Below, piece after piece: positions 1 to 64,000 of a DNA stretch of 64,000 nt (within the stretch, counting starts at the first letter, position 1; each line of letters begins with the position of its first letter). The notes under the pieces were generated by a model. The model was not told where the DNA came from, did not search any database, and saw only the letters and a program-made list of their open reading frames with translations. Both the position numbers and the translations under genes were made by a program. The stretch comes from Omphalotus guepiniiformis (Eukaryota; Basidiomycota; Agaricomycetes; Agaricales; Omphalotaceae): NCBI GenBank assembly GCA_028554645.1, contig JAQOOI010000004.1:62001-126000 (forward strand). Direction: 5' to 3'.

Positions 1-21
1 AATGCAACTTCTGAATATGCA

Positions 22-951
22 GTGACGGAACAAATAAAAGGAGATATAAAAAGGCTATCATCACCTAGTCTTGTTTCACAGGATACCATCTCTGCTATGT
101 CAAACAAATACACTCACTTTCCTTCATACAACCAATACTTAACCTATATCACTGCCCCCTTACAAGATCCCAAATATCCTTCTTGTACGTATAAAGAAGT
201 TACCATGTGTTTTTCATTCTAATAATAACTCACAGATGAAATCCAATTTTCTCCTATTTTTGATATCGATGTCCCCACAGAATTGCGAGGCCTTCGTGTA
301 TTGAAACTTACACGGCCATTGTTTCCCGGACGTTACATACATCAAGGAATGCTGCTCCCTGCTAGTTCTGAATCTGAGAGAAGCATGGTGGCCGCCAAAC
401 TACTCACCTGCCAGATGCATGACTATTTACTGTGCTTGGAAAACTTCGAGGACATCTATATCGCATGCGTACCATGCTATCTGGTGGATCCAGAATGGTC
501 TAGCACCACCCTATCACTTCATTCAATATTCACAGGAACAGAGTATATGGACATATTTGACAGACCCGACATCTCTTCTTATACGCTTATCAGGAATTGT
601 CACCAGCATCAGCAAAGAATTTTCGGATTCGGCCCAGATTTGCAGACAGCGATAGATCTGGACAAGTCCGCCTACGATGATGCATATGTGGTAGCCGCTA
701 TGACTCTGACTTCTGACTTGCCATATTACCGACCCATCAGCCCTGAGGAATATTTGCCGGCATGTCTCTCACCAGAACCAACAAGCATCTCTCTTGCGCA
801 TCTAGAATGTAGCCTAGGCATTCAGGGTGGATTTTCAAACAAGTTGGAAGCAGATGGGAAGACAAAGCATGATTGGAAGCGAAAATTTGGTTCCTTTGTT
901 AAACACAAACTCTCATTACTACACCTTCGAAAAACTTTATCCCGTGGCTAA
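22..951 (+). CDS. Unrecognised protein, probably spliced, 5' end outside or uncertain
   Basis: Two open segments read in the same direction. The first runs to about 186 and has no ATG before 106, so its start may lie left of the window. The second is open from about 283 to the TAA at 949-951. A donor GTACGT at 187 and acceptors near 280 or 289 could join them. The 289 choice avoids a stop at the junction. The roughly 220-residue C-terminal part has no motif I recognise and ends in a lysine-rich, basic tail. The region is AT-rich compared with the genes after 4.5 kb. The exact gene model is uncertain and no function is assigned. Confidence 0.35.
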
Positions 952-1097
952 ATAGTGATATTATTATATAACTCATAATATGAGGAAAGCCTATAAAACA
1001 ACAAAGCATATCGAGCTACAGACATCAAAAACCCTTTTTCCACAGTTATCGTTTGAACTCTCTTTCTTGTGCTGTCCATACTTGCATCACTTTACAT

Positions 1098-1947
1098 ATG
1101 GAATCTGCTAGTGATCGGTACCGAAGGAAATGTGCTGCCCACCGTAAAGCCATGGAGGATAGAATTGCGGAGCTGGAAAGGGAGAATGGTTTGTTCCGTG
1201 AAGAATTGGACATGCCTCCTTCCAATCGACAACCACTTGGCACAGGTCCTAGTGGAGTAGGCCCACCAAGATCCCAGAGAAAAAGGGACAAAGTGTACGA
1301 AAATAGAAGGGTGGACTCAATGGCTGCTAGTGAGTAATGAACGCAATGTTCATAGACGAAACTATACTCAATGGATACAACTAATAGGTGGGAGAATTGC
1401 AAAACGTCCTCGCACAATGAAATCAGTACCAAAACGTCCCAGTACACCACCATCGACCACTTCTGATAACCGATCTGAGGGCATATCTGGCGATGAATCT
1501 GAGGATGAATTGGAGGAGGAATATCAGGACGAATGTGAAGAAGAATCTCAGGACGAATGCGGAGAGGAATCTCAGGACGAATGTGAAGAGGAATCTCAGG
1601 ACGAATGCGGAGAGGAATCTCAGGACGAATGCGGAGAGAAATCTCAGGACGAATGCGGAGAGAAATCTCAGGATGAATTCGAAGAGGAATCTCAGGATAA
1701 ATCTCCATCTCCATCTCCATCCAATTTCACTTACAACCCAGAAAACAGACCTACTACATCGTCCTTGTACCCTAGGTACTCCTCTGAAGTGTCTAGCACA
1801 CAGCAGGGAACATGCTACACTACAGTACCAAACACCCCAATCAATCAATCTACAGCCGAAGATGTGTGTTATACCCCCAATTGGCAGCAATGCCAAGAGG
1901 ATGAAGAAACAATTCGCAACCTGTACGAATATACTCTTTTGTATTAA
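1098..1947 (+). CDS. Leucine-zipper-like protein with acidic 8-residue repeats
   Basis: Two exons, 1098-1329 and 1388-1947, are joined by a 58 bp GTGAGT...CTAATAG intron and give about 263 residues. Residues 5-40 are a basic, arginine/lysine-rich helix followed by a short heptad-like coiled coil (RIAELERENGLFREELD), then the motif PPSNR and glycines. The second exon starts with a basic patch and continues with about eight copies of an 8-residue acidic unit of the type EEESQDEC, then a Ser/Pro/Thr-rich tail. The basic helix plus coiled coil resembles a bZIP layout, but the canonical basic-region signature is not evident, so DNA binding is only a guess. A related gene follows at 2163 with the same zipper and PPSNR core. 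Confidence 0.5.
1516..1700 (+). repeat. 24 bp in-frame coding repeat (acidic octapeptide)
   Basis: About eight imperfect copies of a 24 bp unit encode [E/G]E[E/K]SQDEC. They lie inside the second exon of the leucine-zipper-like gene, and the copies differ at only a few bases. This looks like recent slippage or unequal-exchange expansion that preserved the reading frame. Confidence 0.8.
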
Positions 1948-2162
1948 CCTAGTGACTCATTTGATTTAAAGCATTATGTCACAACTGCTTTGACAAATAG
2001 TTAGTAGGATGTATTACAGGCGAATGGCTACCAAGTTATTTCCATTGTGCATTATACATTCCGTAAATGTATAAATGTCAAGTCTACATCTACAGAGTGG
2101 ATTACTCTTATAAAAGAAACTAACTGTCGTACATATACCACTTGCCTTACCATTTTTTTCAA

Positions 2163-2770
2163 ATGCCTCCACCACTGGAATTACTCTTTGATCATAACAT
2201 GAAACCCTACTTGCCATCTATTCCAGACCCTGCAACAGTTATACGAGGACTAGAATATCAAAGAAGACAGATAGCCTTACGTCTGGCTAATGAACAGAGA
2301 CTAGATTGGTTGGAAGAAGAAAATCTTTGTCTTCGAAATCTACTGAAACTACCTCCTTCCAATCGTCCAAAATTGGGAAAAGGAGCAGCAGGAAGCAAAT
2401 TTGGAGACAATCCCAAATCTTGTGTATCCTTACCTTCCACTCAATCTCAAGGAAGACCAGGTCTAGACCTCCATGGTAATAAAAAGGATACAAGATGTAG
2501 AAAAGGTATGAATTGGTCAAATCCTTATATTTGTTAGCTAAAATGCAAAAACAAGTAGTTCCAGCCTATACACACAAGACACACGAGGAAGAACTTGACT
2601 CCAATTCTACTTCAGAGTTGTTACAATCCTGTACTTCAGCCACTACTGACAGACCCTTGCCTATTTATTTATTACCTATTGCCACTAGACATTCCTATCC
2701 ATTTACCTACAGATACCCCCCCTCTTCACCTATTTCTTGCAAGCTTAGACCTGTAACTTTTACCCCATAG
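2163..2770 (+). CDS. Second leucine-zipper-like protein, paralogue of the 1098 gene
   Basis: The best model joins 2163-2475 and 2538-2770 across a 62 bp GTAATA...TTGTTAG intron and gives about 181 residues. A later donor at 2506 would make a 32 bp intron, which is too short. The protein has an arginine-rich helix, a zipper-like stretch (RLDWLEEENLCLRNLLKLP) and the motif PPSNR followed by a Gly-rich segment. This is the same order as in the gene at 1098, so the two look like diverged tandem duplicates. The C-terminal half is Thr/Ser/Pro-rich without the acidic repeat. The function is unknown. Confidence 0.45.
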
Positions 2771-4503
2771 GAACAATAGGACCAGTGGATGCTACTAAAC
2801 AATTACTTTTAGGTTCATTTTGAAGTTTCTTATATTTTGCAAAAATCATTTTCTAAGTTCACAGATAGACAACCGAGGACGGTTGAATAATCGTTCCCCG
2901 CGGATGTCAGGCTTTAGAAAAGTTTTTAGCAAAATAAAACTAATTTACATTATTTATTGATATTACCTTCATGCTTATATTTGCACAGTAGTGCACAGTT
3001 CTTGCATATTAGTGCACAGTTGCACAGATTGCACAGTTGCACAGTCTGCACAGTTGCACAGTATGCACAGTACCACTAAATTTGGAAAACCCAAGAGTAT
3101 ATAAGTAGTTAAAATCCATGTAAAAAAAAAAAAAAAAGAACAATAGCCTACCGACTTAGACACATCTGAATACAATTCAAACCTATCTCAAGCTTACCTG
3201 CTAAACTCTTACCTTGCTGTTTCAAAGTAACCTGAAGCCTTTAAACAGTAAAGTACTCTGAAGTTCAAAGACAGAAACCTTTGAAAGTCAGAAAACCATT
3301 TCAACACCTCATTGAGTTCAAAGAAAGTAAATCCTTTGAAGTCAGTAGCCCCTTTCACTATCCTTACTCACCTACTACCTCCTATCTACATCTATTAGTA
3401 CTCAGTCAAGAGTACTAACTACCTCTTCTCTACATCTCTCAACACTCATTTAGGGATACAGCTGCCCTAAAGACCTCTATATACCTCCCTTCTGTGATAT
3501 TGGGATTTATTATCTCTCACAAGAGCATAATTAATTCCATCTATTCAGTAAGTTCATTTCTGTTTCTCATTTCTTTGAAGTTTTAGTATTCTGTTTCTTA
3601 AGTTCCTTTGAAGTTTTTGTATTCTGTTTCTTAAGTTCTAGTTTTGAGTTTAGTTATTATTTTTAGTCTCCTGATTCTGGTGGCCAAGTTTATACACTAC
3701 CTGCTAGCTTTACACATTTACATACTTACCCTCACAAAATCTGGGTGTAGGCAGTGAAAGACAAGCTCCCTTCCCATCCAGGAATTACTAAGAACACTTA
3801 GTAGTTTGACAACCCCAGCACCGGAAAGGTATAGCACAAACAGGGAAATTGACAGGATCTCGTTCGAGTCGTAAAGGTGATCGTTAGTACTTTTTGTGAA
3901 CATCCGGATTACACAGAGCCTGTAGTACTCGTCAAGTTAACACGGAAAAGGATAACAGAGTACTATACAACAAACGCTCTTACCCTCGCCTAAAACAAAA
4001 TCGTCAAAATAATAAACGCCTCGCATCACCTTGCTGGGATTATGGATATCCTCCCATCCTGTCCGCTATTTTCGTCAAATCATCACGTCCACCTTGAGGC
4101 ACAGACAGAATCGCATAGTGAATTCCGGTCATTGATCGTCGGAAGGCGAGTTGAGGATAGGATGCGCGCTTTATCAACAATGAAGAATATTGGTACGCTC
4201 GGTGCAAACGATGCTGAGCGATGATCGATGTCGATGAGGTTCGGCTGCACATGCATACTGAGGACTGAGGCCTGAGGACGGATTCTGAGGAAGTGGCACC
4301 GTTCTCACACTACGGTCCTGACGAGTCACAACGCCGTGGACGTGATTCAATGACTACTGCGAATGCGCGAGCCCAGATGGTCACCAACGTTTTGTCGGTT
4401 TGTAGTCTATAATTGAAATACCTTCAATAGCACAAACACCGCCATCATACAATTCATATAAAAATATATCACATACTAGTACTTCTCTCGCGAAAATCCT
4501 CGT
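2771..4503. other. Gene-poor AT-rich stretch with short repeats
   Basis: No convincing gene is seen. The stretch holds a TGCACAG minisatellite (2985-3075), a 15-16 base A tract near 3122 and a tandem duplication of about 33 bp near 3573-3640 built on TTTGAAG...TTCTTAAGTT. The base composition changes to more GC-rich near 3.7-4.0 kb. A retrotransposon long terminal repeat was considered and not supported. Confidence 0.5.
2985..3075 (+). repeat. TGCACAG minisatellite
   Basis: About nine copies of the heptamer TGCACAG or close variants occur in 90 bp, separated by 0-11 bases. They lie in AT-rich intergenic DNA after the two zipper-like genes. Confidence 0.8.
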
Positions 4504-5430
4504 TTAAAATTCAACCTTGGAAACTGTGTTATAAAAGAGTGTACCCTGCACCGTAGCAACTTCAAGCTCGAGAGCGGTAGGTTGACGAGCTCCAGTCGCA
4601 CCAGCAAACGTTCCCGCACCCCAAGGCGATCCTGAACCGAGATCATCAAGAAACATCAGACCAAATCCGATGTCACTGCAAAAACAGTGCTAATAGGATG
4701 AATCACAATACATACCACCATGAACCTCATCAAGATTCGTAAGCTGACCAAACGTCTTCGAATATCCCAGCGGCACAAAAACCATTCCGTGATGGGTGAA
4801 CGTAGACAAGCAATGCATTCATCACGGTAGCTTCTTGACCTCCTCCGGATGCGGTAAAAACGAATGCACTGACGTATTTGCCTGCGAGACCTCCAGTGGT
4901 CCAGAGTTTGCCAGTTGTATCCCAAGATGCCTTGAAACCAAAGAAAAAAAAACGAGTAAGGACCCCAAGACCTCCGCGAAAACGTCTTAAGGCCTTAACC
5001 TTCCATTGCGCCGGGAAGTTTCCATATCGAGTGGGAATACCAAAGATGAATGCATCGAACTCAGTCAGTTTATCGGCTGATATGAGAAGGTAGTCAGGTT
5101 TAGAGGGAGCGTGCATCTTAGCTAAAACCTCTTCTGGGAGTGTCTCAGGAATCCTAGACAAATCAACGACAACGCCAAAGGGCATTGGCAACAAACAATC
5201 AGATTGAGGTGAGGATACGAAGAAAAGACGCAACTGGTAAATGGTAGCTTTACCACCAGCACTTTCAACGCCAGCCTTTACAGCTTCGGCCACTGTACAA
5301 GTCCACGACGACAAGAAGTTCTCGAACGTAGGCTAGTCAAGATTCGGATATTTAAAATGAACGAACGAACGAACTTTTAGCGATGTGGCCGTACATAGAA
5401 GAGATGACGATGGCGATTTTGAATTCCTGC
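4504..5430 (-). pseudogene. NAD(P)H:quinone oxidoreductase, WrbA/Pst2-type flavodoxin-fold copy, frameshifted
   Basis: Conceptual exons on the minus strand are 5430-5375, 5292-5235, 5153-5000, 4930-4716 and 4631-4504. They encode the familiar order: an N-terminal FMN-loop strand ending in SSMYGHIAK, then GGKATIYQ, FGIPTRYGNFPAQWK, an FMN-proximal GGGQE, a THHGM...PLGY block, and the C-terminal SPWGAGTFAG and RQPTALELE signatures. The family is a tetrameric FMN enzyme that reduces quinones by two electrons. Two things look wrong. Four extra bases near 4807-4813, a TTGC duplication, shift the frame between MNAL and STFTHHG. No in-frame ATG precedes the first exon; the first is at MYGH. A sequencing error could explain the shift but not the missing start, unless a tiny upstream exon exists. 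It is divergent from the PWWP gene. Confidence 0.75.
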
Positions 5431-5773
5431 TAACGGCCAATTCTCGCACTTCTATCGACTGCTTCACATACAATCTTCACCAAGCATTCACAAGTATTCT
5501 CGCTATTTTCTTTTCTTCTGCAATTTATAATGCGCACGGACCTTCGTGGCAAAAAGATACCTAATTCGTAATCAGGGTTCCAGATTGCGTGACTCGTGGT
5601 ACTTGCTCAAGCAGTTTCAACAAACAACTCTTGTTTACCGCCACTACTAACTCGGGTTGGGGTCAACCGGGACAATTCCATCCCCCTCGCGCATCCCTCC
5701 CTCTTCGTCTCTGTACTCGTTCTTATTCTTCTTCGCGTATATCTTCATTCAAGCACAACAACAACCCCCAAGA

Positions 5774-7980
5774 ATGAATAAAAAAGGCTCGAAAGCCTCT
5801 AAAGAGGTTTCTTCGTACGAGATTCGCGATATCGTGCTTGGTAAAGTGCGCGGATTTCCACCATGGCCTGGACAGGTTAGTTTTCTTTCCTTTCTTTCTT
5901 TCCACGAAAAAAAGAGAGGGCCTTTTGTATTCTTCCCTTTTCGCGTCTGTCTGTCTGTTTGCTGACACCGAAACCCAAACCTAAACCCAGGTTGTCGATC
6001 CGTCTTCTGCACCGGAAGGAGTATTGAAGGAGCGCCCTTCGAATAAGAAAACAGTATTCTACTGTGTGCAATTCTTCCCTGCAGGCGACTAGTGCGTGTT
6101 CACCTCACTAACCAAACCATTTCGAAATTGACCTTGAACCACAACAAATTTCCACAGCGCATGGTTACTCCCTAAAGATATCTCCAAACTCCAACAACAC
6201 GAGATTGAAGCCTACATCAACGAACCCTACAAAAGATCCGGCGACTTGCTAGAAGGTTACCGAATTGCTCGTAATCCAAAAGACTGGGAAGAATCTCTCG
6301 CAGCAGCAGCAGTCGAGGAGGACAACGATAACGAAGTCGACCAACTTGAATCAGGTGGTGAAGCAGGTGATGAAGAGGATGAGGAAGGTGGGAAGAAGAA
6401 GTCGTCTACGGTTAGGAAAAGGAAACGTGAATCGGACGCTGGGACGACGAAATCGGTTAGAAAGAAGACTGGTGGTGCGAAAATGAAGAAGGAGGTTGGG
6501 GAAGGAACAGTGAGGAAGAAAGGTGGAGCTGGGAATGCTGCTGGTGCGAAGGGTAGGAAGAGTGCGTCGTCGGGAAAGTCGAAAGCGGCTGTTGAATCGG
6601 AAGATGAGGGTGAACAAGACGATGCGGATGGTGTAAATGGTCAGGAAGGTGGTCCTAGTAAGAGGACTTCACCTCCTCCTGCGAAGAAAGTTAAAAGGGA
6701 CACAGAGGACCCTATTGAGAATGGTGCGTAACATTTTTCGTCCATATCTCGTGGCTACTTTTTCTCACTTTTTTCTTTCTTACAGACCCTGAGGCTCTTA
6801 AAGTCCGCGACTGGAGACATAAACTTCAGAAGATTTTCCTTAGCAATAAACAAGGGATGCCTAAGGAGTCGGTGGGTGCCTTGAATGCTTGAACGGTTGA
6901 CGTTTTCTTGTCTCATATCTGTCTTGGTCGTCAATTTTTAGGATATGCCGGGCATGGATGAACTGTTCACGCAAATAGAGCAATATGACAAAATCAACAT
7001 TCAATACCTCTCCGTGCGTCTCTGTCTTTCCATTTCTTTCTTTTTTCGCCTGCTCGAGGATGAAGTTAGCTTCTTGCCTCCCTCTCCCCAATTTCTTGTC
7101 TCCTCCATTCTTCACACACGAACATCAACTAAAACCTCTTTTCTCCGTCCACCCCAGTTCTCCAAAATCGGTAAAGTAATGCGACACATAGTCGGCTTAA
7201 CAGACGAGAGAGTCCCACGAGACGACGAGTTCAAATTCCGAGAGAGAGCAAAAGTTCTCGTCGATAAATGGCATCAAATCCTGAACGCTAACAAGACTAC
7301 GAACAACAATAACAACAATAACGTCACTGCTACGTCTACTGCTGCTGCCATTAGTTCTGCGAATGGTACTACTACTGGAGCAAACAGCGCAAACGCAAAT
7401 GCTGCGTCAACGAAGGTCACGACGAATGGAGCGACGACGAAGGATGAGGGTGGGTGTGGGGTTTTTTCTTTGTGGGTGTGGGTATATGCTGACATGGGCA
7501 TGGGCGTCGTTTTGCGTTTTGCGTTTAGGGTTGGAGAAGACGGAGAGTGCGATTGTTGCGGAGAAGACTGCTCAGTTGGATCTTAATGGGGGTTCGTTTT
7601 AGCTTTTTACTCTCTTGGTCTGGTGGATTTTCAGGTCGTTGGGGAGCTTTACCCATCGACACTAGACTTTTTTCTCGCCTTTAGACCATGAAAAACACCT
7701 CGGACCTCTACGAGGCTGCATTCCTTTCACATGTCATGTCAATGCCCAGTCTCTCGTTTCTCTCTCCCTCGTTCCTCCCCGTTTTCCTGAATAAAACCTG
7801 ATAAATTGCCCTCTCGAACTTTTAGAAGCCCCCACCGCATCAACGGATGACATGAAGGTTGACGATGGCCTCAAACCAGAGGACGCTGGCGCTGCTGAAC
7901 CAGCTGTAGACATTCCAGTGACGGAACTGGGCGATGTGTCGGCATTGGGGGATATTACAATGTCTGAGATGGCGGATTAG
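5774..7980 (+). CDS. PWWP-domain chromatin protein
   Basis: Eight exons are supported by frame and splice sites: 5774-5875, 5991-6091, 6158-6723, 6786-6871, 6942-7013, 7158-7449, 7529-7591 and 7826-7980. The N-terminus holds a PWWP domain: a strand reading DIVLGKVRGFPPWPGQ, then VFYCVQFFPAGDYAWL, split by introns. PWWP domains bind methylated histone H3 tails and DNA. A long charged linker follows, rich in Lys/Glu and with several basic nuclear-localisation-like clusters. Next comes a helical region (residues roughly 275-350: WRHKLQKIFL, KIGKVMRHI, ERAKVLVDKWHQIL) that resembles the TFIIS-N/LEDGF integrase-binding-type helical bundle. A low-complexity Asn/Ala/Thr tract and an acidic tail end the protein. 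The overall layout recalls the HDGF/LEDGF class. A nuclear role in transcription through chromatin is inferred. Confidence 0.85.
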
Positions 7981-10900
7981 GGCTCTGGAAGGTGTCGGTG
8001 AGTTTTCGACTTCATTATCGAGAAAAACTTAGGCTGACTGGGTTTTCTCGGTTTTTTCTTCGGGTTATGTTATTTCCATTCGTTGACCTTCTGTCCTACC
8101 CTACCCTGTACCACCGCGTTTCTGATCCTCGATCTGCCATGCACATTCTACGTGTAGATTACCGGGCTGCGCCGCGTGTCGTTTGTAATTCAAGCTCGAC
8201 AAAAATTCATTCTTGTTCTGCAAACCTACCTTCCCCTTCTCAGCTCTCGTCTCTTTCAACCGACTTTCTGCGGACCATCGTTCTACCATGTTCTATCACA
8301 TTCTATTCGCTGTTTATTACGTAACGTCGAAACGTGACGTTTCCCTCTGCTTCTTTATAATTTGTCGAATACTTATCAGATTTCTCTACGTTTGTTATAC
8401 TTTTCATCCTCCCTTGTTCCTTTTTTTCTTTTCTTCTCTTATTCTTGTCATTTGCCTCTTCAATATCAGGACCTCGAGAGACGACTTGCTTGATTAGCGT
8501 TATCCGCCCCCTTGCCGTTTCTTTTCTCGACCCTGGGCCTCGTCTGCGCAAACAACTCATTCACTTATGCATGCATGGCCCCCCCCCCCCCATCGATTTA
8601 CCTGAAAAAGTCGGAGATGGCCCCACGCGATTACATTAAACGACCTTCTCGTCCCATAGGGTTTTTTTTTCTGTTCGCTTCTTAAATGCTTTGTGCTACA
8701 TACATACATACATCCTGTATGGCTGGCCTCGCCCCCCAACCGGAACTCCTCGCTTGTGTTCTTGTCGCCACACGCTCTGATCCAAATTTTCAATGCTCAA
8801 TCTGTATAACGAAGGAACTGCGCGCGCGTGCCCCCAGCCGAGGGGTTGGTTGACTGGGATTGATAAATTTGATACGGCCCAGTGTGCGCGTGCATGTATG
8901 TATGTATTGTACATATGTCAATTCAAATGCTTTTCTTTCCCCCCCTCTTCTGTATGTTATTTATGGATACAACTCTATAGATATTCTATTTCTTATTCGC
9001 TACGTATTGTATATCTACCGTAAGAGTTCTCAGGCACCCCCCGGCTTGTAGTGGGTACATATGCCAGCATATGCCCCTCCGAGCTGCGATTTGTATGTCG
9101 AGGTCGAGGATTCGAACTTTATTTGAACGCCGCGAGTGCACGGGCCGTCCGAATGACCCGGAGTCCTCCTCTTCCTTTTTGCTTCGTTACCACCACATCT
9201 CGGTTTTCAAGAGCTGGTCCTCCCTACTTTATTCGAGTACGAAATCGGAGGGAACTCAGCTCCTACGACCGACCGTGAGAGGTGAGGTTTCCCAGGTACA
9301 CCCTTGAAGGTCAGAATGTTCACTAAAAAGTTACATAGAACGGTTTGCGCTGAGAATGTCTTGGAAGATGGTTCACCCCCCATCTTCATGGGACCTTCGT
9401 CTGTTTGTCCTATCGGAGCTGAGGAACTTTTCGGTTCGTTGTTCGCTGTTTGTTATTCGCTAGTTCAGTCAAGGATTTCGAAGAAGGCAAGACTCAGGAG
9501 AGACACTGGGTTGGTTCCCCTCCCATCGTCATCTACGAATTATTCACAGGCTGGCGCCCCTGGAATCTATAGAACCCATTTGCTTATTCGTAAGTCGAGT
9601 ATTTTTACCGGCGGCATATCGCACGTTTTACTCTACTCAATGTAGTATGTCAGATGAAATCGTGAATTACGCGCTGGGCCCCCCCCTCCTGACTCCGAGT
9701 TTGAGTGGGTGGTTCGTGGTTCTTATCCGCATGGATTTTCTTTTAATGCTAGTTTAAGCTAATCTATTGTTCCGTAGTTTCCTGCAATATCAAAGTCCAC
9801 AGTTCTCGGTACTGCCGGTGCGTAGCAAAGGTTCAACGTCCGCGTAAACCTTCAGATCAGGATTCCGAGGCCGACCCTACATACAGGCTTAAAACATTTG
9901 CATGGCGTCCTTGGTCCGGATTGTGAGCCGTTTACGTTTCGCAATTAGGTGGTTATAGGTTGTAACTTGTCCCCGTTCTCGTAGGAGGCCCTGGTCTGGA
10001 CCTCTATCAATCCCTGAAATGAATGTTCGTTCGTCCACGTGAGTATCGTATCTATCATGTCTGCTCCTTACCGCTCTTCTGGAAGTGGAGTGAATGGTCC
10101 AAATAGCTAGTGACTTTTTGTGATGCAAATTCTCTTTAGGTCTAGTGTGTGTGCGACTCTGCTAGGATACTTGTCATCAGCTAAGTCTTATTCTCATTGG
10201 AGCGTCGGGAACTACTTCTTCCGGAAAGTTTGTTTCCTGACATCCAACGCCCACAAATGAGGTCTTTATCGTTTCTTGATGTTTGACTCATTGTGACAAT
10301 GCTACCTGTCCCCGTCGTGCGTTCATCATCTACTGAATTCTAGGATAGATGTACTAATCATCATCGAATTGCACTTTCTAGCACCTTTTCATCAATATTG
10401 CCCCCGTCATTTATGATTTGACCTAGCCGTACTGCGATGAAGTTCACAGAGTAAAGGCAATAAGCGACCGCATCCATTGTTAATCTCCGTTTAGAAATCT
10501 CAATCAAGCCTCAGCCCAGGCCCTATGTCTGAGATCTTTTGATCAAAGCAGGAAAGTGAACTGAAGTGAAGCTAACGTCCTCGTATGTGGGTCAAATTGG
10601 TGTATCTAACTTCCTGATCACTTACACTAGGTGTATCCCTTTCAAGCAAAGATTCAATCACGATAAGGCGTAAGCGACGGCTCCTTATTAGTTTGCAAGA
10701 CGAAGAAGACTCGAGTTGCGTCAGGTTGCGTCCACGCGGTTATCTCGCGACCCAGGAATCGGGCTGCATCGGGGCGAGCCTCTCAGCCTTACTTGAAGCG
10801 AAGTAGACTGTTTCTTTTCCGGTTCTTCTCTAGGTACAATGTAAGTGCGTTATCATCAGTCTCCGAAGCTTGACGTACGTTCCGGTCCGTCACCCCTTGC

Positions 10901-12518
10901 GTTATTTGTGCAGCCTCCAAAGTACATACTACACTGTAGATGGCCGGTCTATTGGGACGGTTCTGGTCAATGGAAGGTGAGCGAACCAGCCAACAAAGGA
11001 CGATAGGTGAATCTGACCTCTTGTCCCCGTCATCGTTCCTATGGATGACTTGAGAGTGTATCCAGCGCTATCCAGCGACGGAGGCATTCCGAGATTCTCG
11101 CCTTTGACAAACAAGCACACCACATCAATCCGAATAGCCGAGTGATGTCCTGGCTTTGAGGTGAGTGTTCGGTCAGATGCTGATGCTGCACAAAACAAAA
11201 CGTTCTCATAACAAAGAGCCTAATACACACTTTCTTCGAAGCGCTGGATCGCGGAGTAACTTCAAGGCAAACCCCGAGTCTGAGCGTGCTCCGATCGTGT
11301 CAGTTACGTCTTCGCAGATGCTTACAAGGTCCACGAACTTGTTTCTGACATCGCAAGCAAATGATCAGGCCTAGGATTTGTATTTTCATACATTCACTGT
11401 CTTTCAAATTCATTCGCGTGCATGGTCCGATGTAGGCGTTAAAACACGAGAGGTATGTATATGTACATCAAGTACTATAATGATATATGGCGAAATGCTT
11501 CCATTGACCCTGACATTGATCTATCCAAAATGATAAGAGTTACCGAGGATTCAGGAACTGACACCGGAGAGGAGAGTGGGTGGCTCAGTGGTGGCTCAGA
11601 TGAAGTCGTCTTGGTTCAAGAACTTGGATCCATTCCATTATCAAGGTTACAATGTATCCTTCCAACTTCCACAGTCTGCTGAGCCACTTCTCCAGAACAT
11701 AGCGATCACAATTCCCGAACCCAATGCAATTCGTAGGCTCTGAGAATATCGGTGGCGCTCCTTTTAGTTTGCATCTAAGCTGGTTGCGGATACATTTGGA
11801 TATCTCTGACGGACCAAGGTCAAGCAAGACTCAATCGTCCTAATCTCCGTAAGGAGACAAGTCGGCTGCCGCAAATCGGACACATATGTATATTCCGCGT
11901 GCCCAGACGAGGCGTATGGCGATGACAACGAGGAAGCTAGAAGCAGGTGGAATGAAACATAGGGTCCATGATACTCAAGTAAGTGCCTGCCTTCCTAGTC
12001 TATTATGACTGAGAATCAGTGAGAACCCCAGGGAAATTGCGTCAAATATTAGTGTGCACGCGGTCCAACAAGCGAAGAGATACGAGTCAAGCCTGAGAGT
12101 GACGCTTATACCCGAGAGTCAGTTGAATTGTTTGACACCCACCACGACCCCACAAAAGCGAAGTGTAGAGATCATCCAAGAACAGCCCACCCAAATTTAT
12201 CATTGCCGAGCCTAAGGCTGACTTGTTTGCCCGGAAATCGAGCTAATATCTGTTAACCTCTGTTAACATATGTTTTTCTAGACATGTAATTGGTACGTAA
12301 ATTGAAAATTCCTTTCAATGACATTGACGCACCACTAGACGCAGAGCAAGACAAAATCGGTAATTCATCTCTCTGTGTAGTCCCATAGCTGGATGGCTAT
12401 CGCAATTCTCGAAGCGTCCGGGGATAATATTTTTGCCGAAACCACAAATAGCGGGATCCGAACAGTTAAAAGGAGGAACTTTCAGAACTAACCCTCATCC
12501 AACTGGTTCTTCATCTCG
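7981..12518. other. Gene-poor intergenic region
   Basis: About 4.5 kb contain only short overlapping open frames on both strands, with no splice-linked series and no recognisable domain. An 11-12 base C run sits near 8581. The 3' untranslated region of the PWWP gene probably occupies the start. Confidence 0.5.
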
Positions 12519-14303
12519 ATGTTCAACTTATCTTTCCTCGACGACGGTCCTGAATTCAAGCATAGAGTGGCCACTCCATTCTCCCCCCCAACGGTGTGTC
12601 TGCGATTGGTAGATGTTCGGGCATTGCGACCGTCTAATTTTGGATCCCCGTTAGATATCAATTACGGAGCTTCGTGCGCTCATCCCCAAGGATGCTTGGA
12701 AAAAGAGCACGATGAGAGGAATGCTGAACGTCGCCATTCAAGTAGTGTCCGCGCTGCTCATCTACAAGCTCGGCTGGCGCATCGATCCCTTCGTGCATTC
12801 GCTGGTCAGGGACTATGGTGCTTCACCTATCGTTGCCACTATCGTCAAGTGGTCATTGTGGGGCTTCTGTTGGTACTGGCAAAGCATCATCCTCACCGGT
12901 GCATGGCTCTTGGCGCACGAGGCAGGCCACTTGAACATCTCGTCTCAGAATTGGTTGAACCACACCGTCGGATTCGTCTTCCACACGGTAAGTATTGCAG
13001 TTTCGCATTGAGTTCCAGCGGCGTGAGTAACTCATCCTTGAATTCTCTTTACGCAACAGTTCCTCTTGAACCCGTACCATCCATGGCGCTTATCTCATAT
13101 CTCACACCACAAGCACACATCGTCGGTCGAGAATGAGAATACCATTCCGCCGTATGTCAGGGCCGACTTTAATTTACCGCCGCCGTCGAAAGCGACGTCA
13201 ATGGACTATCATGAACTCGTAGAGGAGACCCCGATATACACCTTGTCGCGAATGATCCTTACACACGTGCTTGGTTTCCAATTCTTCTTGTTTACGAACG
13301 CAAAGGGCTCTTGTCAGGCGGATAAAGAAAAACCCTTCACGGACGTAAGTGGTTGCTATTGCTTTTGTCAAGGTCCAATAAGTAATTGAACATTTTGCGG
13401 TAACGTTTAAGTATTTTCTCCCTTCGTCTTGGATTTTCAAGCCTGAAGACCGCGTTCCAGTCCTCGTGTCCGACGCAGGACTGATCGCGACGATCTATGC
13501 CCTGCAAATGTGGACGAAACAAGTCGGAGTAGACGCATTTGTCAAATTCTACCTCATGCCATACGCCGTAAGTTTTCATTTCCTACACTTACCCCTTGTC
13601 TAATTGTTCATTCGGCCTCTTGGGACCGTTGAACTCTTTTAATTAGATCGCCCACATTTGGATTATCATGATTGCCTACCTTCAACATGCTGACCCCACC
13701 GTGCCGTTGTACCGAAACACACAATGGTCGTATGTTCGAGGAGCTCTTTCAACCATTGATCGGCCCACCATGGGATGGGTGGGTAAAGTCTTCTTCCATA
13801 ACTTCACGCATCATCATGTGAGTTTTTCAAACGGCAAAGGAGGTTGCAACCACTGACCCTGCCCGCTGCGTTTTGTGATTCTGATTGTTTCCCGCTGCAG
13901 GTTGCACACCATCTTTTCACAACTATCCCCTGCTGTAAGTGCTCCCCCGTTTAATCAGGTAACACCGAATCTCATTGGTCATTCCATGCCTAAACAGACA
14001 ACCTGCCGATCGTTACGGAAGTGCTGAAGGAGCATTTGCCAGAGCACTATACTTACGACTCTACTGTAAGTGAACACTTTCACAAAGTCCCCTTATCATT
14101 CACCGGAGTCGGCAACACTCCGAGTCTAAAACTACCTTAAATTCTTTGTTTAGAACTCCCTCCGGGCTATTTACCGCAATTTCACTGAATGCCGGTTCCT
14201 CGAAGACGAAGGGGATATCGTGTTCTATAAGAATATGGAAGGTCAGGCCGCGCGGGAACTTGCTGCTGGCGCTCTGGAGGACCCTACCAAGGTCCGAATT
14301 TGA
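12519..14303 (+). CDS. Fatty acid desaturase, delta-12 (FAD2-like) family
   Basis: Eight exons run in frame: 12519-12593, 12655-12987, 13060-13344, 13412-13567, 13647-13817, 13901-13934, 13998-14065 and 14154-14303. All three histidine boxes of membrane-bound di-iron desaturases are present: AHEAGH, HISHHKH and the C-terminal THHHVAHH. The motifs [19 protein letters not shown] and [11 protein letters not shown] are typical of Agaricomycete microsomal desaturases. Hydrophobic stretches lie near boxes 1 and 3. The expected role is insertion of a double bond in oleoyl chains at the endoplasmic reticulum with cytochrome b5. HEAGH instead of HECGH marks a subgroup whose exact regioselectivity cannot be read from the sequence. 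No disabling lesion was seen. Confidence 0.9.
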
Positions 14304-17300
14304 GGAACTCAGCCAAGTAATAGCTTGGACGAAGGTTGAACCAACACTGTCAACTTACTGATGCATCGGAGGGGCAGGTTAAATGTGGAGCGCGGAAGAT
14401 GCGAGTATGCCAAACTCTTTATGTCACCTGTTGTTTTTTCTTTGATGACTTTCCCCTTTTTCCTTTTGTAAGAATACCTGTAGCTACTTTCGTCTACAAA
14501 CAAATACTCTTGTAACCTTTTTTCCATTTGATTGAATATCAATGAACGTATGCTAGCAAATTGAAGGGGCAGAATTGTATTAAAGTTGCGCGGGGAGACA
14601 TTTCTCCAAGAGGTTCAAAGTCATTTGCGACTCGTACGGCTGATGCGCTAATACACATTACAATTGGTAGGGAAGTACGGAGATACTTACATGCTTCTGA
14701 GCATATAGCCCTTCAACACCGTGATGCTGTTCCCATTGATCCAAAGAGAATCGCACTTGTGGCGCAAGACCTATACAGGTATCAAATCGTTTGCTTGACA
14801 TGACATACGAACCCGCATACGACAAACGCACCCCAAAAATTATGCTGCTTGCACTTGGCGTCAGAAACCCAGGATACTTTGCTATACATAATCTTACACC
14901 AGCCCCACTACAAGTAAGTAGTTGTCGAAGTAAATTGTTGAAAGGAGTGACGCATGGGCTAGAATATTGCCGCCGCCCATCACTGCAGTTGTGGATCGTA
15001 TGACCAGCAATATGCCGAGCGAAAGAGAGTAAGATGACAGGTAGCGGGCTAGACTATTGCCTAGATGAACGGAGAACACACCCAGTATTAAAGCGACGGA
15101 AAGAAACGGATTCGACGAAGAGTGTTATTTCTTCCATGGATGATGCCAAGGAACGACTTCGAACGAACGAACCCAGGACCAAAGATGCATAAGGATAACA
15201 TACCTTCTATATGACCATTTTTCCGAACATTCTTTTCATTCCCGTTATTCCGTTAGCGAATCTAGGTACATATAACATGTCTAGAACAACTCACATAACC
15301 GTGAATTACTCTTATCTTCGGTCTGATGACTTCCTGGACATATTCTGGGTAATGAACATTCATGCCCTAGAGCGTTCGGGGAATCGCGAATGCATCTTCG
15401 AAGAAACAAACATCACCTATACCATATACGAACGGAAACCTCAGAGGTGCGCACCGCTATCTCCGAAGAGGGTTCGTTCTACCCATTGGCCATTGGGAAG
15501 CTAGCGCTTAGGAACAGTAAGTCGAAGGGTGTGTATTAGATTAGCGGCGTAAACGGCACCCTAAGACGAGAAGTTATTGATTAAAATAACGCATATATAA
15601 GGCTCAAGACAGTTTACCAGTCGGAAAGAGCGACCAATACAGTGCTCGCACACATCCAGGCCTGGGCCCCTTGCCTCCTCCGTTCCTCGGACTGATACAG
15701 ATAATGCGCGCTTATGACAGCCCTCTAGAGCTGACCGAAGCTGACTTTCTTGGAAAATGAGCACTAGGTAGACAGTTGAAAGAAAATCTCTCTTAGGCTG
15801 ATTGAGTATCGCAACAAACCGAGAGAAACGTACCAGGTTCCCATTCAAGCCTCTCTATCCGTAAAGTTCCGCAAGGACAATATAATATTCATCGAATTTT
15901 CTGAATTTCCATCGCAGATTCCGAGCAGAGTGTGAGTGATTTCGATTGACGATTATTCCCTTGCCATATTGTGGTCAGTGTAGGAGGGAAGTGCCGACGC
16001 CGTGCCGCCTCAAGTATACTCCCACGCCATCTTTCGTTCTCGACCACTGTCCCTACTTCTCTTTCGTACGGAGCCATAATATTGCTTCACGCCGACGTTC
16101 TTTCGCCATGTTGCGGTTTCGATTCCCTGTGCTTCGAGGTACAATACCTGTGGCATATATGCGTCTTTGAAACTTGCTATACAGTTTCACGCAAAGGTTT
16201 ACGCTAGGGCTTTTTGCCGGATAATGACGCGTCCCATATCGTTTGGCAGACCAAGGCAATACGATTGAGAGGACAATATCTCATGGATTCTACCTGAAAA
16301 TTCACTTTCGAACAATGGCTACTGAAACTTTCGAACCGGAAGCACCACCTCCGTGCAGCAATACTCGCGTTTCGGAGACAAATCGTTTTGGGCTCCTGCG
16401 GTTCGGTGCTATGGATAAGAAGTCTTCAGTATAGACTTCTGGACGCGTAATACGAGGCTGGAGGGGAACTTCATTGATACAGTCAATTATTGGTAAGTTC
16501 TATCATTCACCCACGAATGCGTGAATCCTGAAATTTTGATTTGCTTTCGCATAGCCAAGACGGAGCTTCTTAAGAATTTAAGCTGAGAATGGATGGAAGT
16601 TGGAACAGAAAGGCATACGCGACCAAATGATTATAGCGGCCAAGGTGTGTATCGACATTCTGCGGGCAGTGGACTGGGTTTTTCTGACTTTTTCGATGTT
16701 CAATTAGTACACCAACATATCAGGCGGCACCCGTGACGTTCCTACCCCCTTTCAAAAAAACAGGTCAACTACGTTGAACACGCTTTAAAAGTCAATGCGC
16801 GTCAGCCCTCGACATCAATTCTCAAACCACTTCAAACCTTTTGCATGATTTCGTCGTTGCTGGGAAGGGAAAGTTTCTTACTTGGTAGTCCATTCATTCA
16901 CTTCCTTCTTCGACCCTACTTACCCTACTTGTAGGGCACTTCAAACACTCCTAGCTTTGTTCGTTCTCAAAGCAAATGCCCTACGCTCGTTCAGCGGGCA
17001 AAGACACCCTTCTGGGTCCACCACGCTCCATACTCTATCCTCAAGCGTGATATCGAAAGAGACATTCTTCCCGTGTCTCAACGCGAAAGGTACGCCTCGC
17101 TTCATCTCCCTTTCATCCTTCTCCAATCCCAACCTATCATTTGTTCTAGGAACAGGTCTCACGCTTTCTTCCATTCATTCTCTCCGCCGGCCACAATCCA
17201 TTCCACCGCCGAAGAAGAAAGGCGGTCGTGCGTGCGACTGGCGCAACGAGACAGGGGATGTATTCACAGACTGGGGATTGTGAGTCGGAGGAGATTAAAG

Positions 17301-20300
17301 TCTGTCTGTAAAGGGGCTCGAAGGTAGTCGCTAAGGGTGTCGGGGCAAAGAGTAATCACCTCCGGTAATGCCCTTCCCCCTCTCACGTGGCATTCTTTGA
17401 GATTGAAAATACACTTCACAGTCTACACAAAGCCCACATCGTCTGGACACGCAAATTGGAACACATTTACAATCCCAACGTGGAAGTAGAACATTTAGTC
17501 TCTCGCAAGAACAAGTGGCTTATCATGATGGTCTTACTCCATTTGATGAATGTACTGGTGAGTGAAAGTGCCTTGACTGATAACAAGTCGTTTAATCACA
17601 CGCCTTGTCGGGTTGATTTCAGTGGGTACCCTCGTCCAGTGGCAATGAGGATGATTGCGACGATAGATGCAATAGTGATGCCTGTAGCTGTACTTCCCCA
17701 TCTGAAGTGCGAGTAGAACATGAGGTCATCCCAAATCAAGATTGATTACAAGTCCCTTTCTGGCCTTTGATAAACTCCACGGCCCAGGTTATTGCTCGAT
17801 GCTCGATACAAGAACGAAGTAACAGAGCTGAAAGAGTCTACACGTTCACCGGCACCATTAGGCCTTTAAGCCCTTAGGCTTAATCCTACTGCTGGCAATT
17901 CAACCTCAACTCTCCGACGAAACGGGGCTTGGTACTTGATGCGATCGAACGAACACGCCTATGTATGTATGTACATAGGTCAGTCACAGTGCCACAGCTT
18001 CCTTTACAGTTTACCTCATACGATCTGCGTCTTAACATGTTGTTCAGCAACAAAGGTATGTCATTCTTTGTCCTACGCATATCACCATATGCTCATATGC
18101 TTCGGAAGTTCGGAAGCAAATTTGATTCCGATTCCTTTCAGGGTCGCAAAGGCAGGCTCAAAGGACGATCGTAAAATTGAATTGAATTAAGCACAGGACT
18201 GAGGAAGATATAGACTCTGCCCGGTTAATGAGGTTAAATGGCGAGCTGCATATCTATGTAGTTACTAGGCATGTTCTAATGCGACCCTGAAGGCTCCTGA
18301 AGAACAAAGAATTTGACTCTTGAGAGGGGACCTTCGATGTCAATGAGGTTAATCACTGGGGCTCGGTAGCTACATAGCTCGGTATTTGCCCTGTTTTGAA
18401 GTCAGACGCAGTGACGGGCGACCTTTACGGAGTTCCTGTTTGGCACAAGGATCCCCGAAGGGTTCCGCGGGGCAAGGGAATGCATAAGAAGTATGTACTT
18501 GGATGTGTACGATATCACGATTCACGATTCACGATTCACGATTCACTGAGGATCTATGTGCACCAGTGTGCACGACAACATCCAGAAGTCCTAGTCAAAC
18601 GGTCGTGGATAGTACGTACGAAGGGGTCACTAGAAGCGATTTGGAACATGCGGACTCGCATGCGGGGTGTGTATCAGACACTGCCTGTTCGGCCCCGTGT
18701 CGTATGTATCAAAAGCAAGGCGCCAAGGCGCAGAAGAACATGAAGCAAACTAAACAACGTGTGCGGCCCATCGATTCTCTTGTATCACTTACTGTACAAC
18801 TGTTCGGAGATCTCGCATCGTCCACGCGGAGTCGGTGTGTTACATACGGGCTTCGGGGAGTTACACAGCATAGGTCACCTTGATCATCACAAGTAACGAA
18901 TCCGATTCCATGACTCTTACGAATCACTACTATGTACTTCAGTGAAAGCAAGCTCCTCGTCACTGATGGCACAGATTACCATATATAACTCGACCATGAT
19001 AGCATTCACAACAGCCGAGGAGTCATACAGGAACGTGGGGGTAGAATTTGAAGACCGCGACTCACTCGATCTGCTGGGGGAACCCGTATCAGATGAAAGA
19101 TTAGATCTTTAGATGGCATTGATAACTGTGATTGCAGTATCTCAAGAAGAACTTGGAAACCGAGAGTATTCATAGAGTTTTGAGTATGTACTTACTTTTG
19201 GCGCTTTTCTTACGTTGGGCCTAGGATTCACTGAAACTTCGAAAGTGTAGGGCAGCGCTTCATGCACATGGAGAGGTAAGTAAAAGACGTCGATGAAAAG
19301 GTTCTCTAAGTGCGCCACATCCGGTATCTCAGTTCAGATCTTCCGTGAGCTCCGCCCTGTGTCAAAGCTAATGCTAAGCCAAGGAATTCGGGGAAAGTCG
19401 GCATATTGCCGGCTGCTCTCGGCTAACCGGCATCTCAACGTTCCAGACCCAACTTCGACCGCAGCCTGAATTTATGGCACTATGCGGCTGCCCTCAACGT
19501 CAACGGTTTACCGTTTCAACGTTTCAACTCTTACGAGATGCAACCGCAAGATTATTGAGGAAGTTTTTCCTCCGAGTCTTAAAATCGTATCAGAGTTACA
19601 TACTCTATCGCGGAAATTAGCCTCGAATTGCATTTGCAGCAGAAAGTGAGTTCCGGAGTGTAATCGATATACAATGGATATCTTTACACTTATCTGACAC
19701 GTTTTCTTCATATTTTCCTCTCTTCACAATGCACATTGAGAGAATTTGAAAATAAAAAAAAAACTTGAAGGCCGTCATGGTTGGCACACCAGCGGTAACC
19801 AGGAGAAATGAAAGTATCGACGTCGTAATTTGCTAAGTGCTTACTGCATTCCGAGTCTACAGGGCCATATAGTATCCCCTCGGGTGGACTAGGGTCGACT
19901 ACTCAAAGACTCGATTCTTGGAAATCAACTCACGAAGTCCAACAACCTGGAACTTCCTACATAGATATGCATAACTCGAAATGACTGGGACAATTTGGCG
20001 ACGTCAGGATGTTTCCGAAGCTCCCGAAGCCTTGATGATACATACATCCAGTGCAGTATGCACTTACCACGGGTCTACGCTTCCGATGCATTTGATATTA
20101 CGCTTACGATATGACGACGATTCGCCCTTTCCGTCGTTCTTCCCCTTCGCAGAATTCATCAGGGCTCTCGGCCGTACACGAGAACGCTGGCCACCCCTCA
20201 TTAAACTTTGTATTCCTTGACGTTACCTACAAACTGGTGTTTCCACATGAACGGCATTCTAAAGGGCTAGAGCTCTACAGCTTCACCGTCTTCACTTTTC

Positions 20301-20634
20301 AAGTCGAGTCAAGTCAAATTCATCCTACGTAGGACACGCCTTGCTGTGATACAGCGTGGTATTTGCCGGTATCCTATCTCTCCGGATCCAACCTGACCTG
20401 GAGGCTGGAGGCGGAGGGGAGGGGTTGTTTATCGATGTAACAACCGATGAAAGGAACTGGCGCCCGTTGGCATGGATCATGGATGAAACCTTCTTTTTGG
20501 TCTAGTGCCGATTGATACATAACTCGTGAGGGTCGTTTGGGTATACATACGCGAATATCAGGATGTGCCCTTTCGGAGATAACAACGTGTGTATATGCTC
20601 GAAACAACTCGCGCGATTCAGTTGGGGGGAGCCA
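14304..20634. other. Long gene-poor region
   Basis: About 6.3 kb have no gene I can support on either strand. Short open frames, for example 16882-17283 and 17387-17716 on the plus strand, lack domains and splice-linked partners. A small tandem repeat sits at 18515-18546. The stretch may contain decayed transposon or gene remnants, but I could not recognise any. Confidence 0.45.
18515..18546 (+). repeat. Heptamer tandem repeat (TCACGAT)n
   Basis: Four to five perfect copies of the 7 bp unit TCACGAT lie head to tail in intergenic DNA. The unit is not a multiple of three bases and no gene overlaps it. Confidence 0.85.
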
Positions 20635-20643
20635 TTTATAAAT
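20635..20643 (+). promoter_or_regulatory. Probable TATA element of the DUF6593-type gene
   Basis: TTTATAAAT lies 86-94 bases upstream of the ATG at 20729, with a pyrimidine-rich stretch (20675-20720) between them. That spacing suits transcription starting at about 20665. This is a positional and motif call only. Confidence 0.45.
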
Positions 20644-20728
20644 GCACATTCAAATATTTCTCACTATTACCCATCCCCCTCCTCCGTCCCCACCATTCCA
20701 CACACCCACACCACAACGTCTATCCGCA

Positions 20729-21479
20729 ATGACGACCTACGGGATGCCTTATTTCTTGGAAGACAAGACCGGTAAACTCACTGGTTCTGAATTCGTCGAT
20801 ATCCACGATCGTCTTCGTCTGAGCTATAGACGCTCAACACTCGATAACAGCAGTTCACATACCGCATACATGATCTACAACACGAGTTCTCACATCTATT
20901 CAAACACCTACCCAAAAGCTCTCATCGCTCTTGACTTTGGACCAAACTACTCTTTGGGAACAGTCTCATTCTCGTCAAAATCGTGTATACCAATGAAGGC
21001 GTATCTTTTGAAGACTTCGTCAAGCAGGTAAGTAACAGAAATTCTTATTTCGTCACTATCCGTTTATTCAAACATTTGGGGCTCTTTTCTCTCAAGGGTA
21101 CGTAAGTTTACTGCGTCCGATGGACAAGAATATTTCTGGAGCTGGCGTTCCCAAGCCAATCAAGAATGGACAGTGAGCGACCCGGTTATTATCCACCGCG
21201 CCCCGTCATGACTGAGGGTTATCCTTTTCTTCAGTGCACGAATTCCGCTGGCTACCTCATCGCATATTACAGCCTCAAAACACCAGGAGAACCTCACTAC
21301 GAAGGTTCATCAGGATGTTCGTTAACCATCGACGAAGCTTTTGGACACCTAGCACCAGGTACTTTTCGAATTACTCCTTTGCTGTAAACTTGGGCTTGGG
21401 GCCTGGAACTTATGGTATCCTACTAGAAATGCTGGCATCGTTGATGATATTGCGACATATTACCGAGTATAACCTTTAG
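20729..21479 (+). CDS. DUF6593-type protein of unknown function
   Basis: Four exons, 20729-21027, 21097-21172, 21235-21358 and 21427-21479, give 183 residues and stop at TAG 21477-21479. The sequence has the layout I associate with this Agaricomycete family: YFLEDKTG near the start, EFVDIHDR, a SHTAYMIYN strand, TASDGQEYFW, then WT-CTNSAGYLIAYY and a C-terminal LASLMILRHI. No catalytic motif, signal peptide or membrane segment is visible. The compact beta-rich single-domain appearance gives no role. All splice junctions keep frame, so it appears intact. A TATA-like element lies upstream. Confidence 0.75.
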
Positions 21480-24125
21480 GTTGGGACCACGAAGGAAGAA
21501 CGATGTACTATCGGCAATAACGACGAACCACGACGACGACCCCCTAGCCTGGGTCCAACGACGACACGGACCGATGAAGATGAAGATGAAGCATTGAAAT
21601 GTGTATAGTTTGTATCATGCATGCTTGGTGTACTATATTGTAGCATAGTTTTTTTCCCTTCCAATTTCCAGTACATAGTTAGTTGTATCGTACAGGTATG
21701 TAATTCGTATTCTCGAGTACTACTTCGACCATATCCTATCCTACTAAGCTATTCTCTTCTTACCTTACAGTATTTCCTACAGGCACCCCCCCGCTTAATC
21801 ACAATACGTACTAATACTACACAGTCGCGCGTCTACACTTTGTTCTGACTTCTTATTCAGTTTCGCTAAAACATCCTTCGTGCGATTACACGCATCAACA
21901 GCAAGTGTGCATGGAACTCTCGTGACGGTGTGTATGTATTCGTGAAAGGACGAGCTAGACCTACTAAGGAAACATTGAACGACATTTGGGCACAGAAGCG
22001 CATCTAGGAAGAGCTAGGAAGCGGTATTGTTGCACCGCGAATTATATTGTCAAGAACCCGCCGGAAGCTTCGGAACCGTTCGCGTTTGAGCGAATAGCGT
22101 ATGATTTCCAACGACCCTGCAATTCGCTTCTGAAATCCAACATATGCTATCACCGCCAAAATGCGCCAAAAGCGCCAAAACCACTAGTACTGACCGGTAG
22201 GCTCCGGTAGACCTTTCGGTTCACGACTTTGCATAGGGCATGAGACCAGAACATCTCAGTAAGTATAGATTTCTTGTTTTTTACGCGATCTTGGGAAGTT
22301 CTTGGAAGGAAAGAAGGAAGGAAGGATTCGAAGAACCTGATGCGAGTACATAGGACCTGATGCAGATGATCAAAGATCCATGATGTTAAGGACTTTGTCC
22401 CCCTTTCTCCGAATCCCGATATGTAGTAGGTAGGTAGGTAGGTAAGTGACAGAATGGAACACCCATCCTCAAGCTTCGCTGAGAGTTCTCCCTCCCCTCC
22501 CCTCCCCTCACCCAATTCAAGCTTCCCTCCAAGTCTTCATCGGTCGAATAAAAGAACCGACGTTGTATCCTGTTATACATCTACAATACACAGTCCGCTG
22601 TCCGCTGATACGGGAACGGAGTCATCACCTCAAATCGCGATCGTCCGAGAAGATGAAATCACCAACTCACCAAAGTACAGTACTCTGGCACTAAACGCTA
22701 CTAAACGCCGAGTGTGGGACCGGGAGACCGGAACCAACGCATACATAGATGGAGGAACCGCATTTCAAGGAGCATCTTTAGGCTAGACCTTAACGAGCCT
22801 GGCCCTTGACGTTAACGCCGGGAGCCTCATTACGCTGAGCGCCACACAAAACATATACAGTATGTATGTGTGTAAATCCAAGTCCTGAAAATAATTACAT
22901 ACACACGTAGGGTACGTACGTACCTTGATGAGCACAACAAGTCATCGGGTTTGACACTTCGCACTTCTAGTTCGTCATAGGTTCTAGATTGCAGCATCGT
23001 CTTGCTTCCCAGTTCCTGTGGCGTAAGATGTGGGGGTAGATAGTAGATAGTATGAATTCGATGTAGGGATTGATATAGGAAGCCCATCTACGACTCGGAG
23101 AAGTAAGGGAGGTAGAAGTTGCAGGTGTGAACGTTTGAACCCTCATAAACCCCACCCCGTCTAGCTGAACTAGCTTTTGTCGCGGCTTTCCTCCATACAC
23201 AGATCTCCGAATTTGCGGTATCCCCTCATAGGTTTGACGCTGCTTATGTCAAAAAGTATAAGCACTTCACGATGATGACACAGAAAATGATTTGCCTACC
23301 CAAATACATGCCATTACGAGTATATCTATTGCGAGCGAAATTACCCGTCGGACTCGCACCTGACTCGCACCAGCGTAGATTGTTGTCCGGTGCGGGAAAT
23401 AACCACCGTGAAGGGCAGTGTAAGCGTAGACATGTAGCTCCATGGCAGCGCTTCAGTGCGACGGGGATGGAGGAACCCAGCGGAGAGTTCAGGTCGTAAA
23501 TAATAATTGACTAACTTGAACGACCTCCCTCGTCCTCGTCCGGCTGTCAAGGATCACGAAGACAAGAAAGCAAAGCATGGAACCAAGCACTAAGCATTCG
23601 AGCTGGCACCTCAGACGAAAACAAACACTTCTGAGTTTTGATTGAGTTGAAGTTGACAGCCAAGCCCATTGAATTGAACAACTTGAAAGCGGGAACGCTT
23701 AGACTTGTTAGGCTATCCATACCACTAAGTAAGTTAGAGTATACTTTGAAACCGATCACGTGCTGCTAATGCTGTATCACGCTCGACTTGAGTCTTGAAA
23801 ACGCGATTTTTACTAGAACCAATGCTGAGAGAAGTAAAGGATACAGAAAAATAGTGAAGCTGAGATTATTGAGCTCTCTTGACTCAGAAAACATCTCTTG
23901 AAGGCGCGGTCGAAAGGGCGGAAAGGGAGGTCATACATAGCCTGGGAGAAAGAAATCCAAGCAGGAAAAGAACCCCAGGAGAACGCGCTTTGTGCAGGGC
24001 TTATTTGAACATGTTTACAAACTCCTCTACGGGCCACTTTGACCCTTGGACCATATCTCATCACCATAATCACCTTCAAGACACTGCTCCGTTCGAAGGG
24101 ATGATATTCTTTTTTTTTGGGCCAG
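21480..24125. other. Intergenic region without recognised gene
   Basis: Only short unsupported frames are seen. Simple repeats such as runs of GGTA near 22431 and CTCCC near 22490 occur. Nothing else could be identified. Confidence 0.5.
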
Positions 24126-24133
24126 CTATAAAT
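24126..24133 (+). promoter_or_regulatory. TATA-like element upstream of the oxidoreductase pseudogene
   Basis: CTATAAAT lies 41-48 bases before the first ATG at 24174. A long T run (24110-24117) precedes it. It is probably a relic of the promoter. Confidence 0.4.
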
Positions 24134-24173
24134 GCATAAAGCCAAGATGGCTTGTTGTTCTACATACCGCAAC

Positions 24174-26021
24174 AATGGCCCCTCTTCTTTCTCTGATAGT
24201 GGTGGGTCTGAACTCTGCAGACTCTTGCTCTCGCTGACTTGGGCACCGACTTGTCGGGCGCAGGTATTACTGCTCTTTTTCCGGGTCAAGATGGTTATGC
24301 AGTAGCTAGTCAGGCATGTGCGTGTTTCTATCTTTTTGTCTTTCTTTCTCTGTTTCCGAAACTGTCAGAATCTGATGAATCATCGACGTTTACAGTCAAT
24401 CAACGGTTTACTTTCGAGCCAACAGCAGTTTCCTATCCATCTACACCAGAAGACGTATCAACAACCATGAAGCTTGAGCCGCAAACAACCTTCAGGTCGT
24501 CGCACGGGGTGGAGGGGTATGTCTTCTGCCCTTCCACCTTTACCACACCCACCCACGTTCGTTTCGCTGACGCAAAGTCGCAGCATAGCTACATCGCGAA
24601 CGGCTTAGGAGGCAAGAACGGTTCTCTCGTCGTCGACCTAAGCCACATGAAATCTATATCCGTTGATTCTTCGACCAACACCGCTGGGAATAGAGTTGGT
24701 GACGTTGCATTGACACTTAATCATGCTGGACGTGCACTTCCACATGGGACTTGCCCGTACGTTGGGTTGGGATTGGGGGTCATTCTTGTACGTCTTTTAT
24801 GCTGCTTTATTGAAGTTCATACAACTCACATTTGAACCCCCTCGGACTATTAGCTTTTTTTGGTGGATATGGATTTACGTGGAGGTAGTGGAGTCTGACT
24901 CTGGATACTATATTCGGTATTAGTGCTGTCCTCGCTAATGGAACTATAGTGAGAGCGACCGAGTCATCTTACCCAGATCTCTTTTGGGTCAGTCATTCCT
25001 GTTACTTGAAATCACGTCTTTTTTTGGCTCACCAGGACTGATTACAGGCTCTCCGAGGCGCAGCTCCTTCTTTCGCTATCTCGACATCCATCGAAGTAAA
25101 CACCTTCCCTGCACCCTCGTTTGCAATGGTCTTCCAATATACTTGGCAAATGGACTACTCCACCGCCGGTAAATCCCTACTCTCATTCCAAAAGTTCTCT
25201 TTCTCCGGCCCAGCATCTCCTTTCGCCGCCGAATTAGTTCTTTCGAAGGGTACCAAGAAGGGATTCGTTACTTTCGGTCTTACTGGTGCTTGGTATGGCG
25301 AAGAGAGTGCCCTGAATTCGACTCTACAACCATGGCTCGCTGTGATGCCGAAACCAAATACAGTCGTGTTTTCAGGCATTGGGACATATATCGACTCGGT
25401 TCAAGTCCTAGGCGGTAACGATCTTAATACTGTATCAACGGAACCTGATAGTTCGGATACGTTTTACGCAAAATCAATTACGACGTCGGAGACACAGCCT
25501 ATGACTCTCGAGGCATGTACTTCATTCATGGAGTATCTTTCCAATGAAGGATACGACTCAGACACTGTATGCATGCTTCCTCTTCCCTAGTTCTCTATAT
25601 CATCCAGCTAACGTCCTTAATTAGAACTGGTTCGTAGAGGTCGAGCTCTACGGTGGTCCCAACTCCAAAATCCGAGAAATCCCCAACAACGCTACCGCTT
25701 TCTCTCGCCGTGATACATCATTCACAATGCAATCGTACGCTTCAATCCAGATTCAGGTTTCACTTTCCTCGATGGACTCGTCGTCAGTCTGACTTCGAAG
25801 ATGCCTTCGAATTGGAACTACGGTGCTTATGCCAATTATATCGATGGAAGACTGGATAATTGTGCGTTATATTTCTCGTTCTTTAACAATTGCCGTTAAC
25901 TGTGTGTTTACTTGCAGAGGAACAATTGTATTTTGATTCGAATTATGCAAGGTTGAGGTCTTTGAAGGAAGAGTTGAATCCTCGTAATGTGTTTATGTTC
26001 CCTACGTCGGTTGAAGAGTGA
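24174..26021 (+). pseudogene. FAD-linked oxidoreductase (AA7 / berberine-bridge-enzyme type), decayed
   Basis: Conceptual pieces follow the family order: a hydrophobic leader at 24174, GITALFPGQDGYA, the FAD-binding PCMH part with VVARGGG-HSYIANGLGGK and RALPHGTCPYVG, GGYGFT, SAVLANGTIVRA, DLFWALRGAAPSF and the C-terminal NWNYGAYANYID and NPRNVFMFP. Members are secreted flavoenzymes oxidising oligosaccharides or alkaloid-like substrates. I count several lesions: the leader is out of frame with the next block; one base is lost near 24475; about five bases (GTTGG) are duplicated near 24762; an in-frame TAG interrupts the motif near 24880; the frame changes near 25738-25750; and a TAG is created at the last splice junction near 25919. 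Several introns are still recognisable, so this is a decayed gene and not a retrocopy. Confidence 0.85.
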
Positions 26022-27020
26022 GTGTTAATTGAGATATGGAGGGTCAGTCAAGGGGGACTAGAAAAAGTTATGCTGGACATTTGGGAGGAGCGTTTGAATG
26101 GAATATGTTACTCAACTTTCGGACCTTTCTTCGTATAATTGCTAAGTACACCGGATTCTAATGCATCTAATTCCTTACCTTCCTTCCTTCCTTGCTACAT
26201 ACTAAGGCAATGTCGTTTCACGAAAACCTGATTCGGTACTATGTAGCAGGTTTAGACGCTCTTGAGGCTGCAAGCGCGGGCGTAAAACGTCACATGTGTG
26301 TGGTATATATTTTATCACCAAGTGGCATCCGGCAAGCCCTTGACAAGTCTTAGTTGATACCCTTGAAGCTTGCAAGCTTGAAGGTCTGTTCGGGGCAGGC
26401 CAGGAAACAGTACACGTCTGTGGCGTGAGAACGTTATCCGGGGTGTAATGCACGTGCGGGTCACACAGCCTCGCTGACTCAGAGACGCGTCGCGTCGGCT
26501 TGAAGCTCTCTTCGAAAATTTCGACTTGGAGTCGATTATGAGTAAAAGGGAGATTGGAACACTACGAAACATGTTAAGATGTCAAGGGAATCCAGCTGGC
26601 ATCCCTCTCCGAGTCTGAGTACTAAACTGCATAAATTACCGAACCTCGAACACCCGACGCGTTTGTTTGAAGCGGAATGGCAGCGGCCTTGAATCTTGGA
26701 TAATAAATACCGTATGGCAGATACATAGGACGAAGTCGACGGGATAATCGATAAAGGCTAATATATCACACCAATTCACGATACGATAAACAGTGTATAA
26801 ATGGATCACGGTACATAATTAAGTAGTAAATTCTACATTTTACTTTTTCCACTTCCTAACAGTAATAATAATCCTACACCTTGATCATCGGCAAATCCGC
26901 CTCTCAGTAATACCTATATACATTTTTATTTTTAGGGAGAATTTCCGCAATTTCGCGCACGCTATCATCCAAGCATTAGTCCATGGCCAACCTTAACCCA
27001 ATTCAACCGCATACCTTCTC
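26022..27020. other. Intergenic region
   Basis: No gene is supported in this kilobase. A CTTCC repeat lies near 26180. The last 100 bases are probably the 3' region of the minus-strand gene that ends at 27021. Confidence 0.5.
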
Positions 27021-27542
27021 TCAAAGCGGAACAACCCCCGGCCTCCTATTCTCACTCCAAACCCTCCTCAACGCAGGCTCACAAACCTCCCTAACACGAT
27101 CATAAACCCTCCCAACATCACAAGGAAGCCTCCACACCCCCGGGCCTCCCCCCGTTGGTACCGCCAACCCCTGCAAAACCCACAAAAACCTAATAACCCA
27201 CCCCGCACAACTCCATATGTACAACCCACTATGATCATCCCCATCCCTCTCCGCCCTAAAACGCATCGCGAACCGCTCCAAATCATTCATCGTGTAGGGT
27301 AGTGTGACTACGTGGATTACCCCGAGGAGAGATGATGATCGAGTTAGGGAACAGATTTTGTGTGTTAGGACCCAGTGTGTGGAGGGTTGTCGACGAGTTA
27401 TTTGGAAGACCCGGGTTTGGTGGTCGGAGGAGAAGTAGTTTGTGGGGTGAGCGACGATTGCCCAGTGGGAACCTGTTGGTTGACCTCGGCTGTCGATTTG
27501 GGAGTAGAGGGCGATACCGATGTTGACTTGGGGGGAAGGCAT
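27021..27542 (-). CDS. Small conserved-looking basidiomycete protein, function unknown
   Basis: A single exon of 173 residues starts at ATG 27542-27540. The reading frame stays open to 28037 upstream, but that extension has no similarity-like features and I treat it as leader. Motifs include NIGIALYSQ at the N-terminus, a central HWAIVAHP strand, VFQIT, and then GVIHVVTLP followed by an arginine-rich helix and a tryptophan-rich end (LYIWSCAGWVIRFLW). The order resembles a fungal family of unknown function that I tentatively link to DUF6914. No catalytic residues can be named. Confidence 0.55.
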   Translation of the reverse strand: MPSPQVNIGIALYSQIDSRGQPTGSHWAIVAHPTNYFSSDHQTRVFQITRRQPSTHWVLTHKICSLTRSSSLLGVIHVVTLPYTMNDLERFAMRFRAERDGDDHSGLYIWSCAGWVIRFLWVLQGLAVPTGGGPGVWRLPCDVGRVYDRVREVCEPALRRVWSENRRPGVVPL

Positions 27543-28024
27543 AGCGGTAGATCGGGTTGTTCGGTAGATCGGTAGGGATAGGTTGTTGAGTGTGTTAAGA
27601 GGAGCGTAGGCGTTGATGTCGAATGAGAGGCGACTGAGGGAAAGGTCGAGCTCTAGCAGACCAGTTACATAGTACCATGTCAAAGCAAATGAAGTGGCAC
27701 CGAAACGCAAGAAACAATGGCCCGCCGGGGGACTCGAAGAAGCGTACGCAGCGAAGTGGATTCGAACGACTTTCCTTTCTTTTTCCCGGGGGGGTTGGGA
27801 TTCGGGGGGTGTCTTGAGTGGCCTCCGCGATGCAGAAACAAAAGGCAACAAACCCCCTTGCGACATTGAATTGAATACCACAATCCACAGAGAAGTGTAA
27901 CTACTTTGTTCCGTGAAACTTAGATTGTTAAATAGCACTTGAAATTCTGTTGAAACCGGTTGAAATATTCCTGGAACTTCTTCGATCTTTGCGGAATTGT
28001 GTGAGAATCGGTCCCCTCCACACT

Positions 28025-28276
28025 GGATGGATTTCAATGGAACTCACTCTAACTTACTGAAATCGTGAGGAACGTATCCTTGCTCTGCCGCACTTCTTTC
28101 AATGAAACTCGGTGATCACTGACTGAAATCGTTGAAATACAACTGAACTTGGATGGATTTCAATGGAACTCACTCTAACTTACTGAAATCGTGAGGAACG
28201 TATCCTTGCTCTGCCGCACTTCTTTCAATGAAACTCGGTGATCACTGACTGAAATCGTTGAAATACAACTGAACTT
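28025..28276 (+). repeat. Tandem duplication, 2 x 126 bp
   Basis: The segment 28025-28150 is repeated essentially perfectly at 28151-28276. The unit is rich in TGAAA and lies at the left edge of the accessory island. Confidence 0.9.
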
Positions 28277-28299
28277 GACGGCTAGCAAAACCTACTGAA

Positions 28300-28740
28300 A
28301 TGTTACCTGAATCAACCACCACCGATCGTATGAAAACTTTGGTTATATGGGGGGAGATACACTGAAACAGGTAAATGTAAGGGGTGGATTTAACGACGTT
28401 CCTATGAAGATCTTTGGAGGAAAAGCAGGGGAATACAATGAAAAACTGAAAGATAAGGAGCGGAATTCATGACCTGCGTATCCAACTTGAAGAAAACAGG
28501 GGGTACACTGAAAAAAACACGGGGGGATACAATGAAATATTCAGATATAAGCACAGGCATTCATGACGTCCCTATGAAAACTTCGAGAATATTGGGGTTG
28601 CGGGGTACACTGACTCGGAAACTCGGTAATGTAAGAAAAAGACCTCACGACGTTGCGATGAACACCTCAAGAATGGGACGGGGGTACACTGGAACAAAAT
28701 GTAAGCTGTGAAACCTGGGGGGATACACAACGAAGTACTT
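28300..28740 (+). repeat. Degenerate GGGG(G)TACACTGAA-type repeats
   Basis: Four to five imperfect units contain GGGGGxTACACTGAA, followed 20-60 bases later by ACGxxxCTATGAA-like blocks. They differ by indels, so the period varies. They lie directly downstream of the GIY-YIG gene and show no coding potential. Confidence 0.5.
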
Positions 28741-28744
28741 ACCG

Positions 28745-29170
28745 TTACAAGGACGCAGCGCGAGACATTACTGGGCGGATCAAGTCTCTGACGACGTGCG
28801 CTGCCGAGCCTCTGAATTCAAAGAGCTCATTGTGCCTTCGGCGGCAGTGTGCGCAAACCTCCCGGGGCCGGCGTGTGCATATGTCGTCCAGCATCGCATG
28901 ACAGATGTGTTCTGAAATGTGGTCAGTGACGGCGGGGTTGAAAAACGACGACGTGCCTGCACGAATGTAGTGGCGGGCGTGAACTGCGAACCACCACTTA
29001 TGATTTTGCCCCCTACACTGCCTTGCCCACTCCCGTCTTCGCCGCCGAATGTTTGTTGTACGACCAACCTTGAACAGCTTCGTCCCGACAACGTGAAACA
29101 CGTATAAAAAACCTGGGCGGTCGAACGGATACACCCGTTGACACGCTACGCGTACGGGCCTGCAATACAT
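28745..29170 (-). CDS. GIY-YIG nuclease-superfamily protein, T5orf172/MUG113-like
   Basis: The model is exon 1 29170-28963, a 51 bp intron (donor GTGCAG, acceptor TTTCAG) and exon 2 28911-28745, giving 124 residues. The first part carries GFLYVFHVVG-KLFKVGRT-NIRRRR-W, which matches the GIY-YIG-fold core in its T5orf172 form, where Y, K/R and the KVGRT strand are typical. Then follow WWFAV, a helix, and RRPREVCAHCRRRHNELFEF, a probable CxxC-containing element. The usual C-terminal R-LI-P end is present. Such domains bind or cut DNA and are often found in mobile or fast-evolving loci. Whether this copy is catalytic is unknown. The start is the first ATG in frame. The gene is surrounded by repeats. 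Confidence 0.65.
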   Translation of the reverse strand: MYCRPVRVACQRVYPFDRPGFLYVFHVVGTKLFKVGRTTNIRRRRREWARQCRGQNHKWWFAVHARHYIRAGTSSFFNPAVTDHISEHICHAMLDDICTRRPREVCAHCRRRHNELFEFRGSAAHVVRDLIRPVMSRAASL

Positions 29171-29260
29171 GTGGTTGATAAGAAAAACAAGTCGTCGGGA
29201 TGGTCTCGCGACAAAGAGAGTCGAACGGAATGAGCGATGAAAGCAGTGCGTCGTGAATAA

Positions 29261-29552
29261 GTGGTGGGACGCTTCTACGACGCAATGAAAATAAATAAAG
29301 AGCGGCACAAACGGAGAGGCAGTCAATTAAAAGAGGTGCTGAGGATGCGATTGAGGGAGGATGTTGAGGTACTCGCCACTCACCAACGGAGACTTGAAAC
29401 CAACAAAGAAATGAAACTGACGCTGTTTAGGGTGCCGTGAAGTGGTGGGACGGACTTCTAGGCGACGCGACGAAAAATTAAGAGCGGCGCAGATGGAGAC
29501 GCGCTCAATTGAAAGATTTGCCGAGGACGCGATTGGGAGAGGATGGCGAGAA
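29261..29552 (+). repeat. Diverged tandem duplication upstream of the GIY-YIG gene
   Basis: The segment 29261-29372 resembles 29442-29552. Both begin GTGGTGGGACG, share TCTA-GACGC, AAGAGCGGC, GGAGA-GC-TCAATT-AAAG, and end near GAGGACGCGATTG. They are about 181 bp apart and diverged by substitutions and indels. Confidence 0.65.
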
Positions 29553-30049
29553 TGCGACCTATGCACTGGATTGAGCCCCGCTGAGGTAAAAAGTTCGATG
29601 CTTTTTCAAGAAAACAACTACTTGAGTTACATAAAACTCAGAGCTGACCGAAGCTGAACGTGAACGGATTTATTTACCTTCGCACATTGTACAGTTAGGC
29701 ACATTGTACATTTGGACGAGTTTGGAAATGTATCGCTCACTCACAACCTTTGTGAAACGGAGCTAGCAAACGCCTAGAAGAGACTTTTGTCAGATGGATG
29801 ACAACAAGCTTTCAGAAATAGAAATTAGCCACTCACGATGCCTTTACATAGCTTGACATAGAATAATAGGTAAAGTACATACTATATGACCTATAAATGA
29901 TTGTAGCGAAGCGTTCGTCGGCCCTCGGTTGACGTCGCAAGTGACTTTGGATTTGTAGTCAGATTCCTGCCGACACTCAGTTGTGGAACCGACAATTCCT
30001 GAGACGCGCAAAGCAACAGGGGTGTTCATGCGGGGCACAGTCAGGACCG

Positions 30050-30500
30050 ACGATACCTGACAACGAAAACCCAGTGGAGAGAACACAATGGAACAGGGTG
30101 GGATTGAGGGGAAACTCAGTTGGAACCGATAATAGCTGACACCCGCCCGCTGCATCGAAAACCCACTGGAGGGAACAGGATGGAACAGGATGGAACAGGG
30201 GGGAACCGAGGGGGAACCGAGGGGGAACTCAGTTGGAACCGACGATTCCTGACACCAGCTGCAATGAAAATGCATCCTTGAAAACGCAATGGAACAGGGT
30301 GGAAATGAGGGGGAACCGAGGGGGAACTCAGTTGGAACCGACGATTCCTGACACCAGCTGCAATGAAAATGCATACTTGAAAACGCAATGGAACAGGGTG
30401 GAAATGAGGGGGAACTCAGTTGGAACTGACAATTCCTGCCACCAGACCCAAGGGAAATCCACTGCTGAAATTGCAATGGAATATGGTGGAGATGTAGGAA
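30050..30500 (+). repeat. Minisatellite of 88-110 bp units
   Basis: At least four units share the blocks GGAACCGACGATTCCTGACA, GCAATGAAAATGCAT, CAATGGAACAGGGTGG and GGGGGAACTCAGTT. Spacing is 99 bp between the units at 30235 and 30334 and 88 bp to the next at 30422, because an 11 bp sub-repeat was lost. Reading it on the minus strand gives long open frames, but these are repeat artefacts. Confidence 0.8.
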
Positions 30501-31266
30501 ATCCTTCATGCGGGAGCATCACCTAGATACATTGTTAACTTCAGCAGATGAAGGACGAAGATCATGTGGAAATCTCGCCAAACATCCGCATCTATACAAC
30601 CTCGGCTGAAAACCTCAATTTGAGCAGTCTTGCACTGAATTGCGGTTAACATGCATGGAACCCAAACACTCATGCAACCGGTTAGTCGACTTCGGTATCG
30701 TTGGTGAAACCAGGCGGAATTGTGTTGAGTTTTGCAAGTGGATAAGCGGCAGCGCCCCTGAAAAAAACACCTGGAACGAAACGGAATAGACCGAAATCAC
30801 AATGACATCTTACAAGTGAATAAGTGACAGTGCCACTGAAAAAACCTGGAATGAAGCGGAATGGATTGAAACTCAACATGAAATCCTACCCGGGACACAC
30901 CGTCTGTGAGGTATGAATACATACAGTGCAGGGTGCGCGACGACGTTGACTGAAACATACAACATAGAGTTACTCTCGCCAACACATAGGGATAAAGAAA
31001 ACATGAAAGAGATTGAATTTTCGTTGCACAACATGACAATACGCCGATCTAAAAACACAAGTTCAGCCATACCATCCGGCCCCATTCGACCAATAAAAAG
31101 GGGCACCTATTACTCCACGTCGCTCCTTTCCTCTCCGGTAGACTCCTCTGACGAACTGCCATTCTCGTCCTCACTCCCTGGGTCCGACAGGGAATTACCG
31201 CTCAGAGTCGGGTCAACAAACGCTGGTCGCTCGCTGCCAGACGTAGGTCAGAACTCGTTCAGACCA

Positions 31267-34200
31267 CTACGCGCCCAAGCCCACGTACCTATGCAGTTTC
31301 GGAAACCCTTCCTGCTCTTTGTTTCGGAACTCCAAAACGACATCAGCCAAACACTTCCCTTCAGGAATCACCCGCAAACTCTCGATTCCCGATGCCTCAA
31401 ACCTCCCTTGACATTGTTTCTCCAATGTCATGAACAACTGCTGCTGCTGCAAAGCATATGCCACCTGCCCTGGTGACATTCGTAAAGAACCTTCTTGTAC
31501 ATCCTTGGTCCACTGTGTCCCGGCGAGTTCCTGTACGTGGTGACCAGCCCCCGTAGAGGGCTTCCACGTCGTTTGCTTTGATATATCACCCCACACTTGA
31601 GCCATTTTCTGGAACGTCTTGATACACCTATGAAACTCGGCGTGTTTGATTTCGAGAGTCTCTCGCCACCGCTCGAACTCAGCTTCGTCCCTGAAGAATT
31701 TGACTCGGTCCTCTGGTTTCCAAGAATCAATCACCTCATCACCGAGTGCGAACAATCACTTACGCTCCCTCGCCCATTCTTCTGACTCAACATCGTTGGC
31801 AGTTACTTTCCAGATGAAGCCATCAAGTATAGCCCCTGACATTTTGGAACCCTCCACGTGCGCGCCTTCGATTTTCCGCTTTTTCAGCGGGCGTCTGCCT
31901 TCGCTATTATCGTCGTCGTGGTCCGAGTTTCCCCGTGCAGGTGCTTATGCTCGACGTCAATCAACTCAGTCAGCAGCGAGTTTAGAGGTGACGCACCGGT
32001 ACGGCGTGACATTTGGGTCCCAAAATGCCCTATAGCCTCTGTGTACAGTCAGCCCCTGCCTGACACCGCAGAGCAACAAGGTGCCCACCTCGACCTCCAA
32101 CCCCTTGTCCCCTCCTCCTTTTCTCAGATTGAGCCATTGTAATGCCCCCGCCAGACCGACCCTGGAACCCTGGCCTCATTCGCCACAGACTACCATCAGC
32201 TCTGAGAGAGTCGCCCAAAGCACGTTTGACATGCGTTGGCTTTCTATACGTGTCTTCCACCGTCAGCTTTGGACAGGCGGTTGATTTTTCCTCGATCGCC
32301 CCCAGGGCCACCAACGCGCTGCGGTGGCGGTTGTAGTCTTCCAATTGCTGCAATCTCACACGCTCGAACCGCTTGATTTCCTCCGTGCTCCTGGTGTTCT
32401 GCTCCTGACCTCTGTTGTGCACGTTCTTGTTATCAAAGATTGCCGATAACAGTCGGACGGTCGCCTGTAGTGCCAGGATGAGCGACCAGGCCCCTGCCTT
32501 TCGCAGCAATACCTCCCGCTCCGACACCTCCTCCATTCCTGAAGCAGCACGCTCCATCAACGGGAGATCTGAGGGGAGAAATAGCCTTTCCTCCTCAACA
32601 TCTGTGACGGTCAATGCTAACACTCTATCCCCCACATCCGGCATGATCACTCTCTGGCGCTCACGCCATCGGTCTATACGCCGCGACATTCGCTCTCGCA
32701 TTTCTATCACTTGTTCTTCGGCATCCCTATCTGCTGCGCGTCCATGACCCTGCAGACTTCTGACTTTTCGGCGCAATGCTGCTCTGAACACACAATTAGC
32801 TCGTTGCAACCCCCTAGCAATAACTCACTGAGCATCCTCAATCTCCACACCTTCCCTCAAAAACCTCACCACCGCGGACTGTGTCGCTGACATGCCAGTC
32901 CCAAGCACACACGGTAAATCGGACTTCATCAACCGTTGAACCTCCCGACGCAATGTAGACGCTTTTCAGTATTGGTAGGATCAGGTCTCTGCCAGTAGCT
33001 ATCACAGATACTGCACGTACACTCGGAGTGCTCAGTAGCATAGACTGAATGAACCACTCGTTTGTGTTTCCTGTCAAATCTTGGCGACCGATCCATGGCA
33101 TTCCATTCCTCTATCCTATCTTTATGAATGTCGTACAACGCCTGTAGATTGTTTCTCGTCTGGAAGTAACGTTTCTTCGCGGTCTCCAGTTCCTTTTGCA
33201 ATTGCAAACCTGAATCTCCGCATTAGCATCGTCTCACCTCCGTTGACCGACATCAGGATGAACTCACTCATTCCCATGACTTTGCGAGTATTCCACGACA
33301 GAAACACCTGGATAATTGCATCCTGCCGCTGCCCGTGGCTCATTTGACGAATTGACGGGCCCAGCAAATTGAGTTCGGGCCATACCAGCTCAGCAGTTTC
33401 GCCAGGAAAGTGCCCAATGGAATCTTTGTATGACGAGGAGAACAAATACATGCACATATCTAGGTGATTGCGCACATGTGCGGCCGGTATTGTAAACCGA
33501 AACGAATTCGTCTGATGGGCCAGATGCGGAAACCAACGCTTCATGCGCTCCACAACGTGGGCAGAGTAGGTGCAATTACTGTCATAGCTGAGCGGTTGAT
33601 CTGGCACGGAACCCTTGTCAAACATTCGGAGTTCCAAAGCCTTCGCCAGTGCGAGATCGCTATTGGCGAATCTAGAGAGAGAGAATTTTCGGCTTGGCCT
33701 CGTGGGAACGACGGGGAAGGGAACGCACCTCTCGCCTCGCTGCATATCAACGGTGGAGTGGACGAAGATATGGTCACATTGAACGTTGATGACTCCTGTG
33801 ATATCCATCCCTTTGAACTTAAGCCTATTTTGCTTTTCCATCGCCTTGATAAAACCACAGTTAGCCTTCTCCTGAACCAGTCCTTGTGAGTGCTGGCTAC
33901 CCAAATTCATCGGCTCACATACCTCAGGACCTCGCCGTGGACCTGTTACACGGTCCATCTCCGCACCAGCCGTCGTCACCCCCTGATTTCCGGCCTTCTG
34001 TAGCTGTGGAACCTCTGCAAGGTACGCATTTTCTCGCGCAGCACTAGGGAAAACCGATCGCCCTTGGTAAAGCGAGATGTCTGTCGGATCATGGTTCTTA
34101 CTATAGTGGTTGGCCTGAAAATTGCCATCTAGGGTGCGCCTGCAGGCATGTAGGTGGCTAAGAACTCATCAGCACCACTCCTGCCACCCGACATAACTTG

Positions 34201-35275
34201 GCCTGCGTACCGAAGTTCCACTGGCACACCAGCCCACCCTGGCTCCAAATTCACCCCTTCTTCCGGACATGTGGGACAATAGACGACCATGTTGCCTACC
34301 GGGCGGCGGGGAAAGTAGACATCAATTCCATGACCTTGCCCCAACCATTTATTGGCTCGCAGGTAGCTCCAGATGCGTGACACCAACAGGAATTTTGCAT
34401 AAAATTCCTGTATGACTCCAAGTCAGCCACGTAAAAACAAAAGAGAGTATGCACTCAACGGGAATCTCCTGGGGGTATGAGTGGTTTGTGAGCCCTGCCA
34501 GTGCTTTGCAGTAATCGTATGCGGTGGCCTTCGAACACTCGCACAGCACCTGAAACTCTCGTAGAGCACGCAACGTGAAAGCTGTTCCTGGGTCAGTGAA
34601 TGAACCCGGGAATAGATTGGCTTCGAACAATTGCTCCCACTTTCGCGGTGGGCCGGCACACCCACAGAACTTGACTTTTGTACCGTGTACCCCATTGGTA
34701 TCGACAACGGTCAGGAGCAGGCTTTGATGGGCCGCCAAGGGACAGGGATCCCCCCCATGACCTAAATGAACGGCCCAGGTCTCGTCCAAACGAGACAAAT
34801 CATATCTGGTGAAGAAGGTGTCCTCCGGTCCCCAGAATTCGGCCCAATGGAAGGGGTTATGCTTGTGGGCCTGAAGGAAGCACCCTTTACAGAGCGGTCT
34901 CAACTGAAAGCAATCCCTGCAGCGAGTGGTGCGCTCTCCTACACCGCAGTCGCACGCAGTGCCGATCCTAGGGTCTGCGGCCTTCTGCATGTACATGCAC
35001 AAAATGAGCAGAAAATGAACTCCATATTGCTCCAAAAGTGTTGCTCTCTATGCACGCAATTCGTTAGCTGTTCCTTCACGACAATGACGACGTCAATTCA
35101 CCCTTGTCTTGCCCTCTGTCTGGCCTTCGTTTTCACTGGCCTTCCTCTCGCCACTCTCAGGACCAGGCGTCTTAGACGACGTACTGGGAGTTGGTAGCAC
35201 GTAACGCATCACCATGGCTTTCTCAAGCTCACTCTGTGAGACCTGTCCGCGTCCTCGACCCATCGTAGTACCCAA
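31267..35275 (-). mobile_element. KDZ (Kyakuja-Dileera-Zisupton) class DNA transposon, coding core
   Basis: The span is the coding region of a KDZ transposase. The true element ends, terminal inverted repeats and target duplications were not located. Repeats of GGAAA type lie on its left up to about 30.9 kb. KDZ elements are a eukaryotic transposon class that is abundant in Agaricomycetes. Confidence 0.7.
31267..35275 (-). CDS. KDZ transposase with CxC2 cysteine cluster
   Basis: This is a multi-exon minus-strand gene whose N-terminus is not fully resolved; the first supported block starts near 35275. At 34.80-34.95 kb lies the CxC2 zinc-binding cluster (CDCG, RCRDCF, CKGCFLQAHKHNPFH). It is followed by the family block with HGG-CP, CGC, LFEANLFPGSF and an ECSKATAYDYCKAL helix. 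Two introns near 34.4 and 34.2 kb lead to FYAKF, then VVYCPTCPEEGVNLEPGW and RTLDGNFQAN. The RNase H-like core spans about 33.9-33.25 kb and includes CDH, SYDSNCTYS, IPAAHVRNHLDMC, ETAELVWPELN and the closing MSHGQRQDAI-VFLSWN. Asp and Glu candidates for the catalytic triad are in place. The C-terminus (32.8-31.27 kb) is long helical coiled-coil sequence. I saw no stop inside the recognised blocks, so the copy may be intact. The role would be cut-and-paste transposition. Confidence 0.8.
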
Positions 35276-36086
35276 TGTTGAGTCTGTGGGGTGTACCGTG
35301 TCGGTCGATGGTAGTTTTCTCCCAAGTGGAAAGATGAACCAGCCCGTACGATTCTCGAATCTTTCCCATAATGAGCAGTTCGTCCGCCCCGCCAGAAAGA
35401 ATGCGCTTCATCTAGATCTTCGCGGCTCATAGTTCTTTGCCGGACTCATGAGTCGCTTATGTAGCCCCGGGTACAGTGCTGTGCTGTGTCAAAAATCCTG
35501 AAGGAGAGTGTCAAGCAGTTGCAAGAAAAACGCGAGAGACGGGTGCAGTCGGTTGCACCTGATCCGCCCTGACGACGGATCGATTTACCGGTCTGATCTG
35601 GAGAATTGTCCGGCTGCTCGTGGTCTGAGCGTGGGAAGTTGGAGTCTGGGTACTAAGTATGTAGTAATGTACCTTCATCTTTCTCGGAGTTTTTCGTCGG
35701 AGTCAACGACTAAGCTCCTTTCCACTAAATTTCGCTGAGTCATTCTTACACATGCATAGATAACACTCGAATTTCTTGGAGACTTAGCAGGAACATCTCC
35801 TTGCCGTGAAATGTCTTTATTTTAACATATTTATAAGTTATCGGCAGCATGTCCTAAGTATCAACGTTCCTAAGTGGCCCGAGGTGGTGCCTTGGAAGGA
35901 ATACAAAATATACTCATTGTTTGAGTGCAAGCAAGTCTCCAGAAGTGCAATAAGTTACAGCATATCAACGGCTGAACACGTAGAGGATCGATTCACCTTT
36001 GAATGCAGCAGCACGTCATCGTTAATCAGAAGACTTTCAAAGGTAAGGATCTGCCATCGCTACTACACCGTGTTTGAGTATTGGGC
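35276..36086. other. Stretch between the KDZ gene and the next gene
   Basis: The first 160 bases could hold the transposase first exon. Other open frames here are short and unsupported. No repeat was recognised. Confidence 0.4.
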
Positions 36087-36643
36087 TCACGATCCACAGC
36101 GGTGGAAAGACTCACAATACTCCGCAACAAGGTTTCCACTGAGCTCTGTGGGGGTAGGGATGTCGAGCAACACCCGGAACGCAACAAAGCTATTCATAGT
36201 TCGTTCAAACATCCGGTAACGGATGTGGATGCGATCGAGGGCTTTAGCCAGGCGCAATTCCTCCACTGCTAGACAAAAGTCCACCCCGGAAGCGTCCAAA
36301 GTGCCAGGAGGCCTGTGGTCGATGCCTTCGAGGTTGACTAGCTGTGTGCTATTTGACGACAGGACCGCCCATCGTACGTTGAGTGAAATAACAGCAACAA
36401 AGAACTGCTCGCAGAGGAAAATTTGTTCGGGAAATCTTCGTTTGGTGTCAATTATGAAGTCCTAAGAAAGGGTTGGTCAGGATCCAAATTCAAGATTAGT
36501 AGGGTGTTTACCGCAGTTATGCCTAGAGTGCACAAATGAGAGAGTTCAGTCCGGTCAAGAGCGCCTGTGACAACAGCCACGACAAATTTTTCGCTTTTTT
36601 TCGCGACGTTCACGACGTGTCCCTCGAAGGAGTCGGAAGACAT
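36087..36643 (-). CDS. Unrecognised two-exon protein
   Basis: Exon 1 36643-36512 and exon 2 36461-36087 flank a 44 bp intron (GTAAAC...TTCTTAG) and give 168 residues. The second exon stays open for 125 codons and the junction is in frame, which supports a real gene. Residues read as alternating strands (KFVVAVVTGAL, EQFFVAVISLNVRWAVL, VNLEGID), then a long helix from VDFCLAVEELRLAKALDRI to the end. It recalls a single-domain alpha/beta protein, but I recognise no family. It lies between the transposase and the 37048 gene on the same strand. Confidence 0.5.
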
Positions 36644-37047
36644 CACTGTGGGCGGCTATTGGGGCGAACCAGCGTAGTAGCGGCTCCTATGTATGCAAAC
36701 AATGTATATGAATAGTTTGCGGTGCCGGCGTCATTTGGCCTGGACCGAACCCCTGAACCGTCTATTGAGATTGAATCGAGGAAGAGAGAGTCAGAGGGGA
36801 CGTACCAGTATAATTGGGGTTATGTGCGAACTGAAGTACCGACATACACCGAATCAATACGGAGCATCATTGTAAAACCATCAGTCCAGGCGAGATAGTG
36901 GCACATGGACCGGAATAAAGACGAACCGCTCTCAAGGCTCAGTCTGACCTAGTCTGACCCAAGGAAGACGTTGACAACAAATGCTGATGGGGTTATAATG
37001 AGCAAAAAAAAACCTGAGGCTAATAACTGGCTAATACAGTCCTCAAG

Positions 37048-37835
37048 CTAATACATTTGATACTGATATTCAAGTTCTCTATTGTCTCGTGCGCCCCGAA
37101 GTTCGTTCAACCCGGCGTGCACAGCCCAGTGTATACACTCCTCGAACCAGCGCACCACATCTGTCATGGTCTTCAAGATTGTCGTCACTTCGCGCCATGT
37201 CTCTGCAGATGGACCCATTGATTCAACTTTCGTAGCAGCTCTCGAAACCTTCATTTGAAGTCGGAGTAATGTATGATGGGGTCTGATGAGATACTGCAGC
37301 ACAAGACGTTTGCGATTTTCAGGATGTACTGAGCACCTGTCAATCAGCGCTTGAACAGAGCGATCGAGATGTACAGCAGGGTTGTCTTCGATTTTTGAGT
37401 CCCATCGTGATTGGACGCATCGTATATAGCTGAGCTTTTGCTTGATCAAGCGGCTGCGATTAAAGCGTTGAGCTAATCGGAGAGTGGCGTTTGGAGGGAG
37501 GTATGTACAGACCTAGGATCAGCACCTCGCGTCTCAATCCAGTTTTTACGTTTTTCTGTACGCCTATAAGATATATTATCGGCCCTTGAAGTACTTGAAT
37601 CGATACAAGACTCACAATCTTTGTGCCTCGAGTGCATCATCAAGGTCTTCTGCCGCACGTCTTTCCCGCCTGTGGGCATTGATAGCCTCGCGGTTCCTGA
37701 AATTGAAAACAAAGAGCAGTGAGCAAAAACATTCAGAGGCAAGGAAATTATTCACGCTGCGTAGTGTTTTTGGGAGTACGACCGTTGCGCTTCACGTTTC
37801 TGAGCTGCTGTAGTATATAGTTTACGTCGCGGCAT
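37048..37835 (-). CDS. Unrecognised four-exon basic/helical protein
   Basis: Exons 37835-37756, 37696-37616, 37563-37513 and 37453-37048 splice through three 52-59 bp introns into 205 residues, all junctions in frame. The N-terminus (MPRRKLYTTAAQKREAQRSY) and the next segment (NREAINAHRRERRAAEDLDD) are strongly basic, like the arginine/lysine-rich starts of many lineage-specific Agaricomycete proteins. The C-terminal half is a helical bundle-like region with paired leucines and tryptophans (RWFEECIHWAVHAGL). Nucleic-acid binding by the basic N-terminus is a guess. A 5 x 177 bp array ends at its start codon and may act as promoter. Confidence 0.55.
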
Positions 37836-38720
37836 TCAGAATTTAGTCTGAGAAGATGAGAGTCGGAGCCAAGTGTTACAAGCGAACTCAAGTGCGTAAA
37901 TAGACCGTACATTGGTGGTCTGAGATTTTGCTCAGCAATACTGTTTGCATGCACCTTCTTCCAACTTGAGATAATACATGAGAAATATGTTACCAGCACT
38001 TCTGTGTAGTTTGACGTAGATCGGTCTGAGAAGATGAGGTCCGAGCCAAGTGTTACAAGCAAACTCAAGTGCGTGTATAGACTGTACATTGGTGGTCTGA
38101 GATTTTGCTCAGCAATACTGTTTGCACGCACCTCCTTCAAACTTGAAATAATACATGAGCAATATGTTACCAGCACTTCTGTGTAGTTTGACGTATATCG
38201 GTCTGAGAAGATGAGGTCCGAGCCAAGTGTTACAAGCAAACTCAAGTGCGTGTATAGACTGTACATTGGTGGTTTGAGATTTTGCTCAGCAATACTGTTT
38301 GCACGCACCTTCTTCAAACTTGAGATAATACATGAGAAATATGTTACCAGAACTTCTGTGTAGTTTGACGTAGATCGGTCTGAGAAGATGAGGTCCGAGC
38401 CAAGTGTTACAAGCAAACTCAAGTGCGTGTATAGACTGTACATTGGTGGTCTGAGATTTTGCTCAGCAATACTGTTTGCACGCACCTCCTTCAAACTTGA
38501 AATAATACATGAGCAATATGTTACCAGCACTTCTGTGTAGTTTGACGTAGATCGGTCTGAGAAGATGAGGTCCGAGCCAAGTGTTACAAGCAAACTCAAG
38601 TGCGTAAATAAACTGTACATTGGTGGTCTGAGATTTTGCTCAGCAATACTGTTTGCACGCACCTTCTTCCAACTTGGGATCATACATGAGAAATATATTA
38701 CCAGCACTTCTGTGTAGCAT
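37836..38720 (-). repeat. Five tandem copies of a 177 bp unit upstream of the 37048 gene
   Basis: The landmark AAGTGTTACA recurs at 37871, 38048, 38225, 38402 and 38579, exactly 177 bp apart each time. Units are 90-98% alike by eye. Because 177 is a multiple of three, the minus strand shows an open frame of about 319 codons with a 59-residue repeat. That frame ends inside the adjacent gene in another phase, so I read it as a by-product. Confidence 0.9.
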
Positions 38721-38850
38721 GAGCTATCGTTGACAAGTGATTCTCAAGAACAATCCCGAAGCGCGGGGCCTCTTTGGCAATCGTGGAACATAGGCTGGAA
38801 CAACTGATACATTCATTGCGCATTAAATGTAATGTATAATCCCAATACAT

Positions 38851-40440
38851 TCATTGATATACATCAAGGTTTAGCATACTATGTCCAAGGTCTGTAAGTG
38901 TAGATAAAAGTCCTAACCCCAATGACCAACGTTGTTGCTTCCTAAACCTGTCCTCTTTGACCTCCTGTTCACTCATTGCAGCCAGACGATCCTCCTGTAA
39001 CTGAAATCCATTGTCAACCCAACGGAACAGCCCACCCGGCATATACTGGGTAAAGGAATAGCGACGCTCGTTCTTCCGGATGCGGGTGTTGGAGTGGCGA
39101 CAAACGCCGGATGGTATGGCGACCACGGTCCCAGGTGGAAACTCAATAACCTTCCTGGCGTCCCAGAGAATGATATGGCCCCCGTGCGTTGGGTCGTAGT
39201 CGCCTAGTGCCCAGATAAAGCACAGGCCGAAGGGTAGATTGCCATGATCAATGTGGGGTATGGTTTCAGTTAGCGGGCCAAAGTTGAATGTGGCGGTAGG
39301 AAATACACTGTTGTGGAAGATGCGGACAAGACTTTCGTCATGTTCAAGAAGGTGCGTAAGATACGTCTGATAGTAATCATAGAGGTGGGGGGCCCAACTC
39401 TTGAACACCCCAGTCGCAAATCCGGAAAGGCGTTTGAACGCCCAGTGTTCCACCAGCCCCCGAAGGACCTTAGTGTTCCGCTTATTGTGAATAAGATTCC
39501 CTGGGCGCTACAACTGGTGAGTATTGGGAATTAGATGGTGGGGTGACACTCACAACTTGCCCTCCTCCAAAAGAGATCCCAGTTGACAATGCAGGAAATT
39601 TGCCCCTGCGATGGCCTTGTTGCTCCGCATTGAAGCTGCAACAAGCGCGCAAGCGCTCTAGTTCATCAGCAGCAGCCTTGGTGCATTCCTGCCATTTAGG
39701 GTCTGCAGGCGCATCCACAGCAACGGCAAAAACCCGACCTTCAGAGTCGGCAAATGGGGTGGAAGCACTGACGTGGAACATAGTCAGTGCACACCTAAAG
39801 ATCAATCTGGAAATTACACACTCTGGGTTATACCGCACAAGCTCGAATTTGAACTTTGATTTGGGACCAACAACTTCATGCAGCCCGTACGCCCGGTCTG
39901 GAGTGCCAGAAGGGCGATCCTTCTTTTCCTTTAGCCCGACGTACGCGGTCGAAGTGACCGGTGCATCACTGAACAGACTGAACGAGTTGTGTATGGGTTG
40001 TGACGCAGTGTTATGGCGATTCTCAATGGGGGGGCGAGGTTTGATATCGTCCGCGCGCGTTTGGTAGGGGCTGCTTGACGTTTACGATCCCTATTCTGCT
40101 TGCTGGACTCTTTAGAGCGTTTGAGTCGACGGGCGCGGGTTTTAGATACGCCTAAGGAGGTGGCTGCGGCAGAGTCAGCGCCGAGGGTAGGAATTGGCAG
40201 GGGGTGGGGCCTGAGAAGCGGTGGCGGGGTGGGGGAGGAGGGAGGGGAGGATAAAGGTGAGGATAAAGGTGAGGAGGTGGCGGATGTTGGTGGGGGTGGC
40301 GATGAGCTGAAGGGGTCTGCAGAAGTTGGGGCTTTGTCAAGGTAATCATAAGCGCCTTCGTGCTCCAGAGTGCGGCGAAGTGCCGCTGAAAACTCGAACG
40401 CGGTTCTAACAGCAGCCGTGGGTTTGGGTGGGGGAGGCCC
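38851..40440 (-). CDS. TET/JBP-family 2-oxoglutarate/Fe(II) dioxygenase
   Basis: The last two exons are clear: 39507-38851, and 39554 upward to about 39990, separated by a 46 bp intron. A proline/serine-rich and basic N-terminal region (to 40440, where an acceptor CTCTACAG stands) is in frame locally, but its join to the catalytic part is unresolved. Catalytic signatures in order are ADSEGRVFAV, HRRGKFPALSTGISFGGGQ, a helical block (FATGVFKSWAPHLYDYYQ), SVFPTATFNFGP, the HxD iron site in PHIDHGN, GGHIILWD, the distal His in CRHSNTR, the 2OG-binding Arg in RRYSFTQY, and GGLFRWVDNGF. These match the fungal TET/JBP domain. In the family the enzyme oxidises 5-methylcytosine or thymine in DNA, inside the nucleus. 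The iron and 2OG residues look intact. It lies near the KDZ transposase and on the same strand. Confidence 0.85.
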
Positions 40441-40451
40441 TGTAGAGGGAG

Positions 40452-41035
40452 GTTAGATTCTTGACACGCCCAGCCCTAGCCCTCCGCCCTCAGTGCAAGC
40501 CTTCGGAGAGCACCCGAGATTCCAAAGAATGTGCAGTATCCTCGCATTCCCGTTGCGCGAGTATTCAAGGAACTGTAACATTCCTCGGGTTCAGGCGATC
40601 GTTGAAGTATTGCAGATGAAGGGAATCGGGTAGTAGCTAGTAAAGAGTGGACGTACAGGGATTAGAGAGCTTTTGACGTTTTTTGGGTCTCTTCACCTCT
40701 CTGTTTTCCAGAGTGACGCGAGCCGCAGCTGAAAATTCGTAGTCGGTTTTAACACCAGCCGGTGTGTTGGACGCTGTAAAGCGACGTTAGATTCTTGTGG
40801 TGTTCAGCCTCGCCCTCCCCCCTCAGCGCAAGCCTTCGGAGAGCACCTGAGATTCCAAAGAATGTGCAGTATCCTCGCATTCCCGTTGCGCGAGTATTCA
40901 AGGAACTGTAACATTCCTCGGGTTCAGGCGATCGTTGAAGTATTGCAGATGAAGGGAATCGGGTGGTAGCTAGTAAAGAGTGGACGTACAGGGATTAGAG
41001 GGCTTTTGACAATTTTCGGCTCGCTTCATCACTCT
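40452..41035 (-). repeat. 334 bp tandem duplication including a 5' exon of the TET/JBP gene
   Basis: The segment from 40452 is repeated from 40786 (period 334), including a nearly identical 220-base intron-like stretch. Exon-like copies at about 40410-40360 and 40765-40655 (minus strand) encode related peptides around the shared EFSAA and R-TLE core. A third partial copy lies at about 41035-40985. Each copy is followed by the same donor GTACGTCCACTC where that part is retained. Confidence 0.75.
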
Positions 41036-41172
41036 GTTTGAAAGATGGGGGTGAGTGTGGCAAGGAGGCTAGGGGAAGACTTCTGCATCAACAAAACTTT
41101 GGCGATGTCACGAGATTCAGATTTATCATCATCCATCCCACGGAGGCCCAAGCAAGGTTTCTGCCGAGCGTG

Positions 41173-41570
41173 GCCCTAGTAGTCACGTGTACCCGGGATC
41201 AGCAAACCGTAGGAAACTACTTGCACGATCTCTAGCCAATCATGTATCCGCGATAAGGATATAAATGGCAAATCTTTGTGGCAAAGTCAGTTTGCTACGT
41301 TGACAAATAAGCTCTATTTCAGCAGTTTTCCTTCGATTAGGCTCGCTTAGGCTCGCTTACAGCAAAAATAAATCAAATGCACCAGAGAATCTTTATAGAA
41401 ACCTTGCCAAAACTCATGGTTTGGGTTACACTGCTGATATTTGATTTTGCGGTTTCATCGCAGAGCTGAACCAAAGCGATTGGATGGCACTAACCGCGAT
41501 CGGCTCGTCTCAGCTAAGCATATGGAAGGTAAAATCTAGTGCAGATTGGTCCTAAACTCTTACGGGAAGT
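41173..41570 (+). repeat. Dispersed repeat, copy A
   Basis: It starts with CACGTGTACCCGGGATC and contains GGCTCGCTTACAGCAAA, ATAAATCAAATGCACCAGA, GCTCGTCTC-GCTAAGCATAT and AAAATCTAGTGCAGATTGGT. A shorter copy in the same orientation lies at 53309-53555, about 12 kb away. Indels separate the two copies. No open frame is present, so it could be a non-autonomous transposon or old terminal repeat. Confidence 0.75.
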
Positions 41571-41967
41571 CATCCACTTTTCTCCGATAGAAAAACGCCA
41601 AGCCTCGCTACATACGAGAAATCTCAGGAAATCTCCCCAGAGGCTCCAGCTAGCTCCAGCCGTTTTACTAAGCAATTATGAGGTTGACTGCCCGTTGAGC
41701 TTCTATTTGTGGTATGCCCCAGAAGCCTTTGGAGCCTGTTGGAGCAAGAAAGTTTTCTAGCGATACGGAATCTTTTCTACACAAAGCCACTTGGCGACGT
41801 GTGGCTCATAAGCTCTAATGAACCTTTTTGAATATACATAGATTTCTCGCAGCTCGATGATCAACAAAACATAGTGGGGGGGGGGGAATACTTTGTCTCA
41901 AGGAAAAACAGACGGCATCTGATGATCTGATGTGTCGAGCTTAACATTGAAACAAATGGCACGCGTG

Positions 41968-42572
41968 CTAAGTAATGGGAAGGCGAGCATAGGCGACTAC
42001 GAGTAGGTCTACTAGGTCACGCCGATCCTCTTGTAGACGGTCGGTGTGCGCGCGCAACGATGACAACTGGTTCCGCAAGCTATCGAGCTCAGCCTGCAGG
42101 GTGGCCTCCCGCGCGGCTAGTGAGCCCTCCTCGACTTTCTTCTCCTCCAGGCCTTGCTCAAGCGCAGCGAGCCGGCGGAGGACTTCAGGCCCAGTGAGAG
42201 TAGGCAAAGGCGCCTGGGCAGCGGCGCCTTCTGGGCTGATGCGGTACACTGCGTCATGGATCAGGACGGGCTATGGTAGCTAGACAATGTTTAGTACTTA
42301 CGTTGCACCTCTGACCAGAGACGAGATTCCACCTGGTCTAAATTATCCTGTCGGCTTGAAGACCCGTTCCAAGTCAGTCCAAGCTCTGCGAAGTCCGCCC
42401 TCATGTGACGGAGAATGTTGGATTCAGAGCTCCACGTATCTCTCCAAGGTCTCGCGCGTGTTTCGGACTGTGACCAGTACGAATGCGACCCTACTGCCGG
42501 AGGGATGAAGGTTTCGTCGCGGGGTGCGCTGGTATTGTTCTGCTCGTCGACCTCGTTCAAGTTCTCTGCCAT
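41968..42572 (-). CDS. Coiled-coil protein, function unknown
   Basis: The likely model is exon 1 42572-42309 and exon 2 42270-41968 (188 residues) with a short 38 bp intron using donor GTGCAA. The neighbouring GTAAGT donor would break the frame. The N-terminal half is polar with tryptophans (SHSYWSQ, RPWRDTW). The C-terminal half is a long heptad-rich coiled coil (LRRLAALEQGLEEKK, LDSLRNQLSSLRAHTDRL). No signal peptide or catalytic motif is seen. It may be a structural or adaptor-like protein, or a gag-like relic. Confidence 0.5.
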
Positions 42573-43414
42573 GAGATAGTGTGGATCAAGGACGGTACGG
42601 TAGGTTGGTTCGGTGCAGCGCAAAGTCCTCCTGCCGCTTTAAAGGGGTTTGCTAGTAATGAGCTGCAGGCCCGGTTTTCTGTACCGGCTCGGTCTACTTA
42701 GGTCGGATGTAGCCTGATGTAGCGTACCGGCAATGTAAGGTGCTTGACATATGCCGGTTACACGACCCTGCCACCTGGTGCGATTCGGAGCCGCGTAACT
42801 GAACAATGAACCCTAAATAATAATGAAGCTCTGAGTCTGATTTTCAATGATGAAATCTATCAGATCTTCTTCCGGGCGCCTGCATAGAAGGGTCACACTG
42901 TCAATGATGAGATATGAGATCTTGTCCCCGGCGCCAGGCGCATGCGGCGTCGTGTCTTACGCGACAAGGTCCACCATCCATATACAATATTTCTTATTCG
43001 CGCTACAGACAGATTGTGATACATGTGAGATAAGCAATTTATAAACATATGACCTGGTCACTACTGTAAGAAAGGGGTGGTTGAAAAGAGGACGCCGACA
43101 TACCGGGCTTGTTACATCGCAGCGTGCACCGCTGTCCTCTGCTTATTATTATTTGCACTCGGGCCTTTGACTGGAGAAGGGACAATTAGCTCACTACCTA
43201 TTCAAAAAACTGCTTGGAAAACCCACCTCGGCTCTTCGTACGCCACCCGTCTCCGCTTGCGTGGTCGGCTATCTTCTGGGCGGTCATTGAGGAGGCGTTT
43301 CAACCGTCCGGACGCGACTGCATCCCAAGCCAACGCGCTCGACGATGTGCACGAAGGTTCCGTTTTCATGACACTGTCACGCTCGCGCGGTCGCTCGACA
43401 CTGAAGACGTTCGG

Positions 43415-43931
43415 TTGTTCAGACGCGACCGATTCACAAGTCAGTTCGTACCTGTCCAACAACGTCGTGTTACTCACCTGCGATCTGCCCCTTTCTTGAC
43501 GTCTTCGTCTGTGCGGTTGATAGTGACTAGGGAAATCGGGAGATCGGACGCGACTGCGTTACAAGTTGATTCAGGCGCACTGAGGACGTTCCGTTGTTCA
43601 GACGCGACCGATTCACAAGTCAGTTCGTACCTGTCCAACAACGTCGTGTTACTCACCTGCGATCTGCCCCTTTCTTGACGTCTTCGTCTGTGCGGTTGAT
43701 AGTGACTAGGGAAATCGGAAGATCGGACGCGACTGCGTTACAATTTGATTCAGGCGCACTGAGGACGTTCCGTTGTTCAGACGCGACCGATTCACAAGTC
43801 AGTTTGTACCTGTCCAACAACGTCGTGTTACTCACCTGCGATCTGCCCCTTTCTTGACGTCTTCGTCTGTGCGGTTGATAGCGACTAGGGAAATCGGAAG
43901 ATCGGACGAGACTGCGTTACAAGTTGATTCA
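43415..43931 (+). repeat. Three tandem copies of a 179 bp unit
   Basis: TTGTTCAGACGCGACCGATT recurs at 43415, 43594 and 43773, exactly 179 bp apart. Copies differ at only a handful of positions. As 179 is not a multiple of three, the reading frame shifts between copies, so the array is non-coding. It contains GCGACTGCGTTACAA and TCACCTGCGATCTGCCCC blocks. Confidence 0.92.
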
Positions 43932-43978
43932 GGGGATTGCATGGTGGAGGCGTATAGTTGGAGGAAACGCAGACGACG

Positions 43979-45415
43979 TACTTACTTATATGTCCAGCTG
44001 TGATATTTGTGAAGGTCTTGAAGTACGTGATAAATTCTGAGCATTTATATGTTTTGCATGGAACATATTTGTTAGAAAATGCTTGTGGTTGTTCACTTGC
44101 TACTTTGGAATTGCCTGCCTTGCCGCTGTTTATGTGTGTGGGTTCACTCAGACTGATGCCTGCCTGTCTCTGTCATGTGATCGCTGCGGGACCACGCATG
44201 CTAATTGAGGACCCCCGACAATTGGGGGGACAGTCGGATACGGATCCACCTACAAAGTGGCCTTTTTTCGGTGAAGGTAGGATACGACCCCCACTAAAAG
44301 TCCACCTATTGCTGATTTTTCCACGCTGAGGTGAGGTACTATTGTCCACGTACAGGGTGCCAACTGACGAGCAGCTCGGATATTTGTCCACCTACAAAAA
44401 TGTTTAGCAGTGTTTACCACACCCGCTTGATTGACTGAAGTGGCTCACCGGCCGGCCACCGGCTTTAACTCAACCCTCCACGAGCCCTTCCTCTTGTTTG
44501 CTGATGTCAAATTCGAGCCAACTGTGGCCAAAGGTGGATGAAATAGGATGAAAATTGACGAGCTGGACAATGTTTACAGGACATCTCAGGAAAAATTTCT
44601 TGCTAATTAGGGATACTCTTACAATGCAACAGCACTATTATCTATACAGGCCCGCTGTACCAGTATCTTATTCAAAATTCTAGTCAATTTCCCCCTCTGT
44701 TTCCCCCTACTGATGGCTGAAGCACCACTAGAATCTCGCTCTCAACACCTAGAATCATATATACGTGCTTAGAAATAGCCTCGGAATTTTTTTTAGGATT
44801 TTTCGAAATTTTTTTGAAAATTTAGAGGTCGGATACGATTTTCCACCTACTGAAGGCGAAAATCGGAGGTCGGATGCACAATCCACCTACAGGCAACCCA
44901 AAAAAGGCAGTTTTCGTGTCCACCTACAAACCCCGAAAATCAGTGATTTTAGTATTGTTGCGCACCGTTTTGGGAGGTCATGCTGAAATCACGTGTGTCA
45001 ATTTAGCTTCCTAACAAGTGCGTGTCTTCTACGTGTTCATTTGGTTACTGCTCCTGATGTATAAGTAAGCCAGTGAGGAGCAAATACAGTTGCAACGTTG
45101 TTCACACTTGCGTAATCACAGATTACTCATAAGCAATACTAGGGGATGACTCGGGAGACTACAGACGACTTATATGTCCAACGGTGATCTTTGAGAAGGT
45201 CGCGAAGTACGTGATAAATGCTGAGATATAGCGCTGAGAAGCCAGTGTGTGAAGTTGAGACCATGTACTTACTTATATGTCCAACGGTGATATCTGCGAA
45301 GTACGTGATAAATGCTGGCTGAGATATAGCGCTGAGAAGCTGTGTGTTTTGAATGGAACATGTTTGATAGAAATTGTTTGTGGTTGTTCAATTGCGGCTT
45401 TGGTATTGCCTGCGA
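43979..45415 (+). repeat. Segment present three times around 44-45.4 kb
   Basis: A roughly 150 bp sequence containing ACTTATATGTCCA, AAGTACGTGATAAAT, TTTTG-ATGGAACAT and TTGTGGTTGTTCA occurs at 43979-44130 and 45266-45415. A truncated copy (first half only) lies at 45167-45233. All are in the same orientation, with clear divergence. Confidence 0.75.
44219..44945. repeat. Recurrent GTCGGAT / CCACCTAC motif clusters
   Basis: Two clusters (about 44230-44400 and 44825-44945) carry repeated GTCGGAT(A/G)C followed 10-25 bases later by CCACCTA(C/T), about seven CCACCTA copies in all. The segments between them are unrelated and contain no gene. Confidence 0.55.
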
Positions 45416-45542
45416 CTATTAACAGTGACATCCTGGCTTCTGGCCTCGTTGTCACCAAGTGACCCTCTGAATTCATTTGGTGATAACACGAGGGTCTTCA
45501 TCACGTGAGCCTCCAAGCTCCCTTATAACAGTGACACGACAC

Positions 45543-48244
45543 ATGTCTTCAGGGACTTTACCACCTGTCGCAATGAGGCCCGCTGATACTGATATTGATC
45601 CTGGTTCTCCTGATTCTGAGGTCGTGCTCAACGTTTTATATGTCGACATGATGGTGTACCGAGCGGTCCCTTTCGATCGTAACAACAATGGAAGCGCAGT
45701 ACATACCCAGTTGGCAAAGTATGTCTTTACATCAATTGGACATACGTTGCCCTGCGAACAAATTCTGTCTGCAACCCTCGTAGGTCGCTTGTCAGTGCTT
45801 GCTGAGGTTTGCACTGACAAAATGTGGAACAGGTGGACATCCAGCTACCCCCGGGCAAGCCGTCCGAAGATCAAATCTTTGAAGAGTATGATAGGCATAA
45901 TCCGGACTCGACCTCAAATCCGATTGGTCGGCGCGAGTATCCACTGCAGGGAGTGTTTTCTGACCCGAAAAAGCTTCAGCTTATTGTCAGACTAGGTATG
46001 TGTCCTTATCTCTCACTTCATTACCCTGAAGTTTATCCACCTCTTTGCTGTTAGATGTCCCCATTCCTGCGTACAGGATCAACGTTTTCGACCTCTCGAA
46101 AAAGAAACTGCTGGACCTTACAGAGCGAGCCATGCATATTTCATCCGTCAGTGTCAAGCAATTGGTACCGGGCCCCGATGTTGAATTTTATAAGGTCAGC
46201 TTCATCGGTTAGAACACAGCTTGTTGCTCAACGGCTACTTTGTACCAGCCACTTCAACCAATTTTTCTCGCCGAGAAGGGTCCGCTCCCTGAAATCTCCG
46301 ACCAGGAGCTGCAATATGTTAGACCGAGGCAGTCCCTTCGTGCATGTTACCCAAACGGATATGGGGGAAACCGGATGCATTTCGCAGTCAGGTTTACTGG
46401 TGAGTCTAGCATCCCTGTCGTTGCATTGGGCTCTAACAGCTGATTTTTCGGATGGACAAGCAGTTGAGAAAATCGAAATCGAGGAAGCAGAGGACATTGC
46501 GGAGGTTCACTCCAAACGTGCGTTGTTGACCATAATATGTAAAACTGAAGCTGATTGTCCCTGCAGAGCGCGATAATTATGTCCGACTTGCACTGCAAGG
46601 AACATCTCCGTCTGTCAGGTCATTGGTACCCCATTATAAAAAGAATCAAAATTCCCTGGTGGAGATGCTTCTCGACGGTCGCCGGGGTCCCCATTTACCA
46701 ATACATAATATCGGCCTCCCCATACAGCTCTACCATCCTGTCTTCGCCAAGTTCATTGAGTACGTCAATGATCCCCAGTTACCCATAACAGCGGCCCAGG
46801 TGCGCCTGGTGGTGGAACTCGCATGTCACATGTCCGAAATCCAATCTTTGGAGTCAGATCGAGATGCGCGCACTCGCCAGTTGTTAGGCGAATTGCTTGA
46901 CGAACCTCTGGAGTCCGTATTAAATAAAGACAATTCGTGTCCGGACTACAGCTGCCTGACTCGGGCCAAATTAGGTCGAAACGGGGCTCCTATAAACGGG
47001 GCTCCTATGATAGTGGAGGTCAAGCGTGAGCTGGGCGAGAGCAGCGATCCTTCGGTTCAGGTTTCGTTTTCTTATACACGATTTTTTGCTCATGCGGAAG
47101 TAAGTCGCCGTCTTTTTATGCAAATAACCTTCTCAAAACACCTCCAGCGTATGCCCTTTCGTGCCAACTCATGCTGCCCAACCTTCGTCATCGCGATAGG
47201 CGGGGCTTGGATGACCATTATGGGCGCCGTCTTAACAACACATACCATCGTCCAGCGGTTGACTGGGTATGAATGGATGGCTTACACGAAACATATTAGC
47301 ACCTGTGATGCTGTCAGCATAACTCGTCGTCTCGTGGCTCTGCGATTGGCTCTTAAGGAACTGTGCAATTGGTATGGCCAGTTAACCCCCACCAACGCAG
47401 TCATGCGTCCATCCATTGATGACAAGTTCTGCCGCTACGTTTATCCGCACAAGGACAGTTTCATGCATGACGGGAAAGAGGTCAAATTCACCTATGTGAG
47501 GGCCTTGACTGCGACAACATTCTGCACTACGTTTTTGGTCGCCATCACTCATAAAGGTCCGAAGGAACAGCTCGCCATTGTGAAATTCGCAGAACAATAT
47601 AACCCTGCCGCACACAAATATATGGCAACAAACAATTTAGCTCCCAAGCTGATTCATTATGAGGTGCTAGGAGCGGGCTACCAAGACCTTGTGTTTGTAG
47701 TGATGGAATACCTTGACAAAGCTCGTACCTTGGCAGACATCATTACGGACCGCGAGAAGATATCAGGAGAGGTAGGTGCAAGTGAAGCGGTGGCGGTGGA
47801 AGGTGCGAGTGAGGCGGTGGAGGCTGCGTTGACCACGTTGTGGTCGGGCGGGTACATCTTCGGTGATTTGCGAGCGCCCAACATTATGGTCATGCCCGCG
47901 GAGCCCGGAGAGCCTGATGACCGGATCACATGCGCTCGCATTCGCCTTGTCGACTTTGACTGGGTAAACACTGTGGGTGGCGATGTGAGATACCCCGCTT
48001 TTCTTGCGTCAGTTGTCAAACAGGCCTCTGGGGCTGGCGACTATGATTGCATTGAGAGGGAGCATCAAGATACAATGTTTGCAACATTGTTCAAAAGGTA
48101 GTGTTCATTAGAAAATTTTTCCTCATCGTTGGTCTGAGATTGTTATATAGACGTCCAGTTTTGAAAGCCGAGGGTCCTGAGGGTCCTGCTAAGCGACGCC
48201 GTTTGGAAGCTCCCTCGAAGGGAGAAAGTAGCCAGGGGCAATGA
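45543..48244 (+). CDS. Crinkler (CRN)-like protein: ubiquitin-like header, PD-(D/E)XK nuclease and kinase-like domains
   Basis: Eight exons join in frame: 45543-45779, 45833-45995, 46055-46194, 46249-46399, 46461-46517, 46567-47099, 47148-48097 and 48151-48244, giving about 774 residues. Residues 1-133 resemble a CRN header, ending in FSDPKKLQLIVRL. A linker follows. Around residues 380-420 a restriction-endonuclease-like block shows an E-V-K strand (IVEVKRELG, near 400). From about 540 comes a protein-kinase-like domain: a candidate Lys near 573 (AIVKF), hinge LVFVVMEYL, the catalytic-loop equivalent GDLRAPN at 666-672 and VDFDW at 695-699 in place of DFG. A basic AKRRR patch near the end suggests nuclear import. 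CRN-type proteins are effector or conflict proteins, often nuclear. The intron at 47100-47147 is 48 bp and stop-free, so retention would keep the frame. It appears intact. Confidence 0.75.
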
Positions 48245-48983
48245 GGAGTAGATCGTTAGGTAGTACCGCCCGGGCAATGATACATCGCGCCTGCAGGATC
48301 TGAAGGTACTTATCTTTTCAAACACTTGGTACCAGTTATCGTCTCACAATTATCAGGGACATTTCGTCGGGAGTCTTACGATGTTCGAATGTACTTATAA
48401 TTACACCGCTTTGTACCAACCCTTCCCTCCCCGTCATTGTACCCTATACTTATACTGCTTTGTATCGTTTCATCCCTGCCCGTCGTCGTACCATACAGTC
48501 GCGATGATTCTGAAGATCTTGAATTGTCCATGATCCATACCTCTCCCTTCGTTGTACCGTACAATCACGATAAATTCGGTTGTTGAAGTTCCTGATACGC
48601 AGACTGATTACTACTCAAGCTGAAGTTAAAATCCGGCTAAAACGAACTCGTACCCACCTGGGCACCGGCCCAGGCCACCAATCAAGTTATGCACGCACGG
48701 GTTTGGTCCTCGTCTTGGCCATACTCACTGTTCTCCTCCCAATATATGTTGTTTTAGTGCTTAACGAAGATGAGGTGGTACGCTCCGTAGGATTGTGAAA
48801 ACAGGTGGTATATTCATTTGCTGTCTATGCAAAATGAGAAGGTAATACGTTGCGTGATAAATACGCACAAACAGAAACAAAAGCTTTGTAATGGCAAATT
48901 GTGGCCGCCAAACTGGATTACAGGTGAGATACGATGTCGTTTTTTCAGCGGAACACGGCATGTACCACTCATGTACTTTGTAG
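48245..48983. other. Intergenic stretch with short GTACCxTACA repeats
   Basis: Between 48400 and 48570 the words GTTGTACC(G/A)TACA and CTTTGTA(C/T) recur four to five times in loose array. No gene is supported. The last part holds the promoter of the gene at 48984. Confidence 0.4.
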
Positions 48984-51105
48984 ATGTCGACTATCACTCA
49001 TCGTAGTGTGGCCGGTGCTACCCTCCCGACCTTTGCCAATAGAACTCACCTGCATCGTTTATCCACTGGCGTAAAAGCTCTTCATGCGCTCAAAGGGGCA
49101 CTTGATCCTCACTCTCAGTGGTATATCACCACACCTAATGCCAGTTTCATTCCTTCTCCACCAATGGGCTCTGCTCGACCTTTATATCGACGGTCTGATG
49201 CTCGGTACGGTGCATGTGATCCCGTATGCTGGCCACAACCCTATAACGCGGACTACCCCTTCCTTCCTTGCATCGCCCGGTCGCCAGCTGCATCGACGTG
49301 GTATTCTCAATGGGATGTTATGTGGATCAATGTCGATGAATATGACGTCGAGTACTCCTCCGCGCGCCCAGGTGCTGGAGGTGTATTGAAGAGATCTATT
49401 TTAGACCGTCTTAGGGAAGCTGTGGATGAGGTGCTTGGGAGCAGGATGACCGGACTTTCGGTAGCGCAACTGGATGGGAATACACCAGGCATGACCGAGG
49501 AATTGATCCAAATTTTAGATGTATGTCTCAGACATATAGGCTCAACCCCCTCTTCTCTCCGAGATCTCCAGCGCGGTTTAGTTGAGGTCCAACGAGCGTG
49601 GCTGACCCTGTCTGCTATGATTGACTACGTTGTCGATTTTCAAGAGCCTGCAGACTTTGACCGAAAAGAGGTCGTATCGTCGCGGATGGGCTGCTTTGTT
49701 TGGGAGGAGAAAACCGCCTCCAGGTTGATGGGGAGGGGCCTACCTGTCTGGGTGGTACACGTGTGCAGCCAAACCCGACACTATGACGCTGAGGAGATGG
49801 TGACGATTGTGCCCCCGACCGCTTGTCACGAGCCGGCGATGCCTGGTTATCCAATCCTGATCACCTCCCATGCTGGGTCGAGCCAAGAACTCGCTGCAAT
49901 ACGTGTCGCTGCTATTGATTGTTTCCCTGAGCCCAACCCCTTTGAAAGCGGGCCGTCGATGACCTCCGTGTCGTACGCGGCCAGGCCATCAACGTCCTCT
50001 ATCTCATACGCGGCGGCAGGCACCGCAAGTGTGATGGCGTCATCCGGGTGTGTTCGGAGAGAGCGTTACAAAGCTGGCAGTGTGGTGGCGGCCCCGAATC
50101 GTGTCAGACAAAGAGGCAGGCCCATGCCGAGAAATCGTACACCCTCATGTGAGTCTTTGCCCACTCGATCTCAAATCAGAGTACATGTTTCTGAGCCTGC
50201 TACTAGCACTATCAGGATGGAGAGATCCCTTTGAAGACCCACCACTGAACGACCCCTTTGCCCCACCCACCATCCCGGCTTGGAGGGACGCCAATCGACG
50301 GATTTGCCGGGCAGGGGTGACTCCGGGACGCAAAGCGTTTATTGTCGCTGACCCTGGTCTCTTTTTTGGTTCGCGGGATCAGAGTCGGAGATGGGGACAG
50401 TTTCACCAGTGGGAACATTTTCGCCCCGCGTGGTTGAAGTATTGCCGTCAGGTCAAGGTGAAGGAGCTTTGCACAGATGAGTGGCGAAAGATCATCAGTA
50501 TGCCATTTATTAATCCAGTGGAAGGTGGTGTGTTCTCCCAAGCGAGAGGCAAGAAGGTAGATACTGCGGAGACACTGGCTTTTGTGGAAGAAATCTGGCG
50601 GGATTTCGGCTGGTCAGGCAGTGTGCGAAAGGTCTGCAACGACGCGTTTGACCCTTACCGAGCGCAAGTTCTAGTGCATGAGCTTCGAATGATCAATTTT
50701 CGATGGGAGCTGGAAAAGGTAGATCGAGGCTTAGATACCACGCGTCCCAGGAGAAGCAAACAGTTCGGCTGTGTGAGCTTAGAAGATCAGGAGGAGTCTC
50801 ACCACCGGGCCCGCCAAGAGTTGATCTCCCGATGCATCCCAGGGGGCTCGATGTTTGACCTGGTACTTACCTCAAACGCCGGCCTAGGGGCAGAGGTCTG
50901 GCAGGATCGATACACAGCGCTGAGGTCGTTCTGGCGTCTTATGGACTCGTGGCCGGCAGAGAAGGATACATTTTGGAGGCTTGGGGTCGATGCCGAGCTA
51001 TGCGAGACCCAGGGAGAGAAGTGGGAGCGAATACTGGTGGAGTTTTACGTCCAGTCTGCATTCGGTTTCCTGCATAGGCCTCCAACCCTGCCGTGCCGTG
51101 TGTAA
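48984..51105 (+). CDS. Agaricomycete-type large protein of unknown function
   Basis: Two exons, 48984-50148 and 50207-51105, join through a 58 bp GTGAGT...CTACTAG intron into 687 residues. The next acceptor (ATCAG, 50215) would create a stop, so CTACTAG is preferred. Landmarks include PFLPCIARS followed by WYSQWDVMWINVDEYD, then VAQLDG and VQRAWLTLSAMIDYVVDF, a Ser/Ala-rich linker, PPTIPAWRDANRR, FHQWEHFRPAWLKYC and a C-terminal LRSFWRLMDSWPAEKDTFW...WERILVEFY. This order fits a family of uncharacterised, highly multiplied Agaricomycete proteins I have seen annotated as hypothetical. No enzymatic motif is visible. It follows the CRN-like gene on the same strand. Confidence 0.7.
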
Positions 51106-51814
51106 AACTTTCTTGTTTTCGTTGTCGTCGTGTTTTCGATCATGCTGTGATACCCTGTGTGTTAACGTCCAATGTAATTGTACACTCGTTCTGCCGTCCT
51201 CATGCGGGCCTTAGCTCAATAACACCACACCCGACCAATCTCAATACTTTTTCACACGCTTTTGGGTGGGCGGGTGGTTTAGAGATGGACTATGGCTTTC
51301 AGGCTGAGACAATTTCTAAGGACTGGTTCGAAAGCGAAAGCGGGAGACTACTATGCCATAAGGAGTGAGACCAATGGTTTAGGGTTACTCTAGACTTAGG
51401 TCGTCAAATTACCCCCCACGTACTGTAATGACAAAGCTCTTGCCATATTCAGAGTGGCCTTTCAAGACTAGAGGTTGACGGAGGCAACAACAACCTTGCC
51501 GCGTAATTTTCTGCAAAGTATATGACGACAACAAATTGTAGTTCTTCAAAGTAAAGTTCAGACGTTAGCATGATCAAAAATTGCATGAACAACATCGGCC
51601 GAAAAGCTACCAGCATATCCCGAAGTTTGACAAAGTCTAGCGAGGTCACGGTTGTAATAAAGCCTAAGGGTGTAAGAGTGTCTGACGTGTGTATTTGGTT
51701 GGTACATTATGGGTTTGGAGAACCTCGCTTGGCAGCAAAGTGATGCTCGTGTTCATTCCGAGCTATAGAGTGCGACACCTAAAGCTACAAGAACATAATG
51801 AGACAGGTCATCCT

Positions 51815-52913
51815 TCAAATTGAAAGATCGATGTATGAAGTGGACCGAGTGGAATCGTGAACTTCAAAACAATCCAAGACCTCACGGCTACTTGGGTCCT
51901 CATCTGAAGAGAGATGAGAATGTCAAGCGCCAGTTGAACGGAAAACAGCTTACAGTACATTCGTCGGCGGCGAAGTCCTGATCTGTCAGGGGCAGACTCC
52001 TTGCGCAGACGTTTTGATGCACCAGAGGGACCGGGCGCGGCTTCACTCTCAGATGAAGGAGGGGCGCGTATCGCTTTAGGGATCTGCGTCGCGTAGGGGC
52101 TTATCGCAGGGTCTGCATGAAGGGGGCTATCAGTCTGGATACTTTGCGACTGGAAAGTGCGTCTGGTGACCACGGGCGCAGGCTGACCCCAACCTTGAAG
52201 AACCGGATGGGGCGAGGCGGCTTGAGTGTAAAGAACTCGTTGGATGCGTGGCCATTGATGGAATGTCCACATCTCCAACACGGTGACACAGTGGCCTGCA
52301 ATGGCGTGCACCACAGCGGACGCGCACCCTGGGTGGGGGAGTGGGCCGATTGGAACAGCGCTCAAGAGATTTGGGCTGGGGCGATGGGTGAGAGACCATG
52401 AGGCAGAAAAGGCACGTTCGTAGAGGACAACGAGAGTCCCTATAACAATCAATTGCCCGAAATTGGGGCCCGTCGCAGCAAACACCTGCTGGGAGCAAGT
52501 ACGGCCGGTGTGCGAATATTCCACACACTGAAAATGTCGACGTCAGATCAAGCGCCAAAATTATTGGATTGACTCACTCTGGCAACGGTGAGACCCAAAT
52601 GGCGCATGTCGCCTCGCCCGTAATTAGTCCATGTATTCAAGACGCAGTCTTCGGTCTCTGGCAACACCTGCGGTGAGGAGCAAATTCCATCAATGGATCT
52701 GACCAACAGGTTTGTTAGCAGGATGCCCATGGTAGCGTTGCCAGTATTCGGGATCCCCCCTAGAGTCTGCAGGCAGTGTCTTGCGGACACCTCTAATGCT
52801 GGCAATGTAAAAGTGGTCTCCGGGGAATCCTCAGTCCAGGGCACCGTGATGGACATCTCTGGCGAGTGAGCAGTCGTGCCGGCAGACATTGCGTTGCACA
52901 GAGCTGGGACCAT
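51815..52913 (-). CDS. Unrecognised three-exon protein
   Basis: Exons 52913-52578, 52527-51954 and 51903-51815 splice in frame (50 bp introns) into 332 residues. The N-terminal 110 residues look compact (ITVPWTEDSPETTFTLPAL, then LLTNLLVRSIDGI and TWTNYGRGDMRHL). The middle contains a hydrophobic stretch (FGQLIVIGTLVVLYERAF), and a Pro/Ser-rich linker carries a basic patch (KRLRKE). No family is recognised. The third exon depends on a GTAAGC donor; without it the frame ends at 51808 with a different tail. Confidence 0.45.
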
Positions 52914-53308
52914 CGGCTTTCAAAAATGCAAGTTGATAATGGCGCACAAAGCGGCTGAGTATGCAGTTGATTCAATGGCTGAACTGGTTCAGATGTGAAG
53001 TGGTTCAGACCTGTTTACAATGCAACGTTGACCTGCGTGCATCAGGAGGAGGATACGCGTGCCCATTCATTGACCGATTCGCGCGAGTGTCCAGGGTTCA
53101 GATCTGCAGAAGGTGTGAACATCGCAGTTGAGTGCGGGACCACAATAAAATAATGGATGACTTTCCATAAGAATTTAGGCCTTAGGTCCAATTTGCCCGG
53201 CACTAAACTTCGAGTAAAATATTTGAAATATATCTAGCTCCGAGTTATGTGCGAAATCATCCCCGTAATGCGACAAGCAAATATAGAAACACTAGGCGGA
53301 ATATAGTC

Positions 53309-53555
53309 ACGTGTACCCGGGATCTACGTCCGTATTCAGCAGGTTTTCCTCAGGCTCGCTTACAGCAAACATAAATCAAATGCACCAGAAAATGCTTTAG
53401 CAAGGGGGGGTCCAGAGGCCTTTCCCAAATCTCATCGTTGGGACACTGTTAATATTTGGTTTTTTCGGTTTTATTGCACTAACCGGGCTCGGCTCGTCTC
53501 GGCTAAGCATATACTGTAGAAGGTAAAATCTAGTGCAGATTGGTAAACTCTTACG
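53309..53555 (+). repeat. Dispersed repeat, copy B
   Basis: This is a shorter, diverged, same-orientation copy of the repeat at 41173-41570. It shares CACGTGTACCCGGGATC at the left, CTCGCTTACAGCAAA and AAAATCTAGTGCAGATTGGT at the right, and lacks about 130 bases from the left-central part. Confidence 0.75.
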
Positions 53556-53632
53556 TAGGGCCGGGCAATTGAATTCATGAGGTTACACGGCGTGGTCTGG
53601 CGTGGTCCTGCCATGGACGCCCGACAATAAAT

Positions 53633-53850
53633 AAAGAGGATGAAATTGCTATTGTATATCAGAGAAGATATCAGAAAACATCGTAGGACCATTGGGCAAA
53701 GTCAGGAAAGACTTCGGGAACAATCGTTAGCGCGCGACAGTAAAGAGGATGAAATTGCTATTGTATATCAGAGAAGATATCAGAAAGCATCGTAGGACCA
53801 TTGGGCAAAGTCAGGTAAGACTTTGGGAACAATCGTTAGCCCGTTGTTCG
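53633..53850 (+). repeat. Tandem duplication, 2 x 109 bp
   Basis: AAAGAGGATGAAATTGCTAT and the following bases recur with a period of 109 (53633 and 53742). The copies are nearly identical over about 100 bases and then diverge. This lies right after dispersed repeat copy B. Confidence 0.85.
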
Positions 53851-54311
53851 GATGAACGGATGAAAGATGTGGCGGTGCCTTTGCCGGCCGATCGCGTGGG
53901 CAGAAACTCTGACCAAACAACGATGGTCCTTGAGCAGCCTTGAGCCCTAACCCCCATCATTGAGCCCAAACTCCCCATCATTCCCCTGCTGACCTATGGT
54001 CCCAGCAGGCGGGTCGCTCTGAAGTCGACTGACGGAATAGCTATGGGGTAGGGTGGTATACTTCCAGGCGTTTGCTTGTAGAAATCGTTATTAATATAGT
54101 CGCGACACTCTTGCTGTGGTGCTGGTGCGCAATGAACAGTTTGCAAAAGACATCTCTACACATATTTGTGTGCGAGTGGCATATTACGCCGCTGATTATG
54201 TCTAGTACAGCAATGGATCTACATAAGAAGGACGGAACATAAGGTCACCAATGAAGGTAACATTGAATAGCGTTTTTTTGGGGGTAGGAGACAGGTAGGA
54301 GACAGCAGGCA

Positions 54312-55378
54312 CTAAAGAAAATTCTTGTCCAGATCCCACCCTGGGGTGTTGGTGACCCCGGCCAGACGAAGAAATAAGAGAGAGCCATCACGCGCAGGTA
54401 TCAACGTTGCCCAATGGACAGTCTGCCATTCCACCGCGCCTTTCCTGGAGACCTCAAACCGATGTAATCCTTGCTCAATATCATGACCACCGAGCAGCAG
54501 TTTGTTGTCTTGGAGGGAGACCCGCTGTCCTGGGTTACTAACCAGCAAGCGCAAGGCGTCAACGCCATCCTGGAGCACGGGTAAGCGTCAAATTTGGGGG
54601 CGGAGGATGGGCAACAAACCTTCATATACAGCATCAGGGTGACTTTGTTGGCAGTGGCCAAGTCTGACGGCCCTGGTTCCTCGTCGCTCCCTCTGGTGAT
54701 CGGACGGCCATAAAGGCGACGACCGAACGCTCTCCGAGTCGAAGGTGTTGGAGTAGACGCTGAGGTTGCCGGAGACAAAGGTAGTACACGACCACGACGC
54801 GGGGTGAAAGAGTCCAGAGTCGGAGGGTCACGTCGGCTGCCTTTGGAAGTGAGACTTTCGCGAAAACCCAGCAGCTCACGAATGTTAGAGGTGTTCAAGA
54901 GCTGGGCTCCCCAGTCTCCCAGTGAGAGATCTGAGACATGTTCGCGAACTTTATAAGGCAATCCCTGGCGTCGAGACTACACATAGCCAGGTCAGTAGAT
55001 GGTCTTAAGTGACGTGATCGGTGGATTACTGACATATATAAAATACCGACCGCAGTCTGGAAGGTATCGATCACCCGTATCAATGAGAAGGCGTGCGCGC
55101 GAAGGGTGTGTGGGCAGCGGAAAGTATGATCTTAGAGCGCAGGCAAGAGCTGCGTTGACAGCAGCGAGCATTTGCTTTGCGGTGCCATCGAACCGCAACG
55201 CGACGTCACCGTATCGCTGCACGTATATGTCGCGATGCATAGTGAAGCTTGCTGCACAAGTGATGGAGGAAGAACGAAACAAGGTATACTGCAGGTACGT
55301 TTCTGCTGGTACGTTCACATTTTCAAAGTCATAAACTGTCAGAACGTATGACGATGATTGCAACAGGCAGGCACTCAA
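54312..55378 (-). CDS. Unrecognised protein, 5' end unresolved
   Basis: Three exon pieces are clear: 54569-54312 (with the stop), 54976-54620 and up to about 55378 from 55035, joined in frame by introns of 50-58 bp. The first piece shows strand/helix patterns (RDIYVQRYGDVALRF, MLAAVNAALACAL) and may begin in another upstream exon after the acceptor CTGACAG near 55333, since no ATG is in frame at its left end. The second is a Pro/Arg-rich linker. The third reads like a compact beta-rich module (LQDNKLLLGGHDI, SLLFLRLAGV). No known family is recognised. It is on the same strand as the 51815 gene. Confidence 0.45.
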
Positions 55379-55583
55379 GATGAAGCGCTAGAAGATGAAG
55401 CGCTAGCTCCGCCGAACACAATTACGCGAGAAGGAACCAATCGTGCGGAAAATCTGGCAGAGTGGACCATGAAAAGATTGAAATCGAATAGCGATTCAAC
55501 CGAAGTTAGCAGATGGTGTACCGGCCGGCGCAGACACTAGCGTAGCGGGACAGGCGGTGTACAGATTAGATGGCAGGGAGGAT

Positions 55584-56256
55584 GTACGGGTTAGATGGAA
55601 GGGAGGATAGGAAGATGGAAGGGCAATTGGAAATGGGATGGGTTGAAACATGGTGAGATATTGATGAACTGGTTCTACTGATTCCGATTTAGAGTCGTCT
55701 ACAGGGTCGCGAAAACGATGGGCCCGTTGCAGAGCTGCTATCGAGAGTCAAGAACGAGATCTCGGCTTGAAGAGCATGCGGTAGGATGAGTTGGGTGACA
55801 TGTACATGTACGGGTTAGATGGGAAGATAGGAAGATGGAACGGTAATTGGAAAAGGGATGAGTTGAAACAGGTTGAAACATGGTGAGATTCTGATGAACT
55901 GGTTGTACTGATTCCGATTTAGAGTCGTCTACAGGGTCGCGAAAACGATGGGCCCGTTGCAGAGCTGCTATCGAGGGTCAAGAACGAGATCTCGGCTTGA
56001 AGAGCATGCGGTAGGATGAGTTGGGTGACATGTACATGTACGGGTTAGATGGGAAGATAGGAAGATGGAACGGTAATTGGAAAAGGGATGAGTTGAAACA
56101 GGTTGAAACATGGTGAGATTCTGATGAACTGGTTGTACTGATTCCGATTTAGAGTCGTCTACAGGGTCGCGAAAACGATGGGCCCGTTGCAGAGCTGCTA
56201 TCGAGAGTCAAGAACGAGATCTCGGCTTGAAGAGCATGCGGTAGGATGAGTTGGGG
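55584..56256 (+). repeat. Three tandem copies of a 224-230 bp unit
   Basis: GTACGGGTTAGATG starts units at 55584, 55808 and 56038. They share GAACTGGTT-TACTGATTCC, GCGAAAACGATGGGCCCG and GAAGAGCATGCGGTAGGATG. The first copy is more diverged and the last two are almost identical. They lie just upstream of the gene at 56438 and may include its promoter. Confidence 0.88.
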
Positions 56257-56437
56257 GCATGCGGTGCTAGAGGGCCCAGCGGCGAAATTTTACGGGTGAA
56301 CTTTGCATCCAAGCGGGGTTTCAGGTAGTTTCAGTGAGTATTCGCTGGTTGGAACCTACTACACTGACCGAGCCTGTGAAAACTCTGGTCCTTTCACTGA
56401 AAACCTTGCCACAACAACAATCGCAGCAAGCCGCGGG

Positions 56438-59226
56438 ATGTCTGCCCCTTCATCTTCTGCGAGGGATGGTCCGTCTGGTCCTGGGTACGTCGCGCAAGTG
56501 ATTTGATATGCAATAGTAATAATATGCACCTCATACATAGTACAACGGGAACGGCACGCAATGTGGACGAGGATCCATTGTCTGACGAGGAGGAGGATCC
56601 TAAACACAAGGAGATCCTTTCACCCGCCCAACACGCTGCAGTGAAGAAGCTCTTTCCGTCTTGGTGCAAGATTTTGGACGACCACGACATGATCAATAGG
56701 CCGCGGAACAAGAAGTATCCTCTGGCAGTGCAGCAGTGGAGAGCAGATGCGGTCGGACGCCTGCTAAAGGATGACCCAGCGTTTCAGGGTGTTACAGGCC
56801 CAAAGTTCGTGAAGGTATTGTCCCAAGGTGCCAAGATTGCGTGCTACCAGACCGCTGACTTCTCACTCATACATAGGCTGTGGGGCAAGCCTTCAATAGA
56901 TATGTACATCGAGGTTATGAGGCGACTCATAAGGACAAAGGTTCTGGGCCGGCGCGTACACCGTTGGAGGACGGTGAGGGGGGGTCTTTGTCTGACCCTC
57001 GAAAGGCCGCGTCTGTGTTTTTTTGCGTTTGCAGGCAAATTAACGGGTCGACAGCTCTTCCTGAGCGAGAACAAGGATGCAGTGAAGATAAAGATGAAAG
57101 AGCTTCGCCAGGGAGCTGGCCATGCCGGTGAGGTCACGGACACTCAGCTCGACGGGGCCATGGTCGGCGCAGCGACGATGCGTGGGAGCAACGTGGGCTG
57201 GTACCAGAAAGCATCATCCGAGCTGTGGAAAAACGCGGACCAAGAGCTTTACGAGAGTCGGGCTGAAAATGCTGTGAAGGATACGGAGAGGTAAGTGGAA
57301 CACTGGTCGTGAAATTCAAGGTACCAACTAAAGACTATGTAGTAACGTGAACAAGTTTTTAAGAGGGGCGCTTCACACATTGAGCGCAGTGCGGGATTCC
57401 GGACAGCTGGGAAAGGTGGGCTTCCAATTGGTGATGGCCTACGAGAGTGTGCAGTCTCCAACTGGATTTACGGCAATACGGTGAGTCGAAATGTTCGTAT
57501 GCGTTCTCCAAAAAACTCACATGGGCATAAGATTGGGAATTGATCCTCCGGATACTCCCGCCGGCGCAAGCTTCGAAGACCACACTTCGTTTTTGGACGA
57601 TTACGGAGGTTGGGTCGGCCGAATTGTTCGTGGTGAGGATGATATGAATTCGACCCCTGAAACGCGGAAGTATCTAATGTTTGCTGTGTAGAGGCCACAG
57701 CACAGAAGATAGCAATACCACGAAATGAGGCAGGGATACCTGTCTTTCCTGTTTTGGACTTCACAAAGGCGAGAATGGAGGAACATCGATCCGCATACAG
57801 CAAGTTTTTTGAGGCAATATGGGGTGAGTCACGTAGTCGCGATCGCTGAGGCCCAGGTCACGATTTGCCTTACAGACCACGCCTGGCCGAGAGACGGTGA
57901 GATATCGACGATCCCATGGGGGGCGATAGTCGCTGATCCCTCTGGATATTACGATACCTCGACTTTCCTTTTCCCCGCCTCACTGCGTTCACCGATTCTC
58001 CTGTCTGATAACGAGGTGGTAGCGATAAACGCGTACCTCAGCGCAACGTCCAATTCTTGGTCGACCCTGCCTTTCGTGTTCTATGAAAAGGGGATATTGG
58101 AAGACAAGTGGAAGCGCTGGGCCCAGGAAGACCGTGAGGTTGAGGAAGAAGGAGAGGAGGACATTGACAATGCACATGTCGATTCCGAGGTCCCGGTACG
58201 CGATGTGGGAGAAGGTCTACCTGGAGGCGTTGTGGAACTGCAGCGAAACGAGGGCGACGGGGACGTGTTGCAACAGGCGACACAGGAGGGAAACGCTGTC
58301 TGGGCCGTGCGACCCCACGCATCGAAGGATGGACGCACTGCGCTGAGTGCGGTGGGTTTGAATGACGCTGCCAGTCCAGGTGTACCCTCTCTATCAGACA
58401 TTACCGAGGAGGCGGGTGAGGAGGGTGTGGTGGCACCAGTAGTGCCGATTGTGCCAGAGGAGGGGGTCGATTCAAGGTCCCAAAGCAGCGAGACGGATGC
58501 CATCGAGATATCGAAGGATGGACGCACTGCGCCGACTTTGAGTGACGCTGCCAGTCCAGGTGTACCCCCTCTATCAGGCGTTACCGAGGAGGCGGGTGAG
58601 GAGGGTGTGGTGGCACCAGTACTGCCGATTGTGTCAGAGGAGCGGGTCAACTCAGGGTTCCAAAGCAGCGAGACAGATGCCATGGAGGCATCTCCCCAAC
58701 GGACGCCTGCTACCGGGGGCGGCACTGCAGTGCCATCGTCTTCGACGGTGCTGGTCAATGACGCATCAACTTCTGATGCACGTGTTCACAGCGAAGTGGA
58801 AGTGCTTGCATTGCCTGGAGAGACTAGGGGGAGGGTGCGGACGAGAGAGGACGTCGGGAAAGGGAAAGGCCACGAGGAGCAGGGCCAAAGCATAAAGGAG
58901 TTAAGGAGTCAAGAGCTCTGGTCACTCGACGAACACGCCAGTCAGAAGATGCGGGTGGGATGGATGGGGGTCCATCCCCACAGATGTCCGAAACAGGTGG
59001 AGGGTGGATGGACGACCCAGATTTCTTCCACAAGCCGCCGCCCCCGAATTGGAGAGGTTATGTCATACCAACCGAGCAGGATAGCTTCATGGTGTACTCC
59101 GAACAGCTGGAGCAGTGGGTAGAAGAAGACAAGAAATCAAAACGTCGGGTGCTGCACAGGGACGAGTATGGGAACATAACGAAGTTGGGAGATATGCCTC
59201 CGAAGAAAAAGGCGAAAACGAAGTAG
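56438..59226 (+). CDS. Large multi-exon protein of unknown function with HMG-box-like segment
   Basis: The start is ATG 56438. Exon 1 (56438-56484) joins exon 2 at 56541. Later junctions 57290/57343, 57480/57532, 57632/57692 and 57823/57876 are in frame. Two joints are unresolved: an intron near 56963-57034, whose consensus donor breaks phase, and the step near 58948-58977, where a consensus intron would be only 29 bp and the frame changes. The N-terminal part resembles Agaricomycete proteins with W-K-helix repeats, and residues around TGRQLFLSENKD...GWYQKASSELWKNADQELYESRA look like an HMG-box fold. Then come DDYGGWVGRIV, HAWPRDGEI and PFVFYEKGI, an acidic segment, two 63-residue repeats, and a tail PPPNWRGYV...PKKKAKTK with a basic end. 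A nuclear protein is plausible. Confidence 0.55.
58322..58690 (+). repeat. In-frame 189 bp duplication (63 residues)
   Basis: The segment from 58322 recurs from 58511 (period 189, a multiple of three). It encodes SKDGRTA...DAASPGVP-LS-TEEAGEEGVVAPV-PIV twice, with small indels between TA and DAAS. It lies inside the gene starting at 56438. Confidence 0.85.
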
Positions 59227-60420
59227 ATTCACATTTCCGAATCACATTCCGCGGTTGTTTTCAGGACACCCCCTTCTTTACTCATATATTTCCTTGCAGA
59301 GTTTTCACTGTGTTTCATTGTCAATGTCAAGAGTTTTCCATTTTTATCCCTGTATTTCCACTGGTGCGTCACCATTTCTCTGTTTCCAGGTGTTGTTCAT
59401 CTGTTTCCTTGCGCAGTTTTCACCGTGTGTCCTATTATGGTTGTGCTCTTTCCATCGTAATTCTCACATTTCCACTGGTGCGTCATTGCTCTTACTGCAA
59501 AAATATGGCGTGGCGGATTCCAAGAAATTTCCATTATGTTTTCTTTAGGTGTCAACAATATGATTTCCATTCATTTTTGGTAGTGATTCCACAGTTTCCA
59601 GGCTTTCGTGACACTAATTTCCACCGTAATTCCCAGTTAGTTTCCGTTAACCTCTTAACTTGATATCTGCCTCAGATTTCCATTCTGTCCCAGTGAGTCC
59701 ACCACAATTCCTCAGTTCTGTCTGATTCATATGTTGCTTTCCACCGACTAATTTCCACCGTAATTTCCAGTTAGTTTCCGTTAACTTGATATCTGCCTCA
59801 GATTTCCCACTGTAAATCACCAGAAATGTTGGCCACTGGCTTGTTGGCAGAATTCCGGGATCTTCCACTTTGTTTTCAGCCTTATACCCAGATGAACCGC
59901 CACTTTTTCGTTATTCGGCTTGCCCTTCGATTCCGCACCATTTCCTTTTCTTTTCCGCTGCGTTTCAATCAATTTCAGTATACGTGATTTGTTTCTTCAC
60001 AAGTTCCACCTGCCATCATTGGAAAACTGCTCTGAACATTGTGTTTGAAAATTCCGTAAAACTGCCCTGAACATTGTGTTGAAAATTCCGGAAAACTGCC
60101 CTGAACATTGTGTTGAAAATTCCGGAAAACTGCCCTGAACATTGTGTTGAAAATTCCGGAAAACTACCCTGAACATTGTGTTGAGACTGCACTGAACATT
60201 GTTTTGAAAATTCCGCTCAAGTGCCCGTTGAAATCTTCACCGCACGTTCACCAAAATTTCCCTACATGTTTCTCACCCCCCCGAAATCGTGCAATTAATT
60301 CCACTGTTGTTTCCTGCTGTTTCACTCGGTTTCACCTCTTTTTCAGTGGCGTGCGGTTCACTTGCTTCGGTAATTCCGCTTCACAGGTCACAACCGACTT
60401 TTCCAAGAAAACATCTAGTT
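59227..60420. repeat. Degenerate TTTCC-rich repeat zone closing the island
   Basis: Blocks recur at two or more places: ATTTCCACTGGTGCGTCA (59356 and 59467), and CCGTAAT-CCAGTTAGTTTCCGTTAAC with CTTGATATCTGCCTCAGATT (59622 and 59758). A 34 bp array follows at 60020-60230. Near 60340 TTTTTCAGTGGC...TTCACTTG is the reverse complement of blocks in the left flank (30.72-30.84 kb). No gene is supported. Confidence 0.6.
60020..60230 (+). repeat. 34 bp minisatellite
   Basis: Around six copies of a 34 bp unit (CTGAACATTGTGTTGAAAAT, then TCCGGAAAACTGCC) lie with spacing 34 between the central copies (60061, 60095, 60129). The flanking copies are diverged. Confidence 0.88.
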
Positions 60421-62479
60421 AAGTTACAGCTTTGATCGTTTGAGTCGAAGACGAAGACGAATCAACTTACGGGGCTAGTGACTGTGCTAGATCGTGATCA
60501 ATAGGATAGGTATAGGTATAAGAAGTGGAGTCGATGGTCGCAATAGCGTTTAGAATAGGAGTTTTGTGATTGGGGTGGGGGTAGCTAATACACGGAAATT
60601 AAGAGGAAGAACGAGCGAGAGCGCGACTTGTTTTTAAACACCCCTTATTTGTTTGTGCTCATAGTATTTTGTGGCTCATAGTCCACTTGAAGTCCACTCG
60701 CAGATCGAAGCTCGGCCGCTTCGGAGGTTCAAGCGTACAAGCCATTGTGAATTTCAAGGCCACTGTGGGTTATTACCAAATTAAGACAATACGCACATCA
60801 ATTGGTACCGGAACGTTCATGATCAATGGCGCTTTCAATGGGGTTCAATGGAGTTGCACACTGAGAATTAGTTCTGAATTTCCGAATCCTCGTCCATTTA
60901 AAATCGAAAGGAAATTACGACGTAGGCAAACCTAGTACTAGGTATTATATCCATGTCCCAGGAAAGAAGACTCGGACCGAATCAACAAAAAATCTATCAA
61001 GGTGAACTTATCACTTATCTACAGATGATTAATCCGATCCAACCTAGGACTCTCAGGACTCTATCACAACATTTCCGAGTCCATCTCAAAGTCAAACTCA
61101 AGTCGAGAGTCTATCACCAAAGACCGCCGCCGCTCTACAGACTGAACCCTACATAGTGATAGTTCGATCTTTCTTCTGAGTCATGGCTCTCGAAGAAGCA
61201 GCCGGAGCAGGACGGACTCGCTCTAGCCCAGCTCATCGGACTCGCAGAAAGACCAACTGGAATAGCGCCCCGTTGTTCCCTCGCTATGATAGATTTCAGA
61301 AATATCTTGGTTGTAACGTCATCGGAATCGGGTTCGAGATCGGGGGATGTTGGTATTGTCAGAGGTGTAATTAAGCGAACTACAAGGGGGCGGAGCCTGA
61401 CTCGGCGAGGTGGGGGGTTGAAGGTGCCGGTGAGATTTGAGATTGGGAGATTAGGCCTTTTGGAGTGAAGCTAGCTAATGATTAATGAAGGGCTGGATAG
61501 CCGGAAGCACCCAGCGGAATTTGAGTCAAGGGAATCAGGCGATATTCATTAGGGAAGTGCGAGATGGGTATGATGTGAAGGGAACAGTGGTGGATTAGTA
61601 CTTTAGTCGCCATCGAATTGTTCTTCTCGCGAATGAATGTTTTGGACCCGCAGGTGTATTTTAGATACCGGGATAGACAGGGAGGAAGGAAATGATGCAC
61701 CATTCGTAATTCTTCCACTCCTACCACTTTTATTCGAGCCATACCCGGTACCCATTCGGTGGACGGATTCAACGTTCGTTAGTGTGCTATAGCCTACGAG
61801 ACGAGAGAAGAATCAAGACAACGAAGATTTCCTTGTCCCGACTCTCATGGCAGCGCAGGAGGCAAAGAAAGGATCAAAGTGTTTGGTATGAGGGAATTCA
61901 AGGATGGACCTACTTTTGGGGCAGCCACCAGCGCTTGGGGATGGATTCAGAATAGAATCCAGATTTTCGAGGTCGCGGAGATTGCCGGTCAGTCAGTTAC
62001 CTTGCTCTCCATTTTCCTTGACGTCATACGTCATACTCTGTCGTTTCTTTTGTTTTTTCTGTTCGTTTCTCAGCAGCTCGCGGAAAGAAACGGAGAGTCC
62101 CATAGCCAAATGGTTTGATTGAATCGACATCGACATTATACACTAGCGCCCTGCGTCATTGATTCATCATCAACATACCTGTACATCCACGCACTATCCA
62201 CGCTTCCAAGCTCGCCTCACTCTCTCCGACGACAGAGATCGAGTCTCGCCTCCACGAGAACCTCTTCGAATAGAAGAATACCACCGGTATCTATCCCGTT
62301 TCCGTATCCGGGACAACGTCGGTTTGTCATCCCAGAATATTACTAACCCTCGGCTGATAAGCGCAGAGTAAATCCCAACTGAGCTTCGGTCCCCTTCGAT
62401 CAAAAAGCTGCATAGATTGATATCTTCCCTTAACCTCCATCTTCATCTTCATCATCTTCTCTTACTACATACTATCAAA
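60421..62479. other. Intergenic region before the reductase gene
   Basis: No gene is supported in this 2 kb. Short frames at 60953, 61183 and 61879 have no partners or domains. The final 250 bases are C/T-rich and probably form the promoter and leader of the gene at 62480. Confidence 0.45.
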
Positions 62480-64000
62480 ATGGCTCCTGTAAAGAACGGT
62501 CGTCTCATCTTCAATGAGATTCCTATAGGTGAGAGGGTGTTCTTCGTTCATGCGTGCGCGTGCGTGCGTGCGTGGGGTTGTCGTTAACCATCGTCGTGAA
62601 TGTCTTGAAGGTTTCCCTATCCCGGGTCAAACGACAGTATACGACGAAAGCGGAACAATCGATTTAGACAACGTTCCTTTGAATGGAAGTATTTTGATCA
62701 AAACCCTTGTGTTGTCTGTGGATCCGTATATGAGAGGAAGGATGAGGGATCCGAGCGAGTGGGATTATTCGGTGAGTGTTTCGATGAGTTGGGTAGAACA
62801 GAACTTTGTTGGGGCTCATTGATTCCTTTCCTTTCGTGAAAAGCCTGCGTATACACTCAAAGAAACGTACGTATTCGTTCCCGTTCCTATCCACTATGGT
62901 AGCCTCGTATGAATGTATTTTCGTATATCGCACAGCATCCCAGGATTAGGCATCGCCAAAGTTCTTCGATCCGATAGCGACAAGTTCAAAGTCGGAGATC
63001 ACGTCTACGGAATGATCGGTACGCAAAACCCCATCAGTCCTCACACGCACGCACGTTAATTGACTCTCCCTTTTCTCGTGTACCACAGACTTTGCAGAAT
63101 ACAGCATCCCGAAAGACATCTCAATCCTACAAGTCATCGTTAAACAAGAAGATACTCTACCTTGGAGTGTGTACCTTGGATCTGCGGGTATGCCTGGTAA
63201 GCTATCGCGGTGTGGTTATGAATAGCGGTTCAGGTCATTTCTAAGCTATTTTCGTTTCACTTATGATAGGTCAAACGGCGTATTTTGGTTGGAAAGAGTA
63301 TACGAAAGCTAAGAAGGTGAGTAATTTCCGTGTATATTATCGTATCATCTCATCCTCCGGATGAACACCTAGGGTGAAACCTTTTTCGTATCTACAGGCG
63401 CAGGTCCAGTCGGAAGGTAAGTACCCCCCATTCCCTGTCCCTCCCGAACCCTTCTCCCTTTCGAACGAGATCAACTCTTTCTAACCCCACATTCCACGAC
63501 AAACAGCATGTTAATCCAACTCGCCAAAGCCGACGGACTCAAAGTAATCGCCTCAGCAGGCTCAGATGAAAAAGTAGCGTTTTGTAAAGAGATTGGAGCG
63601 GATGTAGCGTTTAATTATAAGAAGGAGAGTACGGATGAGGTTTTGGAGAGGGAGGGGCCTGTTGATATGTGAGTTTGTGATTCGATGAGTCCTTTCCTTG
63701 GTTCCACACTTTCCTTGGGACTCAGGCTGATGGTGGTTTGTGGTTTTGGTTTCGTGGTGTTGTAGATATTGGGATCATGTAGGTGGACCTACGCTTGATG
63801 CTGCGCTTAAATATTGTGCGGTACATGCTAGGTTTGTTTCGTGTGGGATGATTGATCAGTATAATACGAAGGATGGGGTTAATATGAAGGTAAGCTGCTT
63901 CCTCCCTCCCCTCCTTTCCCCCCTCTCCCTCACACACTAAACCACCCCCCACCAAACAGAACCTATGGCACTTCTACGCCAAACGTATAACCCTCCACGG
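62480..64000 (+). CDS. Medium-chain NADP-dependent reductase (alkenal/prostaglandin-reductase-like), cut by the window end
   Basis: Ten exons in frame are visible: 62480-62528, 62611-62771, 62844-62866, 62936-63018, 63089-63196, 63270-63316, 63373-63416, 63507-63668, 63766-63889 and 63960 to the edge. The order is NEIPIGFPIPGQT, VLSVDPYMRGRM, IPGLGIAKVLRSD, the catalytic-domain VYGMIDFAEY, GSAGMPGQTAYFGW, the nucleotide-binding VSTGAGPVGS, KVIASAGSDEKV, DVAFNYKKE and YWDHVGGPTLDAAL with FVSCGMIDQYN. These fit the zinc-free MDR subgroup of NADPH-dependent 2-alkenal/leukotriene B4-type reductases, which lack the zinc ligands. The C-terminus is beyond the window. No lesion is seen. Confidence 0.88.

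What the first reader, a model, noticed from the sequence alone, without database searches (positions are those of the whole stretch)
31267..40440. KDZ transposase and TET/JBP dioxygenase side by side on the same strand
A KDZ transposase with CxC2 cluster and a TET/JBP-type oxygenase with visible HxD, distal His and 2OG-binding Arg lie within 9 kb. Expansion of TET/JBP genes alongside KDZ transposons is described for Agaricomycetes (established knowledge). This instance also has two unnamed spliced genes between them (36087 and 37048) that could belong to the same unit.
Basis: partly seen in the sequence, partly recalled or inferred. Interest (0 to 1): 0.85.

Follow-up and report, generated by a model that had tools for sequence, protein, structure and literature searches.

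The report
Giant cargo-carrying mushroom DNA transposon

Summary
The pair is real and part of something larger. A KDZ transposase (CxC2 + KDZ) and a TET/JBP-fold oxygenase lie on the minus strand with two spliced genes between them. Comparing copies in the window's own genome shows that the mobile unit is window 27890-60429 (32,540 bp): five left ends and four right ends fall on the same bases, and two of three copies complete on one contig have exact 7-bp target duplications. C19 has no substitution against the window copy. The unit also carries a T5orf172-domain ORF, a probable Crinkler-RHS-type kinase and unknown genes; it has no terminal inverted repeats. The window contig seems to join halves of two insertions. 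The oxygenase folds like CcTet/NgTET1 but lacks CcTet's Gly331/Asp337 at the ungapped positions, and its frame is not intact in every copy. Its closest relative in a tree is carried by a different KDZ family of the same genome (11.6 kb, 351-bp inverted repeats, 8-bp duplications). In C78, 18 of 26 substitutions are C-to-T at CpG, a trace of methylation. TET-carrying Kyakuja elements are known; size, cargo, oxygenase type and its passage between KDZ families are the new parts.

The parts
27890..60429 (.). whole mobile element, 32,540 bp
   Evidence: five copies share the left base, four share the right base; target duplications
27890..27930 (+). left terminus GAGAAGTGTAACTACTTTG...
   Evidence: identical in C7, C19, C34, C53, C78; also heads a fragment on C16 and, over 36 bp at 97%, on C20
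60390..60429 (+). right terminus ...CATCTAGTTAAGTTACAG
   Evidence: C7, C19, C78, C44 stop at the same base
27883..27889 (+). left-flank 7-mer ATCCACA; does not match this contig's right flank
   Evidence: homologous flank without the element at C15:73627
60430..60436 (+). right-flank 7-mer CTTTGAT; matches the left flank of the C53 copy
28748..29326 (-). ORF with T5orf172/MUG113 domain (GIY-YIG-type nuclease fold, as recalled)
   Evidence: PF10544 9.6e-9, PF13455 1.1e-4
31267..35263 (-). KDZ transposase gene: exons 35263-35102, 35047-34460, 34407-34211, 34139-33729, 33671 onward; ORFs 32030-32824 and 31267-31755 probably its 3' part (inferred)
36087..36643 (-). spliced gene, 168 aa, no Pfam family; matches seen only in copies of this element
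37048..37831 (-). accessory gene, 207 aa, basic N-terminus; distant relatives (28%) next to TET in the 11.6-kb KDZ family
37862..38869 (.). 177-bp tandem repeats
38851..41029 (-). TET/JBP-fold oxygenase gene; catalytic exon 38851-39500; two tandemly duplicated 5' exons
   Evidence: exon 3/4 region uncertain and frame differs between copies
40475..41039 (.). duplicated 5' exon/intron unit (232 bp, 94%)
   Evidence: (D6)
43399..43935 (.). 179-bp tandem repeats
46536..48101 (+). 521-aa ORF, C-terminal protein kinase fold, possible restriction-endonuclease-like part before it (Crinkler-RHS-type architecture, inferred); upstream exons perhaps within 45543-46054
48984..51105 (+). unknown gene, two long ORFs (416 and 356 aa)
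51808..52919 (-). ORFs of unknown function (123 and 244 aa)
54312..55387 (-). ORFs of unknown function
56438..59226 (+). unknown gene(s), ORFs 297, 469, 132 aa
60011..60237 (.). 34-bp subterminal repeats near the right end
   Evidence: D5
28024..28275 (.). 126-bp tandem pair near the left end; C78 has one unit

Best explanation
Window 27890-60429 is one DNA transposon of the KDZ superfamily, Kyakuja-like (7-bp target duplication, no terminal inverted repeats), enlarged to 32.5 kb by cargo. Shown: fixed ends, 7-bp duplications, at least five insertions, near identity of copies, gene content. Inferred: its own KDZ transposase moves the whole 32.5 kb; the TET/JBP-fold oxygenase, where intact, removes or alters methylation on element DNA and so keeps it expressed or mobile; the other genes (T5orf172 domain, Crinkler-RHS-type kinase, unknowns) are cargo that serves the element or came along. 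The oxygenase passed between this element and another KDZ family within this fungal lineage.
For: Five copies begin at the same base and are collinear; four right ends stop at the same base. Exact 7-bp duplications at 2 of the 3 copies that have both ends on one contig (C19 TTAGTTT, C78 AAATCAC), and between C53-left and C7-right (CTTTGAT). C19 versus window: 0 substitutions over 27890-60429, ten short indels to 60107. C34 and C53: 0 and 1 substitutions over 27890-39999. C15 holds the left flank of the C7 insertion without the element. The two sides of the C19 site lie about 94 bp apart in 4 other places of the genome, at 80 and 91% identity, the junction itself not aligned. KDZ and CxC2 domains. 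Oxygenase fold and catalytic residues. Passage of the oxygenase: giant and sister-family TETs pair with support 0.98 in a tree of 85 sequences, while the giant's KDZ query lists no match at the sister's KDZ, C20:2079322 (capped list). CpG decay of C78: 18 of 21 C-to-T changes at CpG, p 1.5e-9.
Confidence: 0.8

Rival explanations
1. Segmental duplication of a host region that happens to contain a KDZ transposon and a TET gene, not a transposon of 32.5 kb.
For: Near identity over 32 kb; many genes of other kinds inside.
Against: Flush ends at the same two bases with unrelated flanks, and exact 7-bp duplications.
Confidence: 0.05
2. Nested elements: a smaller Kyakuja-like element into which another element carrying the right-hand genes inserted; the composite now moves as a unit.
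For: The right half carries other genes, many on the plus strand; a repeat present at 41346-41564 and 53349-53555 could mark an inserted segment.
Against: Three of the four right ends stand beside a 7-mer whose partner abuts 27890 (C19, C78, and C7 through C53); the fourth (C44) has no known partner. Searches showed no separate long copy of the parts they asked for, but one search did not list its own long matches and the 43-50 kb stretch was not searched as DNA.
Confidence: 0.2
3. The pattern in the window is an assembly error: separate loci joined through repeats.
For: C7 left and right 7-mers do not match, and C53 supplies the partner of the right one; C34, C44 and C53 contigs break inside the element with noisy ends.
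Against: C19 and C78 are each complete on one contig with matching duplications on both sides.
Confidence: 0.05
4. The oxygenase is not a 5-methylcytosine oxidase but a 2OG oxygenase with another substrate (another DNA base, RNA or protein).
For: Neither the single sequence nor a 20-sequence profile finds CcTet at E up to 10, while a control gene from the same genome does at 5e-13. Positions +5 and +11 after the first His are Asn and Cys in 20 of 20 aligned sequences, Gly and Asp in CcTet. Two of 86 hits carry the name prolyl 4-hydroxylase in one source.
Confidence: 0.35

Closest known systems
TET-carrying Kyakuja transposons of Agaricomycetes (Kojima 2025, PMC12730594; abstract, introduction, methods, results and legends read, discussion only in passages)
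   Same: KDZ transposase, TET/JBP-fold gene, 7-bp target duplications, no terminal inverted repeats
   Different: GA..AG instead of CA..TG termini; oxygenase lacks the AG-type Gly/Ser and Asp; 32.5 kb with further cargo; closest oxygenase relative on a TIR-bearing KDZ family, whereas that paper reports Kyakuja and Zisupton TETs as clearly separate. Element lengths in its supplement were not available to me, so I cannot say that 32.5 kb is unmatched.
Zisupton-type KDZ elements (8-bp duplications; PMC12730594)
   Same: The 11.6-kb sister family here (C20:2076801-2088395, C53:106400-117980) has 8-bp duplications (read by eye), 351-bp inverted repeats and the same TET-then-accessory order
   Different: The giant has 7-bp duplications, no inverted repeats and a very distant transposase
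Cryptococcus KDZ1-3 (PMC12810828, passages read)
   Same: KDZ superfamily, mobile, multi-copy
   Different: about 9-11 kb, 139-241-bp inverted repeats, 4-8-bp duplications, CxC1; no TET in the passages seen
Starships (PMC12134995, search listing with abstract start only)
   Same: Very large fungal element with cargo genes
   Different: Starships are classed by a tyrosine recombinase and described from Pezizomycotina; this one has a KDZ transposase, and its oxygenase relatives are from mushroom genera
Crinkler-RHS (CR) proteins with REase plus kinase (PMC5289972, passages read; Zhang 2016 itself not held)
   Same: Kinase at the C-terminus with a conserved E...E-K region before it
   Different: No Pfam Crinkler match in the window's own ORFs; lies inside a DNA transposon

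Membership tests
KDZ superfamily transposon | KDZ transposase domain PF18758 with Cys cluster | tested here: met
   2.7e-37 and CxC2 7.6e-27
KDZ superfamily transposon | discrete ends with target-site duplication | tested here: met
   7-bp duplications at C19 and C78, and C53-left/C7-right; C7 itself has none
Kyakuja (as in PMC12730594) | 7-bp target duplication | tested here: met
Kyakuja (as in PMC12730594) | no terminal inverted repeats | tested here: met
   end-to-end alignment scores within the range of shuffles at all four lengths tried; only TGTAACT shared
Kyakuja (as in PMC12730594) | 5'-CA..TG-3' termini (stated for two L. bicolor families) | tested here: not met
   ends are GAGAAG...TTACAG; therefore called Kyakuja-like, not Kyakuja
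Kyakuja (as in PMC12730594) | position in a tree with reference Kyakuja, Dileera, Zisupton | not tested
   reference sequences not available
TET/JBP dioxygenase | fold closest to TET enzymes | tested here: met
TET/JBP dioxygenase | HxD...H facial triad and 2OG-binding Arg | tested here: met
   20 of 20 aligned sequences; role of the Arg inferred
TET/JBP dioxygenase | Pfam Tet_JBP above curated cut-off | tested here: not met
   22.2 bits against 34.9; hence TET/JBP-fold oxygenase, not a filed TET
TET/JBP dioxygenase | oxidises methylated bases | not testable with these tools
   needs enzyme assay
AG-type TET of transposons | Gly/Ser and Asp at the positions of CcTet Gly331 and Asp337 | tested here: not met
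   Asn and Cys at +5 and +11 in 20 of 20 aligned sequences, assuming no gap
PE-type TET of transposons | HxE in place of HxD | tested here: not met
   HxD in 20 of 20
Starship | tyrosine-recombinase captain gene | tested here: inconclusive
   none among 29 window stretches scanned against Pfam; not every ORF was scanned
Crinkler-RHS protein | kinase domain | tested here: met
   Foldseek kinases E 3.9e-6 on a model of mean pLDDT 62; Pfam Pkinase only 0.004, under its cut-off
Crinkler-RHS protein | REase domain | tested here: inconclusive
   conserved E161/E165 region in 6 of 6 aligned sequences, model poor there
Crinkler-RHS protein | Crinkler header domain | tested here: inconclusive
   no Pfam match in window ORFs; weak (0.02) in relative P0090 only, 1 of 5 relatives scanned

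The most novel reading that the evidence does not exclude
Mushroom-forming fungi have giant cargo-carrying DNA transposons driven by KDZ transposases, a counterpart of Ascomycete Starships on a different enzyme, which pick up an anti-silencing oxygenase of a distinct, so far unclassified TET/JBP-fold type and swap it between KDZ lineages; copies that escape this protection carry CpG-deamination scars.
Probability: 0.3. Interest if true: 0.82.

Novelty: new variant of a known kind. Interest (0 to 1): 0.6.

Why it matters
It gives a KDZ-TET element exact ends, copy number, relative age and cargo from sequence alone, which makes the idea that transposon-borne TET enzymes counter DNA methylation testable: near-identical copies at known sites, and one older copy with CpG scars. 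It suggests that fungal cargo transposons of tens of kilobases need not be Starships, and that TET genes can pass between KDZ lineages in mushroom-type fungi, which the one recent survey did not see for its AG type.

Tried and rejected
Rejected: a 9-kb unit with ends near 30.5 and 41.2 kb (no copy ends there). Terminal inverted repeats. TET as CcTet/AG type. Decay of the C44, C34 and C53 copies: their differences are mostly insertions that pile up at contig ends, so I read them as sequence errors, not mutations.

Led nowhere: empty site for C78 (only its own flanks found). Homologues of accessory protein 37048 in the protein database: none at E 0.001. Sizes of the nearest Kyakuja-like relatives (C38, C72, C79/C49/C36, C41, C16/C42/C78): letters not available. 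Supplement of PMC12730594 (no look-ups allowed), Iyer 2014 and Zhang 2016 (not held). Synteny in other fungi: no eukaryotic genome collection or relatives were on offer. (14-kb DNA query) did not list its own long matches, so its silence about other copies is weak. Searches for giant KDZ or basidiomycete cargo elements in print: searches showed none in titles and abstract starts; only open-licence papers are held.

Rows dropped: for I hand-merged 98 KDZ matches into 55 loci and 113 TET matches into 75 loci, leaving out secondary exon rows; the C44 KDZ was not. Alignment A1 uses 19 of the 86 hits. The tree was given 84 of those 86 hits plus the giant and one sister TET and kept 85 of 86; no other TET of this genome was in it, and it is midpoint-rooted.

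A weak spot of my own: the TET model bridges a frame break between exons 3 and 4 with a presumed intron; one search suggests that a length difference between copies is the likelier cause. Search and structure results rest on the parts either side, the structure on the catalytic exon alone.
Full report
What was checked. The finding names a KDZ transposase and a TET/JBP oxygenase within 9 kb on the minus strand, with two unnamed spliced genes between them. Pfam confirms the transposase (KDZ 2.7e-37, CxC2 7.6e-27) and gives a weak Tet_JBP match to the oxygenase (8.9e-5, below the curated cut-off). Gene models with GT-AG introns stay open for the transposase through 33122 and for both middle genes. 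The oxygenase gene has two tandemly duplicated 5' exons; the region of exons 3 and 4 is uncertain.

The real unit. The window is G000:C7:62001-126000 of a 42.5-Mb, 80-contig genome. KDZ matches with the same scores lie on C19, C34, C53 and C78. Aligning these loci to the window shows that all five begin at window 27890 (C34 matches one base more, by chance) and run collinearly through the KDZ-TET pair and beyond. The right end is window 60429 in C7, C19, C78 and C44. The element is therefore 32,540 bp. The flanks differ at each site. C19 is flanked by TTAGTTT on both sides and C78 by AAATCAC, exact 7-bp duplications. C7, the window copy, has ATCCACA on its left and CTTTGAT on its right; CTTTGAT is also the left flank of the C53 copy, whose contig starts inside the element. 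The simplest reading is that the assembler joined two insertions through this long repeat; recombination between copies is the alternative. C15 carries the left flank of the C7 insertion without the element (96.8% over 774 bp, continuing differently at the insertion point). By distinct 7-mers there are six insertions (ATCCACA, TTAGTTT, GGTCCGA, CTTTGAT, AAATCAC, ACATTGT); by left ends alone, five. The GGTCCGA and ACATTGT ends lack their other side.

Age. C19 has no substitution against the window (27890-60107; 60108-60429 identical), and ten short indels. C34 and C53 have 0 and 1 substitutions over 27890-39999; further on, insertions and substitutions pile up toward their contig ends, which I read as sequence error. 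C78 has 26 substitutions over 28150-53488; 21 are C-to-T on one strand or the other, 18 of them at CpG, where 22.6% of cytosines are CpG (binomial p 1.5e-9). The direction is inferred from the other copies agreeing with each other. C78 was not aligned over 53489-59215 apart from 53500-54700 (100%). In the 11.6-kb sister family, 9 of 10 substitutions between two copies are C/T at CpG. A short flank control (C15 against C7) shows 4 of 16 substitutions of this kind. This is the mark expected of methylated CpG. In another agaric, Marasmius oreades, repeats are CpG-methylated and active transposons less so (PMC9674265, passages read). CpG is not depleted overall in the element (observed/expected 0.90, left part of the window 0.95).

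Contents. From left to right: an ORF with a T5orf172/MUG113 domain (minus); the KDZ transposase; gene 36087 (matches only in copies of this element); gene 37048 (relatives of 28% at C20, C53 and twice on C76 beside the sister family's TET, and a decayed relative of 61% at C79:469325, itself near a TET piece); the oxygenase; on the plus strand a 521-aa protein whose C-terminal part folds like protein kinases and whose relatives and conserved E...E-K region suggest the REase-kinase class of Crinkler-RHS proteins (PMC5289972, passages read); then genes of unknown family. The 521-aa gene is found whole only in the C7, C19, C78 and C44 copies; C65 holds a 73-residue piece at 95%, and the best near-full-length host relative is 37% identical. 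Tandem repeats lie near both ends and inside. There are no terminal inverted repeats.

The oxygenase. A model of the catalytic exon built on an alignment of 20 sequences (mean pLDDT 83.7) finds CcTet and NgTET1 first; human TET2 and CMD1 score no better than PHD2. Neither the sequence nor the profile finds CcTet by sequence, while another TET gene of this genome, C46:181495, does at 5e-13. CcTet reads HRDTSGPIEGMD at the metal site; the family here has Asn and Cys where CcTet has Gly331 and Asp337, in 20 of 20 aligned sequences (ungapped comparison). PMC12730594 reports Asp337 as conserved in Kyakuja TETs and essential for 5mC activity of CcTet, and HxE as the mark of its PE type. The enzyme here fits neither; I did not see the residues of the PU type, and whether Iyer 2014 already covers this type I could not check. 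Relatives occur in Lentinula, Gymnopus, Armillaria, Trametes, Boletus, Mycena and others, mostly named hypothetical or uncharacterized proteins, in two cases prolyl 4-hydroxylase by one source.

Link to KDZ and passage between families. 25 of 75 TET loci lie within 6 kb of a KDZ locus and 25 of 55 KDZ loci have such a TET, about 1.2 expected (family copies are not independent). The ten KDZ loci outside this element that are most like ours (50-66% over the matched pieces) have no TET within 6 kb; one, on C78, has a TET 17 kb away. The KDZ loci that do have one are 27-28% identical to ours or not's capped list. One of these, C20:2076801-2088395, is 11.6 kb with 351-bp inverted repeats and 8-bp duplications, as in Zisupton. 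Its TET pairs with the giant's TET with support 0.98 among 85 sequences. Both have the order TET then accessory gene on one strand. So the oxygenase, perhaps with the accessory gene, seems to have passed between KDZ lineages; other TETs of this genome were not in the tree. PMC12730594 found no such passage for its AG type.

Mechanism. Shown: ends, duplications, copy identity, gene content, CpG decay. Inferred: movement by its own KDZ transposase; oxygenase acting against methylation of the element. The second inference follows the proposal in print (PMC12730594, abstract) and is weakened by the missing CcTet residues and by frame differences between copies.

Judgement. Not an artefact and not merely a neighbouring pair. 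The kind (TET-bearing KDZ transposon) is known; this is a large, cargo-rich variant with an unusual oxygenase. Kyakuja-like is used, not Kyakuja, because the CA..TG ends reported for two families are not met and no reference tree could be made.

Noticed in passing
window 27889/60430: The window contig seems to join halves of two different insertions: left 7-mer ATCCACA, right 7-mer CTTTGAT, the latter matching C53's left flank.
   Followed up: partly
window 60430-64000: The right flank belongs to a repeated family with several copies on C72 (78-94%) and one at C7:146-148 kb.
   Followed up: no
C20:2076801-2088395 and C53:106400-117980: An 11.6-kb KDZ-TET family with 351-bp inverted repeats and 8-bp duplications, 99.76% identical; 9 of 10 substitutions are C/T at CpG.
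   Followed up: yes
C46:181495-181911 (L025): A CcTet-like TET gene (5e-13 to CcTet) not within 6 kb of a listed KDZ locus; the genome holds two sequence-distinct TET kinds.
   Followed up: partly
C79:469209-472370: Decayed relatives of the accessory gene and of the TET close together (61-70%, with stops), perhaps an old copy of the element.
   Followed up: no
C16:208366-208627; C20:239938-239973; C62:292086 and 294739: Short pieces like the element's left or right end alone, possibly non-autonomous or decayed relatives.
   Followed up: no
window 40058 and 39481: The oxygenase reading frame differs between copies (2-bp tract difference; 28-bp insertion in C78); real or sequencing error unknown.
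   Followed up: partly
window 41346-41564 and 53349-53555: A roughly 200-bp repeat (69%) present twice inside the element.
   Followed up: no
C34, C44, C53 contig ends: Read-like insertion noise where contigs break inside the element.
   Followed up: yes
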